From: a virus
Strand: one strand, 5' to 3'
IMG/VR virus record: IMGVR_UViG_3300007513_000952
Span: 39,473 to 103,472 of that record
DNA length: 64,000 nt
The notes beneath the pieces are model-generated. The model saw nothing but the letters and a program-made list of their open reading frames with translations. It searched no databases and was not told the origin of the DNA. Position 1 is the stretch's first letter, and the number at the start of each line of letters is the position of its first letter. Below are positions 1 through 64,000 of the stretch, in pieces. The translations under genes and the position numbers were made by a program.

Positions 1-59
1 TTCGCATAGACACTTAAAACTAATAGACGTTGATCCATTTTTACACTCTTGGATATTTC

Positions 60-67
60 AATAAATA
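60..67 (+). promoter_or_regulatory. T4-type late promoter box before the P-loop kinase gene
   Basis: AATAAATA matches the T4 late box TATAAATA at 7 of 8 bases. It ends 7 bases before the ATG at 75, and no Shine-Dalgarno sequence lies between. It supports 75 as the true start and predicts a nearly leaderless transcript. Confidence 0.5.
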
Positions 68-74
68 TTCATAT

Positions 75-683
75 ATGCGAATAAATGAAATCCTAGAAGG
101 TCCACACGATCCTTTTAGACATAAAGCAATATTTTTTGCTGGCTCTCCTGGTGCAGGTAAAACATATGTTGCTAGAAAATTAGCAGGTGTATTCCAAGGA
201 TTAAAACAAGTAAACATGGACACTTGGTTTAAACGTCTCATGACAAAGAAAAACTTATCATGGAAAATGCCTCCTGAAGAGGAACCTGAACGAGAAAAAC
301 AAAGACAAAGATCAAAAGAATTAGTTGCTAAACAACAACAATTACACACCGAAAGTGGATTAGGTTTGCTAATAGATTCTACAGGTAGAGTATATGAAAC
401 TATTGAAAGAATAAAAAGTGGATTAGAAGATAAAGGATATGAAACAACAATGGTTTTTGTCAACACTGATTTACAAACTGCTTTACGTAGAAACAAACAA
501 AGAGAACGTCAATTACCTGACGATCTTATACATAAAAATTTTGAAGTTATAGAACAAAATTTAGGAAGATTTCAACGTTTGTTTAATGACGTACATATTA
601 TTAATAATTCTGATGATGAACAAGACACAATGCCTGAACAAATAGTACAAGTTGAAAAAGACATTAGAAAATTTTTGCAATGA
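75..683 (+). CDS. P-loop kinase of the zeta-toxin/AAA_33 type
   Basis: A 202-residue P-loop protein, probably a small-molecule or polynucleotide kinase. Walker A GSPGAGKT lies at residues 23-30, an aspartate follows in VNMDTW, and an Arg-rich lid-like stretch (RRNKQRERQ) lies near residue 150. These fit the zeta-toxin/AAA_33 group, but the substrate cannot be read. The start at 75 is preferred over upstream codons because it follows a late-promoter box and gives the N-terminus MRINEILEG, which matches other proteins in this region. I-L-E followed by G fits a T4 prohead-protease site, so the protein may be packaged in the head (inference). It overlaps the next gene by 4 bases. Confidence 0.7.
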   Translation: MRINEILEGPHDPFRHKAIFFAGSPGAGKTYVARKLAGVFQGLKQVNMDTWFKRLMTKKNLSWKMPPEEEPEREKQRQRSKELVAKQQQLHTESGLGLLIDSTGRVYETIERIKSGLEDKGYETTMVFVNTDLQTALRRNKQRERQLPDDLIHKNFEVIEQNLGRFQRLFNDVHIINNSDDEQDTMPEQIVQVEKDIRKFLQ

Positions 684-937
684 AAATACTTAGAATTATA
701 TTATGGCCTTTTAAGATGTTGTCAAACATATTATCTGCAAATTACTGGGCAAACAAAATAGCCGATAAAACCAATATGCATGAAAAGGTACAAGGTAGTA
801 GATTTAATAGATGGCAGAATAGTCTACCTCAACCATATAGATTTATATTCAAAACATCTATGTTGATAATATGTATCTACCTTATTGAGATGTATTTTAA
901 TCTAGTAGGTATGTCAATGTTGCCATGGAGATGGTAG
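680..937 (+). CDS. small single-pass membrane protein, function unknown
   Basis: An 85-residue protein with a hydrophobic span around residues 58-78 (MLIICIYLIEMYFNLVG), so probably membrane-anchored with a basic N-terminal domain. Its ATG overlaps the stop of the kinase gene (ATGA), and it abuts the next gene, which encodes an exported thioredoxin. The three appear co-transcribed. No family recognised. Confidence 0.6.
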   Translation: MKILRIILWPFKMLSNILSANYWANKIADKTNMHEKVQGSRFNRWQNSLPQPYRFIFKTSMLIICIYLIEMYFNLVGMSMLPWRW

Positions 938-1318
938 ATGAAAAAACTATTATTAACTTTATTTTTTATATTATTTACTTTTCCAATATATGCAAAAGAA
1001 CACTTACAATTGTTAATGGCACACAATCCAGGTTGTAATATTTGTCAAAATTTTATTAACGAAGTAGCAGTAGACTATAACGATACTGAACAATCAAGGT
1101 ATCTTCCATTAGTCATAATTAATGTATATAAACAACCTGAATGGTTTAAAGAAGCATATGCTGAAAACAGAATTAAACATATTAGAGGAACACCAACATT
1201 TATTATATGGAATGGTAAAAAAGAGTTATCAAGACTTACTGGTTATAGAGACAAAGGCGATTTTATGATAAGAATTAACATTTTTATTGAGGAACACAAA
1301 TTAGATTATGAGAATTAA
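938..1318 (+). CDS. exported thioredoxin-like protein
   Basis: A 126-residue protein with a clear signal peptide (KK, then a Leu/Phe-rich core, cleavage likely after IYA at residue 19). The mature part has a thioredoxin-like active site CNIC (Cys33, Cys36) and the cis-proline motif GTPTF (Pro86). It resembles periplasmic single-domain thioredoxins (Thioredoxin_2/SoxW type) and would act on disulfides in the host periplasm. The gene follows a small membrane-protein gene without a gap and overlaps the next gene by 11 bases. An exported redox protein is uncommon among phage genes; it might act on host envelope proteins during infection or lysis (inference). Confidence 0.75.
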   Translation: MKKLLLTLFFILFTFPIYAKEHLQLLMAHNPGCNICQNFINEVAVDYNDTEQSRYLPLVIINVYKQPEWFKEAYAENRIKHIRGTPTFIIWNGKKELSRLTGYRDKGDFMIRINIFIEEHKLDYEN

Positions 1319-1955
1319 TGAAATTATAGGTGAATGGCTGATAATGCCCCAATCAATTAAACCTATGGGTTTAATTAGAAAACCTGGTGGGGGTTTTGAC
1401 TTTAAAAATAAAGGCAACAACAGAGCCAACGAAAAAGCACCTCCTGGCAGAGAAAAACAAGTTAAAGCATTAAAAGGCAAGGTTGATAATCCATATGCAG
1501 TTGCTTGGGCTTCTTATAACAAAAGCAAAAATAAAACTAATGAAGCACCGATAGAACAAGATCATAACAATCCTATAGCAAAACCATATGTTGATATGCC
1601 AGAATGGAAAGCATTACACGATATGGATGACAAAATTATTGACGCATACATTAAACACAAACAAGTAAAAGAAGAGGTAGATCAATTTGCACCAGCAAGA
1701 GCATTAGGTGAAGCTCAATCTTCTTTAATGCATGGATTACAAATGGCTCAAAATATAATTAAAAAAGATTATAAATTGGCAGAAGTTCAAGCCAAAGTCA
1801 TTGCAGAAAATTGGCCACCTTTGATTGATAAAATTCAAAACATATACAAAAAAGAAGATGCCGCCGGTGTTGGTATTATTACCAAACAAAACACCACTAA
1901 AGACGTCAAACCTGGCGACGAATATAAGAACGTAAAAAAATTACACCTTAGATAA
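1308..1955 (+). CDS. probable virion-associated protein with capsid-targeting-like N-terminus
   Basis: A 215-residue basic protein of no recognised enzyme family. Its N-terminus MRINEIIGEW has I-G-E at residues 7-9, a candidate prohead-protease site. Residues 45-70 contain a Lys/Gly-rich stretch ending in VDNPYAVAWASYNKSK, a motif I associate with phage proteins of unknown function. The gene overlaps the thioredoxin gene by 11 bases. Internal head protein is the best guess, by analogy with T4 IP/Alt leaders; this is inference only. Confidence 0.6.
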   Translation: MRINEIIGEWLIMPQSIKPMGLIRKPGGGFDFKNKGNNRANEKAPPGREKQVKALKGKVDNPYAVAWASYNKSKNKTNEAPIEQDHNNPIAKPYVDMPEWKALHDMDDKIIDAYIKHKQVKEEVDQFAPARALGEAQSSLMHGLQMAQNIIKKDYKLAEVQAKVIAENWPPLIDKIQNIYKKEDAAGVGIITKQNTTKDVKPGDEYKNVKKLHLR

Positions 1956-1992
1956 TACAAATAATTACTTTATACGTATGATACACCTTAGA
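1942..1992 (+). repeat. 11-bp direct repeat at the left edge of an AT-rich two-gene insert
   Basis: The 11-mer TACACCTTAGA occurs at 1942-1952, as the last codons of the gene before, and at 1982-1992, as codons 2-5 of the gene after. The copies are 40 bases apart, and both encode -HLR in frame. It may mark a junction created when the following two AT-rich genes were inserted, but it is short enough to be chance. Confidence 0.35.
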
Positions 1993-2721
1993 AGTTTTGG
2001 TAATAATGACGATCCTGTTATGGGAGCAGGAAACTCAACTTGGGACGCTAATTCAGGTTTACGGAAAAAAATAATGTTTGAAAATATATCTAAGTTGCCT
2101 TACGACTTTAATAATAAAAAAATTTTAACAATAGCAGGAGGAGTAGGCAGAAATGCCGATACTCTTAGAAACTTAGGTGCAAAAGTAACAAATTCTGATT
2201 TAGGTCAACTTTGCGTTAATATTGGAAAAAGATATTACCCTAAAATTAATCATATTGTTTATGACCTGCGTAATGATCCTTTGGAAGGATTTGACTATGT
2301 TGTATGGGAACAAATATGGACTAGAGCATATGATTTTAAAACATGGGAACATATGTATAAGTGGAAAAATTTTGCAAGAATTATTCCAAATCCGATACGA
2401 TTAAAAATTTTTAAATTTAATAGTGATTACATAGATAAGACTTATTATCAACCTGAAAAAATTGGTAATGATTATATTAAAAGACAATTTGGTGATGGAA
2501 TTTGTAATGTTAAAATGGAAACTGATATAATTGAAGATTTAATTGAAGAAGATATTGAAATTGATCTATTCAATCTGAACATTAATATACCAAAGGTGTC
2601 AAGTCATAGGTATCAAATTTTAGGTTTTAAGACAGAGCTTATTTCTAACAGAATAAATGGAATTTTTATATCCAATGGTATAAGATTAAAATTTGAAAAC
2701 GGAAAAATCAAAAAAATATGA
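1978..2721 (+). CDS. putative class I SAM-dependent methyltransferase-like protein
   Basis: A 247-residue protein. Residues 45-75 contain ILTIAGGVGRNADTLRNLG, then VTNSDLG. This is the pattern of a Rossmann-fold motif I followed by an acidic residue at the end of strand 2. The usual D/E-x-G-x-G-x-G is degenerate here, so catalytic activity is uncertain. The C-terminal half is charged and unrecognised. It is more AT-rich and Ile/Lys/Asn-rich than its neighbours. It overlaps the next gene by 4 bases, so the two look like one inserted unit between head-type genes. No target suggested. Confidence 0.45.
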   Translation: MIHLRSFGNNDDPVMGAGNSTWDANSGLRKKIMFENISKLPYDFNNKKILTIAGGVGRNADTLRNLGAKVTNSDLGQLCVNIGKRYYPKINHIVYDLRNDPLEGFDYVVWEQIWTRAYDFKTWEHMYKWKNFARIIPNPIRLKIFKFNSDYIDKTYYQPEKIGNDYIKRQFGDGICNVKMETDIIEDLIEEDIEIDLFNLNINIPKVSSHRYQILGFKTELISNRINGIFISNGIRLKFENGKIKKI

Positions 2722-3590
2722 GTTATATATTAGGTATTGGTTTACTATATAAAAAGTATAAAAAAAATGCAACAATTAGAATTTATATAAACAATAATTT
2801 AATTGAAACATATCAATTAACACAAGACATCAATCATATAGAAATACCCACAAGTATAATAAAAAGTTTTATGAAAAAACTCAAACGGTTTAACCATAAT
2901 TCTCTCTCCATTCCTGATCTAATTCAAATTAAATGTAAAATTCCAAAATTTTTAAAATTAATTGAAATTGAAGAAGAAAAACTTACTGGAGAAGTTAGAA
3001 TTGAAGTTGACAATGATGATAGTAATTATACTAATGGATTTATGTCAAAGTCATCACTAATAGAACCAAATTTTTTTATACTTTGTCCAAAAGAACTTTT
3101 AAAAAACAATGGGCAGTTTTTTTTCGAATTCCAAGAAAACCTATACAAAAAATTAGTATCTAAGATTGAAAAAGATAAGGATTTTTCGATCCGGAGCGAA
3201 AAACCCAGACTGGAGTGGCCAATACCTCAATTTTTTGATATTGTTTTAGATAGAAACAATAAAATTAATAAAATTAAAAAAGATTGTGAAAAACAAGAAC
3301 TTTGGTATCAACGTAATGGGGCATATAAGGATAATCAGAAAAATTATAACTTTCCAAGAACAAAATGGATAGATCTTTTTAAAAAACGTGGTACTTTAGC
3401 TGACCCTTATGTTTTACCATATTTTACACAATATCCACAATATATTGGAGGATCATTTCATATAACATTTAACATTAACAAAAAGAATAAAATATATTTT
3501 CTAGACGCATATAATGTAACTAGTGGAAACCCTACAGTTTCTATGCAAACCTTTTCGTTTGCCCACTACTTTTCCCATAAATATAAGTAA
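2718..3590 (+). CDS. hypothetical protein, AT-rich insert
   Basis: A 290-residue protein with no family recognised. It is rich in Lys, Ile and Asn and contains an acidic stretch around residues 85-105, and a C-terminal aromatic part (YFTQYPQYIGGSFHITFNI, residues ~238-256). There is no signal peptide or membrane span. Its start overlaps the methyltransferase-like gene (ATGA), and its stop overlaps the next start (TAATG). Confidence 0.5.
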   Translation: MSYILGIGLLYKKYKKNATIRIYINNNLIETYQLTQDINHIEIPTSIIKSFMKKLKRFNHNSLSIPDLIQIKCKIPKFLKLIEIEEEKLTGEVRIEVDNDDSNYTNGFMSKSSLIEPNFFILCPKELLKNNGQFFFEFQENLYKKLVSKIEKDKDFSIRSEKPRLEWPIPQFFDIVLDRNNKINKIKKDCEKQELWYQRNGAYKDNQKNYNFPRTKWIDLFKKRGTLADPYVLPYFTQYPQYIGGSFHITFNINKKNKIYFLDAYNVTSGNPTVSMQTFSFAHYFSHKYK

Positions 3591-3877
3591 TGAAAATTAC
3601 AGAAATTATAATACATAAACGAATAGGTGAACAAGCAACTGCAGGTGCTACATCAAGCGGCAATATAGCAACAGTTACATCACCACACGTTGCAATAGGC
3701 AAGGATAGAGGTAATAAATCCTATATAGGATCACCAGGACGTTCAGGCACAAAAGCACCAAAACTACCTAAAATAGTACAAAAGAAAAATAAAGACGGTA
3801 CAGCTAAACCATGGCATGAATTAGGAAAAGGTACTAGTATGTTTGGTGGGCCTGTACAACGGAGACCATATCCATAA
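3590..3877 (+). CDS. small glycine-rich protein with capsid-targeting-like N-terminus
   Basis: A 95-residue basic protein, rich in Gly, Ser, Thr and Pro and probably disordered. The N-terminus MKITEIIIHKRIGEQ contains I-G-E at residues 12-14, a possible prohead-protease site. The tail GGPVQRRPYP is distinctive. It is coupled to both neighbours: TAATG upstream, and its last base is the first base of the next start codon. A small internal virion protein is plausible, not shown. Confidence 0.55.
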   Translation: MKITEIIIHKRIGEQATAGATSSGNIATVTSPHVAIGKDRGNKSYIGSPGRSGTKAPKLPKIVQKKNKDGTAKPWHELGKGTSMFGGPVQRRPYP

Positions 3878-4023
3878 TGGAACTAAAAAAATGCAAGAAC
3901 TGTGGTGGTGATTCACACTGCGAAACTAGAGCTACAAGAACGGAACATAGGTATCCATCTGAAGGCGGCGAAGAATATGAAATAGAAGTATGCCGTGAAT
4001 GTAGATGCGACACTTGTAAATAA
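3877..4023 (+). CDS. 48-residue cysteine-rich (zinc-ribbon-like) protein
   Basis: A short frame encoding 48 residues. It begins MELKKCKNCGGDSHC and ends VCRECRCDTCK, giving CxxC pairs at both ends as in a small zinc ribbon. Its ATG shares one base with the TAA of the preceding gene, and its stop TAA lies inside the late box for the next gene. Seven cysteines in 48 residues and the tight coupling make a chance frame unlikely. Confidence 0.6.
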   Translation: MELKKCKNCGGDSHCETRATRTEHRYPSEGGEEYEIEVCRECRCDTCK

Positions 4024-4026
4024 ATA
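4019..4026 (+). promoter_or_regulatory. T4-type late promoter box
   Basis: AATAAATA ends 5 bases before the ATG at 4032. No Shine-Dalgarno sequence is seen, so the predicted transcript starts at the ATG. The box overlaps the stop codon of the 48-residue gene. Confidence 0.5.
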
Positions 4027-4031
4027 CTACT

Positions 4032-4451
4032 ATGAAAGCACAAGAATTTATTCAAGAAGGCGCATCAATGTTACCTTACTTTAAAAAAGATGAAAAAACT
4101 TGGTCTTTTCCAGATGCTTGGGCAAAAGACGAAGCATTAGACACACCTTATATGAGTAATATGAGTATGCGTCAGTTTTTAGACACACTAGGATATGACA
4201 GTGATTTTGAAAGTGCAAGTCCAGTAGATGCAAAAGAATTTATAGGACGTACTACACAATGGTTACAAAAAAATATTGATAAACCATCACAAGAAATTCC
4301 AACAACAGTTGATAGATCCGGAGGCGGTGCTACAATGATAGGTGGCGGAAAACCAGAAGGTTGGGATAATAGACAAGTAAAACATCATAACGAATTAGCA
4401 AGAAAAATTTTAGCAAAATATCCAGAAGTAACACATTTTGGATTTAATTAA
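4032..4451 (+). CDS. hypothetical protein with T4 capsid-targeting-like leader
   Basis: A 139-residue protein starting MKAQEFIQEGASM. This is the closest match here to the T4 leader MKTYQEFIAE: I-Q-E is followed by G, fitting the (I/L)-x-E cleavage rule. The body is helical and acidic, with a Gly-rich linker (GGGATMIGGGKPEG) near residue 100 and a conserved-looking end (ARKILAKYPEVTHFGFN). It is probably a packaged virion protein (inference). Confidence 0.6.
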   Translation: MKAQEFIQEGASMLPYFKKDEKTWSFPDAWAKDEALDTPYMSNMSMRQFLDTLGYDSDFESASPVDAKEFIGRTTQWLQKNIDKPSQEIPTTVDRSGGGATMIGGGKPEGWDNRQVKHHNELARKILAKYPEVTHFGFN

Positions 4452-4452
4452 T

Positions 4453-6579
4453 ATGAAATATAACGAATTTAATAACCCTAGAGAAAAACCACAAGTTAGA
4501 CCAGTAACAACCATGACGTCAAAAGAGCTTGGTGATAGAATAGAAAAAGCAAGAGCAAAAAATTATAAAAAACCTGAACCATTGGACTTTACAAAATTAT
4601 GGAGTAAAGAAAAACCAGCAGTAGAAGCAGGTGTAACACCAGGCGGAACAAAAGTTGATTATGCCAATATAATGTTTCGTGGTAAAGAAATAGATCATAA
4701 TAGTATAGAATATGAAATGCAGGATTTTAGTGATATGATTTATGAGCTACATGGAGCAAAATATATAGATGGTACACCTTTAACTGATGAAGAATTACAA
4801 GAACTTGAAAGGACAGACGAATTTACTGACTGGGTTAGTATGGATTATGCATCATCTGGACCAGATGCGCCAGACGATTATCCATTTGAAGAAGACGGTA
4901 TGACATCTGCTGATGTTGATCGAATAAGAAACCAAAAGTTTACTACCAACCAAATTAAACAGGCTTATCGTGTTTTAAATCATCCAAGAGTTAAAGGTGG
5001 CAATTATACAGCCGCTTATAATATTATTAATAGAATTGCTCCTGGTCTAGCAGATCACCCAGATGTTGCAAACGCATTAAGAAGAGCAAATGAAATGAAA
5101 GAAGATATAACAACAATGGCATCAAGAGTAATCAGAAATTATGCTAGAGAGATTGGTCCGGATTCCATGGACTATGGTATGTTTATGACATCAGCAGAAC
5201 TATTAGACAAAGGTATGCTGAAATCATTAGCACAACTTATAGATAAGTCAGATACCGCTCCAAGAGAATACGTAATGAAAAAAATAGCGGATCATGATCC
5301 AGAGACATTTAAAAAAATGTATGGTGACCAAGAGGGTTATCTTTCTGTAATGAAACCAGCACAAGATTTAAAAGATGCTGACTACAATAACTCTTTACAA
5401 AATAAATTAGATAAAGCTATGCAAGAATACGACTCACCAGAAAAGAAAGCAGAACGTGATGCATTAATGAAAAAGTATCTTGCTAAAGGTGGAAAAGTTG
5501 AAAAAGTACCAACAGGAAAAACTGCATACAAAGGAAAAGAATTAAAACCACAATATAAAAAAGATAATGGAACACCAATTACAAGTCCAATGAGCGACGA
5601 ATCAGTGCAAGAAGACATTTCAGAAAAAGGCAGAATTGCTTTAGAAAAAGCAGGATTTGATCCAAATGCAATTCATGAGTATATGGCAGTGTTCAATGAC
5701 CACGGTGATACTTCAGAGTTAGAAGACATGAACGAAGTTAAAATTGGAGTAGCAGATGCTATGGCCATGGTGTTAGCATCTCACGATGCTGGAGATATGT
5801 ATCCAAAAAGTCCATATAGTAGTGATCCAAAATATAGAAGTAAAGAATCAGTTGAAGAATCATCTATCAAACCTTATGTGTCAATGTATAAAGGTGATGA
5901 TGGAAAAACTGTATATGACGTACTAGACAAAGACGGTAAATCAGCATACAAAACAAAAGATGAAAGATTAGCACAGCATTACTTCAAAAAAAATTATCAA
6001 AAATTAAAAGAAGACGGCGCTCCATTTGGTTCAGGCATGGAACTTTTAAGAATGGCAATTATGAGAAAGTTTATTACTGTTCAAGAATGGGATTTATTAA
6101 AACACAAATGGAAAGAAGCGGCCGCTGAAGTTGAACAACAATATAGTGATTGGCCAGAAGGCGAAGGTTTTGGATCATCAGATCACAACTTTGCAATTAG
6201 AGATTTAATGACTGCTGTTGGATATGAATTTGATGACCAAGATACAAGTGGTAGATTTGTTGTTACAAAACAACCAGAAGAAATAGAAAAAGCAGGTATT
6301 AAAAATGTTAGAATGCAAGGTGAACCTGTTGCAACAGAAGGTGGTATGCCTGCTTCAATTATTAAACATAAACAAAAACTTGCACATATGTCTGATGAAG
6401 AATTAGCAGATAGATTTAAAGATTTTGATGAACAAAGATTAAGACAAATGGCTTGGAGACACGGATATGGTAAAATGAGTTCTCATTACTTGGACAGAGT
6501 TAGAAACCATATGACTAGCAAAAGAACTGGAACATACGAATCAAAACTTGCTAATATGTTAAATCAACGTCTTAAATAA
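4453..6579 (+). CDS. large acidic multi-domain protein, possible virion component
   Basis: A 708-residue, mostly helical, charged protein. The ATG at 4453 (MKYNEF...) is preferred over a TTG 15 bases upstream because the N-terminus then resembles those of neighbouring genes. Several short acidic modules (EEDG, EDIT, QEDISEKG, KEDGAPFG) are joined by linkers, as if small helical domains were strung together. Residues around 395-450 contain a helical segment with NDHGDTSELEDMNEV. No enzyme motif recognised. It is expressed with the preceding leader-bearing gene. Internal head or injected protein is possible. Confidence 0.55.
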   Translation: MKYNEFNNPREKPQVRPVTTMTSKELGDRIEKARAKNYKKPEPLDFTKLWSKEKPAVEAGVTPGGTKVDYANIMFRGKEIDHNSIEYEMQDFSDMIYELHGAKYIDGTPLTDEELQELERTDEFTDWVSMDYASSGPDAPDDYPFEEDGMTSADVDRIRNQKFTTNQIKQAYRVLNHPRVKGGNYTAAYNIINRIAPGLADHPDVANALRRANEMKEDITTMASRVIRNYAREIGPDSMDYGMFMTSAELLDKGMLKSLAQLIDKSDTAPREYVMKKIADHDPETFKKMYGDQEGYLSVMKPAQDLKDADYNNSLQNKLDKAMQEYDSPEKKAERDALMKKYLAKGGKVEKVPTGKTAYKGKELKPQYKKDNGTPITSPMSDESVQEDISEKGRIALEKAGFDPNAIHEYMAVFNDHGDTSELEDMNEVKIGVADAMAMVLASHDAGDMYPKSPYSSDPKYRSKESVEESSIKPYVSMYKGDDGKTVYDVLDKDGKSAYKTKDERLAQHYFKKNYQKLKEDGAPFGSGMELLRMAIMRKFITVQEWDLLKHKWKEAAAEVEQQYSDWPEGEGFGSSDHNFAIRDLMTAVGYEFDDQDTSGRFVVTKQPEEIEKAGIKNVRMQGEPVATEGGMPASIIKHKQKLAHMSDEELADRFKDFDEQRLRQMAWRHGYGKMSSHYLDRVRNHMTSKRTGTYESKLANMLNQRLK

Positions 6580-6591
6580 AACTACAACAAA

Positions 6592-6599
6592 TATAAATA
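6592..6599 (+). promoter_or_regulatory. perfect T4 late promoter box
   Basis: TATAAATA is identical to the T4 late promoter consensus. It ends 5 bases before the ATG at 6605, with no Shine-Dalgarno sequence between. By T4 geometry (box at -13 to -6), transcription would start on the A of the ATG. Confidence 0.7.
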
Positions 6600-6604
6600 C
6601 TTAG

Positions 6605-7438
6605 ATGGCACATAATAAATCCGAAGATAATAGTTTTAGAGACCTGGTTGCTCGTTTAAACGCAATGAGTAACATGACTCCTGAGCAAGAACGTGCATCT
6701 CTAATGGAATCAGTTGGCAAGGCACCAAAAGTACTAGACGACAAAGACATTTCATTAGCAGATATTGCCAAATTAGCAGGTATTAAAGAATATGTTGAAC
6801 CTGTAAAAGTTTCTAAAAAAGCACAAAAACTAGTTGAGGAAATTACTAAAGAACCAAAAGTAGAATCAAGCATAGCTAAAGCAATAGCAGAGTCTGACGC
6901 TGATGATTCAATATCAACAAACATTAAAAAAGCAGTAACAGAAGAAAGCAATAGATTAGATAAAATTACTGAACTTGAAGCACAACTAGCAGAATTAAAA
7001 GCAGAACAAAAAGAAGAACAAACATATGATAGTAAAGCATTTAGAGACGTTATCTCAACAGATATCGCAGAATATATTAAAAACGCAGAAGAATCTCAAC
7101 TTGTTGAATTATACAACACTTTCTCAGACAATGAAGCAATTTACAATGAAGAACAAAAAAGCATTCTTGTCAAAACTCCAGAAACTACAGAAATAATTGC
7201 AGACGCAGAAAAAGCAGAAGCACCTGAAGAAGATGAAGTTGTTCAAGAAAAAGAACCAGAAGAAAGATCAGTAGACTTAGATAAAGAAGTTTTACCAGAT
7301 CCTGGAACACCATCAGTAGAAACACCTGCTGTAGAAGATGGTGGCGAAGAAGTTGAACTAGATGCTGTTGAACCAGCAATTGAAGTCCCTCAACAAGATA
7401 AATTTACCAACGATTTAGACCCAGTAGAAAAAAAATAA
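6605..7438 (+). CDS. acidic coiled-coil protein, probable late/structural
   Basis: A 277-residue, strongly acidic protein. A predicted coiled coil lies near residues 115-140 (LDKITELEAQLAELKAEQK). The Glu/Pro-rich, probably disordered C-terminal third (EEDEVVQEKEPEE) resembles phage scaffold or internal proteins only in composition. It sits directly behind a perfect late box, which supports a virion or assembly role. No family recognised. Confidence 0.6.
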   Translation: MAHNKSEDNSFRDLVARLNAMSNMTPEQERASLMESVGKAPKVLDDKDISLADIAKLAGIKEYVEPVKVSKKAQKLVEEITKEPKVESSIAKAIAESDADDSISTNIKKAVTEESNRLDKITELEAQLAELKAEQKEEQTYDSKAFRDVISTDIAEYIKNAEESQLVELYNTFSDNEAIYNEEQKSILVKTPETTEIIADAEKAEAPEEDEVVQEKEPEERSVDLDKEVLPDPGTPSVETPAVEDGGEEVELDAVEPAIEVPQQDKFTNDLDPVEKK

Positions 7439-7441
7439 ATA
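7434..7441 (+). promoter_or_regulatory. T4-type late promoter box
   Basis: AATAAATA overlaps the stop codon of the coiled-coil gene and ends 6 bases before the ATG at 7448. There is no Shine-Dalgarno sequence, so a leaderless transcript is predicted. Confidence 0.5.
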
Positions 7442-7447
7442 CCCTAT

Positions 7448-7684
7448 ATGACGGGTATTCCTTACAACTATAAAGATTATATTAATGACGTTACTAAAAT
7501 GCGTCAAAGAGGAGCCATTAGTGCAGGTGAACAAGTAAAATCTCCTAACAGTGCTGGTAGTAGAGGACTTGCAAAAGTTGAAGCATTTGCTGATAGTCCA
7601 AATCAAATAATGAAAAATAACGATGTAGTTGAAGAACACGATCAAGAATTACAACGTATCATGAAATTAGCGGGTCTACTCTAA
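7448..7684 (+). CDS. small conserved-looking phage protein
   Basis: A 78-residue protein ending QELQRIMKLAGLL, a helical tail that looks like a docking peptide. The middle is Gly/Ser-rich (SPNSAGSRGLAKVEAF). No function can be assigned. Its own late box suggests late expression. Confidence 0.55.
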   Translation: MTGIPYNYKDYINDVTKMRQRGAISAGEQVKSPNSAGSRGLAKVEAFADSPNQIMKNNDVVEEHDQELQRIMKLAGLL

Positions 7685-7691
7685 AAACCAT

Positions 7692-7720
7692 TTGCATATC
7701 ATCTAAAACTGTTATATACT
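7692..7720 (+). promoter_or_regulatory. sigma70-type promoter for dsbA
   Basis: TTGCAT (7692-7697), a 17-base spacer, then TATACT (7715-7720). A leader with the Shine-Dalgarno AGGAG follows before the ATG at 7743. It faces the replication block, and no late box is present, so early or middle expression is likely. Confidence 0.7.
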
Positions 7721-7742
7721 TGTTATAACAACAGGAGAAACT

Positions 7743-8000
7743 ATGGCAGTAAGAAACTTTAACGAAGAAGAAAAACAAAAATTAATCCAAATTATATCAC
7801 AAGGTTCACAAGTGTTAGGTGAAGTTGATGATTTACGATCTGGATTAAGAGATACCGTTAAGTCAATTGCAGAGGAATTAGAATTAAAACCTGCATTAAT
7901 CAACAAAGCAATTTCCGTTGCACATAAAGGCAATTACCAAAATATTGCTGATGACATGGACGCATTAGAAAGCATACTAAACTCAGTCGGTAAACTTTAG
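7743..8000 (+). CDS. dsbA: DsbA-like double-stranded DNA-binding protein
   Basis: An 85-residue helical protein, the same size as T4 DsbA (89 aa), which binds late promoter regions. The resemblance is in order and spacing: a helix LIQIISQGSQVLGEVDDLRSGLRD, then AEELELKPALINKAISVAHKGN, then an acidic C-terminal helix. The T4 protein has the same plan (KDELGVD, ALYHKDN, acidic tail). It is preceded by a good promoter and AGGAG. The last base of its stop is the first base of the next start. Confidence 0.6.
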   Translation: MAVRNFNEEEKQKLIQIISQGSQVLGEVDDLRSGLRDTVKSIAEELELKPALINKAISVAHKGNYQNIADDMDALESILNSVGKL

Positions 8001-8278
8001 TGTATCGTTTACTCAAAGAATTTTGGGTAACAAGTTACAAACAAGATAAAATTGCTTTTTACCTAGAAGTATTTTCAGTCTCAGTTACGGTAGCAGGATC
8101 ATATCTATTAACTTTTACCTCCCCAGGACCAGATATGCGTTTGATTTTTCCATTGTATCTTTTAGGTTCATCTACTCTTGCATATGCATCATGGCGTAGA
8201 AGGATAATTTGGACTTGCGTTTTGGCATCATGGTTTACTATAATGAATGTAATAGGAAATTTTAGAGTATTTTTATGA
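8000..8278 (+). CDS. small polytopic membrane protein
   Basis: A 92-residue protein starting at GTG, which overlaps the TAG stop of dsbA. Three hydrophobic spans are visible: residues ~22-41, ~46-63 and ~68-84. The central part reads SPGPDMRLIFPLYLLGSS, followed by the basic loop SWRRR. Inner-membrane protein of unknown function. It overlaps the next gene by 4 bases. Confidence 0.55.
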   Translation: MYRLLKEFWVTSYKQDKIAFYLEVFSVSVTVAGSYLLTFTSPGPDMRLIFPLYLLGSSTLAYASWRRRIIWTCVLASWFTIMNVIGNFRVFL

Positions 8279-8511
8279 GAACAAAAACAAAATATATTCA
8301 CGTTAATCAACACAAAATTCGTTCAAATAAAAAACATGGCTTAAATGATCCAGTTATCACAATTAAACAAGGTTCTAAAAATACTTACTGTCACGAGGTT
8401 GCAATATTAGGACCAAGCCAAGTATTATATGGAGGTAATAATAAACCTTTACTTCCTTGTGGTGCTAGAGTTGTTATTAAAACAGAAAGTGATGTTGAAA
8501 TTATTAAATGA
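8275..8511 (+). CDS. small conserved-looking phage protein upstream of polymerase
   Basis: A 78-residue basic protein (MRTKTKYIHVNQHKIRSNKK at the N-terminus, then LPCGARVVIKTESDVEI). From memory, similar proteins sit beside polymerase in marine T4-like phages; the function is unknown. It overlaps both neighbours by 4 bases, so it is translationally coupled to the polymerase. Confidence 0.6.
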   Translation: MRTKTKYIHVNQHKIRSNKKHGLNDPVITIKQGSKNTYCHEVAILGPSQVLYGGNNKPLLPCGARVVIKTESDVEIIK

Positions 8512-11171
8512 GTTACATAGACGCTCTATATAAAAAAGACGAAGACAAAATTTACGTAGTAGAACGTGATTCTAAAAAAGGTCGTGTATTTGTAGATTAT
8601 GATGCTAGGTATGTATTCTATTATCCAGACACAAGAGGCAAACATAAATCCATGACTGGTGAAACATTACAAAAAGTACAATGTCGTACATCAAAAGAAT
8701 TCATTAAAGAGCAACGAATAAGGTCTAATAAAACTCTTTATGAACAAGATATCAATCCAGTGTTTAGATGCCTTGAGGAAAATTATTTAGGTAAAGAAAC
8801 ACCCAAGTTAAACGTACTGTTCTTTGATATCGAAGTGGACTTTGATCCTGAAAAGGGTTATGCCACAACTGATGATCCGTTCATGCCCATAACTGCCATA
8901 AGTTGTTATATGGAATGGACGGATCAATTAGTTACCCTTGCAATTCCACCAAAAACAATTACAATGCAAGAAGCAAAAGTACTCACAGAGAGATTTCCTA
9001 ATACAATGTTATTCGAAAAAGAAAAAGATATGCTTGATGCATTTTTACAATTAGTTGAAGATGCAGATATTTTATCAGGTTGGAACTCAGAAGGATATGA
9101 CATTCCATACACAGTAGGACGAATACAAAAAGTTTTAAGCAGTGATGATACAAGACGTTTATGTTTTTGGGGAGAAAAACCTAAAAAAAGAGTATTTGAA
9201 AAATACGGTAGAGAACATTTAAGTTATGATTTAATTGGCAGAGTACATTTAGATTTATTAGAGTTATATAGAAAATACACATATGAAGAACGTCATAGTT
9301 TTAGATTAGATGCAATAGGTGAACATGAATTAGGAGAAAAGAAAACTATATATGAAGGATCGTTAGATTCACTTTATAAAAATGACTTTGGTTTGTTTAT
9401 AGAATATAACAGACAAGACACACACTTACTTGCAAAATTAGAAAAGAAATTAAAATTTATAGATTTGGCAAACGAAATAGCACACCAAAATACTGTATTG
9501 CTACAAACTACAATGGGTGCAGTTGCAGTTACAGAACAAGCAATCGTTAACGAAGCACATAGACGTGGCATGATTGTACCAGGTAGAAAATACAGAGAAA
9601 AAGACGCTGAACCAATTACGGCGGCAGGTGCTTATGTGGCAACTCCAAAAAAAGGTATACATGACTGGATAGGATCTATTGATATTAACTCACTATATCC
9701 ATCTGTTATTAGAGCATTGAACATGGGTCCAGAAACTATTGTAGGACAAATAAGACCAGTAATAACATCAGCAGAAATAAACAGAGCAAAATTACAAAAA
9801 AAATCATTTGCGGCGGCTTGGGATAATCAATTTGGCAGTTGGGAATATCAAGCAGTAATGAACAAAGATAAAGGTACAGAAATAGTTATAGATTGGGCTG
9901 ACGGTACTAGTATTAGAATGTCAGCGGCACAACTGTATGATTTAGTATTTGAAAGTAACAACAAATGGATGTTAAGTGCCAATGGCACAATATTCACATA
10001 TGAATTTGAAGCAATTATTCCAGGACTACTTAAACGTTGGTATGCTGAACGAAAAGAAATGCAACGTAAAATGCAACAGTCTGGAAGTAACGAAATTGAA
10101 AGAGCATATTGGGATAAAAGACAATTAGTTAAAAAAATTAATTTAAATAGTTTATATGGAGCACTTTTAAATCCTGGTTGTAGATTTTTTGATATACGTA
10201 TAGGACAATCAGTAACATTAACAGGCAGATGCATTACAAAACACATGGCGGCAAAAGTAAATGATATTATTGCAGGCAAATATAATCATACTGGCGAATC
10301 TATAATTTATGGAGATACAGATTCAGTTTATTTTACAGCACATAAAACTTTACAAAATGATATTAACGCAGGTAAAATTGCTTGGAATAAAGAATCAGTA
10401 ATTGCATTATATGATAAAATTGCAGAGGAAATGAATACATCTTTTACAGGATTCATGACTAACGCATTTCATTGTCCACATACACGTGGTTCTGTTATTA
10501 GAGCAGGTAGAGAACTTGTAGCAATTAAAGGATTATTCATTACAAAGAAAAGATATGCAGTATTATATTACGACATTGAAGGTGAACGTACAGATAACGC
10601 AGGTAAAGAAGGCAAAATGAAAGCTATGGGATTAGATTTAAAAAGATCTGATACTCCAATATTTGTACAAGATTTTTTAAGTGATATATTATATATGGTA
10701 TTAACAGGTAAAACAGAAAAACAAGTATTAAACAGGATTGGCGAATTTAGATCAGAATTTAAAGCAAGACCTGGTTGGGAAAAAGGATCTCCAAAAAGAG
10801 CAAATAATGTTACAAAATATACCGACGAAGAAAAGAAAAAAGGCAAAGCAAATATGCCAGGACACGTAAGAGCAAGTATGAACTGGAACAACTGTAAACA
10901 AATGTATGGTGACAAGTATTCTTTACCTATATTAGATGGTGCAAAAGTTATTGTATGTAAACTTAAAAACAATCCATTAAACTATACAAGTATTGCATAT
11001 CCTACAGATGAATTACGTATTCCAGAATGGTTTAAAGAACTACCTTTTGATTCTGAAGCTATGGAACAAACAATATTAAATCAAAAGATAGACAACCTAA
11101 TAGGTGTATTAAATTGGGACGTACAAAGTACTGAAACCAGTAATACATTCAACAAACTGTTTGAATTCTAA
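8508..11171 (+). CDS. 43: family B DNA polymerase (gp43-like)
   Basis: Replicative DNA polymerase with proofreading exonuclease; 887 residues against 898 in T4 gp43. The exonuclease motif FDIEVDF is near residue 107, polymerase motif A DINSLYPS near 392, motif B KKINLNSLYGALLNPG near 543 and motif C YGDTDS near 601. The gene is complete, with no intein or frameshift. The extreme C-terminus (NTFNKLFEF) is aromatic, as expected for a clamp-interaction peptide. Its stop region contains a late-type box for the next gene. The clamp gene lies 0.8 kb downstream, separated by an inserted methyltransferase gene. Confidence 0.97.
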   Translation: MSYIDALYKKDEDKIYVVERDSKKGRVFVDYDARYVFYYPDTRGKHKSMTGETLQKVQCRTSKEFIKEQRIRSNKTLYEQDINPVFRCLEENYLGKETPKLNVLFFDIEVDFDPEKGYATTDDPFMPITAISCYMEWTDQLVTLAIPPKTITMQEAKVLTERFPNTMLFEKEKDMLDAFLQLVEDADILSGWNSEGYDIPYTVGRIQKVLSSDDTRRLCFWGEKPKKRVFEKYGREHLSYDLIGRVHLDLLELYRKYTYEERHSFRLDAIGEHELGEKKTIYEGSLDSLYKNDFGLFIEYNRQDTHLLAKLEKKLKFIDLANEIAHQNTVLLQTTMGAVAVTEQAIVNEAHRRGMIVPGRKYREKDAEPITAAGAYVATPKKGIHDWIGSIDINSLYPSVIRALNMGPETIVGQIRPVITSAEINRAKLQKKSFAAAWDNQFGSWEYQAVMNKDKGTEIVIDWADGTSIRMSAAQLYDLVFESNNKWMLSANGTIFTYEFEAIIPGLLKRWYAERKEMQRKMQQSGSNEIERAYWDKRQLVKKINLNSLYGALLNPGCRFFDIRIGQSVTLTGRCITKHMAAKVNDIIAGKYNHTGESIIYGDTDSVYFTAHKTLQNDINAGKIAWNKESVIALYDKIAEEMNTSFTGFMTNAFHCPHTRGSVIRAGRELVAIKGLFITKKRYAVLYYDIEGERTDNAGKEGKMKAMGLDLKRSDTPIFVQDFLSDILYMVLTGKTEKQVLNRIGEFRSEFKARPGWEKGSPKRANNVTKYTDEEKKKGKANMPGHVRASMNWNNCKQMYGDKYSLPILDGAKVIVCKLKNNPLNYTSIAYPTDELRIPEWFKELPFDSEAMEQTILNQKIDNLIGVLNWDVQSTETSNTFNKLFEF

Positions 11172-11174
11172 ATA
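11167..11174 (+). promoter_or_regulatory. late-type box (TCTAAATA)
   Basis: TCTAAATA shares TAAATA with the late box. It sits over the polymerase stop codon and ends 5 bases before the ATG at 11180. There is no Shine-Dalgarno sequence for that gene. Confidence 0.4.
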
Positions 11175-11179
11175 GTATT

Positions 11180-11977
11180 ATGCTGAGTATAGAAGAAATA
11201 AAACTGTTAATTGAAAAACTTGAAAAAGTAAAAAAAGAAGATTTACAAAAATTAATTGATTCTAATTTAAAAATTCTAAAAAATTTAGCAATAGCTATAG
11301 ATGCTAATAATAACGAAGAAATTAACAGATTAGATAAGACTGTAGAATGGTATAGACTTGATCTGGAACAGAAAATAAAAAAGCCTGTTGTTGACCTGAT
11401 GTTATATAGAACAATACAAACAAAAATATTTCAATTTGCTAAAACCAATATTTACAATAGTTTAGAAATAGGCCCAGGTACAGGAATGTTTTCCAAAGAA
11501 TTTAGATCATGGAGGAACAATTTCTTTTTAGAAACAATACCAGAACTAGAACTAAAAATTAGAAGAAGATTTAAACCTCCACATCAAAAATATTTAAAAT
11601 TTTATACAACACGCAGAACAGAATGTTCAAATATTCCACAAGGTTCATGCAACTTTGTGTTTAGTTGGGATACCTTTGTATTTTTTACACAAAATCATAT
11701 ACAACAATATCTACATGACATTAAAAGAGTGTTAATACCGGGTGGTTATGTGTTTATACAATATGCTGATTGCCATTATGATTATGACTTACATCTAGCA
11801 AAACGTGGTTATTGGAATTATAATACCAAAACTGCAATGGAAAAAATTATTAAAGAAGAAGGTTATGAAATTATAGAAATGTTACAATTTAAACCAGGTG
11901 CCAATTATGCCATATTTAAAAAACCTGGTAAACAAAATCCTGCTATATATAAAATTTCTGAAATGACACTTGATTAA
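11180..11977 (+). CDS. class I SAM-dependent methyltransferase
   Basis: A 265-residue protein. Residues 1-80 are a charged helical N-terminal part. The methyltransferase core then has motif I SLEIGPGTGMFSKEF (~residue 95), a FVFSWDTFVFF strand, and post-motif KRVLIPGGYVFIQ (~180). The target is not evident; this FkbM/Methyltransf_11-like plan is common in glycan and small-molecule methylation. It is AT-rich, Lys-rich and wedged between polymerase and clamp, which are usually close. It looks like an acquired single-gene insert. The promoter for the clamp lies within its last codons. Confidence 0.75.
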   Translation: MLSIEEIKLLIEKLEKVKKEDLQKLIDSNLKILKNLAIAIDANNNEEINRLDKTVEWYRLDLEQKIKKPVVDLMLYRTIQTKIFQFAKTNIYNSLEIGPGTGMFSKEFRSWRNNFFLETIPELELKIRRRFKPPHQKYLKFYTTRRTECSNIPQGSCNFVFSWDTFVFFTQNHIQQYLHDIKRVLIPGGYVFIQYADCHYDYDLHLAKRGYWNYNTKTAMEKIIKEEGYEIIEMLQFKPGANYAIFKKPGKQNPAIYKISEMTLD

Positions 11978-11998
11978 TATATGAATAACCTATATAAT
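11970..11998 (+). promoter_or_regulatory. sigma70-type promoter for the sliding clamp
   Basis: TTGATT (11970-11975), a 17-base spacer, then perfect TATAAT (11993-11998). The -10 ends only 8 bases before the ATG at 12007, so the transcript would have 0-2 leader bases. Confidence 0.65.
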
Positions 11999-12006
11999 AA
12001 AGCACT

Positions 12007-12744
12007 ATGATAGATATCTTGAAAGACATTGTCAAGCATACGCATGGCTTGGGATTTTTAGATCTTGTTAAAATTACTGGAGACAGTAACGAGACTGTCA
12101 TTGATTCAATGGCAGAAGACAGATCAGTTATCTTGCAAGGATCTTTTCACAAACCACAATCAGAAATGGTTGGTACTTTTGGTATGCCACAGTTAGGCAA
12201 ACTAGATATTCACTTGAAGTGCCCAGAATATAAAGAAAAAGCAAAAATAACTGTACTCAAAGGAACTAGGAATGGCGCTGAAGTGCCAACAGGTATTCAT
12301 TTTGAAAATGAAAAAGGTGACTTTAAGAACGATTACAGATTTATGAATGCTGAAATTATCAACGAGAAACTTAAAACAGTTAAATTTAAAGGTGTTAAGT
12401 GGGACGTTGAAATTGAACCAAGTGTGGCAAGTGTACAAAGATTTAACTTTCAGTCAGTAGCAAATACAGAACACAATTCTTTTGTTGTTAGAACAGAGAA
12501 TGGTAACCTGGTATTCACATTTGGTGATCAAGCATCACACGGTGGAGAATTTGTTTTTGCAAACGGAATGAATGGAACTCTAAACAAAGGATGGAGTTGG
12601 CCTGTAGCACAGGTATTGCAAATACTGAAACTCTCTGATTCGGCAAAAGTTATGTTGCATTTTTCTAACGAAGGTGCAATGATGATTTCTGTTGATTCAG
12701 GACTTGGCAAGTATCAATATATTATTCCAGCTCAGGCGCAATAA
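12007..12744 (+). CDS. 45: DNA polymerase sliding clamp (gp45-like)
   Basis: A 245-residue clamp, near the 228 of T4 gp45. The trimeric ring holds the polymerase on DNA and, in T4, activates late transcription. Support comes from length, position downstream of polymerase, alternating-strand composition and the typical end KYQYIIPAQAQ. The clamp-loader genes (44, 62) are not in the window. Its stop overlaps the next start by one base. The assignment rests on overall pattern rather than on a short motif. Confidence 0.75.
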   Translation: MIDILKDIVKHTHGLGFLDLVKITGDSNETVIDSMAEDRSVILQGSFHKPQSEMVGTFGMPQLGKLDIHLKCPEYKEKAKITVLKGTRNGAEVPTGIHFENEKGDFKNDYRFMNAEIINEKLKTVKFKGVKWDVEIEPSVASVQRFNFQSVANTEHNSFVVRTENGNLVFTFGDQASHGGEFVFANGMNGTLNKGWSWPVAQVLQILKLSDSAKVMLHFSNEGAMMISVDSGLGKYQYIIPAQAQ

Positions 12745-14195
12745 TGACAGAAAATAAAAGGCAAGAACATTTAGGAGATTTTAATCGAAATTTTGCAGTG
12801 TTCTTGCCTGCTATTTCCAATTTTTTTAATACATTTATATCCAGACAAAGAGTTACTAAAGGTACTCATATTCCAACAGAAAGAATTCCAAAAGGTTTAG
12901 ACAGAGGAGTTGAAGGTTTAAACTTTATTAATCCAGACGAAGGTTACTTTACATATCCAACTGCATTATATTCAGCAGGACACGCTTGTTTAGATATGGA
13001 TAAAGTTACAGACAGAGATTCTATGTGTGTTAATAGAGATCGAAAATTTAGTACAATAGTAGGCGACTCTGGTGGATATCAGATAGCAAAAGGTGTTATA
13101 CAATTTGATTGGAAAGATTTTGAAGGTAACAAAGCAAATAAAGTTAGATCTAACATATTAAATTGGTTAGAACTTATTGCAGACTGGTCAATGACATTAG
13201 ATGTACCTACATGGGCGGCAGATGATTTAAACAGAGGCAAATCAGGATTAAACAGTTTCCAAGATTGTTTAGATGCTACAAAATTTAATAATGATTATTT
13301 CCAAAAAAATAGATTAGGACAAACAAAATTTTTAAATGTACTACAAGGTGATGATTGGGAGACTGGAACAATTTGGTATGATCAAATGAAAAAATACGAG
13401 TTTGAAGGTTGGGCATTTGGTGGTATTAATATGTGTGATATGGAAATACTACTTAAAAGACTAATTGTAATGAGAGATGAAAAGCAATTAGATGGCAAAG
13501 ATTGGATTCACGTATTAGGAACATCACAATTAGATTGGGCTTGTTTCTTAACTGCAATACAAAGACAACTAAGAAAACATATCAATCCAAACGTTACAAT
13601 AAGTTTTGATTCGGCATCTGCATTTTTATCAACTGCAAACGGTTTAGTTTATACACAAAATACATTTACTCCAAGTAGATTCTCATTTATTATGGATAAA
13701 GCACCAGATGACAAAAAAATGAAAGGTTCAGATATACCTTTTCCATTCCACAGTCAAATTGGAGATAGATTAACAATGGGAGATGTTTGTTGGTATGGTG
13801 AAGGCGACCTAAATAAAAACAACAAAGAAAGTACAACTTCCTGGGATAGTTTCAGTTATTGTTTAATGATGGCTCATAATGTATACAATCAAATCAAAGC
13901 AGTACAAGTAGCAAATGATTTAAACGATATTGAAAGCATAAAATATAAACCACAAGTAGGACATTGGAGGAAAACAAAAGGATCAGATACAACCGATGAA
14001 ATGAGTAATTTTGTTCCAAGAAATATATTATATTTCAATACACTTGTAGAAGAAGTATTCACATCAGAGAATCCCATGGAAGTTATCAATAATGCTAGAC
14101 CATTTTTAGCAGATATAAGAGGAACACGTTGGGCAAGACATACAGGTGGTGGTAAAGGTAAAAACAACTTTAGTTCATTATTTGAAGGAGGATAA
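12744..14195 (+). CDS. dpdA: DpdA-like transglycosylase (TGT superfamily)
   Basis: A 483-residue homologue of queuine tRNA-ribosyltransferases. Signature elements are VGDSGGYQIAKG (~residue 108; TGT has SGGFQ), the nucleophile-type segment TLDVPTWAADD (~150), FLNVLQGD (~193) and FEGWAFGG (~225). In phages this branch (DpdA) swaps guanine in DNA for a 7-deazaguanine such as preQ0. The window also holds FolE, QueE and a possible QueD, the precursor pathway, so DNA modification is more likely than tRNA modification. Its stop overlaps the start of a radical SAM gene (TAATG). Confidence 0.85.
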   Translation: MTENKRQEHLGDFNRNFAVFLPAISNFFNTFISRQRVTKGTHIPTERIPKGLDRGVEGLNFINPDEGYFTYPTALYSAGHACLDMDKVTDRDSMCVNRDRKFSTIVGDSGGYQIAKGVIQFDWKDFEGNKANKVRSNILNWLELIADWSMTLDVPTWAADDLNRGKSGLNSFQDCLDATKFNNDYFQKNRLGQTKFLNVLQGDDWETGTIWYDQMKKYEFEGWAFGGINMCDMEILLKRLIVMRDEKQLDGKDWIHVLGTSQLDWACFLTAIQRQLRKHINPNVTISFDSASAFLSTANGLVYTQNTFTPSRFSFIMDKAPDDKKMKGSDIPFPFHSQIGDRLTMGDVCWYGEGDLNKNNKESTTSWDSFSYCLMMAHNVYNQIKAVQVANDLNDIESIKYKPQVGHWRKTKGSDTTDEMSNFVPRNILYFNTLVEEVFTSENPMEVINNARPFLADIRGTRWARHTGGGKGKNNFSSLFEGG

Positions 14196-15367
14196 TGCAA
14201 GATAATTTTTGCGTAATGCCGTTTGTACACGCATTTGTTACATCTAACATCATAAGTCCTTGTTGTGCCTATACTACACCACTCAAATTTAATTCAAAAA
14301 AACAATATTGGGCTTCTGAACAACTCAAAACAATTCAACAAAATATGTTGAGCAACACACGTGACGCAGGTTGCAGAGTTTGTTGGAAAAAAGAAGACAG
14401 AGGGTATAGCAGTTTAAGACAACATAGTAATCAAATTTACAAAGAACACATAGACTCAATTAAAAGCAACAGTATTGATAAGCAACCATACTATCTTGAT
14501 TTACGTTTAGGAAACTTATGTAACCTTAAATGTAGAATGTGTGTAAGTGAATGGAGCAGTCAAATTGCAGGAGAGATATTAGATAATCCTAATGAAGACT
14601 GGATAGACACACCTAAACAAAAAATAATTGAATTGGACGACGACTCATGGAAACTATTAGATAATTGGATTCCGTTTGTAAGACGTGTGTTCATGACTGG
14701 CGGAGAACCAACAATTATAAAACGTAACTTAGATTATATTGATAAAATTGTAGAATCAGGATATAGTAAAAATGTTGAACTTATTTTTACAACAAACGCC
14801 ACAAATATAAATCAAAAATTTATAGAAATTAGTAAGAAATTTAAGAGTGTTAGTTTTAATGTATCAATAGATGCAGTTGGTAATTTAGCAAATTATATTA
14901 GACATCCTAGTAATTGGAAAACTATTAAAAATAATTTACAAAACATTAATAAAAACGGTGTTGGAGTATCTTTTAACACAACTATACAATGGTTAAACAT
15001 GACAAGATTAAATGAGATATTTGATTACATTGAAAATTGCAATATTGATTTTGGTGGTATTTGGTTTCAATTGGTTACTGATCCATATTATCTTGATTCA
15101 ATATATGCTCCAAATTTTATGAAAAAAAAATGTATTAACGATATAGAAGAATTTTTACATAGACCTTTTTTAAATAATCCAAAATTTAATAACATTCTTT
15201 TTGGTGAATTAAAGCAAAGTCTAATACAAACAAAGAACTTTTTGAGTAAAAACTTTAACAATGTAAAATATACAGATGAGTTTTTAAAAAGGATGGAAAT
15301 ACTTGATAGATTAAGAAACCAAAATCTATTTGAGGTATTACCAGAATTAAAACAGATAGGAGAATAA
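14195..15367 (+). CDS. radical SAM protein with N-terminal twitch domain (copy 1)
   Basis: A 390-residue radical SAM protein. The N-terminal Cys-containing half-SPASM (twitch) part starts NFCVMPF, with PCCAY and CRVCWKKED. The radical SAM core follows, with the cluster motif CNLKCRMC (~residue 109) and TGGEPT (~166). Such enzymes modify peptides or other substrates via a 5'-deoxyadenosyl radical. The substrate is unknown; no small precursor-peptide gene is obvious next to it. It is inserted between dpdA and a DUF465-like gene. Confidence 0.85.
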   Translation: MQDNFCVMPFVHAFVTSNIISPCCAYTTPLKFNSKKQYWASEQLKTIQQNMLSNTRDAGCRVCWKKEDRGYSSLRQHSNQIYKEHIDSIKSNSIDKQPYYLDLRLGNLCNLKCRMCVSEWSSQIAGEILDNPNEDWIDTPKQKIIELDDDSWKLLDNWIPFVRRVFMTGGEPTIIKRNLDYIDKIVESGYSKNVELIFTTNATNINQKFIEISKKFKSVSFNVSIDAVGNLANYIRHPSNWKTIKNNLQNINKNGVGVSFNTTIQWLNMTRLNEIFDYIENCNIDFGGIWFQLVTDPYYLDSIYAPNFMKKKCINDIEEFLHRPFLNNPKFNNILFGELKQSLIQTKNFLSKNFNNVKYTDEFLKRMEILDRLRNQNLFEVLPELKQIGE

Positions 15368-15368
15368 A

Positions 15369-15566
15369 ATGGCTGGTAAAAACAAAAAATTAAAAAAATT
15401 ACAAGATCATCATGATTACCTAAATCGAAAGGTAGATGACCTTACCAAAGACAGAAAAAAAGATAGAAGTGATGAAAGCAAACAACTTTTAATGCGTTTG
15501 AAAAAAACCAAACTTGCGATAAAAGATGCAATCGCTAAAACCAAACAAACATTGACAAAATCTTAG
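15369..15566 (+). CDS. DUF465/YdcH-like small coiled-coil protein
   Basis: A 65-residue basic helical hairpin. The N-terminal LQDHHDYLNRKVDDLTKDR and C-terminal LKKTKLAIKDAIAKTK follow the DUF465 (YdcH) plan of two helices with a conserved His-rich turn and a K-L-x-x-K-D tail. Function unknown. Preceded by GGAGAATAAA after the radical SAM stop. The promoter for the next gene lies in its last codons. Confidence 0.65.
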   Translation: MAGKNKKLKKLQDHHDYLNRKVDDLTKDRKKDRSDESKQLLMRLKKTKLAIKDAIAKTKQTLTKS

Positions 15567-15579
15567 GATATGCTATAAT
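15552..15579 (+). promoter_or_regulatory. sigma70-type consensus promoter
   Basis: Perfect TTGACA (15552-15557), a 16-base spacer, perfect TATAAT (15574-15579). The ATG at 15587 starts 7 bases after the -10, so the mRNA would begin at or next to it. An in-frame ATG at 15578 overlaps the -10 and cannot be used from this promoter. Confidence 0.7.
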
Positions 15580-15586
15580 GTTAACA

Positions 15587-16123
15587 ATGAAAAGAACTTA
15601 TGCAACAGGTATAAAAAAAGATGTTACTGTGTTTTCTGGATTGGAAATTGAGCATACGCCTGCATATGGCTTACAAACACTATTCATTGCTCGTAATGAT
15701 TTAACATTTGATCAAATACAAGAAATGGCTGTAATAACCAATGCTGAAGCAATTTATTATGGTGCAAATAGAAGTTATATGCACAATCAGTATATGCAAG
15801 TAGCACAAATTATGAAATTTTTAGAACACGGTTATTATGTAACTGTGGAATATCCTTTTGAATTACACCAAATGGTTGGACAAAAATTTGCATTAGTTTG
15901 GAAACATCCAAAATTTATTCCGTTCTGTTCAATTATAATGCCAGATTCAGAAGAAGACTCATCGCTATGTTTTAAAATTGACGATATTGATTTTAACAAA
16001 ACTAATCCCGGTGTATGGACAATGAGTATGAAAGATTTTAAAGATAAAGCAGGATTTACTAAATGGGATCAATATATAAAAGATGAACCAATAGAAGAGA
16101 ACAAAATATGGTCAATGAAGTAG
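15587..16123 (+). CDS. hypothetical protein in the 7-deazaguanine gene cluster
   Basis: A 178-residue protein. The start is set at 15587 because the ATG nine bases upstream lies within the promoter -10. Recognisable stretches are LFIARNDLTFDQIQEMA, then EAIYYGANRSYMHNQYMQ and HGYYVTVEYPFELH. They look conserved (aromatic and His-rich), but I know no family. It overlaps the possible QueD gene by 16 bases, and the two are likely functionally linked. Confidence 0.6.
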   Translation: MKRTYATGIKKDVTVFSGLEIEHTPAYGLQTLFIARNDLTFDQIQEMAVITNAEAIYYGANRSYMHNQYMQVAQIMKFLEHGYYVTVEYPFELHQMVGQKFALVWKHPKFIPFCSIIMPDSEEDSSLCFKIDDIDFNKTNPGVWTMSMKDFKDKAGFTKWDQYIKDEPIEENKIWSMK

Positions 16124-16545
16124 AAGAAAGAAGAGATCAAGCATTAACGGAAAACTTGAGTAAAGCAAGTAAAATGATATGGGTTACTTTCCGTAAGGAA
16201 GGTATGCACAAATACCCAGCGGCATTAGAAGATCCAAAATTAAAAACAGGTGATGAATATGATGTATCGTTTTTAGGATACCCACATAGACATACGTTCC
16301 ATTTTAAAGTTGCAATAGAAGTATTCCACGACGATAGAGATATTGAATTTATACAATTTCAAAGATGGATTTTAAGTTTATATAGTCAAGGTACATTACA
16401 AAACGACTTTAAAAGTTGTGAAATGATGTCAGATGATTTATACATTCAAATAACAAAAAAATATCCTGGCAGAAAAATTGAAATAGATGTTTCTGAAGAT
16501 GGAGAAAACGGATCACACGCAGTATATGAAAGAAATAACGTTTAA
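16108..16545 (+). CDS. possible QueD-like T-fold protein
   Basis: A 145-residue protein. The segment YPHRHTFHFKVAIEVFHDDR resembles the H-G-H-x-Y-x-V strand of 6-pyruvoyltetrahydropterin/6-carboxytetrahydropterin synthases. The later CEMMSDDLYIQITKKYPGRK and IDVSEDGENG could match the T-x-E-N and C-terminal Glu strands. A QueD would make 6-carboxytetrahydropterin between FolE and QueE. The zinc-ligand set is not complete by eye, so this is tentative. It overlaps both neighbours. Confidence 0.4.
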   Translation: MVNEVEERRDQALTENLSKASKMIWVTFRKEGMHKYPAALEDPKLKTGDEYDVSFLGYPHRHTFHFKVAIEVFHDDRDIEFIQFQRWILSLYSQGTLQNDFKSCEMMSDDLYIQITKKYPGRKIEIDVSEDGENGSHAVYERNNV

Positions 16546-16846
16546 AGAAAAAAGAGCAACAACAAGAATGGGTTACCTACCAATTGGTGGAGGTGGACTT
16601 AATGCTTCATATACTTTTGTTGATGCAGTAGCAAATATATGCACTACCGCAGGTAATTTAGGTATGAAATATGGCAAAGATTTCATTTGGGCATATCACG
16701 GATATGACAATGAAGACGATGACTGTGTTACATTAATGGTGAAAGAAGACAAGTATGAAACTTTTTTACATTTAGCACTACAAAACTCACACAGAATTAA
16801 ACACACCGTTAACGGCACAATCAAACTAACAAAGGAGAGAGCATGA
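16526..16846 (+). CDS. hypothetical protein
   Basis: A 106-residue protein starting at the ATG at 16526, which overlaps the previous gene by 20 bases and gives MKEITFKEKR. A Gly-rich turn YLPIGGGGLNASYTF lies at residues ~17-31, and YHGYDNEDDDCVTLMV is central. The alpha/beta look and alternating hydrophobicity suggest a small compact domain. No family recognised. An AGGAGAG site for the next gene lies in its last codons. Confidence 0.6.
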   Translation: MKEITFKEKRATTRMGYLPIGGGGLNASYTFVDAVANICTTAGNLGMKYGKDFIWAYHGYDNEDDDCVTLMVKEDKYETFLHLALQNSHRIKHTVNGTIKLTKERA

Positions 16847-17082
16847 CTAAACTATACGAAGTGAAGATAGAACTTACTGAAAAAATTAAGACACACAAAA
16901 CCGAGTACATAAAAGCAGAATCAAAACATGAAGCGATGGAGAAGGTCGAAGGATTCGTTACAGACCAATATGTCAAAGATAACGACTTCAACTACACTGA
17001 CGCCAATGCCATCAGCGCCAAACCAATCAGTGAGAGGGACTTCTCAAATGACAGGATCGGACTGCCATCAGACAACACATAA
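16843..17082 (+). CDS. small hypothetical protein
   Basis: A 79-residue charged protein (KIELTEKIKTHKTEYIKAES, then KHEAMEKVEGFV) with the beta-alpha pattern of small phage proteins. A strong AAAGGAGAG ribosome site precedes it. It overlaps the previous gene by 4 bases. Its codon use is visibly more GC-rich than that of its neighbours (GACGCCAATGCCATCAGC). Function unknown. Confidence 0.6.
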   Translation: MTKLYEVKIELTEKIKTHKTEYIKAESKHEAMEKVEGFVTDQYVKDNDFNYTDANAISAKPISERDFSNDRIGLPSDNT

Positions 17083-17091
17083 GGAGGCAAG

Positions 17092-17622
17092 ATGAGAGTA
17101 CCATATGTAAATTTTAAAACAAGAATAGGCGATAACGACGCAGTAGGTGGTTGTACATTTATTGGAGGTGAATGGAAAGAAGTAGATACTACAGAAATAT
17201 TTGACAATAAAAAAGTCGTTGTATTTGCACTTCCAGGAGCATTTACACCAACTTGTTCATCACAACAAGTACCAGGATATGAAAAAATGTATGATGAAAT
17301 TAAAGCACAAGGTATAGATGAAGTTTATTGCTTATCAGTAAATGATGCATTTGTAATGAATGCTTGGTTTAAAGATGAAAAAATTACAAAAGTTAAACCA
17401 ATCGGCGATGGTGAAGGTGCATTTACACAAGGTATGGGTATGCTTGTGAATAAACCTGGACAAGGTTTTGGCATGAGGTCTTGGAGATACTCAATGCTTG
17501 TTGATAACGGAGAAGTTGTTAAACAATTTATTGAACCGGGTAAAAACGACGCTAGTGATGACAACGATCCGTTTGAGGTTTCTGACGCTAAAACAATGTT
17601 AAATTATTTGAAGGGTGCATAA
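17092..17622 (+). CDS. peroxiredoxin (Prx5/glutaredoxin-dependent type)
   Basis: A 176-residue thiol peroxidase that would reduce hydrogen peroxide and alkyl hydroperoxides. The active site PGAFTPTCSSQQVPGY places the peroxidatic cysteine at Cys55. The family pattern continues with VNDAFVMNAW and GFGMRSWRYSMLVDNG. The length is typical of the Prx5 (AhpE/PMP20-like) group. Preceded by AAGGAGG. A phage peroxiredoxin may protect replication in oxidatively stressed surface-water hosts (inference). Confidence 0.93.
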   Translation: MRVPYVNFKTRIGDNDAVGGCTFIGGEWKEVDTTEIFDNKKVVVFALPGAFTPTCSSQQVPGYEKMYDEIKAQGIDEVYCLSVNDAFVMNAWFKDEKITKVKPIGDGEGAFTQGMGMLVNKPGQGFGMRSWRYSMLVDNGEVVKQFIEPGKNDASDDNDPFEVSDAKTMLNYLKGA

Positions 17623-17626
17623 GTCA

Positions 17627-17634
17627 TCTAAATA
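17627..17634 (+). promoter_or_regulatory. late-type box (TCTAAATA)
   Basis: TCTAAATA ends 6 bases before the ATG at 17641, with no Shine-Dalgarno sequence for that gene. The same box and spacing recur at other start codons in this window. Confidence 0.4.
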
Positions 17635-17640
17635 ACATGA

Positions 17641-18795
17641 ATGTCACGAAAAATACTAGAAAAAAATTTCTGTGTATTACCTTGGACAGGTTTTGAACTA
17701 GAACCTGACGGTGTAGTAAAAAACTGCATTATCTCAAAAGAAACTATTGGCAACATACATCAAAATAGCATAGAAGATATTCTTCAATCAGAAAAGAATC
17801 TTGAGATTAAAGCTCAAATGCTAAACAAAGAATTCCCAAATAATTGTGCAGGTTGTTATTTTCAAGAAAAAGATCGTGCAACAAATTTTGAAAGTATTAG
17901 TAGTAGACTATATTATGCAAAAGAATTAGGCCCACACATTGACAATAAATTACTAGACAAAAAAGATAACTTTGATTTAAGTCATGTTGATCTCAGATGG
18001 AATAATAAATGCAATCAGGCCTGTGTTTATTGTTACCCAGAATACAGTAGTAAATGGGCACAAGAATTAAACATTAAACAAGAGTTTGAAAAAGGAAATG
18101 TTGAAAAAGTAAAACAATATGTCTTTAAAAATATTAAAAAATTAAAAAACATCTATCTTGCTGGTGGTGAACCTTTACTTATAAACGAAAATCGTGAATT
18201 TTTAAAATTATTATTAGAACAAAATCCAGATGTACATATAAGAGTAAACACAAATTTAAGTTCAACAAAAACTGGAGTATTTGAATTATTGTGTAAATTT
18301 AAAAATGTCCATTGGACGGTAAGTGTTGAATCCATGGATAAGGAATATGAATATATTAGATACCATAGTTCATGGAAAGACTTTATAAAAAATCTAAAAT
18401 ACATACAAACACTTAATCATAAAATTAGTTTTAATATGTTGTATTTCATTTTAAACTACAAAAGCATATTTGATTGCATTGATTACTTTAAATCGATAGG
18501 ATTTCACAATAATAGTTTTATAATAGGACCATTATATACACCATTGTTTTTAAATGTTAGACATTTACCAAAAAATATAAAAGAAGAAGTTATTACTATG
18601 TTTGAAAACAAAATTGCTGAACAACCAGGATTTTACCTACAAAATAGTTTGGAAAATTGCTTAAAGTATTTGACTGAAAATGGTTTTAATGCTAATATAG
18701 AACTAACAAGACAAAACATTAAAAAAATGGATTTAAGAAGAAAATTAGATAGCGAAAAAGTATTTCCAGAATTATACAAAGAGGTACTAAATTGA
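17641..18795 (+). CDS. radical SAM protein with N-terminal twitch domain (copy 2)
   Basis: A 384-residue radical SAM enzyme. The N-terminus NFCVLPWTGFELEPDG with a later CAGCYFQEKD forms the twitch part. The cluster motif CNQACVYC is near residue 125 and AGGEPLL near 174. It starts a plus-strand group radical SAM, glycosyltransferase, GalE, radical SAM and SDR, all overlapping. This ties the enzyme to glycan chemistry more than to peptide maturation (inference). Confidence 0.85.
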   Translation: MSRKILEKNFCVLPWTGFELEPDGVVKNCIISKETIGNIHQNSIEDILQSEKNLEIKAQMLNKEFPNNCAGCYFQEKDRATNFESISSRLYYAKELGPHIDNKLLDKKDNFDLSHVDLRWNNKCNQACVYCYPEYSSKWAQELNIKQEFEKGNVEKVKQYVFKNIKKLKNIYLAGGEPLLINENREFLKLLLEQNPDVHIRVNTNLSSTKTGVFELLCKFKNVHWTVSVESMDKEYEYIRYHSSWKDFIKNLKYIQTLNHKISFNMLYFILNYKSIFDCIDYFKSIGFHNNSFIIGPLYTPLFLNVRHLPKNIKEEVITMFENKIAEQPGFYLQNSLENCLKYLTENGFNANIELTRQNIKKMDLRRKLDSEKVFPELYKEVLN

Positions 18796-19967
18796 AAATA
18801 TTTTACATGGGTTTAGAACCCTATGAAGGACGATATACATTACAATTAACAGAATGGACTAAACGTGTTTATAAAAAACGTGATATTGACTATGTGATTG
18901 TTCCAGGTACTACTATTGACGATTCAAAAGCAATAGTAACAGGACAAGTTTTAGATGCACATGGCAGAAGTTATTTTGGTATGAGCCAAATGATGAATCT
19001 TGTACAAATGATGAAAGCTGGCGAAGTTACTTCCGAGGATATAATATTTTTTGAGGATATGTTCCAACCAGGAATGGAATCTCTTCCATATATTTTACAC
19101 CAAGTTGACAAAGAGCATATGCCAACAATATATTTGAGATGTTTAGCACAGGCAATTGATCCTGATGACTTTGTACACGTTTGGGGAATGAGCAAATGGA
19201 TGAGTTTATATGAACAGATGTGTAATGAAATTCCAAATGTCAATATACTTGCAACAAACGAAGAAATGGTTGCACATATGCGTATAGCAAACTGGAAAGC
19301 ACCTATATACAATATATCTGGTTTAAGTTTTGGCAAAGAAGAAGTACAAGAAAGAGTTCCTAATAGAAAAGCATTTAATGATAGAAAAATGAGAGTAATA
19401 TTTGGAGCAAGATGGGATCAAGAAAAACAACCAGGATTTTTTATGGATATGATTGATCACTGGAAAGCAAATCCAAAATTACCAGAAGTAGAATTTGCAA
19501 TATGTTGTGGCGGTCCTTTAAGAAGTAATAACACTTCTTATGTAAACAGAGCAAGAATAATGGAACAAGACGGTACATTAAAAATATATGAAAATTTAAA
19601 AAAGAATGAATACTACAACATACTTGCAGATTCAAGAGTATTGTTTAATTGTGCATTACAAGATTGGACATCCAATACAGTATCAGAAGCAGACTCATTA
19701 GGCACAAACGTATTGTTTCCAGCATACAGAACATTTCCAGAAGTATTTGCTAACGATGAAACAAGAATGTATATTCCATGGAGCGGTAGAGACGCAATGG
19801 AAAAATTAAAAGTATTATTAATGAAACCATCCCCTAGTATAGGTCAAATATCTGATTGGACAGACGGTACAATAGATAGAATGATTGACATTATGACAGG
19901 CACGGGAGAACAATGGAGAAGAGATGGAAAACACTACAGAACACCAGTTTCCGAGTCCAAGTATTAA
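18792..19967 (+). CDS. glycosyltransferase, GT-B fold (GT4-like)
   Basis: A 391-residue protein starting at TTG, which overlaps the previous TGA stop. The C-terminal half carries GT-B features: MRVIFGARWDQEKQPGFF (~residue 198), then SNTVSEADSLGTNVLFPAYR (~294), the usual E-x7-ish nucleotide-sugar site. The N-terminal half is an acceptor domain. Sugar and acceptor unknown. The next gene encodes UDP-glucose 4-epimerase-like GalE and overlaps by 44 bases, so UDP-galactose or a related sugar is a reasonable donor. Confidence 0.75.
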   Translation: MKIFYMGLEPYEGRYTLQLTEWTKRVYKKRDIDYVIVPGTTIDDSKAIVTGQVLDAHGRSYFGMSQMMNLVQMMKAGEVTSEDIIFFEDMFQPGMESLPYILHQVDKEHMPTIYLRCLAQAIDPDDFVHVWGMSKWMSLYEQMCNEIPNVNILATNEEMVAHMRIANWKAPIYNISGLSFGKEEVQERVPNRKAFNDRKMRVIFGARWDQEKQPGFFMDMIDHWKANPKLPEVEFAICCGGPLRSNNTSYVNRARIMEQDGTLKIYENLKKNEYYNILADSRVLFNCALQDWTSNTVSEADSLGTNVLFPAYRTFPEVFANDETRMYIPWSGRDAMEKLKVLLMKPSPSIGQISDWTDGTIDRMIDIMTGTGEQWRRDGKHYRTPVSESKY

Positions 19968-20955
19968 CACACTTACAAGATCTGTATTAGTTACAGGTGG
20001 AGGTGGCTATGTGGGTTCTCACACTTGCAAATTATTATCTAAAAATGGATACGTTCCTGTAACTGTTGATAGACATTACAGAGAAGGACTAGTATCGTTT
20101 GGGCCAAATTATAATTTACATCTACCACAAGAAATTAATAGATTAGATGAAATTATTAAAAGACATAACATTACAAGTTGTATACATTTTCTGGCCAGCA
20201 CATCAGTATCTGAATCTGTTACAAATCCCTCATTATATTATAAAAACAATCTTATAAACACAATTACATTACTAGACAAATTAGTTTCTTTAGATATTAA
20301 ATCATTTGTATATTCTTCTAGTGCGGCAGTTTATGGCAATCCAGGAATGAAACTATGCAAAGAAACAGATCAATGCAATCCAATTAGTTCTTATGGTGGA
20401 AGTAAATTAATGATAGAACAAGTTTTAAAAGATTATCATAGAGCATATGGTATATCATCAGTAGGATTAAGGTATTTTAATGCCGCTGGAGCAGACCCAG
20501 AAGGAGACGTTGGAGAATTAAGAGAAAAAGAAACACATATAATACCATTAGCCATTAAAGCATCTAGGCAACTAAAAACATTTAAATTATTTGGTGCAAA
20601 ATTTCCAACAGAAGATGGCACGTGTGTTAGAGATTATGTTCATGTTATGGACCTTGCAGATGCACACATTAAGGCTTTAAACTATGCTCATGAAAATAAT
20701 TGTGCCGATGTTTTTAATTTAGGTTCTGGAGCACCTGTTTCTAATAGAGAATTATTAGATGTTATACAAAAGCATACAGGTAAAATGGATATTAAATTTG
20801 AGCCAAGCAGAGCAGGGGATCCTGCATATCTTGTAGCAGATATAACAAAGGTAAAAGAAATATTAAATTGGGAACCAACACAAAGTTCAATTGATAATAT
20901 AGTAGCAACTGCATTAAGATGGTATAATAAGATGCACAAGAAAGATATCCATTAA
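19924..20955 (+). CDS. galE: UDP-glucose 4-epimerase (GalE-like)
   Basis: A 343-residue extended SDR epimerase. The NAD site LVTGGGGYVGSHTCKLL is near residue 22, the catalytic region YSSSAAVYGNP near 128 and YGGSK near 154; DGTCVRDYVHVMDLADAH is typical of GalE. It interconverts UDP-glucose and UDP-galactose (or GlcNAc/GalNAc forms) to supply the adjacent glycosyltransferase. Length matches bacterial GalE (338). The start lies inside the upstream gene, and no later Met precedes the NAD motif. Its last base is the first base of the next ATG. Confidence 0.92.
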   Translation: MENTTEHQFPSPSINTLTRSVLVTGGGGYVGSHTCKLLSKNGYVPVTVDRHYREGLVSFGPNYNLHLPQEINRLDEIIKRHNITSCIHFLASTSVSESVTNPSLYYKNNLINTITLLDKLVSLDIKSFVYSSSAAVYGNPGMKLCKETDQCNPISSYGGSKLMIEQVLKDYHRAYGISSVGLRYFNAAGADPEGDVGELREKETHIIPLAIKASRQLKTFKLFGAKFPTEDGTCVRDYVHVMDLADAHIKALNYAHENNCADVFNLGSGAPVSNRELLDVIQKHTGKMDIKFEPSRAGDPAYLVADITKVKEILNWEPTQSSIDNIVATALRWYNKMHKKDIH

Positions 20956-22091
20956 TGGATCCAAAGAAAAAATACCATTTATTCAAAACAAATAAAAATT
21001 TTTGTGTTGTTCCGTGGACTAATTTTGAAATATACACAAATGGAGATGTTAGAACCTGTTCAATGGGTGGCGAAACTTTAGGCAATATTAACAATCAAGA
21101 TATTGAAGATATTTTACAAAGTGATACTATTAAACGAATTAAATCAAATATGCTAGAAAATAAACCAGATAAAAACTGTGTATCATGCTATCACAGATCT
21201 ATTGAAGATAAAAATTTTTCATATCTACGAGATCATTACAACAAATTACTGGTCAAAGCAGATGTTGATTATGAAAACATTGAAACTTTTGATATGCACT
21301 GTATTGATTTGCATTGGTCTAATATATGTAATTTACGTTGTATAATGTGTAATCCACAACAAAGCAGTTTGATTGCAAAAGATGAAAAGGAAATTATTAC
21401 TCCAGTTAATAAAAAAAGTGTAGAAAAAATAATACAAATGACTGTTAAAAATCAAGCAAAAATAAAAGAAATATACTTGAGTGGTGGAGAACCATTTTAT
21501 ATTCCTTACAATGTACAACTTTTAAAACAACTGGAAAATAAAGATGTACCATTAAGAATTAATACTAATATGCAATGGAAAAAAACAAATCCTTTATTAC
21601 AAGCATTGAAAAATTTTAATAATGTTCAACTCACAATGAGTGCTGATGCTGTAGGTGATAAATTTAATTATATAAGAAACGGAGCGGATTGGGACTTGTT
21701 TTGTAATAATTTAGAATATATTAAAAACAATACAAATTTTTCAATCAGAGTAAACACAATTTTTAGTATAATCAATGCTGATTGTATAGATAATTTAATT
21801 AATTATTTTTATAACCAAATGAATATAACTGACATGACTATTAATTTAGTATATGTTCCTAATGCAATGGATCCAAGAAACTACCCTGCAGGAAAAAAAA
21901 CAAATATCATATCTAAATTGCAAAAAATTAAAAAAACTATATCTAACGAACACACAAATTTACTTAATAATTTAGAAAATTGTATCATGCAAATAAGTTT
22001 GGAAAATATAAAAGATTATGTTCCTACGTTAGATCATGTTACAAAAAAACATAAAACAAATTGGAGACAAGTATTTGTAGATTTAGTATGA
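20955..22091 (+). CDS. radical SAM protein with N-terminal twitch domain (copy 3)
   Basis: A 378-residue radical SAM enzyme. The twitch part has NFCVVPWTNFEIYTNG, RTCSMGGETLGNI and NCVSCYHRS. The core has CNLRCIMC near residue 124 and SGGEPFY near 176. Closest in style to copy 2, three genes upstream (the same FEL/FEI and IEDILQS blocks), so the two probably arose by duplication. Overlaps galE and the SDR gene at start/stop codons. Confidence 0.85.
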   Translation: MDPKKKYHLFKTNKNFCVVPWTNFEIYTNGDVRTCSMGGETLGNINNQDIEDILQSDTIKRIKSNMLENKPDKNCVSCYHRSIEDKNFSYLRDHYNKLLVKADVDYENIETFDMHCIDLHWSNICNLRCIMCNPQQSSLIAKDEKEIITPVNKKSVEKIIQMTVKNQAKIKEIYLSGGEPFYIPYNVQLLKQLENKDVPLRINTNMQWKKTNPLLQALKNFNNVQLTMSADAVGDKFNYIRNGADWDLFCNNLEYIKNNTNFSIRVNTIFSIINADCIDNLINYFYNQMNITDMTINLVYVPNAMDPRNYPAGKKTNIISKLQKIKKTISNEHTNLLNNLENCIMQISLENIKDYVPTLDHVTKKHKTNWRQVFVDLV

Positions 22092-22699
22092 AGACAGCAT
22101 TATTAATTGGTTGTGGCGGAAAAAGAGGAGAAGATTTAATAAAAGGTTGCCAACAGGCTGACTTTGACGTAATTAATATAGGTTCTAGTGAATCTAAATT
22201 AAAAAATGTAGAAAACATTAAGATTGATTGGAGAACCTTTGATATAATACAAATGCATAAAATTTATAAACAACTGTCTTACAATTTTGACTTTATATTT
22301 TTTAATCAAAATTCATCGGCGTTGGCAAAAGAAAATTTTATTAATACAATTAAAACTGTAGATTTATGGAGTTTAACTAAGAGCTGGAGTAAAAGTTATT
22401 GGTTAAGTTGTCAATTTCCTTTTATAATAATCAAAACACTAGAAGAACAAAATAAGTTAGATAAAAATGCTACTATAGGTTGGATGCTGTCTAGTTACAT
22501 TGATAAAAATGTTAAAGGTGTTGACGACTATGCTGATTACAGTGGTTATAAATTTACAAACTATTTAATAATGAAAAACTTTAATACAAAATACCAATGT
22601 TTTGGTATTAATCCCAAATTTGGTTCTTCTGACTATACAGATTTAATTTATAAAATTTGTAGCAACCAAATTAAATGCAATGGACAAATAATTGAATAA
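22088..22699 (+). CDS. short-chain dehydrogenase-like protein
   Basis: A 203-residue protein with the start at 22088 (ATGA overlap with the radical SAM stop). It begins TALLIGCGGKRGEDLIKG, a degenerate Rossmann glycine loop, and near residue 160 has YADYSGYKFTNYL, which contains the SDR Y-x-x-x-K catalytic pattern. It may oxidise or reduce a sugar made by the GalE group. It is short for an SDR (about 250), so activity is uncertain. Confidence 0.55.
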   Translation: MKTALLIGCGGKRGEDLIKGCQQADFDVINIGSSESKLKNVENIKIDWRTFDIIQMHKIYKQLSYNFDFIFFNQNSSALAKENFINTIKTVDLWSLTKSWSKSYWLSCQFPFIIIKTLEEQNKLDKNATIGWMLSSYIDKNVKGVDDYADYSGYKFTNYLIMKNFNTKYQCFGINPKFGSSDYTDLIYKICSNQIKCNGQIIE

Positions 22700-22703
22700 T
22701 TGT

Positions 22704-22732
22704 TTGACAAAATGGTGCAACTACTGTAAAAT
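22704..22732 (+). promoter_or_regulatory. sigma70-type promoter for the folE group
   Basis: TTGACA (22704-22709), a 17-base spacer, TAAAAT (22727-22732). A leader with AAGGAGA precedes the ATG at 22751. Confidence 0.75.
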
Positions 22733-22750
22733 AGTATATAAGGAGATACA

Positions 22751-22951
22751 ATGACAAATGAAGAAGACAAAAGCTATGAAAATGAATCGGCCAGTCCATC
22801 ACCAATGGTACAAATCTCAATTAAAGAGTATGACAAACTCAAAGAACATCAAAAATATATTACAGATAAAAGTTTAATTGCTGTAATTGATAAAATTGAA
22901 GAGTTAGTTAGAGCATTAAGAAAACACATAGTTAGAACAGATATAGAATAA
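22751..22951 (+). CDS. small acidic coiled-coil protein
   Basis: A 66-residue charged protein with a helical C-terminal half (VIDKIEELVRALRKHIV). First gene after a strong promoter and good ribosome site, 3 bases before folE. Function unknown. Confidence 0.6.
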   Translation: MTNEEDKSYENESASPSPMVQISIKEYDKLKEHQKYITDKSLIAVIDKIEELVRALRKHIVRTDIE

Positions 22952-22954
22952 TAT

Positions 22955-23665
22955 ATGGATGACACTTTAAAAGACAGTTGGATTGTTAAAGGTCCAATAT
23001 CAAAAACAATTAAAGACAGAATTAAAAAAGCAGGAAAAAGATTTCACTGTAATGATAATATTTCTGAATATATTGAGGATGGTGACTTAGAAAAATTACA
23101 AGTAGAGGTACAAGAAAAATTACAAGGAGTTTTGGAAAGTCTTGTAATTGATACAGAAAACGATCACAACACACAAGAAACTGCAAAACGTGTCGCAAAA
23201 ATGTACATCAAAGAAACATTTGGTGGCAGATATAATCCAATGCCAAGAATTACACACTTTCCTAATATGGGATATAAGAGTATGTACACTAGTGGTCCAA
23301 TCAGTATTAAATCAACGTGTGCTCACCATTTACAAAACATTGTAGGTAATGCTTGGGTAGGTATTATTCCAAATGGCAAAGTTATCGGATTAAGTAAGTT
23401 TAATAGAATTATTCACCATATTGTAGAAAGACCACAAATACAAGAAGAGATGACAACACAAATTGCTGATGCATTAAAAGAATATGCACATACAAGTCAT
23501 ATTGCAGTAGTAGTTAAAGCAGAACATCATTGCATGACACACAGAGGCGTAAGAGAACACGAATCTGATATGACAACTGCAATTATGTTAGGTGCATTTA
23601 AAGAAGATCCAGCAACTAGAGATGAATTTTATAAAATTTGTATGAACATGAAGGGTCATGAATAA
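22955..23665 (+). CDS. folE: GTP cyclohydrolase I
   Basis: A 236-residue enzyme that converts GTP to dihydroneopterin triphosphate, the first step to folate and to 7-deazaguanines. Signature blocks are STCAHHLQNIVGNAWVG (zinc and catalytic Cys/His, ~residue 122), GLSKFNRIIHH (~148), and HHCMTHRGVREHESDMTT (~189, with the second zinc Cys). The protein is complete and of normal length, with an extra N-terminal helix. In this phage it most likely feeds QueD/QueE/DpdA. It overlaps the next gene by 8 bases. Confidence 0.96.
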   Translation: MDDTLKDSWIVKGPISKTIKDRIKKAGKRFHCNDNISEYIEDGDLEKLQVEVQEKLQGVLESLVIDTENDHNTQETAKRVAKMYIKETFGGRYNPMPRITHFPNMGYKSMYTSGPISIKSTCAHHLQNIVGNAWVGIIPNGKVIGLSKFNRIIHHIVERPQIQEEMTTQIADALKEYAHTSHIAVVVKAEHHCMTHRGVREHESDMTTAIMLGAFKEDPATRDEFYKICMNMKGHE

Positions 23666-23933
23666 AAAACAATACCAAAAAGAAAAAGAAAGACAAGCTA
23701 ACTTACAATCAGATAATGTAGAAATGGAAAATTGGGTTCCAAGTGAAGGTTCAATAGGCACCGTCGATACTATGAATATAGATTTTGACGTAGGTTATGA
23801 TTCAGATCAAATGAATTTTGATTTTGAAAGAGATTTAAGAAAAAAATATCCTGCACTAAAAGATGCTTGGGAGCATTATCAAAATATAAAACAAATGTGT
23901 GAAGCAAGAGAAAAAGAAGAAGATGCGAATTAA
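23658..23933 (+). CDS. small acidic protein between folE and guaC
   Basis: A 91-residue charged protein: a Lys/Gln-rich start, an acidic middle (VDTMNIDFDVGYDSDQMNFD) and a helical tail (YPALKDAWEHYQNIKQMC). It overlaps both neighbours (8 and 11 bases). From memory, similar small proteins occur in marine T4-like phages. No function recognised. Confidence 0.6.
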   Translation: MNKKQYQKEKERQANLQSDNVEMENWVPSEGSIGTVDTMNIDFDVGYDSDQMNFDFERDLRKKYPALKDAWEHYQNIKQMCEAREKEEDAN

Positions 23934-24966
23934 CCAAGATCCAAAACTAAATTACGAAGACGTTTTATTACAACCAAAACGTTCCACGTTATCATCAAGA
24001 AAAGATGTAGACATGACTCGTAAGTTTACATTTCGGAACTCAGACAAAGTAATGAACTTTACACCAATCTTTGCAAGTAATATGGATGGTGTTGGTACAT
24101 TTAGTATGGCAAAAATATTACAAGAATATAAAATGATGACTGTTATTACAAAATCCACTACTCCAGATCAATGGAAAGAGGCAGTAGGCAATGGTGTAAG
24201 ATTACAAAGTGTTTCTGTATGTACAGGCACAAATAAAATGTTTGATGATGAAGCTGAAGATTATACTAATATGCAAGAAATATTAAAAAGTTTTCCTGAT
24301 ATTAAAATGATTACAATAGATGTTGCTAATGCATATCATCAAAATATGGTTGGCTTTGTTCAAAAAGTTAGAGAAGAATATCCAGACAAAGTTATTGTAG
24401 CAGGTAACGTAGTAACACCTGAGATGACCGAAGAATTAATTATTAACGGTGCTGACGTAGTTAAAATAGGAATAGGACCAGGTAGTGTTTGCACTACACG
24501 AACAATGACTGGTGTTGGTGTTCCACAATTTTCAGCAATATTAGAATGTGCTGATGCGGCTAATGGTGTTGATGGACACATAATGGCGGATGGTGGTTGC
24601 ACACAACCAGGAGATATTGCAAAAGCATTAGGTGGTGGTGCACATATGGTTATGATTGGCGGTATGTTAGCAGGACATAACGAATCAGAAGTAGAAGTAA
24701 AAGACGGATTTAGAGAATTTTATGGCATGAGTTCTGATCGTGCAAGAGAAGTACACGGCAAAAGAAAAGACGGATATAGAGGCAACGAAGGTAGAGTAGT
24801 ACATTTACCTGATAGAGGACCTGTTAAAGAAACTATAGAAAATATACTTGGCGGTGTAAGAAGTGCTTGTACATATATTGGTGCAAGACGATTAAAAGAT
24901 ATGCCTAAATGTGCAACTTTTGTAACAACATACAACGTAATTAATAAAGTTTACGAGCAATTTTAA
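23923..24966 (+). CDS. guaC: GMP reductase / IMPDH family
   Basis: A 347-residue (beta/alpha)8 enzyme. The start at 23923 gives MRINQDPKLNYEDVLLQPKR, the usual family opening. The catalytic loop GIGPGSVCTTRTMTG places the active-site cysteine near Cys190; the phosphate site reads IMADGGCTQPGDIAKALGGG and MIGGMLAGH. There is no CBS insert, and the GMLAGH-E stretch is as in GMP reductase. So GMP to IMP conversion is favoured over IMP dehydrogenase. Placed with folE and a phosphoribosyltransferase, it would redirect host purines. Confidence 0.85.
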   Translation: MRINQDPKLNYEDVLLQPKRSTLSSRKDVDMTRKFTFRNSDKVMNFTPIFASNMDGVGTFSMAKILQEYKMMTVITKSTTPDQWKEAVGNGVRLQSVSVCTGTNKMFDDEAEDYTNMQEILKSFPDIKMITIDVANAYHQNMVGFVQKVREEYPDKVIVAGNVVTPEMTEELIINGADVVKIGIGPGSVCTTRTMTGVGVPQFSAILECADAANGVDGHIMADGGCTQPGDIAKALGGGAHMVMIGGMLAGHNESEVEVKDGFREFYGMSSDRAREVHGKRKDGYRGNEGRVVHLPDRGPVKETIENILGGVRSACTYIGARRLKDMPKCATFVTTYNVINKVYEQF

Positions 24967-24969
24967 ATA

Positions 24970-24977
24970 TTTAAATA
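24970..24977 (+). promoter_or_regulatory. late-type box (TTTAAATA)
   Basis: TTTAAATA ends 6 bases before the ATG at 24984, with no Shine-Dalgarno sequence. Same geometry as the other late-type boxes in this window. Confidence 0.4.
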
Positions 24978-24983
24978 CATTAT

Positions 24984-26162
24984 ATGATTCCTAATAAGAA
25001 TACATTTTGTATTGCTCCATGGTTTAGTGTTTTTATTGATTCAAGAAAAAAATTATCACCATGTTGCAAAAGTAATAAGACAAACAAATACAATTATTCT
25101 CAATTAAACGATTATTTTTTTTCTAACGAATTAGAACAATTACGCAAAGACTTAATTAATGGAATAAAAAACAAGACTTGTTCAGCATGTTGGGAAACAG
25201 AAGAACAAAACGGAGATTCATTACGAAAACAATACAATAGGACTTTAGCCATGAGATTTGATAAAGGTTCTATTCTCAATCAAATCAATAATCCATCAGT
25301 AAAAAATATAAAAAGTTTTGATCTAGTTCTAGGAAATTTATGCAATTTAAAGTGTATAATGTGTAATCCAGGACAAAGTAGTCAATTACTAGCAGAAGCA
25401 AATTTAAATCCTGAATTGAAAAAATGGTATACAAAAAATACTACATATAATCAAAAATTATTTAATTGGCCAGAAGACAATGATTTTGTCAACTGGTGTG
25501 AGAAAAATCTACCACAAAGTATTCATATAAAATTTACTGGTGGAGAACCTTTTATAATTCCGGGGCTTCATAAAATTATAGAACAAATCCCAGACTCACA
25601 AAAGAAGAATTGTATTTTGCATTTTACTACAAATTTAACGAATATTAATAAAGATATATTAAATTATTTTACAAAATTTAAAGAAGTTTGGCTGAGTGTT
25701 TCTTGCGAAGGTATAGAAGAAACACTAGAATATGTAAGATTTGGTCATAAATGGAAAACACTAGATGAAAATTTTAAAATTATTCAAAATATGAATTCAA
25801 AAAACATTATTTTAGCAGTAAATTATGTTGTTCAAGCACTCAGTTATCATTCAATCATAGCTATGGTTAAATATTTTGATTCACTTAAAATTAAAATAGA
25901 TCCTATTATGTTATCAGATCCAAAACACTTCCATATTTCATCATTAACCAAATATGCTAAAAACAAATTTATATCCGATACTAAGGATTATAATGGTTTT
26001 AATAAAAGTTTTGTCAATTTTATAAGAAACATGTCTAAAAAATACATTGATCACGATAAAAGTCTTTCTAAAAAATGTATTAAACATTTAGAATTACTAG
26101 ATAAAAGTAGAAAAACAAATTATAAAAAAATAATACCGTTTGAAAATTTACATCAAATATAG
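24984..26162 (+). CDS. radical SAM protein with N-terminal twitch domain (copy 4)
   Basis: A 392-residue radical SAM enzyme. The N-terminus has TFCIAPWFSVFIDSRKK, SPCCKS and CSACWETEE (twitch part). The cluster motif CNLKCIMC is near residue 121 and TGGEPFI near 185. Very AT-rich, Lys/Asn-rich. It stands alone between guaC and a phosphoribosyltransferase gene, as a single-gene insert would. Confidence 0.85.
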   Translation: MIPNKNTFCIAPWFSVFIDSRKKLSPCCKSNKTNKYNYSQLNDYFFSNELEQLRKDLINGIKNKTCSACWETEEQNGDSLRKQYNRTLAMRFDKGSILNQINNPSVKNIKSFDLVLGNLCNLKCIMCNPGQSSQLLAEANLNPELKKWYTKNTTYNQKLFNWPEDNDFVNWCEKNLPQSIHIKFTGGEPFIIPGLHKIIEQIPDSQKKNCILHFTTNLTNINKDILNYFTKFKEVWLSVSCEGIEETLEYVRFGHKWKTLDENFKIIQNMNSKNIILAVNYVVQALSYHSIIAMVKYFDSLKIKIDPIMLSDPKHFHISSLTKYAKNKFISDTKDYNGFNKSFVNFIRNMSKKYIDHDKSLSKKCIKHLELLDKSRKTNYKKIIPFENLHQI

Positions 26163-26173
26163 TAAAATAAAAT

Positions 26174-26632
26174 ATGGATACAAAGAAAAACTATTTTACA
26201 ACAGGTCAAATGCGTAATGCATTAATACAAATAGAAGATCAAATGGTCCACTCCAATTGGATGCCAACTATTATATTAGGTATTAATAGAGGTGGTTGTA
26301 TTCCTGGCGTTTACCTTTCACACAGACTTAATATAGCACACGAAGTACTTGATATACGATTAAGAGATCATACAACAAAGCCAAATCTATCTGTATTAGA
26401 AAAAGCGTTTGCATTTCAAAAGAAAATTTTAATCATTGATGATATTAATGATACAGGAGCAACGTTCAATTATATTGTTGAAAATTTTAGTAAGGGTGAT
26501 GGTAGAATTAAATTTGCCGCACTTATACATAATAAACCAAGCAAAGCAAAAGTAGATTACCAAGGATACAAAATAGACAAGTCAAAAGATCCTGCATGGA
26601 TTGTTTTCCCATGGGAAGAATGGGACAAATAA
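26174..26632 (+). CDS. purine/pyrimidine phosphoribosyltransferase-like
   Basis: A 152-residue type I phosphoribosyltransferase. Motifs are ILGINRGGCIPGVYLS (~residue 33) and the PRPP loop ILIIDDINDTGATFNYIV (~77). It probably salvages a purine base to its nucleotide. Near guaC and folE it may raise guanine or hypoxanthine nucleotide supply. Specificity (Hpt, Gpt or other) cannot be read. Confidence 0.85.
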   Translation: MDTKKNYFTTGQMRNALIQIEDQMVHSNWMPTIILGINRGGCIPGVYLSHRLNIAHEVLDIRLRDHTTKPNLSVLEKAFAFQKKILIIDDINDTGATFNYIVENFSKGDGRIKFAALIHNKPSKAKVDYQGYKIDKSKDPAWIVFPWEEWDK

Positions 26633-26643
26633 TTTACACTCTG

Positions 26644-26672
26644 TTGACAAATCATCTAAATAATAGTAAAAT
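26644..26672 (+). promoter_or_regulatory. sigma70-type promoter before the cupin gene
   Basis: TTGACA (26644-26649), a 17-base spacer, TAAAAT (26667-26672). A TCTAAATA box (26655-26662) lies inside the spacer. The -10 ends 6 bases before the ATG at 26679, so a leaderless transcript is predicted. Confidence 0.65.
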
Positions 26673-26678
26673 AATATT

Positions 26679-27068
26679 ATGTCAAATATAGCAGGAAAAA
26701 TTTGGGGATCTACAGAACTTATTCTCGCAAACAGTTCATTAGAATTTCATAGAATAGATTATAAAAAAGGTGGTGTTTGCTCTAAACACAAACACGAATA
26801 CAAATGGAATGGCTTCTATTGTATGACAGGAAAACTAAAAATTAAAGTATGGCAAAAAGATTACAATTTAGTAGACGAAACTATTTTAAACCCTGGCGAT
26901 TTTACTGCTGTCAAACCACAATTATTCCATTCATTTGAAGGCTTAGAAGACGGTGTTGCATTTGAATTATATTGGGCAGAATTCAGACACAACGATATAC
27001 AAAGAGAATCTGTAGGACACTTAACAGAAGGCAACGTAGTTAGACTGGATAAGAAAAAAGGAAAGTAA
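26679..27068 (+). CDS. cupin-domain protein
   Basis: A 129-residue single-domain cupin. Metal-site motif 1 reads KGGVCSKHKHEYKWNGFYCM with its two His and a Glu; motif 2 is LNPGDFTAVKPQLFHSFEG. Cupins of this size are sugar or small-molecule isomerases, dioxygenases or binding proteins. It is 1 base from the amidinotransferase gene and probably works with it. Substrate unknown. Confidence 0.8.
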   Translation: MSNIAGKIWGSTELILANSSLEFHRIDYKKGGVCSKHKHEYKWNGFYCMTGKLKIKVWQKDYNLVDETILNPGDFTAVKPQLFHSFEGLEDGVAFELYWAEFRHNDIQRESVGHLTEGNVVRLDKKKGK

Positions 27069-27069
27069 C

Positions 27070-28071
27070 ATGATTCCTATAAAAGGATATGCAACTTTTC
27101 ACCCATTAAAACATTGTTGGATAGGATCCGGATTTAAAGCAGAATGGTTTCAAGATTTACCTATATATAAAAATAACAAAATTATGGATCCTTTGAAACG
27201 TATTGCAGAGGAAACCGAAGAAGATTCTCAAACACTAGAAAAAATATTAAAAGATGCTGGTGTAAAAACACATCGCAGTTGGTTGGATATAGATAAGGTA
27301 GGTTCTCTTAAAAATATATTTCGTCCACCAGTTAACCCAAGAGACCATTTTGCAGTAATTGGTGAAAAACTATATGCCTGCCATGGATCGGGTACTCCTG
27401 GATATGTAGATATTTTAAAACAAATAGACAAAAAAAATCTATACATAAACATACAAGACAGTACAATTACTTCTGCTTGTATTTGTAGAGTAGGAAAAGA
27501 TTTGTATTGGGATCACGGTGTTACTGACACAACCGAAGCAACTATAAAAAAATTTACAGACATTTGGACTAAGGAAGGATTTAGAGTACATAAATCAAAC
27601 AGAGGTTATCATTCAGATGGTGTGTTTTGTGTTGTGAAACCTGGTTGTATTGTTTCATTAAACGATATACAAGATTATAAAACAGAATTCCCAGGCTGGG
27701 ACGTACTATATCTACCAGATCAATCGTGGGATAAAGTAAGTCCTTTTTTAGAAATGAAAAAAAAAGTAGGAGGACGTTGGTGGTTAAAAGGAGAAGAGCA
27801 TAACGATCAATTAATTGAATTTGTTGACACATGGTTAAATGATTGGGTTGGTTATGTGGAAGAAACTGTATTTGATGTTAATATGTTGTCAGTTGACGAA
27901 AACAGAATAATATGCAACAATTACAACAAAGACGTATTTGAACATTTTAAAAAACATAAAGTTGAACCAATTATATTCAACTTTAGACATAGATACTTTT
28001 GGGATGGTGGAATACATTGTATAACACAAGATTTATATAGAGAAGGAAAAATGGAGGATTACTTTGGCTGA
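27070..28071 (+). CDS. amidinotransferase / guanidino-modifying enzyme
   Basis: A 333-residue member of the amidinotransferase/DDAH superfamily. The nucleophile motif GGIHCITQDLYR places the catalytic cysteine at Cys317. The general-base histidine is likely His181 (GYHSDGVFCVVKPG), with acidic residues near VDVN/FDVN and a preceding NFRHRYFWDGG. Such enzymes transfer the amidino group of arginine to an amine (as in glycine or inosamine amidinotransferase) or hydrolyse guanidino groups. It overlaps the next gene (TTG start) by 8 bases. The acceptor is unknown. Confidence 0.8.
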   Translation: MIPIKGYATFHPLKHCWIGSGFKAEWFQDLPIYKNNKIMDPLKRIAEETEEDSQTLEKILKDAGVKTHRSWLDIDKVGSLKNIFRPPVNPRDHFAVIGEKLYACHGSGTPGYVDILKQIDKKNLYINIQDSTITSACICRVGKDLYWDHGVTDTTEATIKKFTDIWTKEGFRVHKSNRGYHSDGVFCVVKPGCIVSLNDIQDYKTEFPGWDVLYLPDQSWDKVSPFLEMKKKVGGRWWLKGEEHNDQLIEFVDTWLNDWVGYVEETVFDVNMLSVDENRIICNNYNKDVFEHFKKHKVEPIIFNFRHRYFWDGGIHCITQDLYREGKMEDYFG

Positions 28072-28402
28072 CATATATCACATTTGGGCAGATCATCATA
28101 AAGACGTAGACGCATATGACTTTGCAAAAAAAATGCGAAAGTTTTTAGATGGTTTAGTTGAAATGGGTAAAATGAAAAGTTACAGACTTACAAGATCAAA
28201 ATTAGGTTTTAGATCAATGGATATGCCTGAATTTCATGTTATGATGGAATTTACCAATATGCAACAACTAGATGATGCTATGACAAGCATAATCCGTAAT
28301 GAAGAAAAAATAGATGAATCACACGTTTCGTTTAATCAATTAGTAAACAAAGAAACAATACAACACTTTTTATACAGAGATTTTCCAGATGAACTCAAAT
28401 AA
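28064..28402 (+). CDS. DUF6614 family protein
   Basis: A 112-residue protein starting at TTG with GGAGG 8 bases upstream. The sequence ADIYHIWADHHKDVDAYDF..., then YRLTRSKLGFRSMDMPEFHV and a final LYRDFPDELK, follows the DUF6614 pattern I know from alphaproteobacteria (remembered, not checked). A small ferredoxin-like alpha/beta fold is likely. Overlaps the amidinotransferase gene by 8 bases and the next gene by 14. Confidence 0.7.
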   Translation: MADIYHIWADHHKDVDAYDFAKKMRKFLDGLVEMGKMKSYRLTRSKLGFRSMDMPEFHVMMEFTNMQQLDDAMTSIIRNEEKIDESHVSFNQLVNKETIQHFLYRDFPDELK

Positions 28403-29300
28403 AAAAATAGTAATTGCTTACCATCCTGGAATGTATGGCGGATTACTAAGATGGTTATTGGACAGATTTTCTCCTGATTGTAAATTTAAACACATTAACA
28501 ATCCATGGGATGAACATGATAGAGTACATGGAGTATTTGAATACAATAACAAATTTAATCGGGCAGATTTAAATTTTAAAGTACCATCAGATAATTCAAC
28601 AAATAAGATAGTGATATATTTTAATTTATCTGATTTATTATTTGCAGAAAGATGTACTTTTTATAGAGGTGAGGGATTTGAAGATGATACAGGTAGATAT
28701 AAGATACTTATATCTGACTCTGACATTAAATTGTTAAATTTATTTAAAATTGATAAAACAAAAAACTCTAAAGCAGTTACTAAAGAACTTTACAAAATAC
28801 AACTACATGACGGTGAAAATGGAATTTGGTCTGACCGTATTATTAAATTTATGTCAAACCCAACTTACTATCAATTTCCTGTTTATGCACTCTGGAACAA
28901 AGATCTGTTCATACAACAACTTCGAACTATTAGCAATAAATTTATACTTGATTTAGAAATTGACGAAACTATTATTGAAAACGTAACAAAAAAAATAAGT
29001 GAAACATTTGTTATAAAAACAAGAAACAGAGCAAAGACTGTATTAGAAGCAATACAAAATAAACAACAAATGAATTGCAGTGAATTAGATATATTAGAAC
29101 AGGCCTGGATAGAAGTTTTATTAGAAAAACAACACGATTCTATAATTTTTCCATATGGTACTAATTGGTTTAAAAATACCAATCAAATTAATGAATTTTT
29201 AGAAACATATCCTTCGTATCTAAAACATATGAATCCACGATTACCATGGTATAATAATGCAAAAAATCCCTTTTATTGGAGTACGTTGACAGAAAAGTAA
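28389..29300 (+). CDS. tandem paralogue A, sulfotransferase/P-loop-like unknown
   Basis: A 303-residue protein, family not known to me. It begins with a hydrophobic strand and a Gly-rich loop, KIVIAYHPGMYGGLLRWLLD, like the first strand and phosphate-binding loop of sulfotransferase-like proteins. The C-terminus is distinctive: HDSIIFPYGTNWF, then ETYPSYLKHMNPRLPWYNN. The next gene is a duplicate whose first ~100 and last ~140 bases are almost identical while the middle is diverged. It overlaps the DUF6614 gene by 14 bases. Confidence 0.6.
   Translation: MNSNKKIVIAYHPGMYGGLLRWLLDRFSPDCKFKHINNPWDEHDRVHGVFEYNNKFNRADLNFKVPSDNSTNKIVIYFNLSDLLFAERCTFYRGEGFEDDTGRYKILISDSDIKLLNLFKIDKTKNSKAVTKELYKIQLHDGENGIWSDRIIKFMSNPTYYQFPVYALWNKDLFIQQLRTISNKFILDLEIDETIIENVTKKISETFVIKTRNRAKTVLEAIQNKQQMNCSELDILEQAWIEVLLEKQHDSIIFPYGTNWFKNTNQINEFLETYPSYLKHMNPRLPWYNNAKNPFYWSTLTEK
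28452..28547 (+). repeat. 96-bp perfect repeat, 5' unit of copy A
   Basis: These 96 bases are identical to 29369-29464, so the two paralogues share a perfect block encoding RWLLDRFSPDCKFKHINNPW and a few more residues. Synonymous sites are also identical, so selection on protein alone does not explain it. Confidence 0.95.
29122..29258 (+). repeat. 137-bp near-perfect repeat, 3' unit of copy A
   Basis: Matches 30051-30187 with three mismatches: two adjacent at AA/GG after the 50-base perfect block, and one T/A before a 69-base perfect block. It encodes the shared C-terminal end of the paralogues. Confidence 0.95.
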
Positions 29301-29314
29301 ATAGCTTAAACCAG

Positions 29315-30235
29315 ATGAGTAAAATACAAATTGTTTATCATTCAGGCACATATGGAAGATTATTACGTTGGTTATTGGACAGATTTTCTCCTGATTGTAA
29401 ATTTAAACACATTAACAATCCATGGGATGAACATGATAGAGTACATGGAGTATTTGAATACAATCAAAGATTTAGGAGGGCACATCAAATAAAAAAAAAC
29501 AGAGGTGAAAGTTCGATTGACCCGGAGGCAAGTAAAATAATTATAAATTTTAATCTAGACGATTTATTGTTTGTTGAACGTTGTGGATTCTACAGGAACC
29601 CAAAAAATTATACAGAACAAGCAAGATACAAATCTATTATTAATGACACAGATATTAAAATTTTAAAATTGTTTAACATCAATAAAGACAAAATACACAA
29701 ATCTGTTGCCAAAGAAATTTACAAAATACAATTACACGATCATGAAAACCATAGACATTGGAAAGAAATGACAAAATATATGAAAAACAATAATCATTAT
29801 CAATTCTCTATATATGCATTATGGAACAAAGAGAATTTTATTAAAGAGCTTAAAGCAATATCTAACAAGTTCTCACTTGACCTAAATATCAATGAAGCTA
29901 TTATAAGCAACATTACAGAAAAAATTAGTAAGATGTATCCAATTTCTACGAAATATAGAGCAAAAAATATTTTAAAAGCAATTAAAGAAAATACCAATAT
30001 AGAGTGTAACGAATTAGATATACTTGAACAAGCATGGATAGAAGTAATACTAGAAAAACAACACGATTCTATAATTTTTCCATATGGTACTAATTGGTTT
30101 GGAAATACCAATCAAATAAATGAATTTTTAGAAACATATCCTTCGTATCTAAAACATATGAATCCACGATTACCATGGTATAATAATATAAAAAATCCAT
30201 TTTATTACAATGAATTGACATACCCGCAAAAGTAG
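29315..30235 (+). CDS. tandem paralogue B, sulfotransferase/P-loop-like unknown
   Basis: A 306-residue duplicate of the gene before. The start at 29315 (MSKIQIVYHSGTYGRLLRWL) aligns with the start of copy A. It shares the N-terminal block RFSPDCKFKHINNPWDEH and C-terminal block LEKQHDSIIFPYGTNWF with copy A, but differs strongly in residues ~60-240. The promoter for queE lies in its last codons (TTGACA encodes part of ELTYPQK). Function unknown. Confidence 0.6.
   Translation: MSKIQIVYHSGTYGRLLRWLLDRFSPDCKFKHINNPWDEHDRVHGVFEYNQRFRRAHQIKKNRGESSIDPEASKIIINFNLDDLLFVERCGFYRNPKNYTEQARYKSIINDTDIKILKLFNINKDKIHKSVAKEIYKIQLHDHENHRHWKEMTKYMKNNNHYQFSIYALWNKENFIKELKAISNKFSLDLNINEAIISNITEKISKMYPISTKYRAKNILKAIKENTNIECNELDILEQAWIEVILEKQHDSIIFPYGTNWFGNTNQINEFLETYPSYLKHMNPRLPWYNNIKNPFYYNELTYPQK
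29369..29464 (+). repeat. 96-bp perfect repeat, 5' unit of copy B
   Basis: Identical to 28452-28547, 917 bases apart. See the copy A entry. Confidence 0.95.
30051..30187 (+). repeat. 137-bp near-perfect repeat, 3' unit of copy B
   Basis: Matches 29122-29258 with three mismatches, 929 bases apart. The different offset from the 5' repeat (917) shows that the diverged middle also carries indels. Confidence 0.95.
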
Positions 30236-30243
30236 TATACAAT
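30215..30243 (+). promoter_or_regulatory. sigma70-type promoter for queE
   Basis: Perfect TTGACA (30215-30220), a 17-base spacer, TACAAT (30238-30243). The queE ATG is 41 bases downstream. The -35 lies in the coding tail of paralogue B; the matching tail of paralogue A keeps TTGACA (29286-29291) but has no -10 at the right distance. Confidence 0.65.
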
Positions 30244-30284
30244 TAAAGAATAGTAGAAACAACAAAAAATATAGATCCAAAAAT

Positions 30285-31172
30285 ATGGAAAAAATAAGAT
30301 ATTCAGAAATATTTCATTCAGTACAAGGTGAAGGGCGATTTGTAGGCGTACCTAGTGTATTCTTTAGAGTATTTGGTTGCAATTTCCATTGTCATGGATT
30401 TGGGCAAGGTAGAGATAAAAGTAAATGGCTTAAACCAGAAGAAATGCCATATTCCACGCAAGACCTATCAGAACTTAAAAATATTAAAGATTTACCTGTT
30501 GTTGATATTGGCTGTGACGCAAGTGCAAGTTGGTCAACAAGATATAAACATTTAGTTGATTGGGAACCTATAGATAAAATTGCAAAACAAATTATATCTT
30601 TCACACCAGAAAATAAGTGGATATGTTCTACAGGACAAGATATACATTTTGTTATAACAGGTGGAGAACCTATGTTGTGGCAAAGAGAAACACAACATTT
30701 ATTAAGACAACCACAATTTAATGATTTAAAAAATTTAACTATTGAAACTAATTGCACACAACCATTTAAAGAAAACTTTGATAAATTTATGCACGGTTTA
30801 ACTGCTGGTGATTATACAAAACATCCAGTTCACGTAACTTGGTCAACTTCACCAAAATTATCAATATCAGGTGAGAAGTGGGAAAAAGCAATTAAACCTG
30901 AAGTTGCAAGACAATATTCAGAAATACCAAACACACATTTATATTTTAAATTTGTTGTTGAAGATGAAGAAGATTTAGAAGAAGTTGATATGGCAAGAAA
31001 AGCATATGCAGACGCAGGTGTAGAAGCAGACATATATCTAATGGCAGTAGGTGCCACAGTTGAAGGGCAATCTAAAACTGCTAAACAAGTCGCTGACTTA
31101 TGTTTGAAATATGGTTTTAAATATTCTCCAAGACTGCACGTAGATTTATTTGGTAATAAGTGGGGAACATAA
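30285..31172 (+). CDS. queE: 7-carboxy-7-deazaguanine synthase (QueE-like, radical SAM)
   Basis: A 295-residue radical SAM enzyme that would convert 6-carboxytetrahydropterin to 7-carboxy-7-deazaguanine. It opens YSEIFHSVQGEG, the QueE hallmark, and has ITGGEPMLW near residue 127. The cluster motif is split: Cys32-x3-Cys36, then about 40 residues before Cys77 in GCDASASW, which aligns with the C-D-T-x-x-A-W end of the usual CxxxCxxC. So about 38 residues are inserted in the cluster loop. Its stop overlaps the next ATG. Confidence 0.9.
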   Translation: MEKIRYSEIFHSVQGEGRFVGVPSVFFRVFGCNFHCHGFGQGRDKSKWLKPEEMPYSTQDLSELKNIKDLPVVDIGCDASASWSTRYKHLVDWEPIDKIAKQIISFTPENKWICSTGQDIHFVITGGEPMLWQRETQHLLRQPQFNDLKNLTIETNCTQPFKENFDKFMHGLTAGDYTKHPVHVTWSTSPKLSISGEKWEKAIKPEVARQYSEIPNTHLYFKFVVEDEEDLEEVDMARKAYADAGVEADIYLMAVGATVEGQSKTAKQVADLCLKYGFKYSPRLHVDLFGNKWGT

Positions 31173-31525
31173 TGATTGCAAAAAAAGGAAAAACAAACTA
31201 TAATAAAACAATGAAAGTTAAAAAAACTACAAAACCGAGAGCAAAAAAGAAAACTACTAAAAGTGAGGAACCTTGGGTTAAGGTTTTAAATATAAATGTT
31301 AGTCCAGACAATCCACGTAATGGATTTTTTGAACTAGATTGGAATGACGAATTTGTTAACAATTTAAAACAACATGGATATCTTGGTCAATCAGATGAAG
31401 AAATAGTTGACAGATGGTTTCAAACTCTCTGTCGAACAATTGGCAATGAGCAAGGTATTGACGTTACTGGCTCTGGTTATGTTCAAATAAACAGACGAGA
31501 TGATGGCAAAACAGAGGTCTCGTAA
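31172..31525 (+). CDS. small basic-tailed protein upstream of RNase H
   Basis: A 117-residue protein. The start at 31172 overlaps the queE stop. A Lys-rich N-terminal arm (residues 1-35) is followed by a compact domain (WVKVLNINVSPDNPRNGFFE, then DRWFQTLCRTIG). From memory, marine T4-like phages have similar proteins; no function known. It shares a base with the RNase H start. Confidence 0.6.
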   Translation: MIAKKGKTNYNKTMKVKKTTKPRAKKKTTKSEEPWVKVLNINVSPDNPRNGFFELDWNDEFVNNLKQHGYLGQSDEEIVDRWFQTLCRTIGNEQGIDVTGSGYVQINRRDDGKTEVS

Positions 31526-32511
31526 TGACCCACATATTAGTTGATACAGCAAACACATTTTTTCGTGCTAGGCATGTAATTAGAGGAGACACGTCTGAAA
31601 AAATAGGTATGGCTATCCATATCACTATGAACTCTATTAAAAAAGCATGGCAAGACTTTAACGGTACACACATGGTTTTCTGTTTAGAAGGACGTAGTTG
31701 GCGTAAAGACCACTATACTCCATACAAAAAAAATAGAAAAGAAGTGTTTGAAGCAATGACTGAAAAAGAGAAAGATGAAAATAAAGTATTTTGGGAGTGT
31801 TATGATGATTTTATTGATTTTATTAAAACAAAAACCAATGTTACTGTATTACAAAACTCACGTTGCGAAGCAGATGACTTAATTGCACGTTGGATTGATA
31901 AGCATCCAAACAAAAAACACGTAATTTTAAGTACTGACAAAGATCTAAATCAACTTGTAAGTGAAAATGTTAAGCAATACAACGGTATTACAGAAACCAC
32001 TATTACACACGAAGGTTGGTTTGACGGAAAAGGAAATGAAATTATAGACAAGAAAACAAAAACACCAAAAGGAGCACCAAATCCAGAGTGGATTATATTC
32101 GAAAAAAGTATGAGAGGCGATCCTAGTGATAATATTTTTAGTGCATACCCTGGTGTTAGAACAAAAGGCACTAAAAATAAAATAGGATTGCAAGAAGCAT
32201 TTGCAGATCGTAATGAAAAAGGATATACTTGGAATAATATAATGTTATCTAAATGGGTTGATACAGAAGGTACTGAACATAGAGTAATAGACGATTACGA
32301 AAGAAACAAGTTATTAGTAGATCTTCACGCACAACCAGAAGCCATTGTAGAAGAACTAGATCAAACGATTACACAGGCTAAGGCAGAAAATAAAAGTATA
32401 GATCAAGTTGGAATCAGATTCATGAGGTTCTGTGCCAAGTATGATTTAAATAGAATTAGTGAGCAGGCTCAACTATACGTAGAGCCCTTTAATGCGAGGT
32501 TAAGTGTATGA
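31525..32511 (+). CDS. rnh: RNase H / 5' nuclease (T4 Rnh-like)
   Basis: A 328-residue member of the FEN/PIN 5' nuclease family, near T4 RNase H (305). It removes RNA primers from lagging-strand fragments. Acidic motifs are LVDTANTFFRARH (residue ~4), CEADDLIARW (~115), STDKDLNQL (~134) and GDPSDNIF (~196, before the helix-three-turn-helix region). A loop of about 20 residues (GKGNEIIDKKTKTPKGAPNP) sits between the last two. Overlaps the next gene by 4 bases. Confidence 0.9.
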   Translation: MTHILVDTANTFFRARHVIRGDTSEKIGMAIHITMNSIKKAWQDFNGTHMVFCLEGRSWRKDHYTPYKKNRKEVFEAMTEKEKDENKVFWECYDDFIDFIKTKTNVTVLQNSRCEADDLIARWIDKHPNKKHVILSTDKDLNQLVSENVKQYNGITETTITHEGWFDGKGNEIIDKKTKTPKGAPNPEWIIFEKSMRGDPSDNIFSAYPGVRTKGTKNKIGLQEAFADRNEKGYTWNNIMLSKWVDTEGTEHRVIDDYERNKLLVDLHAQPEAIVEELDQTITQAKAENKSIDQVGIRFMRFCAKYDLNRISEQAQLYVEPFNARLSV

Positions 32512-33023
32512 CAATAAAAGCAAAAACACTTGTAAAAGACAAGTTTTGGATTGTTGAAGAACGCGGTCAAAAATTAGGTACCCTTCAAAAAAAAGAAGAT
32601 AATGGTTGGATCTTTTTAAGTAAAAAAGATCATAGACAAGTGTTTCACACACAGGAGAGCCTGTTCACCAAATTTGGTTTTAATATTTTTAAAGAGAAAA
32701 TTAAAGAAGTAGAAGAAAAGTCAGTTGATAAATGGGACGTAAAACAAGCACAAGATTTTGAAGTACATGGCTATCCATGTTCACAAAAACCTTATAATTC
32801 ATTATGGGACGTACAAAAAAAATTACCTCTGTATACAAAAACACCAAAATCCAAATCAATGTTTTGTGCAGGTTATTACATTGTAAAATTTGAAACTGTA
32901 AATTGGCGTAAAGCATACTGTCCAAAAATTATTACACTACAAAGGTATCCTTACAAAGGACCTATAAAATCAAAAACTGAAATGGTATCACAACTAAATG
33001 ACGCACTCAAAAATTCAAACTAA
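32508..33023 (+). CDS. hypothetical protein in the replication block
   Basis: A 171-residue protein starting as a small beta domain (KFWIVEERGQKLGTLQKKED), followed by VHGYPCSQKPYNSLWDVQKK and LYTKTPKSKSMFCAGYYIVK. The aromatic and Cys-containing pattern looks conserved in marine T4-like phages (memory). Function unknown. Coupled to rnh by ATGA. Confidence 0.6.
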   Translation: MTIKAKTLVKDKFWIVEERGQKLGTLQKKEDNGWIFLSKKDHRQVFHTQESLFTKFGFNIFKEKIKEVEEKSVDKWDVKQAQDFEVHGYPCSQKPYNSLWDVQKKLPLYTKTPKSKSMFCAGYYIVKFETVNWRKAYCPKIITLQRYPYKGPIKSKTEMVSQLNDALKNSN

Positions 33024-33246
33024 ACCAATTGAAGATTTGCTAGGTAGAATAAGAACCTTACGTCAAAAAGGTGAACGTGAAATTAGGATACCAGCTAGTG
33101 AAGCTGACAAGTTAGCAGATTCTTTATCACAAGTCATGACAAGAATAGTCACTATTCAAGAAGAAATAATTGAAGCACTCAAAACTGCCAAAGAAGCACA
33201 AACGATCAATATTGAGATGGACGGTGGCGACTTTAATAAAAAATAG
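32998..33246 (+). CDS. small coiled-coil protein
   Basis: An 82-residue protein with a helical core (ADKLADSLSQVMTRIVTIQE) and an acidic tail. It starts within the preceding gene (26-base overlap). Function unknown. Confidence 0.55.
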   Translation: MTHSKIQTKPIEDLLGRIRTLRQKGEREIRIPASEADKLADSLSQVMTRIVTIQEEIIEALKTAKEAQTINIEMDGGDFNKK

Positions 33247-33277
33247 TAATACAATTATTGGTAAATATAGTTGTATC

Positions 33278-33565
33278 ATGAGCAGGCCAAAACCAACAGT
33301 GTTACTACAGCACAGTAATAAAACTACCTATAAAATGGACGAAGTCCTTGCGGCTGAAGGCATATGGGCAGTTTTTTATGATGGTAAACCAATCAACTTA
33401 AAATCGTCAAGTTTGGTTGCGAATTATCCAGGACCAAAATACAAGAAAGTATCATTCTCTAATCCAGGCCATGCAGAGAATTTGGCTAAGAAGTTAAACA
33501 CACAACACAACACCGATAAATTTGGTGTGTATCTTTTAAAAACTGGCGACAAATTCTCTAGATAA
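33278..33565 (+). CDS. small hypothetical protein
   Basis: A 95-residue protein. The ATG at 33278 is chosen because the upstream in-frame extension lies within the previous gene and is low quality. Recognisable pieces are MSRPKPTVLLQHSNKTTYK and VSFSNPGHAENLAKKLN, a beta-rich fold with a His. From memory, short proteins of this type are common in marine myoviruses. No function. Confidence 0.6.
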   Translation: MSRPKPTVLLQHSNKTTYKMDEVLAAEGIWAVFYDGKPINLKSSSLVANYPGPKYKKVSFSNPGHAENLAKKLNTQHNTDKFGVYLLKTGDKFSR

Positions 33566-33573
33566 TTAAGTGT

Positions 33574-33969
33574 ATGGACACAAAGACAGCCTACACTCGA
33601 ACCTTCCTTACACTCAAGGAACAACCATTACACGATGAAAGTATAAAAGCGGCTTATTTTAGTTGGTGGCAAAATGTACGAGAAAGCTACCAAGCAAGAT
33701 CACTGAGATTAACAAAAATAGGCTATGAATGTGTGAAATCCTTAGATATTAAAACCTATGAAATTAAATTTCCTGCTAAAATCATATTCAGACCACAAAC
33801 ATTTTTATGGTTAGATGAATTTGTTGACTGCCCATATTATGTAGACAAAAAGCAAATTGTTGTAACCATGGAAAAAATGGCATTACAACTCATGATGTTT
33901 GCTGGAGATGTAACAAAATACGGTTTAGCACGGGCTATGAGCAAGGCCGATGAGGGGAAAAATACGTGA
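33574..33969 (+). CDS. conserved-looking phage protein
   Basis: A 131-residue protein: a helical N-terminus (YFSWWQNVRESYQARSLRL), a beta segment (IIFRPQTFLWLDEFVDCPYY) and an amphipathic C-terminal helix (MALQLMMFAGDVTKYGLARA). No enzyme motif. Overlaps the next (GTG) gene by 4 bases. Confidence 0.6.
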   Translation: MDTKTAYTRTFLTLKEQPLHDESIKAAYFSWWQNVRESYQARSLRLTKIGYECVKSLDIKTYEIKFPAKIIFRPQTFLWLDEFVDCPYYVDKKQIVVTMEKMALQLMMFAGDVTKYGLARAMSKADEGKNT

Positions 33970-35123
33970 ACCAATATTCATGTGAATTTATAGACAAAGG
34001 ATTATTTGTTTCTCACAGAGGAACAAGTTTATGTTGTGTTAATGAACAAATCGAAAAACCAACGCAACTACCAAGCAAATTTTGGAATAGTAAAAAAAGA
34101 CAACAAGCTATAATTAGAAGTCACAAAGATATGCCTGTCGATGGCTGTGCTTCTTGTTATAGACTTGAAAGTAAAAAGTTGCCAAGTAATAGGACAAGAT
34201 TGAAAAAACACAATTCTCTTCCTACCAAAGATCTACCAGTACTTTTAGATTTAGATTTTAGCAATTTATGTAATTTAAAATGTATAATGTGCAATTCAGA
34301 ACGTAGTTCTGAGTTGGCAAAAGACAAAAAACTATATGTAAACAATAAAGGAGTATCTCAAGTTTCTAAACAAGTTATAGATGACCTAATTAATATATCC
34401 GCAGAAGTAAAAGAAATTCAAATACAAGGTGGAGAACCTAGTATTATGGAAGATAACAATTATTATTTTCAAAGGCTTGACGAAAAAGGTTACTCAAAAA
34501 ACATAACCGTATTGATTAACATAAATGGTACAAATTTAAATAAAAAATTTTGTAATTCTTTAAAAAATTTTAAATCAGTTAGATTAAGTGTTAGCATAGA
34601 CAGTTATGGGTTAGCAAACAACTATATTAGATGGCCTAGTAAATTTGAAGCAATTGATAAAAACGTTCGTGCATTAGCCAAATACAAAAATTTCCATACA
34701 GAAGTTTTTAGCACAATTAACGTATTATCTTTATTCGATTACAAAAACTTTTTATTTTGGTGTAAAGAAATGGAATCATTTTATGCTACAAACGGAAAAA
34801 CCTTTAGAGTTACACCATCAAAAATATTAAATCCAATTTATTATAGTCCATTTATTGCAACAAACAATCTTAAAGATTACTTTATACACCAAATAAACGA
34901 TTTTTTACAATATAATAATTTAACCCATAATAGCAAATGGAAATTAGAAATGTTAATGTTTTTAAAATCGTTAAAAGAAGCAAAAACAAACCATAATGCA
35001 ATAAAACAATTAATGTATCAAGTAAAATACCTTGATGAGCAACGAAATACAAGCATTGAGCATTTTATTCCTAATTTTTCTCTTCTTCTGGACAAAAATC
35101 CTAGTAAAATAGCGACTTTTTAG
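33966..35123 (+). CDS. radical SAM protein, degenerate twitch domain (copy 5)
   Basis: A 385-residue protein starting at GTG, overlapping the previous TGA stop. The core is clear: CNLKCIMC near residue 99 and QGGEPSI near 156. The N-terminal twitch part keeps LCCVNEQ and CASCYRLES but lacks the F-C-x-x-P-W start seen in most other copies, so its auxiliary cluster site may differ. AT-rich, between a phage core gene and the MoxR promoter. Confidence 0.8.
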   Translation: MNQYSCEFIDKGLFVSHRGTSLCCVNEQIEKPTQLPSKFWNSKKRQQAIIRSHKDMPVDGCASCYRLESKKLPSNRTRLKKHNSLPTKDLPVLLDLDFSNLCNLKCIMCNSERSSELAKDKKLYVNNKGVSQVSKQVIDDLINISAEVKEIQIQGGEPSIMEDNNYYFQRLDEKGYSKNITVLININGTNLNKKFCNSLKNFKSVRLSVSIDSYGLANNYIRWPSKFEAIDKNVRALAKYKNFHTEVFSTINVLSLFDYKNFLFWCKEMESFYATNGKTFRVTPSKILNPIYYSPFIATNNLKDYFIHQINDFLQYNNLTHNSKWKLEMLMFLKSLKEAKTNHNAIKQLMYQVKYLDEQRNTSIEHFIPNFSLLLDKNPSKIATF

Positions 35124-35136
35124 CCATAATACCAGG

Positions 35137-35164
35137 TTGACGTATTACAATACTATGTTATTAT
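35137..35164 (+). promoter_or_regulatory. promoter for the MoxR/VWA group
   Basis: TTGACG (35137-35142), a 16-base spacer, TATTAT (35159-35164). A second, weaker TATTAT lies just downstream. The leader carries ACAGGAG before the ATG at 35197. Confidence 0.6.
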
Positions 35165-35196
35165 AGTATTATAAACATTTAAACAGGAGTGTACAA

Positions 35197-36300
35197 ATGG
35201 CAAGAACCAAAAACAAAGAACAAGCAATAGGCAGTCAAAATAGAACTGTAACGCCAAACGAGGCAAAATCAGCATTAACACATTGTATCAAATTACAAAG
35301 ACCAATAATGATGTGGGGGGCACCTGGTATTGGTAAATCCGACATAGTTAAACAAATTGCAGATTCACAAAAAAGAGAAGTTATCGATATTAGACTTCCT
35401 TTATGGGAACCTACAGATATTAAGGGTATTCCTTATTACAATTCAAAAGAAAACAACATGGTTTGGGCTAGTCCTGCAGAACTGCCAACTGATCTTAAAT
35501 CGACTGCTATTGTATTCTTAGATGAATTGAACTCAGCGGCACCGGCAGTACAAGCGGCGGCTTATCAACTTATTTTAAACAGAAGAGTAGGACAATATCA
35601 TTTGCCAGAAGGCGTTTCAATTGTAGCGGCTGGTAATAGAGATAGTGATAAAGGTGTCACTTACAGAATGCCTGCTCCGTTAGCCAACAGATTTGTTCAC
35701 ATTGAACTAAGAGTGGACTATGACGATTGGTTACAATGGGCAACAGACAAACATATCCATTCTGATGTGGTAGGTTATTGCACATTCGCAAAACAAGATT
35801 TATATGATTTTGATCCTAAAGGATCAAGTAGATCATTCGCAACTCCGAGATCATGGAGTTTCGTATCACAACTTCTATCAGATGACCTGCCAGAAAGTAC
35901 GCTCACTGACCTCGTTGCAGGTTGCGTAGGAGAAGGCCTGGCCGTTAAGTTTATGAATCATCGTAAGGTTAGCGGTCAGTTACCTAACCCATCTGATATA
36001 TTGAGCGGTAAGGTTAAAGATCTTAAAACTAAAGAAATATCAGCGATGTATTCACTTACAGTTTCGTTGTGTTATGAATTACAACAGGCACATGAAAAGA
36101 AAGTGAAAAATTGGAACGAACAAGCAGATAGATTTTTTCACTATATGATGGACAACTTTGAAACAGAGTTGGTTGTTATGGGTGCTAAAATTGCACTGAC
36201 AAACTATAAACTTCCGTTCGATCCTAGCAAGTTGAAATCATTTGATAGGTTCCATAAGAAGTTTGGCAAGTATGTCATAACTGCTATGGAGTCTAAATAA
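35197..36300 (+). CDS. MoxR-type AAA+ ATPase
   Basis: A 367-residue AAA+ ATPase. Walker A GAPGIGKS is at residues 41-48, Walker B IVFLDELNSA near 107, a sensor region IVAAGNRDSDKG near 147. MoxR ATPases act as chaperones with VWA-domain partners that bind metal; a VWA gene is nearby downstream. In T4-like marine phages this pair is recurrent, role unknown (from memory). The last 16 bases of the gene (to 36300) are repeated after the inserted gene that follows. Confidence 0.9.
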   Translation: MARTKNKEQAIGSQNRTVTPNEAKSALTHCIKLQRPIMMWGAPGIGKSDIVKQIADSQKREVIDIRLPLWEPTDIKGIPYYNSKENNMVWASPAELPTDLKSTAIVFLDELNSAAPAVQAAAYQLILNRRVGQYHLPEGVSIVAAGNRDSDKGVTYRMPAPLANRFVHIELRVDYDDWLQWATDKHIHSDVVGYCTFAKQDLYDFDPKGSSRSFATPRSWSFVSQLLSDDLPESTLTDLVAGCVGEGLAVKFMNHRKVSGQLPNPSDILSGKVKDLKTKEISAMYSLTVSLCYELQQAHEKKVKNWNEQADRFFHYMMDNFETELVVMGAKIALTNYKLPFDPSKLKSFDRFHKKFGKYVITAMESK

Positions 36301-36303
36301 TGT
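36285..36303 (+). repeat. 19-bp direct repeat, left copy
   Basis: TATGGAGTCTAAATAATGT spans the end of the MoxR gene (codons for MESK and the stop) and the next start codon. It is identical to 36998-37016, exactly 713 bases downstream. The repeats bracket one inserted gene. Confidence 0.97.
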
Positions 36304-37013
36304 ATTACCGAGGACCAATAGATTATAAAAAAAGTAAAAATTTTTCAAATAATGATGAATGTATTTGGATAGTATATCCTCCGGGTGCAGGAGGAGATTT
36401 ACTTGCAACAATAATTAATTATCATTATTTAGAAACAGGTTCTTCATTTTTTGGAATAAGTGATCGAGGAAAAGTTATGTTTTCTCCTACTGATGGAAAA
36501 ACTGCTGGATTAGAAGTTGAAGGTACTATTATCTTTAATAAACAACTAATCCATGACATTAATAACGAAATTGGAAAAAATACATTATCATATAATATGT
36601 TAGATATGGTTCTATTTTCTAATCATAATTGGAGAGATTGCGTTGTTGAAAACATATTATCTTTTTTTAAAAAAGCAAAAATAATAAGAATACTACCAAA
36701 AAATAAAAATGAAGCAGAGATTATTAAATGGCTGAGTATGTTTAAAAACCTATCTAAAAACCTATCATTTGATGATGATATAATAAAACAAGTCTCATTT
36801 GAAAAATTTAAAACTAATTTACAAGATGAAAGATTATTTGAAATAAAATTTCATGAGTTATTAAATAAAAAAAAATTTGAGAACGTTTATACAAGATTAA
36901 TAAAATATTTAAATCTACCGTGCAAATTAATTAGTTTTGATTTTATAGAATTTTGGTTAAGTAACCAACATCCAACAATTAGAAAAAATTTAACTAGTAT
37001 GGAGTCTAAATAA
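36300..37013 (+). CDS. inserted gene, P-loop/sulfotransferase-like unknown
   Basis: A 237-residue, AT-rich, Lys/Asn-rich protein between two genes that normally adjoin. It begins YRGPIDYKKSKNF and has a strand plus Gly-rich loop CIWIVYPPGAGGDLLATIIN, similar in plan to the first loop of the tandem paralogues at 28.4-30.2 kb. The last four codons (MESK) and stop are the same as those of the MoxR gene because of a 19-bp direct repeat. Start and stop both use TAATG coupling. Function unknown. Confidence 0.6.
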   Translation: MYYRGPIDYKKSKNFSNNDECIWIVYPPGAGGDLLATIINYHYLETGSSFFGISDRGKVMFSPTDGKTAGLEVEGTIIFNKQLIHDINNEIGKNTLSYNMLDMVLFSNHNWRDCVVENILSFFKKAKIIRILPKNKNEAEIIKWLSMFKNLSKNLSFDDDIIKQVSFEKFKTNLQDERLFEIKFHELLNKKKFENVYTRLIKYLNLPCKLISFDFIEFWLSNQHPTIRKNLTSMESK

Positions 37014-37016
37014 TGT
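36998..37016 (+). repeat. 19-bp direct repeat, right copy
   Basis: Identical to 36285-36303. It supplies the inserted gene with its own MESK-stop end and recreates the TAATG junction for the VWA gene. Confidence 0.97.
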
Positions 37017-38248
37017 CAGACTACCATAATCAAAAAATCATAGACAAACTAGTGACAGCGAGGATTGCCTTACTATTGAAACACCCTTTCTTTGGCAACC
37101 TTGCTACTAGATTGAAACTTGTGAATGCAGATGATTGGTGTCCTACTGCTGGTACAGATGGTAGATACTTTTATTACAATACAAAATTTATAGATTCACT
37201 TACACCAAAAGAAGCAGAGTTCTTATTTGGTCATGAAGTTCTACATAATGTATTTGAACATATGTTAGTTAGAATTGGAAATAGAGATCCACAACTTTGG
37301 AACATAGCGGCAGACTATGCCGTTAACCAAATACTTGTTGACGGAAAAATTGGAGAAATGCCAAAGGGTAAAAAAGGTGAGAACAAAGGCTTCCAAGATG
37401 AAAAATACAAGGATTGGCCAGCAGAAAGAATATATGATGACATCTATAAACAAGCCAAAAAGAATGGTAAGAAGATGTTAGACAAATTAGGTAAACTTAT
37501 GGACGAACACGTTGATTGGGGCAAAGAGCCAGGATCAGGTGGAAAAGGAAAAGATAAAAACGGAAAAGGAAAACAACCAGTTTATTCTAAAGAAGAATTA
37601 AAAAAAATCAGAGACGAAGTAAAAGAAGCAATGGTGAGTGCCGCACAATCTACAGGTGCAGGTAACTTACCGGGGGCTTTACAAAGATTAGTTGCTGACT
37701 TAACAGAACCAAAAATGGATTGGAGAGAAATACTTCAACAACAAATTATGAGTACAATTAAATCAGATTATACCTGGATGAGACCTAGTAGAAAATCATG
37801 GCACACATCTGCTATACTACCAGGACAAAACAATGACGAAATGATTGATATATGTTTGGCTCTTGATGCTTCTGGTTCGATAAGCAATGAACAATGTAAA
37901 GAATTTTTGACAGAAGTAAAAAACATAATGGATCAATACAAAGATTTTAGAATACATCTTTGGACTTTTGACACAGAAGTTTTTAATCCAAAAGTGTTTA
38001 CACCAGATAATGCAGATGAATTATTAGATTATAAATTAGGTTCAGGTGGTGGTACAGAGTTTGAATGTAATTGGGATTATATGAAAAGAGAAGGTATAGA
38101 ACCTAAAAAATTTATAATGTTTACAGATGGTTGGCCATTTAATAGTTGGGGAGATGAAACTTATTGTGATACAATATTTTTAATTAATAACCCATACGAA
38201 AGAGGAATAGAAGCACCATTTGGAATGACTGTACAATACAATGACTAA
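37013..38248 (+). CDS. VWA-like protein with N-terminal metallopeptidase-like domain
   Basis: A 411-residue DUF2201-type protein. The N-terminal domain has FGHEVLHNVFEH, an HExxH zinc motif at residues 74-78. A Lys/Gly-rich linker (about 175-195) follows, then a VWA-like domain with the metal site LALDASGSIS near residue 283 and MFTDGWP near 371. It is the expected partner of the MoxR ATPase, together a possible metal- or protein-remodelling pair. Its start codon lies in the right 19-bp repeat. Confidence 0.85.
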   Translation: MSDYHNQKIIDKLVTARIALLLKHPFFGNLATRLKLVNADDWCPTAGTDGRYFYYNTKFIDSLTPKEAEFLFGHEVLHNVFEHMLVRIGNRDPQLWNIAADYAVNQILVDGKIGEMPKGKKGENKGFQDEKYKDWPAERIYDDIYKQAKKNGKKMLDKLGKLMDEHVDWGKEPGSGGKGKDKNGKGKQPVYSKEELKKIRDEVKEAMVSAAQSTGAGNLPGALQRLVADLTEPKMDWREILQQQIMSTIKSDYTWMRPSRKSWHTSAILPGQNNDEMIDICLALDASGSISNEQCKEFLTEVKNIMDQYKDFRIHLWTFDTEVFNPKVFTPDNADELLDYKLGSGGGTEFECNWDYMKREGIEPKKFIMFTDGWPFNSWGDETYCDTIFLINNPYERGIEAPFGMTVQYND

Positions 38249-38546
38249 TATGCTTTACCAAACTATAACCCCAGGCTTATATGCACAAATAAATATTTGC
38301 ATGATTAAAACAGCCAAAGAACATTTAGAAAATAGTAAAATGAATTATCAAAAACATTTTACTCATTCATTATACAATGCTTATCTATTAACAATAATCG
38401 TTTTTAGTTCTGTTATCCATGCATTCTTTCCTATGGTGTTAAGACAACATGCCGCTAGAGGAGTTGTAAGAATTTATAATTCTATGAAAAAACATGCACA
38501 CCTAAGAAAAATGATTAATGATGAGAGCAAAAATGTTAAAGATTAA
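38241..38546 (+). CDS. small membrane protein, DUF6356-like
   Basis: A 101-residue protein with one hydrophobic segment (AYLLTIIVFSSVIHAFFPMV, residues ~48-67) and a basic C-terminus. The pattern H-F-x-H-S-L ... H-A-F-F-P ... A-A-R-G resembles DUF6356 (memory; moderate). Overlaps the VWA gene by 8 bases. Function unknown. Confidence 0.5.
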   Translation: MTNMLYQTITPGLYAQINICMIKTAKEHLENSKMNYQKHFTHSLYNAYLLTIIVFSSVIHAFFPMVLRQHAARGVVRIYNSMKKHAHLRKMINDESKNVKD

Positions 38547-38802
38547 TCCAAAAAACTTTTACCAAAGAGAATTACATATATTACCACCACATTTTGTTAA
38601 TACTGTAATAAAAGCAACTGAATACGATGTTGAGAACATACGAACATGGATTTATGAACATTGTTCAGGTAGATATTCAATTACCAATGATATAATAACA
38701 TACAACGACAAAACTAAACCTGTTACTGTTTTTGGATTTGAAAACCCAGGTGATCTTACTCTATTTGCGTTAAGCGGTCTAGCTCAAAACAATCAAAAAT
38801 AA
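38518..38802 (+). CDS. small hypothetical protein
   Basis: A 94-residue protein. The start could be 38518, 38521 or 38533; all lie in the tail of the preceding gene. Contains FYQRELHILPPHFVNTVIKA and VTVFGFENPGDLTLFALSGL. No family recognised. From memory, similar short proteins are seen in marine T4-like phages. Confidence 0.55.
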   Translation: MMRAKMLKINPKNFYQRELHILPPHFVNTVIKATEYDVENIRTWIYEHCSGRYSITNDIITYNDKTKPVTVFGFENPGDLTLFALSGLAQNNQK

Positions 38803-38805
38803 CTA

Positions 38806-38834
38806 TTGCATTTGATAATTAATTTTAGTATAAT
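38806..38834 (+). promoter_or_regulatory. sigma70-type promoter
   Basis: TTGCAT (38806-38811), a 17-base spacer, perfect TATAAT (38829-38834). The leader has TTAGGAGA before the ATG at 38879. Confidence 0.75.
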
Positions 38835-38878
38835 ATATGTATATTAAATAACTAATTGCAATTAGGAGAAATACAAAA

Positions 38879-39187
38879 ATGGCAACAAAAAAGAGAACTT
38901 TAAAAAAGCCAACAACTGCCACTACAAAGGCACCAACAGAAACGGCTACAGCTAATTCGGCACCAGCAGGTGGACCACAACCAGATCCTAATGCTTTATC
39001 AATTGGCGACTTAAAAAATCTTTCATCAATACTTGATGTAGCATCTACAAGAGGTGCATTCAAGGCTGGAGAAATGGCAGGTGTAGGATTTTTATATAAC
39101 AAACTTCAGGCGTTCTTAGCCAAAGTGGCACCACCTGAACCTGCGAAAGAAGCAGAACCTACAACAACAGGCACAGGAGGAAAATAA
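38879..39187 (+). CDS. conserved-looking small phage protein
   Basis: A 102-residue protein with Thr/Ala/Pro-rich, probably disordered ends and a central helical domain, LSIGDLKNLSSILDVASTRG, then EMAGVGFLYNKLQAFL. First gene after a strong promoter, 1 base before the next gene. Function unknown. Confidence 0.6.
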   Translation: MATKKRTLKKPTTATTKAPTETATANSAPAGGPQPDPNALSIGDLKNLSSILDVASTRGAFKAGEMAGVGFLYNKLQAFLAKVAPPEPAKEAEPTTTGTGGK

Positions 39188-39188
39188 T

Positions 39189-39737
39189 ATGCCACTAGTA
39201 AATGTAAACAACCAGGCTATGCCAATGGATAGTGGAACAGGTAAACCTGGAGAAGGACAAACAGGTCCGAGAAGACACTTCAAACATATTGGAGAACTTG
39301 CGGATGAAAGTAAGGCAAAGGTAGTAATTGTTTATAGAACTGTACCAGGTGAACCAAATAACTGTTTGATAGTAGGTACAAAATTTTTACCTGACCTATA
39401 CCACAATGCACTAATGAGAGCAGTAGAATCAGATGGTGGGCAAGACGCAAAAGAACTAGGTGAATTTTTAGGCAGACAAACATTTCCAGATGGAACTAAT
39501 ATGTTGGCCGTATTACATAATGACAACTATATTAAAAAGTTTACAACTAAAGAGATTATAGTTACTTTTGGAAATACTGTAGAAGGTAGAATTGCACTAA
39601 ACAAATTAAACGAACAAATGGCAAGAGATCTAGGTGTTAAAGTATCTGAATTAGCAGTCAAAGACGAAACACCAGTTACGGCTGAAGCGGCTACTACTAA
39701 AAAAGCAGATGCCAAAAAAACTACCGCCAAAAAATAG
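39189..39737 (+). CDS. conserved-looking phage protein
   Basis: A 182-residue protein with a conserved-looking core (VVIVYRTVPGEPNNCLIVGT, LPDLYHNALMRAVESDGGQD) and a Lys/Ala/Thr tail. No enzyme motif is recognised. Paired with the previous gene; overlaps the next by 29 bases. Confidence 0.6.
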   Translation: MPLVNVNNQAMPMDSGTGKPGEGQTGPRRHFKHIGELADESKAKVVIVYRTVPGEPNNCLIVGTKFLPDLYHNALMRAVESDGGQDAKELGEFLGRQTFPDGTNMLAVLHNDNYIKKFTTKEIIVTFGNTVEGRIALNKLNEQMARDLGVKVSELAVKDETPVTAEAATTKKADAKKTTAKK

Positions 39738-40053
39738 TAGTTGGGTACAATTAACAAAAGATTTTGTTAAGGAATGGCCCGAGATTCTTGAAGGATTACA
39801 CTTCAAGAATATGCCCGTCAAATATCTACTTTACTGCAATATTAATCTTAAAAATCATATAACGATACATTATGATATTAAAAAAGAATTAAAAATTAAA
39901 AGTCAAGATTCTATAGCACGTTTTCTTAAAAAAACAATTGAAGCAAATTACTTTAAAATTAAAAATGTAGATTTGAAATTTGATATTCCTGCACTAAAAC
40001 GTGATATGGAATCACGAACAAATACAATATTAGCAAAAACTTTTAAGAAATAA
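39709..40053 (+). CDS. small basic hypothetical protein
   Basis: A 114-residue, Lys-rich protein with WPEILEGLHFKNMPVKYLLY near the N-terminus. It starts within the preceding gene. Its stop codon overlaps the first gene of the sugar cassette (TAATG). Function unknown. Confidence 0.55.
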   Translation: MPKKLPPKNSSWVQLTKDFVKEWPEILEGLHFKNMPVKYLLYCNINLKNHITIHYDIKKELKIKSQDSIARFLKKTIEANYFKIKNVDLKFDIPALKRDMESRTNTILAKTFKK

Positions 40054-41111
40054 TGATAGCACTATCTGGTTTTGGCTACGAAAGAAAGCTAAAAAATCCA
40101 TCTAAGGCATTTGCCGAAACATGGAAGTCTAAAAGTTTTATCAACGGGCCTGCTGTAAAAGAATTTGAAAAGCAGTTTGCTCAATACTGTGGCACAAATC
40201 ATTGTGTTGCAGTAAGTTCATGCACATCTGCACTACACTTATCACTTCTAGCCTTAGGTATTGGACCAGGAGACGAAGTTATTACTGTACCATACACTTG
40301 GGTCAGTACAGTTGAGGTTATAAAACAAGTAGGCGCCACACCAGTATTTGCTGACATAAGTCTTAATGATATGTGTATAGATCCAAAGGAAGTCGCTAAA
40401 AAAATAAACAATAAAACTAAAGCAATCATTGGTGTAGATCTTTATGGAAATGTATGCGATATAGACGAATTAAAAAAGTTTAATGTTCCAGTTATACAAG
40501 ATTCTGCACAAAGCACAGGTGCTTTTTATAAAAGCAAAAGAGTGGGTAGTGTTGCTGACTTAACTTGTTTTAGTTTCTATCCTACAAAAAATTTAAGTTG
40601 TTGGGGAGATGCGGGTGCTGTCACAGGCAATGAAAAATATTTAAAAACAATCAGGCAATTGAGAAACCATGGTCAGTCTACTAGATTTAAAATGCATATG
40701 GTTGGATGGAATGCAAGAATGGATTCGATACAAGCAGAAGTGCTTCTTAACAAACTACCAGAATTAGACAAACACAATGCCAGACGTAGAGCAAATGCTA
40801 CACTGTACAATGGAACCCTATGGAAGTCTGTGGAAATACCAGTCCAAAATATTAACAGTTTACACGTCTATCATCAATACATAATAAAACATAAAAAAAT
40901 TAACAACATCGAAAAGGCTTTACTAGGCAAGGGAATACAGTCTAGAAGATACTATCCAACACCTTTACACAAAACAGAAACATACAAAGATGAAAATTCT
41001 TATCCAAATTCTGAATATTGTAGCAGTAATGCATTGGCAATTCCTGTACATCAATATTTGACAGATAGCGAAGTTAAAACTATAATAAAAACTATTAAAG
41101 AAGCAACATGA
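40053..41111 (+). CDS. DegT/DnrJ/EryC1-type PLP sugar aminotransferase
   Basis: A 352-residue aminotransferase that converts a keto-sugar nucleotide to an amino sugar. The start shows NGPAVKEFEKQFAQYCG, then CTSALHLSLLALGIGPGDEV, the PLP aspartate region VIQDSAQSTGA (~residue 150), and the PLP lysine in SFYPTKNLSCWGDAGAV (Lys179). First of four overlapping sugar genes. Product likely an amino sugar for glycan transfer. Confidence 0.93.
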   Translation: MIALSGFGYERKLKNPSKAFAETWKSKSFINGPAVKEFEKQFAQYCGTNHCVAVSSCTSALHLSLLALGIGPGDEVITVPYTWVSTVEVIKQVGATPVFADISLNDMCIDPKEVAKKINNKTKAIIGVDLYGNVCDIDELKKFNVPVIQDSAQSTGAFYKSKRVGSVADLTCFSFYPTKNLSCWGDAGAVTGNEKYLKTIRQLRNHGQSTRFKMHMVGWNARMDSIQAEVLLNKLPELDKHNARRRANATLYNGTLWKSVEIPVQNINSLHVYHQYIIKHKKINNIEKALLGKGIQSRRYYPTPLHKTETYKDENSYPNSEYCSSNALAIPVHQYLTDSEVKTIIKTIKEAT

Positions 41112-42007
41112 GATTAGCAGTAATAGGTACAGGATATTGGGGAAGTAAAATTGTAGATACAATTAAAAAAATGAATCTACAAGTATCTCTATATGATTTA
41201 AATGACAATATAGATGCAATTGTTCCTAGTTTAATTGATGGTGTAATAATTGCCACTCCTGCACAAACACATATAACCCTTGCAAAAGTATTTTTAAGAA
41301 GAGGTATTGATTGTTTAGTTGAAAAACCTGCGTTTATGAACATGGCTGAATATAACGAGATAGCACCTTATACTGCTAATGCAAAATTAATGGCAGGACA
41401 CATATTGTTATATAATGAACACTTTGATTTTTTAAAACAAACAGTTGTTGACAAAGAAATATTACACATTGAACATCGTAGATTGGCATGGGGAAGATTA
41501 CAAAAAGATATTAATCCAATATTACACTATGCACCACACGACATAGCCATTTTAGATAACTTGTTAGGTACTATGCCAGATGAGATACATAGCACAGGCA
41601 TACACATTATAAAACAAACACAACCTGACTTTGTCACTTGTAATTTAAAGTATGGCAAAGTAACTGTACAATTACAAATGGGTTGGTACTACCATAAGAA
41701 AGTTAGGGATATTTCTGTTATAACAGACAAAGGTACACTTATTTGGAATGATGCTGAGAACAAAAGCAAATGGATTAGCCAAACAATAGAAGATGGTCGA
41801 CAGATACAACATATGGATCTAGACAAAACATTTACTGAATCTACGTCTCCTATGCAGAGACAAATATCAGCATTTATAGACTATTGCGAGAAAGACAAAT
41901 TACCAGATTCAAGCATGGAACATATTAAAAAAGTTACATACATTGTAGAGTGTATGGAGAAAAGTTTAAAAACAGGAGAGGTTGTATGTCCTTCAAAAAA
42001 ATATTAG
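41108..42007 (+). CDS. Gfo/Idh/MocA-type oxidoreductase
   Basis: A 299-residue NAD(P)-dependent dehydrogenase. The Rossmann start RLAVIGTGYWGSKIVDTI and catalytic segment DCLVEKPAFMN (~residue 76; the usual E-K-P) are clear; LHYAPHDIAILD continues the family pattern. It probably oxidises or reduces a nucleotide sugar ahead of transamination. Overlaps the aminotransferase gene by 4 bases. Confidence 0.9.
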   Translation: MRLAVIGTGYWGSKIVDTIKKMNLQVSLYDLNDNIDAIVPSLIDGVIIATPAQTHITLAKVFLRRGIDCLVEKPAFMNMAEYNEIAPYTANAKLMAGHILLYNEHFDFLKQTVVDKEILHIEHRRLAWGRLQKDINPILHYAPHDIAILDNLLGTMPDEIHSTGIHIIKQTQPDFVTCNLKYGKVTVQLQMGWYYHKKVRDISVITDKGTLIWNDAENKSKWISQTIEDGRQIQHMDLDKTFTESTSPMQRQISAFIDYCEKDKLPDSSMEHIKKVTYIVECMEKSLKTGEVVCPSKKY

Positions 42008-42627
42008 CCATAGGTGCACATCCAGACGATGTTGAACTAGGTTGCTCAGGTACATTATTAAAGTATCAAGCAGAAGGTTCTCACATTGACATTGTTATTT
42101 GTAGAGATGATAACGCACCAAAGCCAAGTACTTGGAGAGACAGAGAAAAGATGCAGACAGAATACAAAAAGTCTGAAGAACTATTTGGAATTAAATTTAA
42201 TATACTTGAAAATCCTACCGATAACGATGGAAGGCCAGTTCTAGAATGGAATAGTAAGTTTGTTAAGAAAATGGACGACATTGTTTATAATGACAACTAT
42301 GATCTTATAATAACACACAGTCCAGGAGACCATCATCAGGATCATGTGAATACTTTTCACATTGTTAATTCTTCTTTACGTAGATGGAAAGGAGAGTTTT
42401 GGTTGATGGAGGGCGGACCATACAGTAATAAAAATCAACAATTTAACCCAAATGTGTTTATAGACATATCTGATTACATAGATAAAAAAATCGAGTTAGT
42501 TAGTTGTTATGACAGTTATTTCTCTGATACATTATTACACAATATAAAAGGACTTGCGGCATACAGAGGACAGATGACTGACTCTAAATATGCTGAAGCT
42601 TTCGAATGCAAATGGAGAACACTATGA
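41986..42627 (+). CDS. LmbE/PIG-L family N-deacetylase
   Basis: A 213-residue zinc-dependent deacetylase-like enzyme. The start at 41986 has AGGAGAGG upstream. The motif AIGAHPDDVELGCSG (His12, Asp14, Asp15) and HSPGDHHQDHVNT (~residue 106) form the family's metal site. It would remove an acetyl group from an N-acetyl sugar. Overlaps both neighbours (22 and 4 bases). Confidence 0.92.
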   Translation: MSFKKILAIGAHPDDVELGCSGTLLKYQAEGSHIDIVICRDDNAPKPSTWRDREKMQTEYKKSEELFGIKFNILENPTDNDGRPVLEWNSKFVKKMDDIVYNDNYDLIITHSPGDHHQDHVNTFHIVNSSLRRWKGEFWLMEGGPYSNKNQQFNPNVFIDISDYIDKKIELVSCYDSYFSDTLLHNIKGLAAYRGQMTDSKYAEAFECKWRTL

Positions 42628-43625
42628 GAATACTAATATTAGGGGGCTATGGATTTATAGGTAGCCATATTTGTCAACAATTAAAATCAGAAGGACACAC
42701 AATAGGAGTTGTAGATTGTTATCATCAATATTACACGTTTCCAGATTGGGAATACTATCCTGTGCTTAATCAAAGAAAAGAAATTACAAAAACAGATAAA
42801 GAATACATAGGACAAATAGAAAACTTTCAATTTATGGAACAAACATTTGAAGATTTTAAGCCAGACAGAATTATTCATGTTGCTACTTTTCCAAATGCAA
42901 AAATGGTTAAAAGAAATGTGTTAGATGCAACTAATAATATGATTACTGCTACTGCATACATATTAGATCTATGTGTCAAACATAAGGTACAAAAGATAGT
43001 TTATGCTTCAAGCAGTATGGTATATGGAGAGTTTAATAATCAAATACCAGACGAAGAAGTTATACCAGAACCAAATACATTGTACGGCTCATACAAAAAA
43101 CAAGGTGAAACTATGTGCAAGATATGGAACAGAGAGTATGGCTTACCTTATATTATTATGAGACCATCAGCACTTTATGGCACACGTGATACTATATGCA
43201 GAGTCATCAGCCAAATGTTAAAGAGTGTATTAACGACCGGTGATATGACTGTGCAGGGACCTGATAATAAATTAGACTTCTCAAATGTACTGGATGTTGC
43301 CAAATACTTTTCATTAGCTACTACAAACGAAGTACTCAACGAAACATTTAATTGTACTCGTGGTAATGGTAGAAAAATTATAGACGCGGCAGAGATAATA
43401 AAATCAAAAATAGGTACTGGAAATATTATTACTAAACCACATGATTCATTCTATCCAAACAGAGATACACTAAACAGTGATAAAGCAAAAACTATGTTTA
43501 ATTTTAATCCAACAATAGATATAGAAGAAGGTATTCCAAAATATATTAATTGGTTTTTAGAACAACCTTTTTATTTTAATAATTTAAATATTAATCCAAA
43601 GTTTGCTCTGGGTACAAAGACTTAA
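42624..43625 (+). CDS. NAD-dependent epimerase/dehydratase (extended SDR)
   Basis: A 333-residue nucleotide-sugar SDR. The start at 42624 (ATGA overlap) gives MRILILGGYGFIGSHICQQL with the NAD loop. YASSSMVYGE (~residue 132) and LYGSYKKQGETM (Tyr-x3-Lys) are catalytic. Resembles the UDP-glucose epimerase/dTDP-sugar group. Its last 35 bases overlap the 3' end of the minus-strand operon, so the two units converge. Confidence 0.9.
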   Translation: MRILILGGYGFIGSHICQQLKSEGHTIGVVDCYHQYYTFPDWEYYPVLNQRKEITKTDKEYIGQIENFQFMEQTFEDFKPDRIIHVATFPNAKMVKRNVLDATNNMITATAYILDLCVKHKVQKIVYASSSMVYGEFNNQIPDEEVIPEPNTLYGSYKKQGETMCKIWNREYGLPYIIMRPSALYGTRDTICRVISQMLKSVLTTGDMTVQGPDNKLDFSNVLDVAKYFSLATTNEVLNETFNCTRGNGRKIIDAAEIIKSKIGTGNIITKPHDSFYPNRDTLNSDKAKTMFNFNPTIDIEEGIPKYINWFLEQPFYFNNLNINPKFALGTKT

Positions 43626-44922
43626 ACTGCTCTTTAATCCATTCATAATCATAAGAATACATTAATTTATTGTAATCATTTTTGTAGTTGTTGTAATGCT
43701 TCTGACCATCAACTGCACCTTGATATATCCATTTAGCATTCTCACCATTACCCAACGTACTCCATTTTTTAAGTCTGTATTTAGATTCCACTGTTGGTTT
43801 CATTTGTAATAATTTTATAACTTCCCTAAATGATGACCTATAAGCTAACAATGGTGTTTCGTTACAGTTACTAATTGCAGACAATATAGGTACTGAATGA
43901 TGTGCTTGTGACAATGTAAAATCTAAACCTGGCTTTGTTGTTTTCATTACTAGATCTTTATTGTAAAGTATAACGCCTCCCCAACCATATGTTAGATCTA
44001 TCACAGAATTATAACAATCAAATATGTAATGACAAGGGTTCCTTAACCTCTCTGGTTGAAAATCGAATTTAAAACTATCTACTATTTCGCTCTTTGGGAA
44101 CACAGCAAAGAAATATTCTGTTTTACTCATCTGTGCCGCGGCCATGTAAGCAAGTGTCTGTCCTTGTACACCTTTGCTCCATTTAGCTCTAGGAAATTTT
44201 TCTTTTAATTTATTATATCGTTTTTCAGCACTAGGTTCGTCATACGATATAAAAACTATGTCCATTGGATTTATATTATAGTCTAAGTCATAATGTACAC
44301 TTCTTTCTACATCATAAAATTGTTTTAAATTATCTTGCTTTGGTACCAACATAATATCTTTTGTGTTACCCCAAGAATACAGTTTAACGTCTTCCCAGAA
44401 GCTAGGGTAAAAATTTGGCACTTTGTCAGGATCCAATTCTTTATTATACAGCCATGTATAGTATTCTTCACTGTTATTGTATGCGGTAATTGGATCACTT
44501 AATTTAAATGCAATTTTTGGTATTATGTTTTGAAAAAGATTAGCATGAGCATGATAATTAATGTCTTGAAAATCTCGCAAATATTGTATGTTGTACATCT
44601 GTTCTTTAAATTCTTTTGTAGGTATCAACATAATATTACCTTCTTTATTTGTTCCACCGTTAGGGTGCGTGTTGTACCATACGTGTATTTGATTTTTTTC
44701 GTGTTGTTCTGGAATGTAATCTATATCTATAGTTTTCATATTAATGAAACTAGAAAAAAACCAGAAGTACTCTGTCTTAATCTCCCCTACTACACTCTTA
44801 AGTATTTCAAAATAACTCTTAACAAAAGGTACTACCCTAGTGTTAGCAAAAGGACTTGGAAAAAATCCTGTATCTTTAAATCTGACCTGTACACTATCAA
44901 ACGCCATAAAAGTCTCCACCAT
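43591..44922 (-). CDS. glycosyltransferase-like protein, last gene of the operon
   Basis: A 443-residue protein. The C-terminal half starts DIVFISYDEPSAEKRYNKLK and follows GVQGQTLAYMAAAQMSKTEYFF, aligning by eye with the 299-residue protein at 54600-55499 (VFISYAEPNKE, GVKGFDSAHKAAAEKAETDFF). A glycosyltransferase A-type fold is likely, but the D-x-D that the smaller protein has (VDGDN) reads AVFPKSE here, so metal-dependent catalysis may be lost. The N-terminal half (~1-220) is unrecognised. Confidence 0.6.
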   Translation of the reverse strand: MVETFMAFDSVQVRFKDTGFFPSPFANTRVVPFVKSYFEILKSVVGEIKTEYFWFFSSFINMKTIDIDYIPEQHEKNQIHVWYNTHPNGGTNKEGNIMLIPTKEFKEQMYNIQYLRDFQDINYHAHANLFQNIIPKIAFKLSDPITAYNNSEEYYTWLYNKELDPDKVPNFYPSFWEDVKLYSWGNTKDIMLVPKQDNLKQFYDVERSVHYDLDYNINPMDIVFISYDEPSAEKRYNKLKEKFPRAKWSKGVQGQTLAYMAAAQMSKTEYFFAVFPKSEIVDSFKFDFQPERLRNPCHYIFDCYNSVIDLTYGWGGVILYNKDLVMKTTKPGLDFTLSQAHHSVPILSAISNCNETPLLAYRSSFREVIKLLQMKPTVESKYRLKKWSTLGNGENAKWIYQGAVDGQKHYNNYKNDYNKLMYSYDYEWIKEQFKSLYPEQTLD

Positions 44923-44931
44923 TAAGTTTTA

Positions 44932-46395
44932 TCATAGTACTTTTACTCCATATTTGGCTGTCCAGTCTTTACCATCTTTGGTGTCATTTACCATTGGCAT
45001 ACCCTTAATGTTCAAACTGGTGTTTAACAATATTGGACAACCTGTTTTCTTTTTCCATGCTTTAAGTAACTCATAAAACCCTTCGTTATCGCTTTTAGCG
45101 ACGGTTTGCACCCTAGATGTATTATCATAGTGTATTATGGCAGGACAGTCTTTACCATGCGTGTACGTTGCTGTATATTGCATATAAGGGGTGTTTAAAA
45201 CACCTTTAGGTAGCTTAAAATACTCGTTTACATCCTCTTCTAAAATGGCAGGAGCAAACGGTCTAAACTTTTGTCTTCTTTTAATTTGATTTACCATATC
45301 CTTAATTTCCAATCCTCTTGGGTCAGCTAAAAGAGATCTATTACCAAGAGCTCTTGGTCCAAACTCTGCTCTACCATTTGCAACTCCTACCATTTTATTT
45401 TCTGTTAATTCTTTTATAATTTTATCTACTGGATATTCTCCTTCTATGTTATATCCTAAAAATGGACTCTTCCAATCTAAGTGTCTTTGTTCCGATGCCG
45501 CGATACATCCTAACGAACTTCCTGCATCTCCTGGATTAGGTATAATCCAAATGTTATCAAACAATCCCATATTTGCTAATGCAGTGTTTGCCGCACAATT
45601 AAGAGCAACTCCGCCTGCATAAACTAAATTTCTGCTACCATACTTAGATGCTCTATGCCATAAATCTGCAAGACATTCTTCAAGAACTGATTGTATACTT
45701 GCGGCTATATCCATAACATCTGCTTCTGGATGCCAATCACTTAACCCTCTATGTAAATTCTTTTTTAATTTAAAAGGTGATTGTATCACAAAGTCTTCAT
45801 AGATATCATCTTTATATCTTGGTTTTCCATAAGCCGCCATTCCCATTAAAATATATTCTTCTTCTGCAGGTTTTAATCCACAACGTTGTGTAAATGCAGA
45901 ATATAATATGCCCAAACTATGTGGATACTTTATAGTTTCTTTTCGTTCTATCCAAACTTTGTTAGCAGTAGATATTGATACTGTATCCCATTCACCTATT
46001 GCATCCACTGTTAAAATAGTTGCTTCTCGAAATGGTGAAGTAAAATATCCTGCCGCGGCATGACTATCATGATGTTTTACATATTCATCTATTTTAATTT
46101 TAAAATTATCTAAATGCCATTGTGGCATTTCTGTATAACTTAAAGCATCACTGTATTGTCCTGCATAAAATTGTCGTGTTTTCTTTAATAAAGGTTTTTC
46201 GTAATAAACAACTTTGTCAAAAGGACCATATGTCATTGCTTCATTTACTATTCGCCAATTTAAATAAAAATCATTTTTAACTTTTGAATAACGTTCTGCA
46301 TGAGCGGCCCACAATATTTCACCTACACCACTACTATAATCTACTACTGCCATTGCGGCATCGTGATTCATACAGTTTATACCTAATATTCTCAT
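44932..46395 (-). CDS. carbamoyltransferase (NodU/CmcH family)
   Basis: A 487-residue O-carbamoyltransferase of the NodU/CmcH/TobZ type, which uses carbamoyl phosphate and ATP to carbamoylate a hydroxyl, often on a sugar. It opens MRILGINCMNHDAA and has the conserved KHHDSHAAAGYF (~residue 108), LVYAGGVALNCAANT in the Kae1-like core, and EFGPRALGNRSLLADPR (~347) of the C-terminal domain. Slightly shorter than NodU (about 560). Overlaps its upstream neighbour by 4 bases. Confidence 0.93.
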   Translation of the reverse strand: MRILGINCMNHDAAMAVVDYSSGVGEILWAAHAERYSKVKNDFYLNWRIVNEAMTYGPFDKVVYYEKPLLKKTRQFYAGQYSDALSYTEMPQWHLDNFKIKIDEYVKHHDSHAAAGYFTSPFREATILTVDAIGEWDTVSISTANKVWIERKETIKYPHSLGILYSAFTQRCGLKPAEEEYILMGMAAYGKPRYKDDIYEDFVIQSPFKLKKNLHRGLSDWHPEADVMDIAASIQSVLEECLADLWHRASKYGSRNLVYAGGVALNCAANTALANMGLFDNIWIIPNPGDAGSSLGCIAASEQRHLDWKSPFLGYNIEGEYPVDKIIKELTENKMVGVANGRAEFGPRALGNRSLLADPRGLEIKDMVNQIKRRQKFRPFAPAILEEDVNEYFKLPKGVLNTPYMQYTATYTHGKDCPAIIHYDNTSRVQTVAKSDNEGFYELLKAWKKKTGCPILLNTSLNIKGMPMVNDTKDGKDWTAKYGVKVL

Positions 46396-46946
46396 CTTTT
46401 TAATTTAAACCATTTTTTTGCTTGTTTTAAATAATTTTTCCACCATTTATTTTCAATTGTATATTCAAAATTTTGTGAGGTTTTGTTTACTTGTAATTCT
46501 TTAGCACCATTCCTTAAATGAAATTCTCGTGCCATATCTGTTAATGGTGATAATGTAACTAATCGATTTAAATGATTTGATTTTTTAATCATTTTAAAAA
46601 CTTCTTGTATTATTCTTTTTCCACCACCTTTTTTCTTTGACCAAACTGTATAAGCAATAGCAATATTGCCTTGTATTCCTGCTCTATGAGTTGCCTGTAT
46701 AAAAGCATCTTTACTCATTAAATCTAATTCTTCTATCGTCTTTGGTATTTCGTGTGTAAAGGCAAAGCACATAACCGCAACAATATCTTTGCCAAGTTTT
46801 AAACCATATATTTTTCTACCCCAATCTTTTCTAAACTTATTATCCAATTCAGGCCTCACAGGATCTTCTTTGAAATGACAATATTTCATTTCAACTAACT
46901 CCACTTTTTTAAGCCAATCAAATGTTAACTTTTTAATTTTTTTCAT
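46392..46946 (-). CDS. GNAT-type acetyltransferase-like protein
   Basis: A 184-residue protein. The central strand VAVMCFAFTHEIPKT is followed by NIAIAYTVWSKKKGGGKRII, with the basic Gly-rich loop expected for CoA binding, and LTDMAREFHLRNGAKEL near residue 140. These fit a GNAT fold. Acceptor unknown; a sugar amine in this operon is plausible. Starts and stops overlap both neighbours. Confidence 0.65.
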   Translation of the reverse strand: MKKIKKLTFDWLKKVELVEMKYCHFKEDPVRPELDNKFRKDWGRKIYGLKLGKDIVAVMCFAFTHEIPKTIEELDLMSKDAFIQATHRAGIQGNIAIAYTVWSKKKGGGKRIIQEVFKMIKKSNHLNRLVTLSPLTDMAREFHLRNGAKELQVNKTSQNFEYTIENKWWKNYLKQAKKWFKLKR

Positions 46947-47230
46947 TTGTTTACTTTTATTTCTTCACTCTCTCCATAATACGGAGATGCAAGAGAGTGT
47001 GGTTTTATTATAAATCCTCTTATATTATACATTTTAATTTGTGCTAATAAATTTCCTGCTTCTGCTAAAGCAAACCAAAATGCATTTTTTTCATAGAGAT
47101 AAATCCAACTAAACTTCCTAGGATATTTCTTACCGTTAATATAAACTTTCCAACCATTAACAATATTATAATTTCCCCATTTATGTTTAATATTAAACCT
47201 TCGACTAAATTTTTTACATTTAATTTCCAT
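46943..47230 (-). CDS. small hypothetical protein
   Basis: A 95-residue basic, aromatic protein (NIVNGWKVYINGKKYPRKFS, then LYEKNAFWFALAEAGNLLAQ). No family recognised. Overlaps the GNAT gene by 4 bases. Confidence 0.5.
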   Translation of the reverse strand: MEIKCKKFSRRFNIKHKWGNYNIVNGWKVYINGKKYPRKFSWIYLYEKNAFWFALAEAGNLLAQIKMYNIRGFIIKPHSLASPYYGESEEIKVNK

Positions 47231-47237
47231 TTAAATC

Positions 47238-47342
47238 TTATTTGTATATAAACGGGTCTTTTTTCTTTAGTTCTTTTAATCTTTTACGATAAGCAAGTTC
47301 TTGCTTAATCTTATTGATTATTTTTTTAATCCATCCGAACAT
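47238..47342 (-). CDS. 34-residue basic microprotein
   Basis: A short frame encoding 34 residues: it starts MFGWIKKIINKIKQELAYRK and ends in KKKDPFIYK. A strong AGGAGG ribosome site precedes the ATG at 47342, and it begins within the SGNH gene (17-base overlap), as other genes of the operon do. An amphipathic basic helix is likely. I recall short phage proteins ending DPFIY, but the family and role are unknown. It could be a radical SAM substrate, but lacks Cys, Ser and Thr. Confidence 0.5.
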   Translation of the reverse strand: MFGWIKKIINKIKQELAYRKRLKELKKKDPFIYK

Positions 47343-48147
47343 TTTTTCCTCCTATTATTTCATTAAACTTAGGTTGCATTAATTTTACAGCATCTCTGTG
47401 TGCTTTGTCTAGCGGGTGTGTTGTACCACGTTCATATTCATTCAATAATGCCCATTGATTAAATCCCATACAACGATCACCAAAGAAAAACCATCTGGTT
47501 AAATCTATTTCTTTATGTAATGCTAACATAAATGGATCTTGATCTTTGTGGTTATCAAAGTCTCTGTAAAACAAACTATTATCAGCAAGTGTAAACATAT
47601 ATGGAATTTTCTTTTTTTCTAAAATATTCTGTAACCAAATAATAGATTTCCAGCTCAAATATGTTTCATGATATTCATTAGCGGCGTGTTTATAAATTGC
47701 TTCAGCAAATGGTTTAACTCCTGTATTAATTAATAACTCTTCTCTTCTTTTCCATTGTTCTTGTTGTGCTTCGGATCCTACTAACGCAGTATGTCGCTCT
47801 TCACTTGCTATTTTAGTGTCCCAGGGAGATATTGTTGCCCAACGAGTTTTTTCTAAATTTCTATGTCGTGGCATCGCCCAATCATAACGAGATAAAAAAC
47901 TCCACATTACAACAACACAACCAATATCTGTTGTATTTGCTACTGCATTAAAAACTCTTCTTGCAATTCCTGGATTTCCTGTACCAGGTCTTGCTGTACA
48001 AATATAATTGTCTGGTTGACAATAATTTTCTTCTTGACTTAAAACATATGCCCAACTTTGCTTAGATGGTGTTTTACCTTCATTATCATCAGACAATTCG
48101 TGTCCAAATGTAAAACTACAACCTCCTGCTATAAATTTTTTATTCAT
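47326..48147 (-). CDS. SGNH/GDSL-hydrolase-like protein
   Basis: A 273-residue protein. Block I reads AGGCSFTFGHEL (the nucleophile Ser about residue 11), and the C-terminal block reads GTTHPLDKAHRDAV, with the acid/His pair of SGNH enzymes adjusted to T-H-P. Others of this family add or remove O-acetyl groups on glycans. Overlaps the radical SAM gene upstream by 8 bases. Confidence 0.7.
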   Translation of the reverse strand: MNKKFIAGGCSFTFGHELSDDNEGKTPSKQSWAYVLSQEENYCQPDNYICTARPGTGNPGIARRVFNAVANTTDIGCVVVMWSFLSRYDWAMPRHRNLEKTRWATISPWDTKIASEERHTALVGSEAQQEQWKRREELLINTGVKPFAEAIYKHAANEYHETYLSWKSIIWLQNILEKKKIPYMFTLADNSLFYRDFDNHKDQDPFMLALHKEIDLTRWFFFGDRCMGFNQWALLNEYERGTTHPLDKAHRDAVKLMQPKFNEIIGGKNVRMD

Positions 48148-49306
48148 ATATTTGTAATACCTTATTTAAAAGTGGAAAAACATCTCCAAAATCTTCTTTT
48201 CTATACTTGTCTGTTTGTAATATCCTTGCTTTTCTTTGCTCTCTAATTTCTTCTGAATCTCTATGTGCTGAATTCATAAATCTTAATGTGGGTTGAAAAT
48301 CTGTAAGCATTGAGTATCTACTATTAACAATATTTTTAACCTGTTTAGGTAATGTTTGTATGTTAAAATAATCTGGATCAAAACAGGTATTAACATAAAA
48401 GAATTTAGGTTGATATTGTGCTACCCATAATGAAATTTTTGCTAAACTAAAAATATTAAAAATACTAATTGTTGTACAAATTTGAAACTCCATATTATGA
48501 GTTTGATATGTTTTAAACTCTACAAGATTATGATTAACTTCTCTCCAGTTAGCAGGGTGTCTTTGATATTGAAACTGCTCTCCTACATCATCAATACTAA
48601 ATGCTATTTCAACTCTTTTAAAATATCTCCACAGGTCAAATATTTCTCTAGGCGGCAATTGTGTTCCATTTGTGTTGTAGTGTATATCTATATTTTTTGC
48701 ATAACCTTTTTCAACACAATGCATTAATATTTTAAAATGATCTCGTATCATAAAAGGTTCACCACCTGTAAACTCAAAATATTCTGCATCTGCTAAACAT
48801 TCTTGTATGTCATCAAAAAATGTAGGATGTTTTTTTGGCCAACCACCTTCTTTTAGATTTTTTCTTGCGACTGGATTTTCTCCATAATCTAATTCTTCCT
48901 GTGCCCACTTGCTGGAACTCCAACTGCCACATATTCTACATTTTAAATTACATACGTTGCCCAACTTAAAATCTATAAACTTTAGTGTTGGCTCGCTATT
49001 AGGGGTCCAGTCTTTTAAACTGTTACGCATTTTATAAATTGAATTCATACGTTTTGATGTTTTTCCAACACTTTCTTCTTGCCAACAACTTTCACAACTT
49101 AAAGGACGTTCTCCATTTTTAAATTTTTGTCTTAATTTTTTCATATATTCAGAACTTTGTATTGTTTTTAAATCAGTTTCATATACTTTAACATTGGGTA
49201 TATTTCCTTTATATAAACAACAAGGCGAAGCACCTCCATTTACATCTACTTCTAAATGTGTCCACGGTAATGGACATATATTTGATTTTATATACTTTTC
49301 CACCAT
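48140..49306 (-). CDS. radical SAM protein with N-terminal twitch domain (copy 6)
   Basis: A 388-residue radical SAM enzyme. Twitch part: NICPLPWTHLEVDVNG, SPCCLYKG and CESCWQEES. Core: CNLKCRIC near residue 114 and TGGEPFM near 170. Its start overlaps the gene upstream by 19 bases. In the middle of the minus-strand operon. Confidence 0.87.
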   Translation of the reverse strand: MVEKYIKSNICPLPWTHLEVDVNGGASPCCLYKGNIPNVKVYETDLKTIQSSEYMKKLRQKFKNGERPLSCESCWQEESVGKTSKRMNSIYKMRNSLKDWTPNSEPTLKFIDFKLGNVCNLKCRICGSWSSSKWAQEELDYGENPVARKNLKEGGWPKKHPTFFDDIQECLADAEYFEFTGGEPFMIRDHFKILMHCVEKGYAKNIDIHYNTNGTQLPPREIFDLWRYFKRVEIAFSIDDVGEQFQYQRHPANWREVNHNLVEFKTYQTHNMEFQICTTISIFNIFSLAKISLWVAQYQPKFFYVNTCFDPDYFNIQTLPKQVKNIVNSRYSMLTDFQPTLRFMNSAHRDSEEIREQRKARILQTDKYRKEDFGDVFPLLNKVLQIYE

Positions 49307-50634
49307 TCCAATACCTCTGGTTCTTTTATTAATATTTTTGTAATATCTGTTCCACGAATTTTATCTAAACGCTCGCATTCTTCTTTTCCTGATTTCCAAC
49401 CTTTCATACAAGTTTCTTTATCATAACGTTGTTCATTAGTAGGATGATTTTTCAAATCGTCCAATCCTTCTAAAAATGCCATGTTAAACACTGTAGGTTT
49501 TTCGTTTTTAACTTTGTCTTTAACTTTGTCTACCATTTTGTGTAATAATTTTTGAGGCATAAACAAAGGACTCATGAATACATCAGGACTAAAAGTAAAT
49601 ACTTTTTTACATAATAACGGTATTTTCAAATCTTTTTGTAATTCATACATATTTTCTAAGTCAAATAATCCAGGAAGTGTTACAGTAAGATCTAATTGTA
49701 ATTGTCTTGGATGCCTTACGAATTTTTTTGCATATTGCATATTAGAATACCATTCGTTATATTTTAAACCTGTTCTAATATATTCACCAATTTCGCCAGT
49801 TCCGTCTATTGATGCATTTATTTGCCAATCTTGAAATTTTGAAAGAATATCATCAAATAAATTTAATTTAAAAAATTTAATTCTACTCATATTAGAATTA
49901 TACCTAACATAAACTTGATTTGCATATCCTAATTCTACTACACGTTGCATGGCAATCCAGTGTATTTTCCACATTAACGGTTCTCCACCGCACCAATAAA
50001 ACTCTCTAATAGTTTTCTCTTCAATTGCTTTTGTAAATTCTTTAACCATTGTTTGATCATGGAACTTTTGCAATATTGCTTGTACATCTTTCCTACCCCA
50101 AATTCTATATTTTGTGTATAGTTCAGGTTTGCGATGTTTTTTATTTTCCGCCTCCCAACTACTACTCAACATATCACCACACATTCTACAACTAAAATTA
50201 CAAAGATTAGAAAATCTATAATCCCAACTAACAACTTTCATTGTTGTTACACCGGTGTCATCTGTTGACTCAAATGCTTTATCTATATCGTTTCCGTAAA
50301 ATCTGTTGAAGTGCTGTCTATACACCTGTGCATTAAGCAGTTTATGATTACAAGTAGCACATTGTGGTATTTCTTCTCCGGCCATTAATTTAAGCCTAAC
50401 TGATTTCATATATTCAGAATTCCAATGCTCATCTAAACTTTTTAAATTAATTTTACCTGAACTTATATTACTCTTATAATCTTTTGGTAGTGTGTCAATA
50501 TATTGTTTAAAATTATTGGAATCTTCACGACTTGCACAACACAATCGCCTTTCCATTTGAGGTGACATATAAGTATGCACCCATGGCGCCATACAGAATG
50601 TTTTATTACCTTCGTTTGGTTTAATTTTTTTCAT
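49288..50634 (-). CDS. radical SAM protein with N-terminal twitch domain (copy 7)
   Basis: A 448-residue radical SAM enzyme. The start at 50634 (MKKIKPNEGNKTFCMAPWVH) is chosen because a longer frame upstream runs far into the previous gene; this start overlaps it by only 14 bases. Core: CNFSCRMC and CGGEPLM, the twitch part has RLCCAS and CATCNH. Larger than copies 1-6. Confidence 0.85.
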   Translation of the reverse strand: MKKIKPNEGNKTFCMAPWVHTYMSPQMERRLCCASREDSNNFKQYIDTLPKDYKSNISSGKINLKSLDEHWNSEYMKSVRLKLMAGEEIPQCATCNHKLLNAQVYRQHFNRFYGNDIDKAFESTDDTGVTTMKVVSWDYRFSNLCNFSCRMCGDMLSSSWEAENKKHRKPELYTKYRIWGRKDVQAILQKFHDQTMVKEFTKAIEEKTIREFYWCGGEPLMWKIHWIAMQRVVELGYANQVYVRYNSNMSRIKFFKLNLFDDILSKFQDWQINASIDGTGEIGEYIRTGLKYNEWYSNMQYAKKFVRHPRQLQLDLTVTLPGLFDLENMYELQKDLKIPLLCKKVFTFSPDVFMSPLFMPQKLLHKMVDKVKDKVKNEKPTVFNMAFLEGLDDLKNHPTNEQRYDKETCMKGWKSGKEECERLDKIRGTDITKILIKEPEVLEWWKSI

Positions 50635-51913
50635 ATTTGTCAAATAATTCTTTCCATTCTGGAAACGTATCAGTAAACGTTTCGTCTCTAATTTTATCAT
50701 ATTTCTTTGTTTCTCTGAAAAACAATTCAAGTTTATCTGTTTTATCTCTTCTAAAAAGATAATCCAAAGCACTTTCATATCCTTTAGTTGCACGAGTAAG
50801 ATGATCTTGTGCTTTTAACCATTCTATATGTTTTTCGTATTTTTCTTTTATTTGTTGCTTAAATTCTTCTGGCAAAAGATCCATACGTTGCCATAACGGA
50901 AACTGCAATAAATTAAAATTAAAATCTTGTGGTTTAATCAATCCTTGCTCTACCCAATTCTTATGAAAATCTACAACGTGTAATGCATTTACTAATCCTA
51001 CTGTTGAACTAATATAAAAATCAACTTGTGGACAAACTACTAACATACGTTTTCTATTTGCTACAATATCTTTCCATACAGTTCCTTTACGCATTAATTC
51101 TGCTCTTGGTCCTTCTGCATCTAAACTTGCTCCTATAGATACTGAATCAAATTTATTCCATAATTCAAATATATCTGTACCTTTAAATTTGGACTTACTA
51201 AAATTTGTATTATAAATTAACCTAACATGATACATTTTACGTTTGTCTAATTCTTTTAAAATTCTTAGATGTTCTTCCATTATAATTGGTTCACCACCAG
51301 CAAAATAAAACTGTTCCACATGATCAAATTGTTCTAATAATTGATCCCATATATCATTAGAAGTCCTACCAACTTTCATAATTTTTGCATGGGGTGGTGG
51401 ACTACCTGTTAATTTTTTGTGATCTTCGTACCAATTAGAACTAAACCATGTACCACAACTTCTACAAGCCATGTTACACAAATTACTAAAACGTATATCC
51501 CAATATTTTATTACAAAGTCTGCTGAACCATCTGACTGTGTAGTATTAACCATATCAATATTATGTCCAAAATGTTTGTTTGAACTTAAACGTAAACTAA
51601 AGAATCCAGATTTTTCTTGATCATAACACTTAAAACATTCACGTGATGGTTTGTTTGCTAACATATTCAAACGCATTTGTTTCATTTTATCACCATTCCA
51701 AACTTCAGCCATTGATTGTTTATTAAGATCACCAACTGGCAATTTGTCTAAAGCAAAACAACAAGAATATGCTCTGCCATCTGGAAATGCGTGAAGGTGC
51801 ATCCATGGCAACATACAAAAATTGTCACTTTCTATTAATAACTCCTTTTGTTTAGGAGTCATATCTTTTATTTTTAATTTCTCAGGCTCTTTTGCTCCGT
51901 ACTCATATGCCAC
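50621..51913 (-). CDS. radical SAM protein with N-terminal twitch domain (copy 8)
   Basis: A 430-residue radical SAM enzyme. Twitch part: NFCMLPWMHLHAFPDGRAYS, then CCFALDKLPVGDL and CFKCYDQEKS. Core: CNMACRSC and AGGEPII. Similar in plan to copy 7. Overlaps both neighbours by 14 and 11 bases. Confidence 0.87.
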   Translation of the reverse strand: MAYEYGAKEPEKLKIKDMTPKQKELLIESDNFCMLPWMHLHAFPDGRAYSCCFALDKLPVGDLNKQSMAEVWNGDKMKQMRLNMLANKPSRECFKCYDQEKSGFFSLRLSSNKHFGHNIDMVNTTQSDGSADFVIKYWDIRFSNLCNMACRSCGTWFSSNWYEDHKKLTGSPPPHAKIMKVGRTSNDIWDQLLEQFDHVEQFYFAGGEPIIMEEHLRILKELDKRKMYHVRLIYNTNFSKSKFKGTDIFELWNKFDSVSIGASLDAEGPRAELMRKGTVWKDIVANRKRMLVVCPQVDFYISSTVGLVNALHVVDFHKNWVEQGLIKPQDFNFNLLQFPLWQRMDLLPEEFKQQIKEKYEKHIEWLKAQDHLTRATKGYESALDYLFRRDKTDKLELFFRETKKYDKIRDETFTDTFPEWKELFDKYEKN

Positions 51914-53246
51914 GATACCATTCTCCTATTATTGGGAAAGTTTTTTCAAAATCTTTTCCTCTTCGTTTGTCATATTGACTATAAAATAACTTAAAGTCTT
52001 TTTGTAATTTTTCTCTTGCGGCCGCTCCAGCGTGTGGTGTTTTAACAACATCTAAATAATCAATTAATCTTTGTGTATGATTAATTTCCATTTCTTCTAA
52101 ATGTTGTTGATTATTTTTTAAAAATTTTTCAATATCCCCTTTAAACTTATTACGTAAATCATCTGGCAATACCAAAGGTGATTGAAAACTTGGAAACCTT
52201 AAAATATTAAGTGTATAATTTATTGTTGGTCCGTAAATCTTACTTGCATTTTTTAACCATACAATTTTTTCTAAAAATTCAGCCAGTGATTCTAAACACA
52301 ATGCATTGATTGTACACATATTGTGAATTTCTGCTGGTACTTTATCAACCATCATGTGTAATACTTGACTATACCAATCTCCATAATTTAATCCGTCTCT
52401 AATATATTCTGCTTGTCTAAATGTTGCTTCATTACTAGTGTACAAGTGAAATCTATCAAAGTTTTTTAATTTCTTTTTAAAACGTTCTATAATATCTTGT
52501 TTTGCACCTAAATTAGAATTAATTGCAATACGCATATGAGGATTCATTTTGTGTCCTTGTGTTTCTATCCAATCTAACAGTCTCCATAAATTAGGCGACA
52601 TCATAGGTTCACCGCCTGTTATTCTTAATTCATCTAAACTTTTATGCAAATCTGTTTCCCACCAAGTGTAAAATGCTTCAACATAAGGATTAGTTTCATC
52701 TTTTTTATAAGGTTCTGCTGATTCATGACTGTGAGTAAAATGATTTCTTCCGTCTGTTGTCATATCTGTGTATGGACCTTTTTGTTTAATGTCTCTTGCC
52801 CATGTTGTGCTAAATGCAGGATTGCAATAAGAACAAGCAAAATTACAAGTTCTGTCAAATGCTATTTCTAATGTTTTTAAATTCCAATCAATTTCGTGAC
52901 TCTCAGTAAATGCTTCTTCTAAATGACCACTGTCAAATATTTTTGATTTGTATACCCTATCTGATATAGCATCTTTGCCAATGTCTTCTATTTTCCAACA
53001 ATATTCACAACCTGCAGGTCTTTCACCACACTGCATTTGTTTACGTTGCTCCTTCTTTTGCCATGTATTGTGTATTGCAGATGGATTTGTTTTTATTTCT
53101 TCTAAATCTATTTTGTGTGGTAATGGGTGATGACAACTTGTAGTCATACCACTGCCTAACCATATAGTTGCATTGAACCATTTAGCACCACAAAAACTTG
53201 CTGACTTTGTATCTAATATTTGTTTTTTATATTCTAAATCTTTCAT
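51903..53246 (-). CDS. radical SAM protein (copy 9), pair member
   Basis: A 447-residue radical SAM enzyme. Core: CNFACSYC and TGGEPMM. The N-terminal part differs from copies 1-8: FCGAKWFNATIWLGSG, then TSCHHPLPHKID and CEYCWKIED. The same layout occurs in copy 10 directly upstream (CLAKW, SCYHPPLHEID, CSYCWKMED), so the two form a duplicated pair of a distinct subfamily. ATGA overlap between them. Confidence 0.87.
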   Translation of the reverse strand: MKDLEYKKQILDTKSASFCGAKWFNATIWLGSGMTTSCHHPLPHKIDLEEIKTNPSAIHNTWQKKEQRKQMQCGERPAGCEYCWKIEDIGKDAISDRVYKSKIFDSGHLEEAFTESHEIDWNLKTLEIAFDRTCNFACSYCNPAFSTTWARDIKQKGPYTDMTTDGRNHFTHSHESAEPYKKDETNPYVEAFYTWWETDLHKSLDELRITGGEPMMSPNLWRLLDWIETQGHKMNPHMRIAINSNLGAKQDIIERFKKKLKNFDRFHLYTSNEATFRQAEYIRDGLNYGDWYSQVLHMMVDKVPAEIHNMCTINALCLESLAEFLEKIVWLKNASKIYGPTINYTLNILRFPSFQSPLVLPDDLRNKFKGDIEKFLKNNQQHLEEMEINHTQRLIDYLDVVKTPHAGAAAREKLQKDFKLFYSQYDKRRGKDFEKTFPIIGEWYRGI

Positions 53247-54613
53247 GCGTTTTTACACTCCTGCCAAAATTCTGACATTTCTGGGAATACTGTTTCAAAG
53301 TTTGTTAAGCGTCTACGATCATGTTCGTTAAAAAATGCGTAAAAGTTCTTTTTAGTTTGCGTACTAGTGTCTGCATTTTTACGCCAATAAGCTAAATTGC
53401 GTAACATTTTTTGAATCTCAAAGTCTTTGAATATGTGTAATCCTTTATCTTCTCCAGAATTTTCTCTCATATATTCTATGTTGGCTTCATGTATTGCTTG
53501 ATATGCCTCAGGCAATAATGTTATCTGTTGCCATGCAGGCTGTCTAAGCAATGGTATATCAAACCATACTCGTTGATACGTTTTACTATGTCGTTTTCGT
53601 AATTCTAAAATACCTTCTAATAACTTATCCAAACTTGTAACACTAAGATTATTGTATGTGATTATAAAAGTAACTGAATTACGTACTGGTATACGATCCA
53701 AAAATTCATCTACATTATCCCACATACGATTAAATTCTAATCCATTTCTAATATATTCTGCTTGTTTACCCCATGCATCAACTGAAACAAATTGCATGAA
53801 ATGTTCAACTTTCTCCTCAATACAGATTTTCTTAACCATATCAAAATATTTGTTTTTTAATTTGTTATTAGGTGGACACATATTACTGGTTACGTTTAAG
53901 TGTAAGTCTTGTTTTGGATTATTAATAACGTATTCAAATACTTTATATGTGTTATTGTCCATCATAGGTTCACCACCTGTCATACGAAAATGTTTTAAAT
54001 TTTTATATAATGTAGGCCACCACTTCCAAAAAGCAGTAACATAAGGATTATCTTCTTTATGTGGTATTGGACGTTTTCTTCCTTGAAAGTGTTCAGGTGC
54101 ATTGTGGGGAGGAGATGTTGGATATTGGCCATATACAGCAATCTCCTTCCCCCACGTTGTCGAGAATTGTGGTGAGCAATAAGAACACTTAAAATTACAA
54201 GCATTATTAAAGTTTACTTCCACATATCTCGGTGTCCAACGTTCGTCCATTGGATTTTGTTTAATTGCTGTAAAGTCTTGCATGGCCCATGGTTCACCAG
54301 AACGATAATGTCTATCTGACATTTCGCCTGTGTCTTCCATTTTCCAACAATATGAACAACCCTCAGGCCGTTCTCCTTTAAGCATTTGTTGTCTTTGATT
54401 TAATTTTTCTGCTGTATTATGTAGTGCCGCAGGATTATCTTCTAATTTTGTTGCATCTATTTCATGTAAAGGTGGATGATAGCAACTGTTTGTTAATCCA
54501 GTAGGCAAGTGTAATGAAACTTGATTCCATTTTGCCAAACACATAGTTGGTGAAACATTATCAAGTAAACTTTTAGCCAACTCTGCATCTGCTTTATAAT
54601 TACTTGTACTCAC
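53243..54613 (-). CDS. radical SAM protein (copy 10), pair member
   Basis: A 456-residue radical SAM enzyme, paralogue of copy 9. Core: CNFKCSYC and TGGEPMM. N-terminal part: CLAKWNQVSLHLPTG, SCYHPPLHEID and CSYCWKMEDTG. Both members keep the conserved S-T-T-W after the cluster motif. Overlaps the glycosyltransferase-like gene upstream by 14 bases. Confidence 0.87.
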   Translation of the reverse strand: MSTSNYKADAELAKSLLDNVSPTMCLAKWNQVSLHLPTGLTNSCYHPPLHEIDATKLEDNPAALHNTAEKLNQRQQMLKGERPEGCSYCWKMEDTGEMSDRHYRSGEPWAMQDFTAIKQNPMDERWTPRYVEVNFNNACNFKCSYCSPQFSTTWGKEIAVYGQYPTSPPHNAPEHFQGRKRPIPHKEDNPYVTAFWKWWPTLYKNLKHFRMTGGEPMMDNNTYKVFEYVINNPKQDLHLNVTSNMCPPNNKLKNKYFDMVKKICIEEKVEHFMQFVSVDAWGKQAEYIRNGLEFNRMWDNVDEFLDRIPVRNSVTFIITYNNLSVTSLDKLLEGILELRKRHSKTYQRVWFDIPLLRQPAWQQITLLPEAYQAIHEANIEYMRENSGEDKGLHIFKDFEIQKMLRNLAYWRKNADTSTQTKKNFYAFFNEHDRRRLTNFETVFPEMSEFWQECKNA

Positions 54614-55499
54614 GGTCTTGTACTCCTGTGTTGAATGGGCGTGGCATTACAAATTTAAAAAAATTGCTTTGGTCTTCATCAAAATTTTCACAAGGTATAT
54701 CTATTCTTTGCTTAAGACTATTGCCATATACTTCTAAATCTTCATCTACTTTATCTTCAACTATACCATTTGCAAATAAATCTGCCATTTTATCTAACTC
54801 TCTAATTTGTATAAATTCGGTTGAATCCACAGTAGTTGAATAACAACCCATTCTTGCTCCTAACATAGCATACTTGCCATACTCAACATCTGCACCTACA
54901 GTCATCCACGTGGTTAGTATTCTAAGATTGCTACCTTGTATAACACGCATAAAATTTTGTGGTGGTATATGTTTACCTTGATTTAAACTCATCTTAACAC
55001 CTTCTCTATAACCTGCTATCCAAGCCTGTTGTGGTGTTGCATTAATAACAGTAGTTGAATAACAATTATGTAAATTTTCATGAGGTACTGTCCAACAAAA
55101 ATCTATTTCTGCTTTTTCATCTTTTGCGTTTTCGTGTGTTTTCATTTGCAAACAAGTTTCACGTGGCCATCCTACCAAACCACCATTGCCATATACTAAA
55201 TTATTAACATTATTTCTTGCTCGCCAACGATGTACGGCTTTTGGATCTGTTTTAGACCAATCTAAAGTTTGTAATAAAAAACTCTCATCTATAATATTGT
55301 CTCCATCAACTGAAATAAAAAAATCTGTTTCTGCTTTTTCTGCCGCGGCTTTGTGTGCTGAATCAAATCCTTTAACTCCGTCAACACGCTTTGCCCACGG
55401 CACTTTGCTTAACAAGTCTGCCCAATTCTCTTCTTTGTTTGGTTCAGCATAACTTATAAAAACAAAGTCTAAATCCGAGACTCTTACTCTATCCGCCAT
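54600..55499 (-). CDS. glycosyltransferase-like protein (GT-A fold, D-x-D)
   Basis: A 299-residue protein. DLDFVFISYAEPNKEENWAD starts the domain; ETDFFISVDGDNIIDESFL near residue 65 contains the metal-binding D-x-D; YGNGGLVGWPRETCLQM follows. Fits a GT2-like GT-A fold. It resembles the C-terminal half of the operon's last gene (43591-44922), which lacks the D-x-D. Overlaps both neighbours. Confidence 0.7.
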   Translation of the reverse strand: MADRVRVSDLDFVFISYAEPNKEENWADLLSKVPWAKRVDGVKGFDSAHKAAAEKAETDFFISVDGDNIIDESFLLQTLDWSKTDPKAVHRWRARNNVNNLVYGNGGLVGWPRETCLQMKTHENAKDEKAEIDFCWTVPHENLHNCYSTTVINATPQQAWIAGYREGVKMSLNQGKHIPPQNFMRVIQGSNLRILTTWMTVGADVEYGKYAMLGARMGCYSTTVDSTEFIQIRELDKMADLFANGIVEDKVDEDLEVYGNSLKQRIDIPCENFDEDQSNFFKFVMPRPFNTGVQDREYK

Positions 55500-55780
55500 A
55501 CATACCCTTCCTTACCAATATTTTTAACCCAAAAAGGATTTTTTTTATAAAATTTAACTCCGTTATCTGCCTTATGCATTAATGGTTGTCGCTGTTCTAC
55601 AGGTATACGTTTTTTTCTTACAACTTCTCCTTTTTTCCACGTATAATTTTCCTCACCTGCTCTTGTTATTTCTAAATAACGTTCTAATGTTACAACTATA
55701 CTTTGACCTTCGATAGTAACCACGTGAGGTTGTCTTTCTTTTGGCTTAAAATTTTCTAATGCTTCAAAAAATCCTGGCAT
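55484..55780 (-). CDS. small hypothetical protein
   Basis: A 98-residue basic protein (QPHVVTIEGQSIVVTLERYL, then FYKKNPFWVKNIGKEGYVWR). No family recognised. The 16- and 17-base overlaps with its neighbours point to translational coupling. Confidence 0.5.
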   Translation of the reverse strand: MPGFFEALENFKPKERQPHVVTIEGQSIVVTLERYLEITRAGEENYTWKKGEVVRKKRIPVEQRQPLMHKADNGVKFYKKNPFWVKNIGKEGYVWRIE

Positions 55781-56564
55781 TTAATTCCTCTGGTAATGAT
55801 TTGTTATAATAATGAAATATTCTTGATTGCTTATATCCACCTACATAAACTTTTTCATCTATTTGCATTGGATATAGATATTGATCGTTAATAAATGCTT
55901 GGGTTAATCCATTTATTGCATTTTTATTATGCATAAAATTAAACCAATCATATTTTATACGTAATTCATTTAATGGATCTTGTATTTTAAGTGCAAGAGC
56001 ATATACAACATCTGTTGATGATTGCTCATCATGACAATTTATTAAAAATTTATTCCGTACAACAGGCCAATTTAACATAATGCCTTTACATAAATTATAA
56101 AATGTTTGTGCTTGTCTACTTTTTCTAAAATAAGTTAATCCGTTATATACATCTGGCAAATTATTTGTAACAAATAATTTTCTATAAGGTGTATGTTCAA
56201 TAATTGTGTCTCTATAACATCTTACATGATAAGAAAAAACCATATTATGTTGATGCAAATAATTCCACCACCAATCTGTGTTACTTGTAAACAACATATC
56301 AGCTTCTAATTTAATTGTGTGCTTAAAAGGTGTTAAATTAAAAACTTGCCATTCGTTGTTTAACTTCCATTCCTGATCTTTGCTATAATCTTGTTCTAAT
56401 ACAACTACATGATCAAATTCTTCATGATCAACTAGTTTATCAGTTATAATACATACTTTATTTTGCCTATTATGCTTTTTAATTGACTTTGCAAGACGTT
56501 TACTTAACTCTATATAATCAGTTGTGGAGTTATTCAATGCAAACCAAACATATCCTCTATCCAT
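55764..56564 (-). CDS. glycosyltransferase-like protein (GT8-like pattern)
   Basis: A 266-residue protein. It starts GYVWFALNNSTTDYIELSKR, then VCIITD, and TIKLEADMLFTSN near residue 85, the place of the donor/metal site (E-x-D instead of D-x-D). This resembles the gene upstream and the GT8-like nucleotide-sugar fold. Sugar and acceptor unknown. Overlaps its upstream neighbour by 8 bases. Confidence 0.6.
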   Translation of the reverse strand: MDRGYVWFALNNSTTDYIELSKRLAKSIKKHNRQNKVCIITDKLVDHEEFDHVVVLEQDYSKDQEWKLNNEWQVFNLTPFKHTIKLEADMLFTSNTDWWWNYLHQHNMVFSYHVRCYRDTIIEHTPYRKLFVTNNLPDVYNGLTYFRKSRQAQTFYNLCKGIMLNWPVVRNKFLINCHDEQSSTDVVYALALKIQDPLNELRIKYDWFNFMHNKNAINGLTQAFINDQYLYPMQIDEKVYVGGYKQSRIFHYYNKSLPEELNARIF

Positions 56565-57321
56565 TTACAAACTCCTTATCCATAACATGAACATCTTGTT
56601 CTTCAACCATATTAACTTTATTATTGTACTTGAATGTTATTGTTTTATCCGACATATCTAATACATCTACTTCATGTGATATCATAGCCATTGGTGTTGG
56701 AATAAAATTTTTATGAGAATTAAATCCATTTAACTGATGTAATGCTATTGCAAAAGCAAAATCATTTCTATAATTTTTATATTTTATACGATACAAATTT
56801 CTATAATGAGCATAGTATTGTTGTATGTGTTGAATTAAATTAAAAACTTGTTCTGCAAATACTGATTTACGAAAAATAGTAACCGTTGCCCAAACTATTG
56901 GTACTGTTGATTCATTTTTACCTTCAATCATATTTTCACCTGTTAAATCATATACGTTATTGTGTAATAAAAAATCATACTTTGTATTTGCATACGTTAA
57001 TAGATTATTAGTAAAAACAAAGTAATCACAATCCATAAGAATTGTAGTATCATAAGGTGAGTGTTTGTATGCTAAACTTCTTTCTAAATTATGCCAAGCA
57101 ATACTTTGACCTCTATAACTTCTTCTATTGCCTACTTTATTATCAACAATCTTGTAATTAATCATACCTAAAGGTTTAAACTTTTTGTAAGTTTCAAAAT
57201 TAGTAACAATAGTAATTTCTAATTTTAGATATTTTCGTATTTGTGCTACACAACGTTCAGCTAACAAGTGGTAGTTAACTTCAGGCGTATTGAAACAATA
57301 CATTAATACACCTGTTGTCAT
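56557..57321 (-). CDS. glycosyltransferase-like protein (GT8-like pattern)
   Basis: A 254-residue protein. It opens GVLMYCFNTPEVNYHLLAER, then ITIVTNFETYKKF, and TTILMDCDYFVFTNN near residue 90 with D-x-D. Together these fit a nucleotide-sugar-binding GT-A domain. The gene downstream shares the plan, so the pair may be duplicated. Overlaps its upstream neighbour by 4 bases. Confidence 0.65.
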   Translation of the reverse strand: MTTGVLMYCFNTPEVNYHLLAERCVAQIRKYLKLEITIVTNFETYKKFKPLGMINYKIVDNKVGNRRSYRGQSIAWHNLERSLAYKHSPYDTTILMDCDYFVFTNNLLTYANTKYDFLLHNNVYDLTGENMIEGKNESTVPIVWATVTIFRKSVFAEQVFNLIQHIQQYYAHYRNLYRIKYKNYRNDFAFAIALHQLNGFNSHKNFIPTPMAMISHEVDVLDMSDKTITFKYNNKVNMVEEQDVHVMDKEFVNG

Positions 57322-57638
57322 TTTAACCTTTTATTCTTTAGATCCTCGTGTAGTTGATGGTATGAATTTAATGTTTCTTGATTTCTTTCAATCAATATTC
57401 TCAAAAATTCATCTGGATCTATTATGTGACACGGATTATCATTAGTATCTAACATATAAAACTCCTTAGAGTGTGCTTTAAATGTTTGAACTACATTTAT
57501 GGTATCAGCGTCTGCACGAAATAATCTACCATTGTATGCTATAATCTGTCTGGATTTTAACTTTTCCAGAGCATTCTTTTTAATTTGGTTTAGATCGTGT
57601 GCTAGATCAGAATAGTTTTTGAGAGTGCCAATATCCAT
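57318..57638 (-). CDS. small protein, first gene of the minus-strand operon
   Basis: A 106-residue charged protein (IGTLKNYSDLAHDLNQIKKN, then IIAYNGRLFRADADTINVV). No family recognised; the HDLNQIKK and NRLF-like parts look DNA- or protein-binding, without proof. Its ATG begins 6 bases after the -10 of a perfect promoter, so its transcript is predicted to be leaderless. Confidence 0.55.
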   Translation of the reverse strand: MDIGTLKNYSDLAHDLNQIKKNALEKLKSRQIIAYNGRLFRADADTINVVQTFKAHSKEFYMLDTNDNPCHIIDPDEFLRILIERNQETLNSYHQLHEDLKNKRLK

Positions 57639-57644
57639 AACTGT

Positions 57645-57673
57645 ATTATACAGTTAATTATGGACTGTGTCAA
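57645..57673 (-). promoter_or_regulatory. perfect sigma70 promoter of the minus-strand operon
   Basis: Read on the minus strand: TTGACA (57673-57668), a 17-base spacer, TATAAT (57650-57645). Both hexamers are perfect consensus. The ATG at 57638 starts 6 bases after the -10. This is the best-matching promoter seen for the 16 genes downstream. Confidence 0.85.
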
Positions 57674-57692
57674 TGTGGTAAAATGTTTTTTA

Positions 57693-58661
57693 TTATGATG
57701 TAGTATTAGATACTGTTGCGTCAGATGAAATAGCACCAACTGAAGCCAACCCTTGTGCAGTTGTTGGATTCACTGTATGTAATGCAACGTCTGTTACACC
57801 AATATAGTTTGCATATTGATCAACACCTGATGTATTACCATCAGTAAATGTTCCGTCACCGGTATCTGGATCAAAAGTTTCCCACTTCATTGTTACCGTT
57901 ACTGCTGAAGCTACTGCGGCATCTAATTTTGCCGAAATTTGAACATACATTGATGTATATGTTCCTGAAGATTGTGTAAGTTTTAATAATACTGTATAAC
58001 CAGTACCTAAGTCATAAAGACCATTTGATAATCCGTTAGTTGTTACAGTTTCACCTGAACCTGATCTAGTTGATGTTTGTGATTTAAGATCAAAGTTACC
58101 TATTGCTGTAATCATTTCGTCAACTGAACTATCTTTTGAAGTTGCTGAACTACCACCGTTACCAGTTCTAGTCATTTTCAATCTCATAGTTCCACCTGCG
58201 TTAAAAAACCATCTTAATTGATTGTTATTAGCAAATGTTATTGAATGTTCTACTACGTGCGAAGTATTCCATCTTCCTGATGCCGCCGCACTTTCTAATT
58301 CTGCACTTTCTGATATTGCTGTTGCTGACGTAGATCCGCCTGCAACTTCAGCCGCTAAAGATGCCAAGTCTGCCACTAATGCTGATTTAATTGCAATAGT
58401 GTCACCTGCTGATCTTGCCGCTGTTGAAGTTAATGTGTCATTTGTATGATTTGCAATATTATCCATACCTGTAAACAAGGAATTCCATTCTGCCGCTGTA
58501 ATTGTATCACCTGCTACGTTAGTTGCTATTGCTGTTTGTCCTAATCCATAATTTAACGCACCAGTTCCTGCGAAGTGGTTGTATCCGTATGGTGAACTTG
58601 ATGAATTTACAAAAGTATTATACTCGTCATCTAAAATTTTTTCGCCTACTACATATCCCAT
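57693..58661 (-). CDS. tail-fibre-type protein
   Basis: A 322-residue, Ser/Thr/Ala-rich protein. It begins MGYVVGEKILDDEYNTFVNS, then GYNHFAGTGALNYGLGQ, and has a beta-rich body with many short repeats (TSTRSGSGETVTTNG). Typical of distal fibre or adhesin proteins of marine T4-like phages by composition and by position next to the other fibre genes. No catalytic motif. Confidence 0.65.
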   Translation of the reverse strand: MGYVVGEKILDDEYNTFVNSSSSPYGYNHFAGTGALNYGLGQTAIATNVAGDTITAAEWNSLFTGMDNIANHTNDTLTSTAARSAGDTIAIKSALVADLASLAAEVAGGSTSATAISESAELESAAASGRWNTSHVVEHSITFANNNQLRWFFNAGGTMRLKMTRTGNGGSSATSKDSSVDEMITAIGNFDLKSQTSTRSGSGETVTTNGLSNGLYDLGTGYTVLLKLTQSSGTYTSMYVQISAKLDAAVASAVTVTMKWETFDPDTGDGTFTDGNTSGVDQYANYIGVTDVALHTVNPTTAQGLASVGAISSDATVSNTTS

Positions 58662-58665
58662 ATTG

Positions 58666-60315
58666 CTATTTAACTCCTATCACACATTCTGTTAATGTTG
58701 TTTCTTCGTTGTATTTAGCCTTCAACAGTCTTCCTAGTACATTAAACGTGGTACACTCATCTAAATTAGCTACTTTAGCTAAACCATTGCCTGCTGATAC
58801 TATACGATCCCCTGCTTGTCCTGTACCTTGTAATTTAACAAATACTCGTCCTTTTAATGCTATCATTGGGTGTGATTGGTTGTTTCCTGCTTGAGCATTC
58901 ATCAAAAATGCTGGACTATCACTTACTACACCAAAAACATTGTTGCATAATTCTTTATTACATTTTGTAATTTCTTCTGAACCACCTAACATTACAACGT
59001 CACCTGCTTCTAATGGCATATCTGAAGCATAACGCTCGGCCAAATCAGCGTATTGTGCCGCTGTTGATGTTGCGTGTACTACATTGGCTCGTATATCTAC
59101 TAAAGTTGCGGCTGATAATTCGTCATCTCCGCCACCTGATTTAAATGCTGTCCAGGCTCCGCCTGCATTTCCATAAATTGTTGTACCATCATCTGCAAAA
59201 GTTTCATCCCAAACCCAAAATAAGTCTTGTTCAGTAGCAGAAGATGTTTCTCCTCTGTTTACTTTTAATCCTGTATAACTTGGCATACCTGCGTTTGAAG
59301 ATATGTTTCTGTTTAATTCTATAATATTGTCTTCAACTGTTAATGTTGATACATTAGATGTAATTGAGTCTCCATCAACTATTAAATTTCCTTTAACTCT
59401 TAAATCACCAACTGATGGCAGTTCTAATCTTCCTGTATCACCATCTAAAGTCATTAATGTAGTTGTTGCACCACCGTCATTTACTGTAAAAATAATATCT
59501 TTGTTTGATGTTGTGTTTGCAATGGTTAAATTATCACTTGACATTGTGAAAGTTACATCTGAACCTGCACCTAAAGTTAATGCGGCTCCATCAACTAGCA
59601 ATCCTAATGTACCTGTTGATGTATCATTTGCGTTTGATCTAAGATAGTTTGCCGCCGCAACTCCACCTAATGCATCTGAGTCTGTGGAAGTTCCTCTAAA
59701 TTTTGCTGATGAAACTGTTGATGATAATTGTAAACCTTGTGCAACTGTTGAGAAACCTGCGGCCGCTAATGCCACTGCATTTGTTTCTGAACTTGACGGT
59801 GTAAATGCTAAATTAGAAGCAACTGCAATTACGGCATCGTTTGCAACTAATTTTAAAATTGATCTATTAACGCCTGTGTTGTCTTGTACTGTTTCTGGTA
59901 CAACATTTGTTACGCCTGATCCAGCAGTCGAAGTTGGACCAACAAGTACCCAAGCAGATCCTGAATGAACATATAATTGTGAATTTGTTGTATCAAACCA
60001 CATATCACCTTGTACTGCATTGGTTGGTGACGTTGTTGAGTTTGTTGATGACCCTACTGGTTTCCATTTTGAACCTGTATAAACATTAATTTGTTTATTT
60101 GTTTGGTCATACCAAAGTTGACCTGTAATTTTGTTTGAAGGAGCTGATGTATTATTAAAGTTTTCTAAAAGTTTTACAAGATTTTCGTTTAACTTCTCAC
60201 CAAATCCTGCATACCCTTTTCCTATGAGTGTAAGATCCGTAGTAGCGGTATCAATTGTACCATCTGCTAAAGTGACCAATAAGGTCCCGAATGTATTGTT
60301 AATCTTATACGCCAT
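58666..60315 (-). CDS. tail-fibre protein with C-terminal G2-like domain
   Basis: A 549-residue fibre protein. The N-terminal part (YAGFGEKLNENLVKLLENFN, then GQLWYDQTNKQINVY and GDMWFDTTNSQLYV) is a fibre-attachment module also present in the partial gene at the right edge. The C-terminal third (ADLAERYASDMPLEAGDVVM, LKGRVFVKLQGTGQAGDRIV) resembles the G2-type peptidase/chaperone-like domain of phage fibres. The gene stop overlaps the start region of the next fibre gene. Confidence 0.75.
   Translation of the reverse strand: MAYKINNTFGTLLVTLADGTIDTATTDLTLIGKGYAGFGEKLNENLVKLLENFNNTSAPSNKITGQLWYDQTNKQINVYTGSKWKPVGSSTNSTTSPTNAVQGDMWFDTTNSQLYVHSGSAWVLVGPTSTAGSGVTNVVPETVQDNTGVNRSILKLVANDAVIAVASNLAFTPSSSETNAVALAAAGFSTVAQGLQLSSTVSSAKFRGTSTDSDALGGVAAANYLRSNANDTSTGTLGLLVDGAALTLGAGSDVTFTMSSDNLTIANTTSNKDIIFTVNDGGATTTLMTLDGDTGRLELPSVGDLRVKGNLIVDGDSITSNVSTLTVEDNIIELNRNISSNAGMPSYTGLKVNRGETSSATEQDLFWVWDETFADDGTTIYGNAGGAWTAFKSGGGDDELSAATLVDIRANVVHATSTAAQYADLAERYASDMPLEAGDVVMLGGSEEITKCNKELCNNVFGVVSDSPAFLMNAQAGNNQSHPMIALKGRVFVKLQGTGQAGDRIVSAGNGLAKVANLDECTTFNVLGRLLKAKYNEETTLTECVIGVK
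58667..58674 (-). promoter_or_regulatory. late-type box (GTTAAATA), minus strand
   Basis: On the minus strand GTTAAATA ends 5 bases before the ATG at 58661. This is the same geometry as the plus-strand boxes, though an upstream TAGGAG could also serve as a ribosome site for a longer transcript. Confidence 0.35.
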
Positions 60316-60326
60316 ATATATATATA

Positions 60327-60506
60327 TTAGTTAGATGCGTTATCTCTAACTTCAATCAACCAACTTACATCACCAACTAATTTAATCAAAATATTTGCAA
60401 AATATGGATCCAGTTTTCCTTGAACATATGCCTGTTCATGATCATCCCAAATATCTTTTGTATCAATTGTATTAATAAAATCTGCTACTTCCTGTTTTGT
60501 TGCCAT
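60327..60506 (-). CDS. 59-residue small protein between fibre genes
   Basis: A short frame encoding 59 residues, beginning MATKQEVADFINTIDTKDIW and ending SWLIEVRDNASN. A GGAGA ribosome site precedes the ATG at 60506, and a late-type box lies upstream. Acidic and helical; function unknown. Confidence 0.6.
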   Translation of the reverse strand: MATKQEVADFINTIDTKDIWDDHEQAYVQGKLDPYFANILIKLVGDVSWLIEVRDNASN

Positions 60507-60526
60507 TTAAATGTTCTCCTTATGGT

Positions 60527-60534
60527 TATTTATT
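60527..60534 (-). promoter_or_regulatory. late-type box (AATAAATA), minus strand
   Basis: On the minus strand AATAAATA precedes the 59-residue gene by 20 bases, with a GGAGA site between. So this one would give a normal leader, unlike the plus-strand boxes. Confidence 0.4.
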
Positions 60535-61000
60535 AGTCTTTACGTTGCTTCTTGAATTGCTCATCATCTGAAATCCAGTGTAAATCTTTAGAATAATTAC
60601 CATCTAAATCACGTAAAAACGTCTTAACATTGGTTTCTGTAAGTATCATATTGTGGAATTTAACATATCTTTTATGCAACTCTCTTTCTTTAGTTGCGGT
60701 ATAAACTAGTTTCATTCCTTTAGATTTTGCAAGTTCTATTATAGCATCAATGCACATTTTTAAGGCTTTATGTACATCTCTCTTATTTGTACTTTTATCT
60801 GCTACAATCCATTCCATAAAAGCAAACTGTGTTCCTACTCCTATATATAATCCACCTGCACATATAGGCTTGCCGTCTATTTCAACTATAATTCCATCTG
60901 GTGGAAGACATTCTTTTGGAACTGTTCCAAACTTCCACTCATTCCACCATTTTACCAGAATTGAATAATCCTTGTCCAAAATCCATTTTCTATATTTCAT
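60533..61000 (-). CDS. GNAT-like acetyltransferase in the fibre block
   Basis: A 155-residue protein. Strand ICAGGLYIGVGTQFAFMEWI, then the CoA-loop region VADKSTNKRDVHKALKMCID and VYTATKERELHKRYVKFHNM, follow the GNAT plan. It may acetylate a fibre or host glycan. 14 bases separate it from the adhesin gene upstream. Confidence 0.6.
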   Translation of the reverse strand: MKYRKWILDKDYSILVKWWNEWKFGTVPKECLPPDGIIVEIDGKPICAGGLYIGVGTQFAFMEWIVADKSTNKRDVHKALKMCIDAIIELAKSKGMKLVYTATKERELHKRYVKFHNMILTETNVKTFLRDLDGNYSKDLHWISDDEQFKKQRKD

Positions 61001-61014
61001 TATAAACTATTTTA

Positions 61015-62610
61015 TTATTTTTTATTGATAAAATCAACAACTTCTTCGTCTAATGCGTCTGAATGTTCTCTATACTCGTTAAAGTATTTTTCCCCTAGTT
61101 TTTGTAAACCTATTTTTTCATTTACTTCAAAATAATCTGTGAACAATATTTTGTTTATTAGTATTCTTCTATTTTCACAGCCAAAAATGTAAACTACATG
61201 ATCACCAGTTCCTAAAGATTTACCAATTTCACTATCTCTAACTCTAACCCATTTATTATTTTCTTTTACCATATGAGAACCTGCTACTTTAATACCATTA
61301 TAATCATATAAATTATTAATTAAAAATTTACCTGTAGCAAATACAAAACCACCTATAGCAACTTTATCTTTTAATTTAATTTCTTCAATTGGTTTAGTAC
61401 TACCATCCTCCATTGTAATAAGTGTACCTTCTAAGAAACAACCATCATCTCTTCCTGCATTGGAAAAGTTGTTACCTGCTAATCCAGTTGCCATATGAGG
61501 ATTTATATCTCTTGGTCTTGGTACGAATGGTTTACCTTCGCCTGGTTGGTTAGGTGCACTTATTGGAATTGTATGGACAGTTGGAACTCCTCCTGTTCCT
61601 AGAGTTCCTGATGTTACACCTCCATCACTGTTTCCAAATCCTGCGGCAAGTGATGAGAATAAAATATCAACAGTCCAAATTGCTTTCCACGCTCCACTTA
61701 CTTTAGTATATCCACCAAGTAATCTTTTCCATACACCTGATACTTTAGTGTATATTGCTGTCATATTTTTCCATGTACCTGAAACTTTATGTTTTCCTTC
61801 AGCAGGTATAGTAAAAATTAAAACTGCTTTTCCGTTTCCACCTGCTTGTGATTCTGCTCCGCCTTCTGCTATGCCTGATGAATAATATGCGTTTCCTGTT
61901 CCACCTGGTACTTTACCTGAACCATTGTCTTCTGAGCCTCCACTTGGTACAAGATTTGATCCAGAATATCCTGAATTTCCTCCAGCGTCACCATAGGCCC
62001 CTGATCCACCTTTTCCACCATCGGCTCCACCGCCTCCAGCTCCACCGCCGCCACCATCTCCTGCGTGGTCTGCGCCATTTTCTCCTAATGAATCTGGAGA
62101 ATTTCCTGTTGCTGAATTTGTATTAATACCTGCACCTCCTCTGGAATATGATCCACCACCTCCAGAACCAGCACCACCGCCTGCAATAGCTAATTCAATA
62201 TTGTTTACTGATTGTCCACTTTCAAATAATGTTACTGTTGTGGCACCACCTCCGCCACCTCCAGAACCTGAAGCACCGATTGAGCCTGAACTTCCACCTA
62301 CTCCTCCAGAATAGCCAGTTACACTTTGTCCATTTTTTCCACCTTCAGCTTCTTGGCCTGACTGTCCACCAGCTCCACCGCCACCTACCGCGACACACAT
62401 TTTTTTAACACCATCATATGCTGTCATATCTAAACTTGTTTTTGATACAAAATGTCCTGCGGCCGCGTCTGCTCCTGGGCCTGTTGCGTCTGATCCGCCA
62501 GAACCTCCAGCACCTCCCCATAGATAAAGAGTGAGTGCAGTAACTCCTATTGGTACATCTGCTATTTGAAGTGTTCCTGAATAATTGAATTCTTTTATGA
62601 CCGTTGCCAT
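61015..62610 (-). CDS. glycine-rich tail adhesin with C-terminal Hint domain
   Basis: A 531-residue protein. Residues ~30-270 are glycine-rich (KMCVAVGGGGAGGQSGQ, SGSGGGGGGATTV), like receptor-binding Gly-rich motifs of T-even adhesins. Three repeats of KVSGTWK/KVSGVWK/KVSGAWK occupy ~273-314. From Cys391 (DGCFLEGTLITMEDGSTKPI) begins a Hint (hedgehog/intein-type) domain, with block-B-like VAGSHMVKE (His446) and ILFTDYFEV; there is no C-terminal His-Asn. It could cleave itself by thioester chemistry at Cys391. GGGAGG ribosome site upstream. Confidence 0.8.
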   Translation of the reverse strand: MATVIKEFNYSGTLQIADVPIGVTALTLYLWGGAGGSGGSDATGPGADAAAGHFVSKTSLDMTAYDGVKKMCVAVGGGGAGGQSGQEAEGGKNGQSVTGYSGGVGGSSGSIGASGSGGGGGGATTVTLFESGQSVNNIELAIAGGGAGSGGGGSYSRGGAGINTNSATGNSPDSLGENGADHAGDGGGGGAGGGGADGGKGGSGAYGDAGGNSGYSGSNLVPSGGSEDNGSGKVPGGTGNAYYSSGIAEGGAESQAGGNGKAVLIFTIPAEGKHKVSGTWKNMTAIYTKVSGVWKRLLGGYTKVSGAWKAIWTVDILFSSLAAGFGNSDGGVTSGTLGTGGVPTVHTIPISAPNQPGEGKPFVPRPRDINPHMATGLAGNNFSNAGRDDGCFLEGTLITMEDGSTKPIEEIKLKDKVAIGGFVFATGKFLINNLYDYNGIKVAGSHMVKENNKWVRVRDSEIGKSLGTGDHVVYIFGCENRRILINKILFTDYFEVNEKIGLQKLGEKYFNEYREHSDALDEEVVDFINKK

Positions 62611-62614
62611 GGGA

Positions 62615-64000
62615 TTATGCCTCCCTTACAAACCAAAAGTCTCCGTCTGAGCCATCACCTGAAGTTGGTGCACTAGTTGAAACAGTTTTTAGTGATCCGC
62701 CCCATTTTGTACTTAAAGTCGCACATGCACCAATAGTAGGTACATTTAAATTTGATGTATCAGTATATGTAATAGCCGTAACTGCCGCCAATGTTGCTGT
62801 TGTAACTTTAACGTTACCGGCCGCTGATGTTTTTAATACTTTTTCTTTTGAAGCATTACCATCTGCAACTGCATCTGCTAATCTAATAACTTGTGAATAT
62901 GAAGCGCCTTGTCCTGCGGCAAAATAATTTTCAGATACATCATAAAATAATCTTGCGTCATCGGTATCACCAGTTTCAACAATTAATCCTGCATCTGCTT
63001 CTGCGTTACCTGTGTTTACTTTAATAAATGCATCATCATAAGTTGATACATTTGATGTTGTAGAATTATATTCTCCAGAAATATTTAAATTACCTGTGAT
63101 TGTTACATCACCAGTAATTGCTACTGCACCTGTACTACCTGTAAATGCTAAAGGAGTCTTTGTTACTCCTCCATCATTAATTGTAAAACTTAAATTTTTA
63201 TCTTGTGAAGTTTGTGCAACTGTTACATGATTGCTTGAAACTGTTACTGTTAATTCTTGTGCGTCACCTACTATTAATCCTGTGTCTGTATCAATTGTTA
63301 ATGCACCTGTTGTTGTATCTGCCGCATCTGCTCTTAAAAAGTTTCCACCTGCAATAACTGTACCTGAAGTATTTGATGTACTTGATACGTCAAGTGCTGT
63401 TGCTGAAGTTGTTGTTCCTTCAAATACTGCACCCAAAGTTGAATTTAAAGTAATACCTGCTTTAATTGAAGCAAATCCTGTTTGTGATACTGACGGTGTA
63501 AATGTTTCTTTTGATAAAATTGCTACTCTAGTATTTCCTGCATACATTGAAGAAACAACTTTGTTTCCACCTGCACTTGCAAGTGTTTCAACTTTCCATC
63601 CTGATAATGTTTGTGTTGATGAATAAACTGGTCCTGCTAACAACCATGCTGATCCAGTATAAAGATACAACTGATCATCATCAGAGTCAATCCAAAGATC
63701 TCCTGCTGAAGCAGAAGTTGGTGCTGTTGCTTGTGATTTTGCACTACCTGATGGTTTAAAACTTGTTCCATTATAAACTTTTAATTGACTTGTGTTTGCA
63801 TCAAACCATAACTCACCTTTTAAAGGTGCTGTTGGTGCTGATGTTGAACTTGAACTCTCTAATAATTTAACAAGGTTTTCATTTAATGCTTCACCAAATC
63901 CTGAATAACTTTTTCCAAAAAGTTGTAAAGTTGTTGTACTATTAACTGTACCGTCTGTTATTGTAGCTACTACTGAGCCATCTGTTTTATTAATTGTGTA
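62615..64000 (-). CDS. tail-fibre protein, start lost at window edge
   Basis: Open to the last base of the window (461 residues visible). The visible N-terminus YTINKTDGSVVATITDGTVN aligns with residue 3 on of the protein at 58666-60315, so only about two residues are missing. Both share SGFGEALNENLVKLLES-type and ELWFDANTSQLKVYNG-type modules, then diverge. C-terminus: GDGSDGDFWFVREA. Fibre paralogue. Confidence 0.75.
   Translation of the reverse strand, partial: YTINKTDGSVVATITDGTVNSTTTLQLFGKSYSGFGEALNENLVKLLESSSSTSAPTAPLKGELWFDANTSQLKVYNGTSFKPSGSAKSQATAPTSASAGDLWIDSDDDQLYLYTGSAWLLAGPVYSSTQTLSGWKVETLASAGGNKVVSSMYAGNTRVAILSKETFTPSVSQTGFASIKAGITLNSTLGAVFEGTTTSATALDVSSTSNTSGTVIAGGNFLRADAADTTTGALTIDTDTGLIVGDAQELTVTVSSNHVTVAQTSQDKNLSFTINDGGVTKTPLAFTGSTGAVAITGDVTITGNLNISGEYNSTTSNVSTYDDAFIKVNTGNAEADAGLIVETGDTDDARLFYDVSENYFAAGQGASYSQVIRLADAVADGNASKEKVLKTSAAGNVKVTTATLAAVTAITYTDTSNLNVPTIGACATLSTKWGGSLKTVSTSAPTSGDGSDGDFWFVREA

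What the first reader, a model, noticed from the sequence alone, without database searches (positions are those of the whole stretch)
43591..57673. A 16-gene, single-promoter modification operon mixing glycosyltransferases with five radical SAM enzymes and a carbamoyltransferase
Seen: sixteen minus-strand genes, nearly all overlapping at start/stop codons, behind one perfect TTGACA-17-TATAAT promoter at 57645-57673. The order is small protein, three GT-like genes with a small gene among them, five radical SAM, SGNH-like, 34-residue microprotein, small protein, GNAT, carbamoyltransferase, GT-like. Known: these families (GT, NodU-type carbamoyltransferase, SGNH, GNAT) build and decorate glycans. 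Inference: the phage encodes a whole glycan-like product decorated by radical chemistry. The end product and target (host surface, fibres, DNA or a peptide) are unknown. I know no described phage pathway with this content.
Basis: partly seen in the sequence, partly recalled or inferred. Interest (0 to 1): 0.85.

Follow-up and report, generated by a model that had tools for sequence, protein, structure and literature searches.

The report
Phage sugar-modifying operon with partner microprotein
Uncultured ocean viruses of bacteria carry a conserved set of about sixteen genes that probably builds and decorates a sugar structure with unusual radical chemistry, and one tiny 34-residue protein in it turns out to travel with a carbamoyl-transferring enzyme, much as another tiny protein does in bacteria.

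Summary
In detail: sixteen minus-strand genes (43591-57638), 13 of 15 junctions overlapping, behind one perfect sigma-70-type promoter that is conserved in place. Core gene order is collinear in 52 of 53 dereplicated viral loci (one of the 53 is a near-identical copy). All five radical SAM enzymes belong to one family of unknown reaction, N_Twi_rSAM. C and E have predicted GT-A folds; B and Z are their homologs.

The new point is the 34-residue microprotein. It ends in DPFIYK and lies upstream of the carbamoyltransferase in 40 of 40 operon loci that show that gene, and in 59 of 80 loci found by the coded tail alone. In bacteria the same enzyme family has a DUF5989-like neighbour ending APFIYTLF or similar (63 of 80 loci; 17 of 17 chosen genomes hold DUF5989). 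Best reading: an envelope-glycan module whose carbamoyltransferase has a PFIY-tailed partner; substrate and partner role are inferred. DNA or nucleotide modification stays a live rival: elsewhere the pair sits with replication genes (31 of 42 loci). Radical-SAM-rich T4-like ocean viruses, and glycosyltransferases beside tail fibres, were already in print.

The parts
57645..57673 (-). sigma-70-type promoter TTGACA-17-TATAAT, -10 box six nt before the first ATG (leaderless start inferred), overlapped by a 9+9 nt inverted repeat at 57638-57656
   Evidence: conserved at fixed spacing in relatives
57318..57638 (-). A: 106-aa protein, no family above cut-off
   Evidence: in 42 of 53 dereplicated loci
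56557..57321 (-). B: glycosyltransferase-like, homologous to C
   Evidence: B-C 22% identity, E=6e-4; its own fold was not predicted
55764..56564 (-). C: GT8-like glycosyltransferase fold
   Evidence: pLDDT 91; glycogenin Z 15.8, rmsd 3.7 over 204 residues
55484..55780 (-). D: 98-aa protein, fast-evolving
   Evidence: 39 of 53, median identity 33%
54600..55499 (-). E: GT-A fold, GT2-like glycosyltransferase candidate with invariant DGD
   Evidence: pLDDT 86; best Z 10.0, rmsd 3.0 over 140 residues (B4GALNT1)
53243..54613 (-). R1: N_Twi_rSAM radical SAM
   Evidence: 334.4 bits, cut-off 170; CX3CX2C
51903..53246 (-). R2: N_Twi_rSAM radical SAM
   Evidence: 294.6 bits
50621..51913 (-). R3: N_Twi_rSAM radical SAM, used as bait for relatives
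   Evidence: 403.1 bits
49288..50634 (-). R4: N_Twi_rSAM radical SAM in a variable slot
   Evidence: 314 bits; R4 is the best hit in 15 of 53 loci, in many others R3 scores best at that place with 25-33% identity
48140..49306 (-). R5: N_Twi_rSAM radical SAM
   Evidence: 359 bits
47326..48147 (-). S: SGNH-like protein (motif by eye only)
   Evidence: no family; 41 of 53 loci
47238..47342 (-). u34: 34-aa microprotein ending DPFIYK; proposed carbamoyltransferase partner
46943..47230 (-). m95: 95-aa protein, seen only in this virus and its near-identical copy
   Evidence: 1 of 53
46392..46946 (-).
44932..46395 (-). K: NodU/TobZ-type O-carbamoyltransferase
   Evidence: PF16861, PF02543; NovN, GdmN, TobZ; phrog_1601
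43591..44922 (-). Z: 443-aa protein whose middle is homologous to E
   Evidence: 30% identity over 164 residues, E=1e-16
57693..58661 (-). T322: gene just upstream, syntenic; virion role guessed from its neighbour
   Evidence: 46 of 53; no family
58666..60315 (-). T549: tail-fibre-like structural gene, syntenic
   Evidence: phrog tail fibre and virion structural hits; 46 of 53
40053..43625 (+). convergent sugar genes: DegT aminotransferase, GFO/IDH/MocA oxidoreductase, PIG-L deacetylase, epimerase
   Evidence: homologs anywhere in the held locus in 38 (DegT) and 43 (epimerase) of 69 operon loci

Best explanation
This is a probably early-expressed glycan-modification module of an uncultured marine T4-like phage. 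Host RNA polymerase reads it from one conserved promoter. GT-A glycosyltransferases (C, E and their homologs B, Z) transfer sugars, the N_Twi_rSAM enzymes remodel the glycan or a sugar precursor by radical chemistry, and carbamoyltransferase K puts a carbamoyl group on a hydroxyl from carbamoyl phosphate and ATP (as TobZ does). The microprotein u34 is K's dedicated partner: its amphipathic N-terminal helix is proposed to sit on the membrane and its DPFIYK tail to dock on or activate K. It would do for phage K what the DUF5989 protein (tail APFIYTLF; taken from recall to be the SxtK family) may do for bacterial carbamoyltransferases. The most likely target is the host envelope glycan, changed during infection, with the variable R4 slot altering the product. 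Shown: gene content, order, promoter, enzyme families, and genetic linkage of u34 with K and of DUF5989 with bacterial K. Inferred: physical contact, membrane site, substrate, timing and benefit.
For: Conserved order and promoter. N_Twi_rSAM membership of all five. GT-A folds and homology B-C, E-Z. Sugar genes convergent with the operon, homologs in many relatives. u34 upstream of K in 40 of 40 dereplicated operon loci with K, one of them the near-identical copy. Only 17 of the 80 show radical SAM genes in the held stretch, though some stretches are short. u34 is under purifying selection: pN/pS 0.076 over 44 distinct DNAs of the last 17 codons. Bacterial K: DUF5989-like proteins in 63 of 80 loci on K's strand against 4 on the other; 17 of 17 chosen genomes hold DUF5989. 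PFIY tails are otherwise rare: 59 of 28,702 viral ORF ends, all DPFIYK, and 50 of 14,334 bacterial ORF ends, 49 with the DUF5989-like end pattern. In a quick tree of 134 Ks all 42 DPFIY-partnered Ks lie in one clade of 48 (SH-aLRT 100). [quoted passage not shown] PMC8670742 (passages) reports that carbamoyltransferases of unmodified contigs neighbour glycosyltransferases.
Against: No substrate is known. u34 and DUF5989 share only the four tail residues in a profile comparison (probability 20%, E 0.0011), and u34 matches no DUF5989 model. If DUF5989 is anchored N-in, its tail would face the periplasm, unlike a cytosolic u34 tail. In 31 of 42 dereplicated loci without radical SAM genes in the held stretch, the pair lies with replication primase and helicase genes, which fits nucleotide or DNA work as well. 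Some K have no PFIY partner: 8 loci of a 48-49% clade (a diverged tail was seen in two of seven looked at), 43 of 44 loci with cultured-phage or cyanophage-type K and 17 of 80 bacterial loci. Four DPFIYK tails end a Cys-rich protein with no K in the held sequence. u34's ribosome site is good but no better than those of C and R3.
Confidence: 0.5

Rival explanations
1. The module decorates the virion, above all the tail fibres encoded just upstream, with a sugar-based structure that mediates or varies host binding.
For: T549 and T322 are each found before the operon in 46 of 53 dereplicated loci, also in loci with only about 50% identity in R3.
Against: The operon has its own sigma-70-type promoter, unlike late genes of T4-like phages (recalled), so it is probably made early. 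Linkage alone does not name the acceptor.
Confidence: 0.2
2. K, with u34, carbamoylates a modified base or nucleotide, and the glycosyltransferases and radical SAM enzymes hypermodify phage DNA.
For: A phage-type carbamoyltransferase acts on 5-hydroxymethylcytosine (PMC8670742, passages). The u-K pair lies with primase and helicase genes in 31 of 42 other loci.
Against: No thymidylate-synthase-type gene in the own record, in 7 of 9 chosen operon records, one of them a longer near-identical copy, and in 15 of 16 chosen other u-K records, although the published co-occurrence is with such genes; all may be fragments. The operon holds sugar-acting folds and lies by sugar genes.
Confidence: 0.2
3. 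u34 is a ribosomal peptide precursor that the five radical SAM enzymes cross-link and the other enzymes glycosylate and carbamoylate.
For: Small conserved gene in a radical SAM operon; SPASM/twitch-type enzymes often mature peptides (titles and abstract starts in the listing); one locus has a DPFIYK gene directly before a radical SAM gene (L120).
Against: u34 has no cysteine. The u-K pair occurs in many loci that show no radical SAM gene. The 17-residue tail is nearly fixed (9 peptides among 44 distinct DNAs), as expected of a binding part more than of a varied product.
Confidence: 0.08

Closest known systems
Host recognition cluster of pelagimyophages (PMC7029224, passages read)
   Same: Glycosyltransferases, radical SAM cassettes and tail fibres together in marine T4-like phages; envelope O-chain change proposed there.
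   Different: That region is described as non-syntenic and hypervariable; here a fixed core order is kept in 52 of 53 dereplicated loci. The paper's main text has no occurrence of 'carbamoyl'.
T4-like ocean virus genome TARA_ERS488813_N000010 with 12 radical SAM genes (PMC5332604, passages read)
   Same: Many radical SAM genes in a T4-like ocean virus; here eleven above the family cut-off in 103 kb.
   Different: There discussed with Fe-S assembly genes; 'carbamoyl' and 'glycosyl' do not occur in its main text.
SxtI-SxtJ-SxtK carbamoylation set (PMC2679770 passages) and DUF5989 (Pfam PF19451)
   Same: NodU-type carbamoyltransferase with a small neighbour (SxtK gene 165 bp in the paper; DUF5989 proteins of about 50 aa with a PFIY tail). 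That SxtK is a DUF5989 protein is recalled; SxtK itself was not looked at.
   Different: Typical phage microproteins are 27-47 aa, show no clear transmembrane segment by eye, end DPFIYK, and the four scanned are outside PF19451.
5-hydroxymethylcytosine carbamoyltransferase of phage contigs (PMC8670742, passages read)
   Same: NodU/TobZ-type carbamoyltransferase in phage-like DNA.
   Different: Its neighbours are nucleotide enzymes including thymidylate synthase homologs; none in this record.

Membership tests
N_Twi_rSAM (NCBIfam NF033640) | score above the curated cut-off over the full length | tested here: met
   R1-R5 294.6-403.1 bits, cut-off 170; 11 of 12 matches in the record above cut-off
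N_Twi_rSAM (NCBIfam NF033640) | intact CX3CX2C radical SAM motif | tested here: met
   five of five
N_Twi_rSAM (NCBIfam NF033640) | a known reaction | not testable with these tools
   the family name gives architecture only; R3 has no solved relative by sequence
NodU/TobZ O-carbamoyltransferase | Carbam_trans_N and Carbam_trans_C domains | tested here: met
   3.4e-42 and 8.6e-53
NodU/TobZ O-carbamoyltransferase | HxxxH metal motif of the Kae1-like domain (motif recalled) | tested here: met
   H108 and H112 invariant in the 12 aligned proteins
DUF5989 / SxtK | match to PF19451 | tested here: not met
   u34 and three other phage microproteins do not match, two bacterial ones do; no match in the record
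DUF5989 / SxtK | PFIY tail beside a carbamoyltransferase | tested here: met
GT8 glycosyltransferase | GT-A fold of the glycogenin type over the whole chain (C) | tested here: met
   Z 15.8, rmsd 3.7 over 204 residues; activity not testable
GT2 glycosyltransferase | GT-A fold (E, and Z by homology) | tested here: inconclusive
   best Z 10.0 over 140 residues, nucleotidyltransferases of the same fold score 8.2-9.2; Pfam GT2 below cut-off
5hmC DNA carbamoylation system | co-occurring thymidylate-synthase-type hydroxymethylase | tested here: not met
   none in the 103-kb record; none in a longer near-identical record (137.6 kb); both may be fragments
RiPP cluster | precursor peptide tied to the radical SAM maturase | tested here: not met
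   the microprotein occurs in many loci that show no radical SAM gene
Pelagimyophage host recognition cluster | location between VrlC and gp14 | not tested
   only the neighbouring tail-like genes were checked

The most novel reading that the evidence does not exclude
NodU/TobZ-type carbamoyltransferases of bacteria and phages often work with a dedicated PFIY-tailed micro-partner that places or switches on the enzyme. The phage DPFIYK microproteins are a second, membrane-span-free class of that partner, typically 27-47 residues long. In this operon the pair works inside a radical-SAM glycan pathway new to phages.
Probability: 0.45. Interest if true: 0.75.

Novelty: new variant of a known kind. 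Interest (0 to 1): 0.62.

Why it matters
It gives a concrete, testable handle on two open questions: what the many radical SAM enzymes of ocean phages do, and what the orphan small DUF5989 proteins beside carbamoyltransferases do. A minimal phage partner of 27-47 residues with a nearly fixed tail is much easier to test than a membrane protein. If the module changes the host envelope, it would explain why large marine phages keep a fixed sugar-chemistry operon next to tail-fibre genes.

Tried and rejected
Fusion of the partner with K, which would have hinted at contact: the 1014-aa frame with DUF5989 is a long open frame in GC-rich DNA with no K seen in it. In a scan of the held loci for long frames with a PFIY motif, no K-length frame ends in one; a 1518-aa frame in L134 has it inside, and two 170-aa frames (L169, L189) end in DPFIYK and were not followed up. 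The 185-aa frame of L352 was not examined beyond its length and tail.

A first motif search missed DUF5989 genes with variant tails, and one with an ordinary tail for a reason I did not trace. It was replaced by a profile built from the same loci, so PF19451 itself was used as the independent check. The 17 genomes were chosen from 80: eight where the first search had found the gene and nine where it had not. Whether the 14 control genomes have a K was not checked.

A first codon test covered only 16 loci through a wrong pattern and was redone.

The 42 loci are those of the 45 that had neighbouring ORFs in its printed list; at least one of them (L137) is an operon contig cut short.

Homology of u34 with DUF5989 by profile comparison: not shown. 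Weak Pfam hits of small genes (PriX, Dad3 and others) were rejected as below cut-off; a 133-aa neighbour in L274 matches SxtJ below cut-off. Rfam and tRNA scans of the window found nothing. tblastn of u34 in phage records found nothing, but the low-complexity filter may have hidden it. At E 1e-5, E had no match in 50,697 phage records, R3 matched two Vibrio phages and R5 three records.

Papers: nine searches. 'DUF5989' occurs in no held paper and 'DPFIY' in none of the eight listed of 42. No paper describing this operon appeared in these listings, but most subscription journals and bioRxiv are not held. Papers were seen as listings, or as passages for PMC8670742, PMC2679770, PMC7029224, PMC7150976 and PMC5332604; none was read whole.
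Full report
WHAT IS THERE. The window is bases 39473-103472 of a 103,472-base IMG/VR virus record. Sixteen minus-strand ORFs fill 43591-57638; 13 of 15 junctions overlap. The only perfect sigma-70 site in 42000-60000 is at 57673-57645, just before the first gene. The window holds a second perfect site at 41058, so a perfect match alone is weak evidence. Relatives decide: in 39 distinct upstream regions (from 51 loci) 32 keep TATAAT exactly and 34 keep TTG at the fixed -35 place. The mean best score is 9.87 of 12 against 7.40 in shuffles and 6.38-7.35 upstream of eleven other genes. The -10 box ends six bases before the first ATG, so a leaderless message is likely (inference). A 9+9 inverted repeat overlaps it.

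CONSERVATION. R3 as bait gave 69 viral loci. After dereplication 53 remain, one of them (L005) a near-identical copy of the window; 52 of 53 are collinear for the core genes found in them (R4 and the 95-aa gene were left out of that test). The exception, L067, rests on a weak extra S hit. Loci with about 50% identity in R3, several in records of 214-338 kb, keep the order. Variable parts are the R4 slot (R4 is the best hit in 15 of 53), D (median 33% identity), N (27 of 53, against 40 for K) and the 95-aa gene (1 of 53, L005). Some loci are cut by contig ends, so these counts are lower bounds. T549 and T322 are each found before the operon in 46 of 53.

WHICH VIRUS. DNA polymerase is closest to those of large phages (Sinorhizobium phage Phosso 50.6%, Agrobacterium phage Atu_ph07 45.5%), and T4-type baseplate-connector and tail-fibre profiles match. 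The record is probably a fragment of a larger genome. The host is unknown.

ENZYMES. All five radical SAM proteins score far above the cut-off of N_Twi_rSAM, an architecture family without an assigned reaction in its name, and keep CX3CX2C. The record has eleven such genes above cut-off, and nine long records, one a near-identical copy, have 7-12 matches each. C is a GT8-type fold (pLDDT 91, glycogenin Z 15.8) and B is its weak homolog (E 6e-4). E has a GT-A fold (pLDDT 86, best Z 10.0 over 140 residues) with invariant DGD, and Z is its homolog; nucleotidyltransferases of the same fold score 8.2-9.2, so E's activity stays open. K is a NodU/TobZ-type carbamoyltransferase. DegT, oxidoreductase, PIG-L and epimerase genes converge on the operon's end; DegT homologs occur in 38 and epimerase homologs in 43 of 69 held operon loci. 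Among 50,697 phage records E has no match, R3 matches two and R5 three.

THE MICROPROTEIN. u34 (47238-47342) is MFGWIKKIINKIKQELAYRKRLKELKKKDPFIYK: nine net positive charges, no cysteine, an amphipathic start (2.6% of shuffles of its first 18 residues reach its moment). Its Shine-Dalgarno match is 5 bases or more in 89% of 44 loci, against 28% of 40 for K, but 90% of 48 for C and 94% of 47 for R3. In operon loci the tail reads DPFIYK wherever the pattern DPFIY was found. The last 17 codons vary at all 17 third positions while pN/pS is 0.076 over 44 distinct sequences. In 40 of 40 dereplicated operon loci that show K, a DPFIYK gene lies upstream of it on the same strand.

Of the 80 listed, 59 have K downstream on the same strand and none on the other; 41 of these K frames start within 300 bases. 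Of the 21 without K, 11 have under 1.1 kb left. At least three of the 80 are contigs of the operon set. Only 17 of the 80 show radical SAM genes, though some stretches are short. Going the other way, from K, 57 of the 68 loci with a K frame of 300 codons or more have such a partner. Those without include a 48-49% clade (L255-L261, L263), in which two of seven looked at carry a diverged overlapping peptide, and loci with too little sequence. Cyanophage-type and cultured-phage K lack it in 43 of 44 loci; the exception is the single-cell record of Marine virus AG-345-D19, whose peptide ends DPYIYEE.

THE BACTERIAL COUNTERPART. A DUF5989-like protein of about 50 aa, ending APFIYTLF or similar, lies on K's strand within the held stretch in 63 of 80 (28 upstream, 35 downstream) against 4 on the other strand. 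Seventeen chosen genomes (8 where a first motif search had found the gene, 9 where it had not) all hold PF19451, whereas none of 14 well-known control genomes does. PFIY tails are otherwise nearly absent from ORF ends in both sets. In a quick tree of 134 carbamoyltransferases all 42 with a DPFIY partner fall in one clade of 48, and all 57 with an APFIY-type partner lie outside it; sampling was by similarity and by the tail, and some branches are long. A published account says SxtI acts with SxtJ and SxtK (PMC2679770, passages); that SxtK belongs to DUF5989 is recalled. Profile comparison of the two partner families aligns only PFIY with 20% probability, so common descent is not shown; a shared role is the better-supported claim.

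HOW IT PROBABLY WORKS. Shown: the gene set, order, promoter, families and linkages. Inferred: an early transcript; sugar transfer by B, C, E and Z; radical remodelling by R1-R5; carbamoylation by K with u34 as membrane tether or activator through its tail; and a changed host envelope that benefits the infecting phage, as was proposed for pelagimyophage glycosyltransferases (PMC7029224, passages).

AGAINST THIS READING. In 31 of 42 dereplicated loci without radical SAM genes in the held stretch the u-K pair lies with a primase and a replicative helicase, and a carbamoyltransferase from a phage-like contig acts on 5-hydroxymethylcytosine (PMC8670742, passages). Thymidylate-synthase-type genes, the partners in that case, are missing in the own record, in 7 of 9 chosen operon records and in 15 of 16 chosen other u-K records, but these may be fragments; the same paper notes that carbamoyltransferases of unmodified contigs neighbour glycosyltransferases. 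If DUF5989 is inserted N-in, its tail would not face the cytoplasm. Four DPFIYK tails end a Cys-rich protein with no K in the held sequence; three of them were looked at and their neighbours resemble phage head genes by eye only.

NOVELTY. Radical-SAM-rich T4-like ocean genomes (PMC5332604) and mixed glycosyltransferase and radical SAM regions by tail fibres (PMC7029224) are in print. The fixed module and the phage PFIY partner did not appear in nine searches. I rate it a new variant of a known kind, interest 0.62.

Noticed in passing
window 61015-62610 (-): Glycine-rich tail-like protein whose C-terminal part (from GCFLEGTLITMEDGSTKPIEEI) looks like a Hint (hedgehog/intein-type) domain; by eye, not tested.
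   Followed up: no
L083, L107, L140 (also L076): A Cys-rich protein (CSCGHTSHC..CEHCNCP) also ends in DPFIYK, with no carbamoyltransferase in the held sequence; neighbours of the first three resemble phage head genes by eye.
   Followed up: partly
window 14195-15367, 17641-18795, 20955-22091, 24984-26162, 33966-35123 (+): Five more N_Twi_rSAM genes on the plus strand, with an epimerase, GTP cyclohydrolase I and IMP dehydrogenase among them; one more lies at 38466-39518 of the record.
   Followed up: partly
window 28389-30235 (+): Two tandem paralogous genes, 65% identical, without a Pfam family.
   Followed up: no
window 35197-38248 (+): MoxR-type AAA ATPase and, one gene further, a DUF2201 metallopeptidase/VWA protein, a chaperone-like set.
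   Followed up: no
L101, L092, L126 and similar: In another phage group the microprotein-carbamoyltransferase pair lies with primase and replicative helicase genes; L101 also carries a DNA polymerase III alpha gene.
   Followed up: partly
L120 6205-7440 (-): A DPFIYK microprotein stops directly before a radical SAM gene, with no carbamoyltransferase in the held sequence.
   Followed up: no
window 57638-57656: Inverted repeat TAACTGTAT/ATACAGTTA over the -10 box; relatives show other dyad-like sequences there by eye, possibly an operator or a hairpin at the message start.
   Followed up: partly
L169 and L189: 170-codon frames that end in DPFIYK, much longer than the usual microprotein.
   Followed up: no
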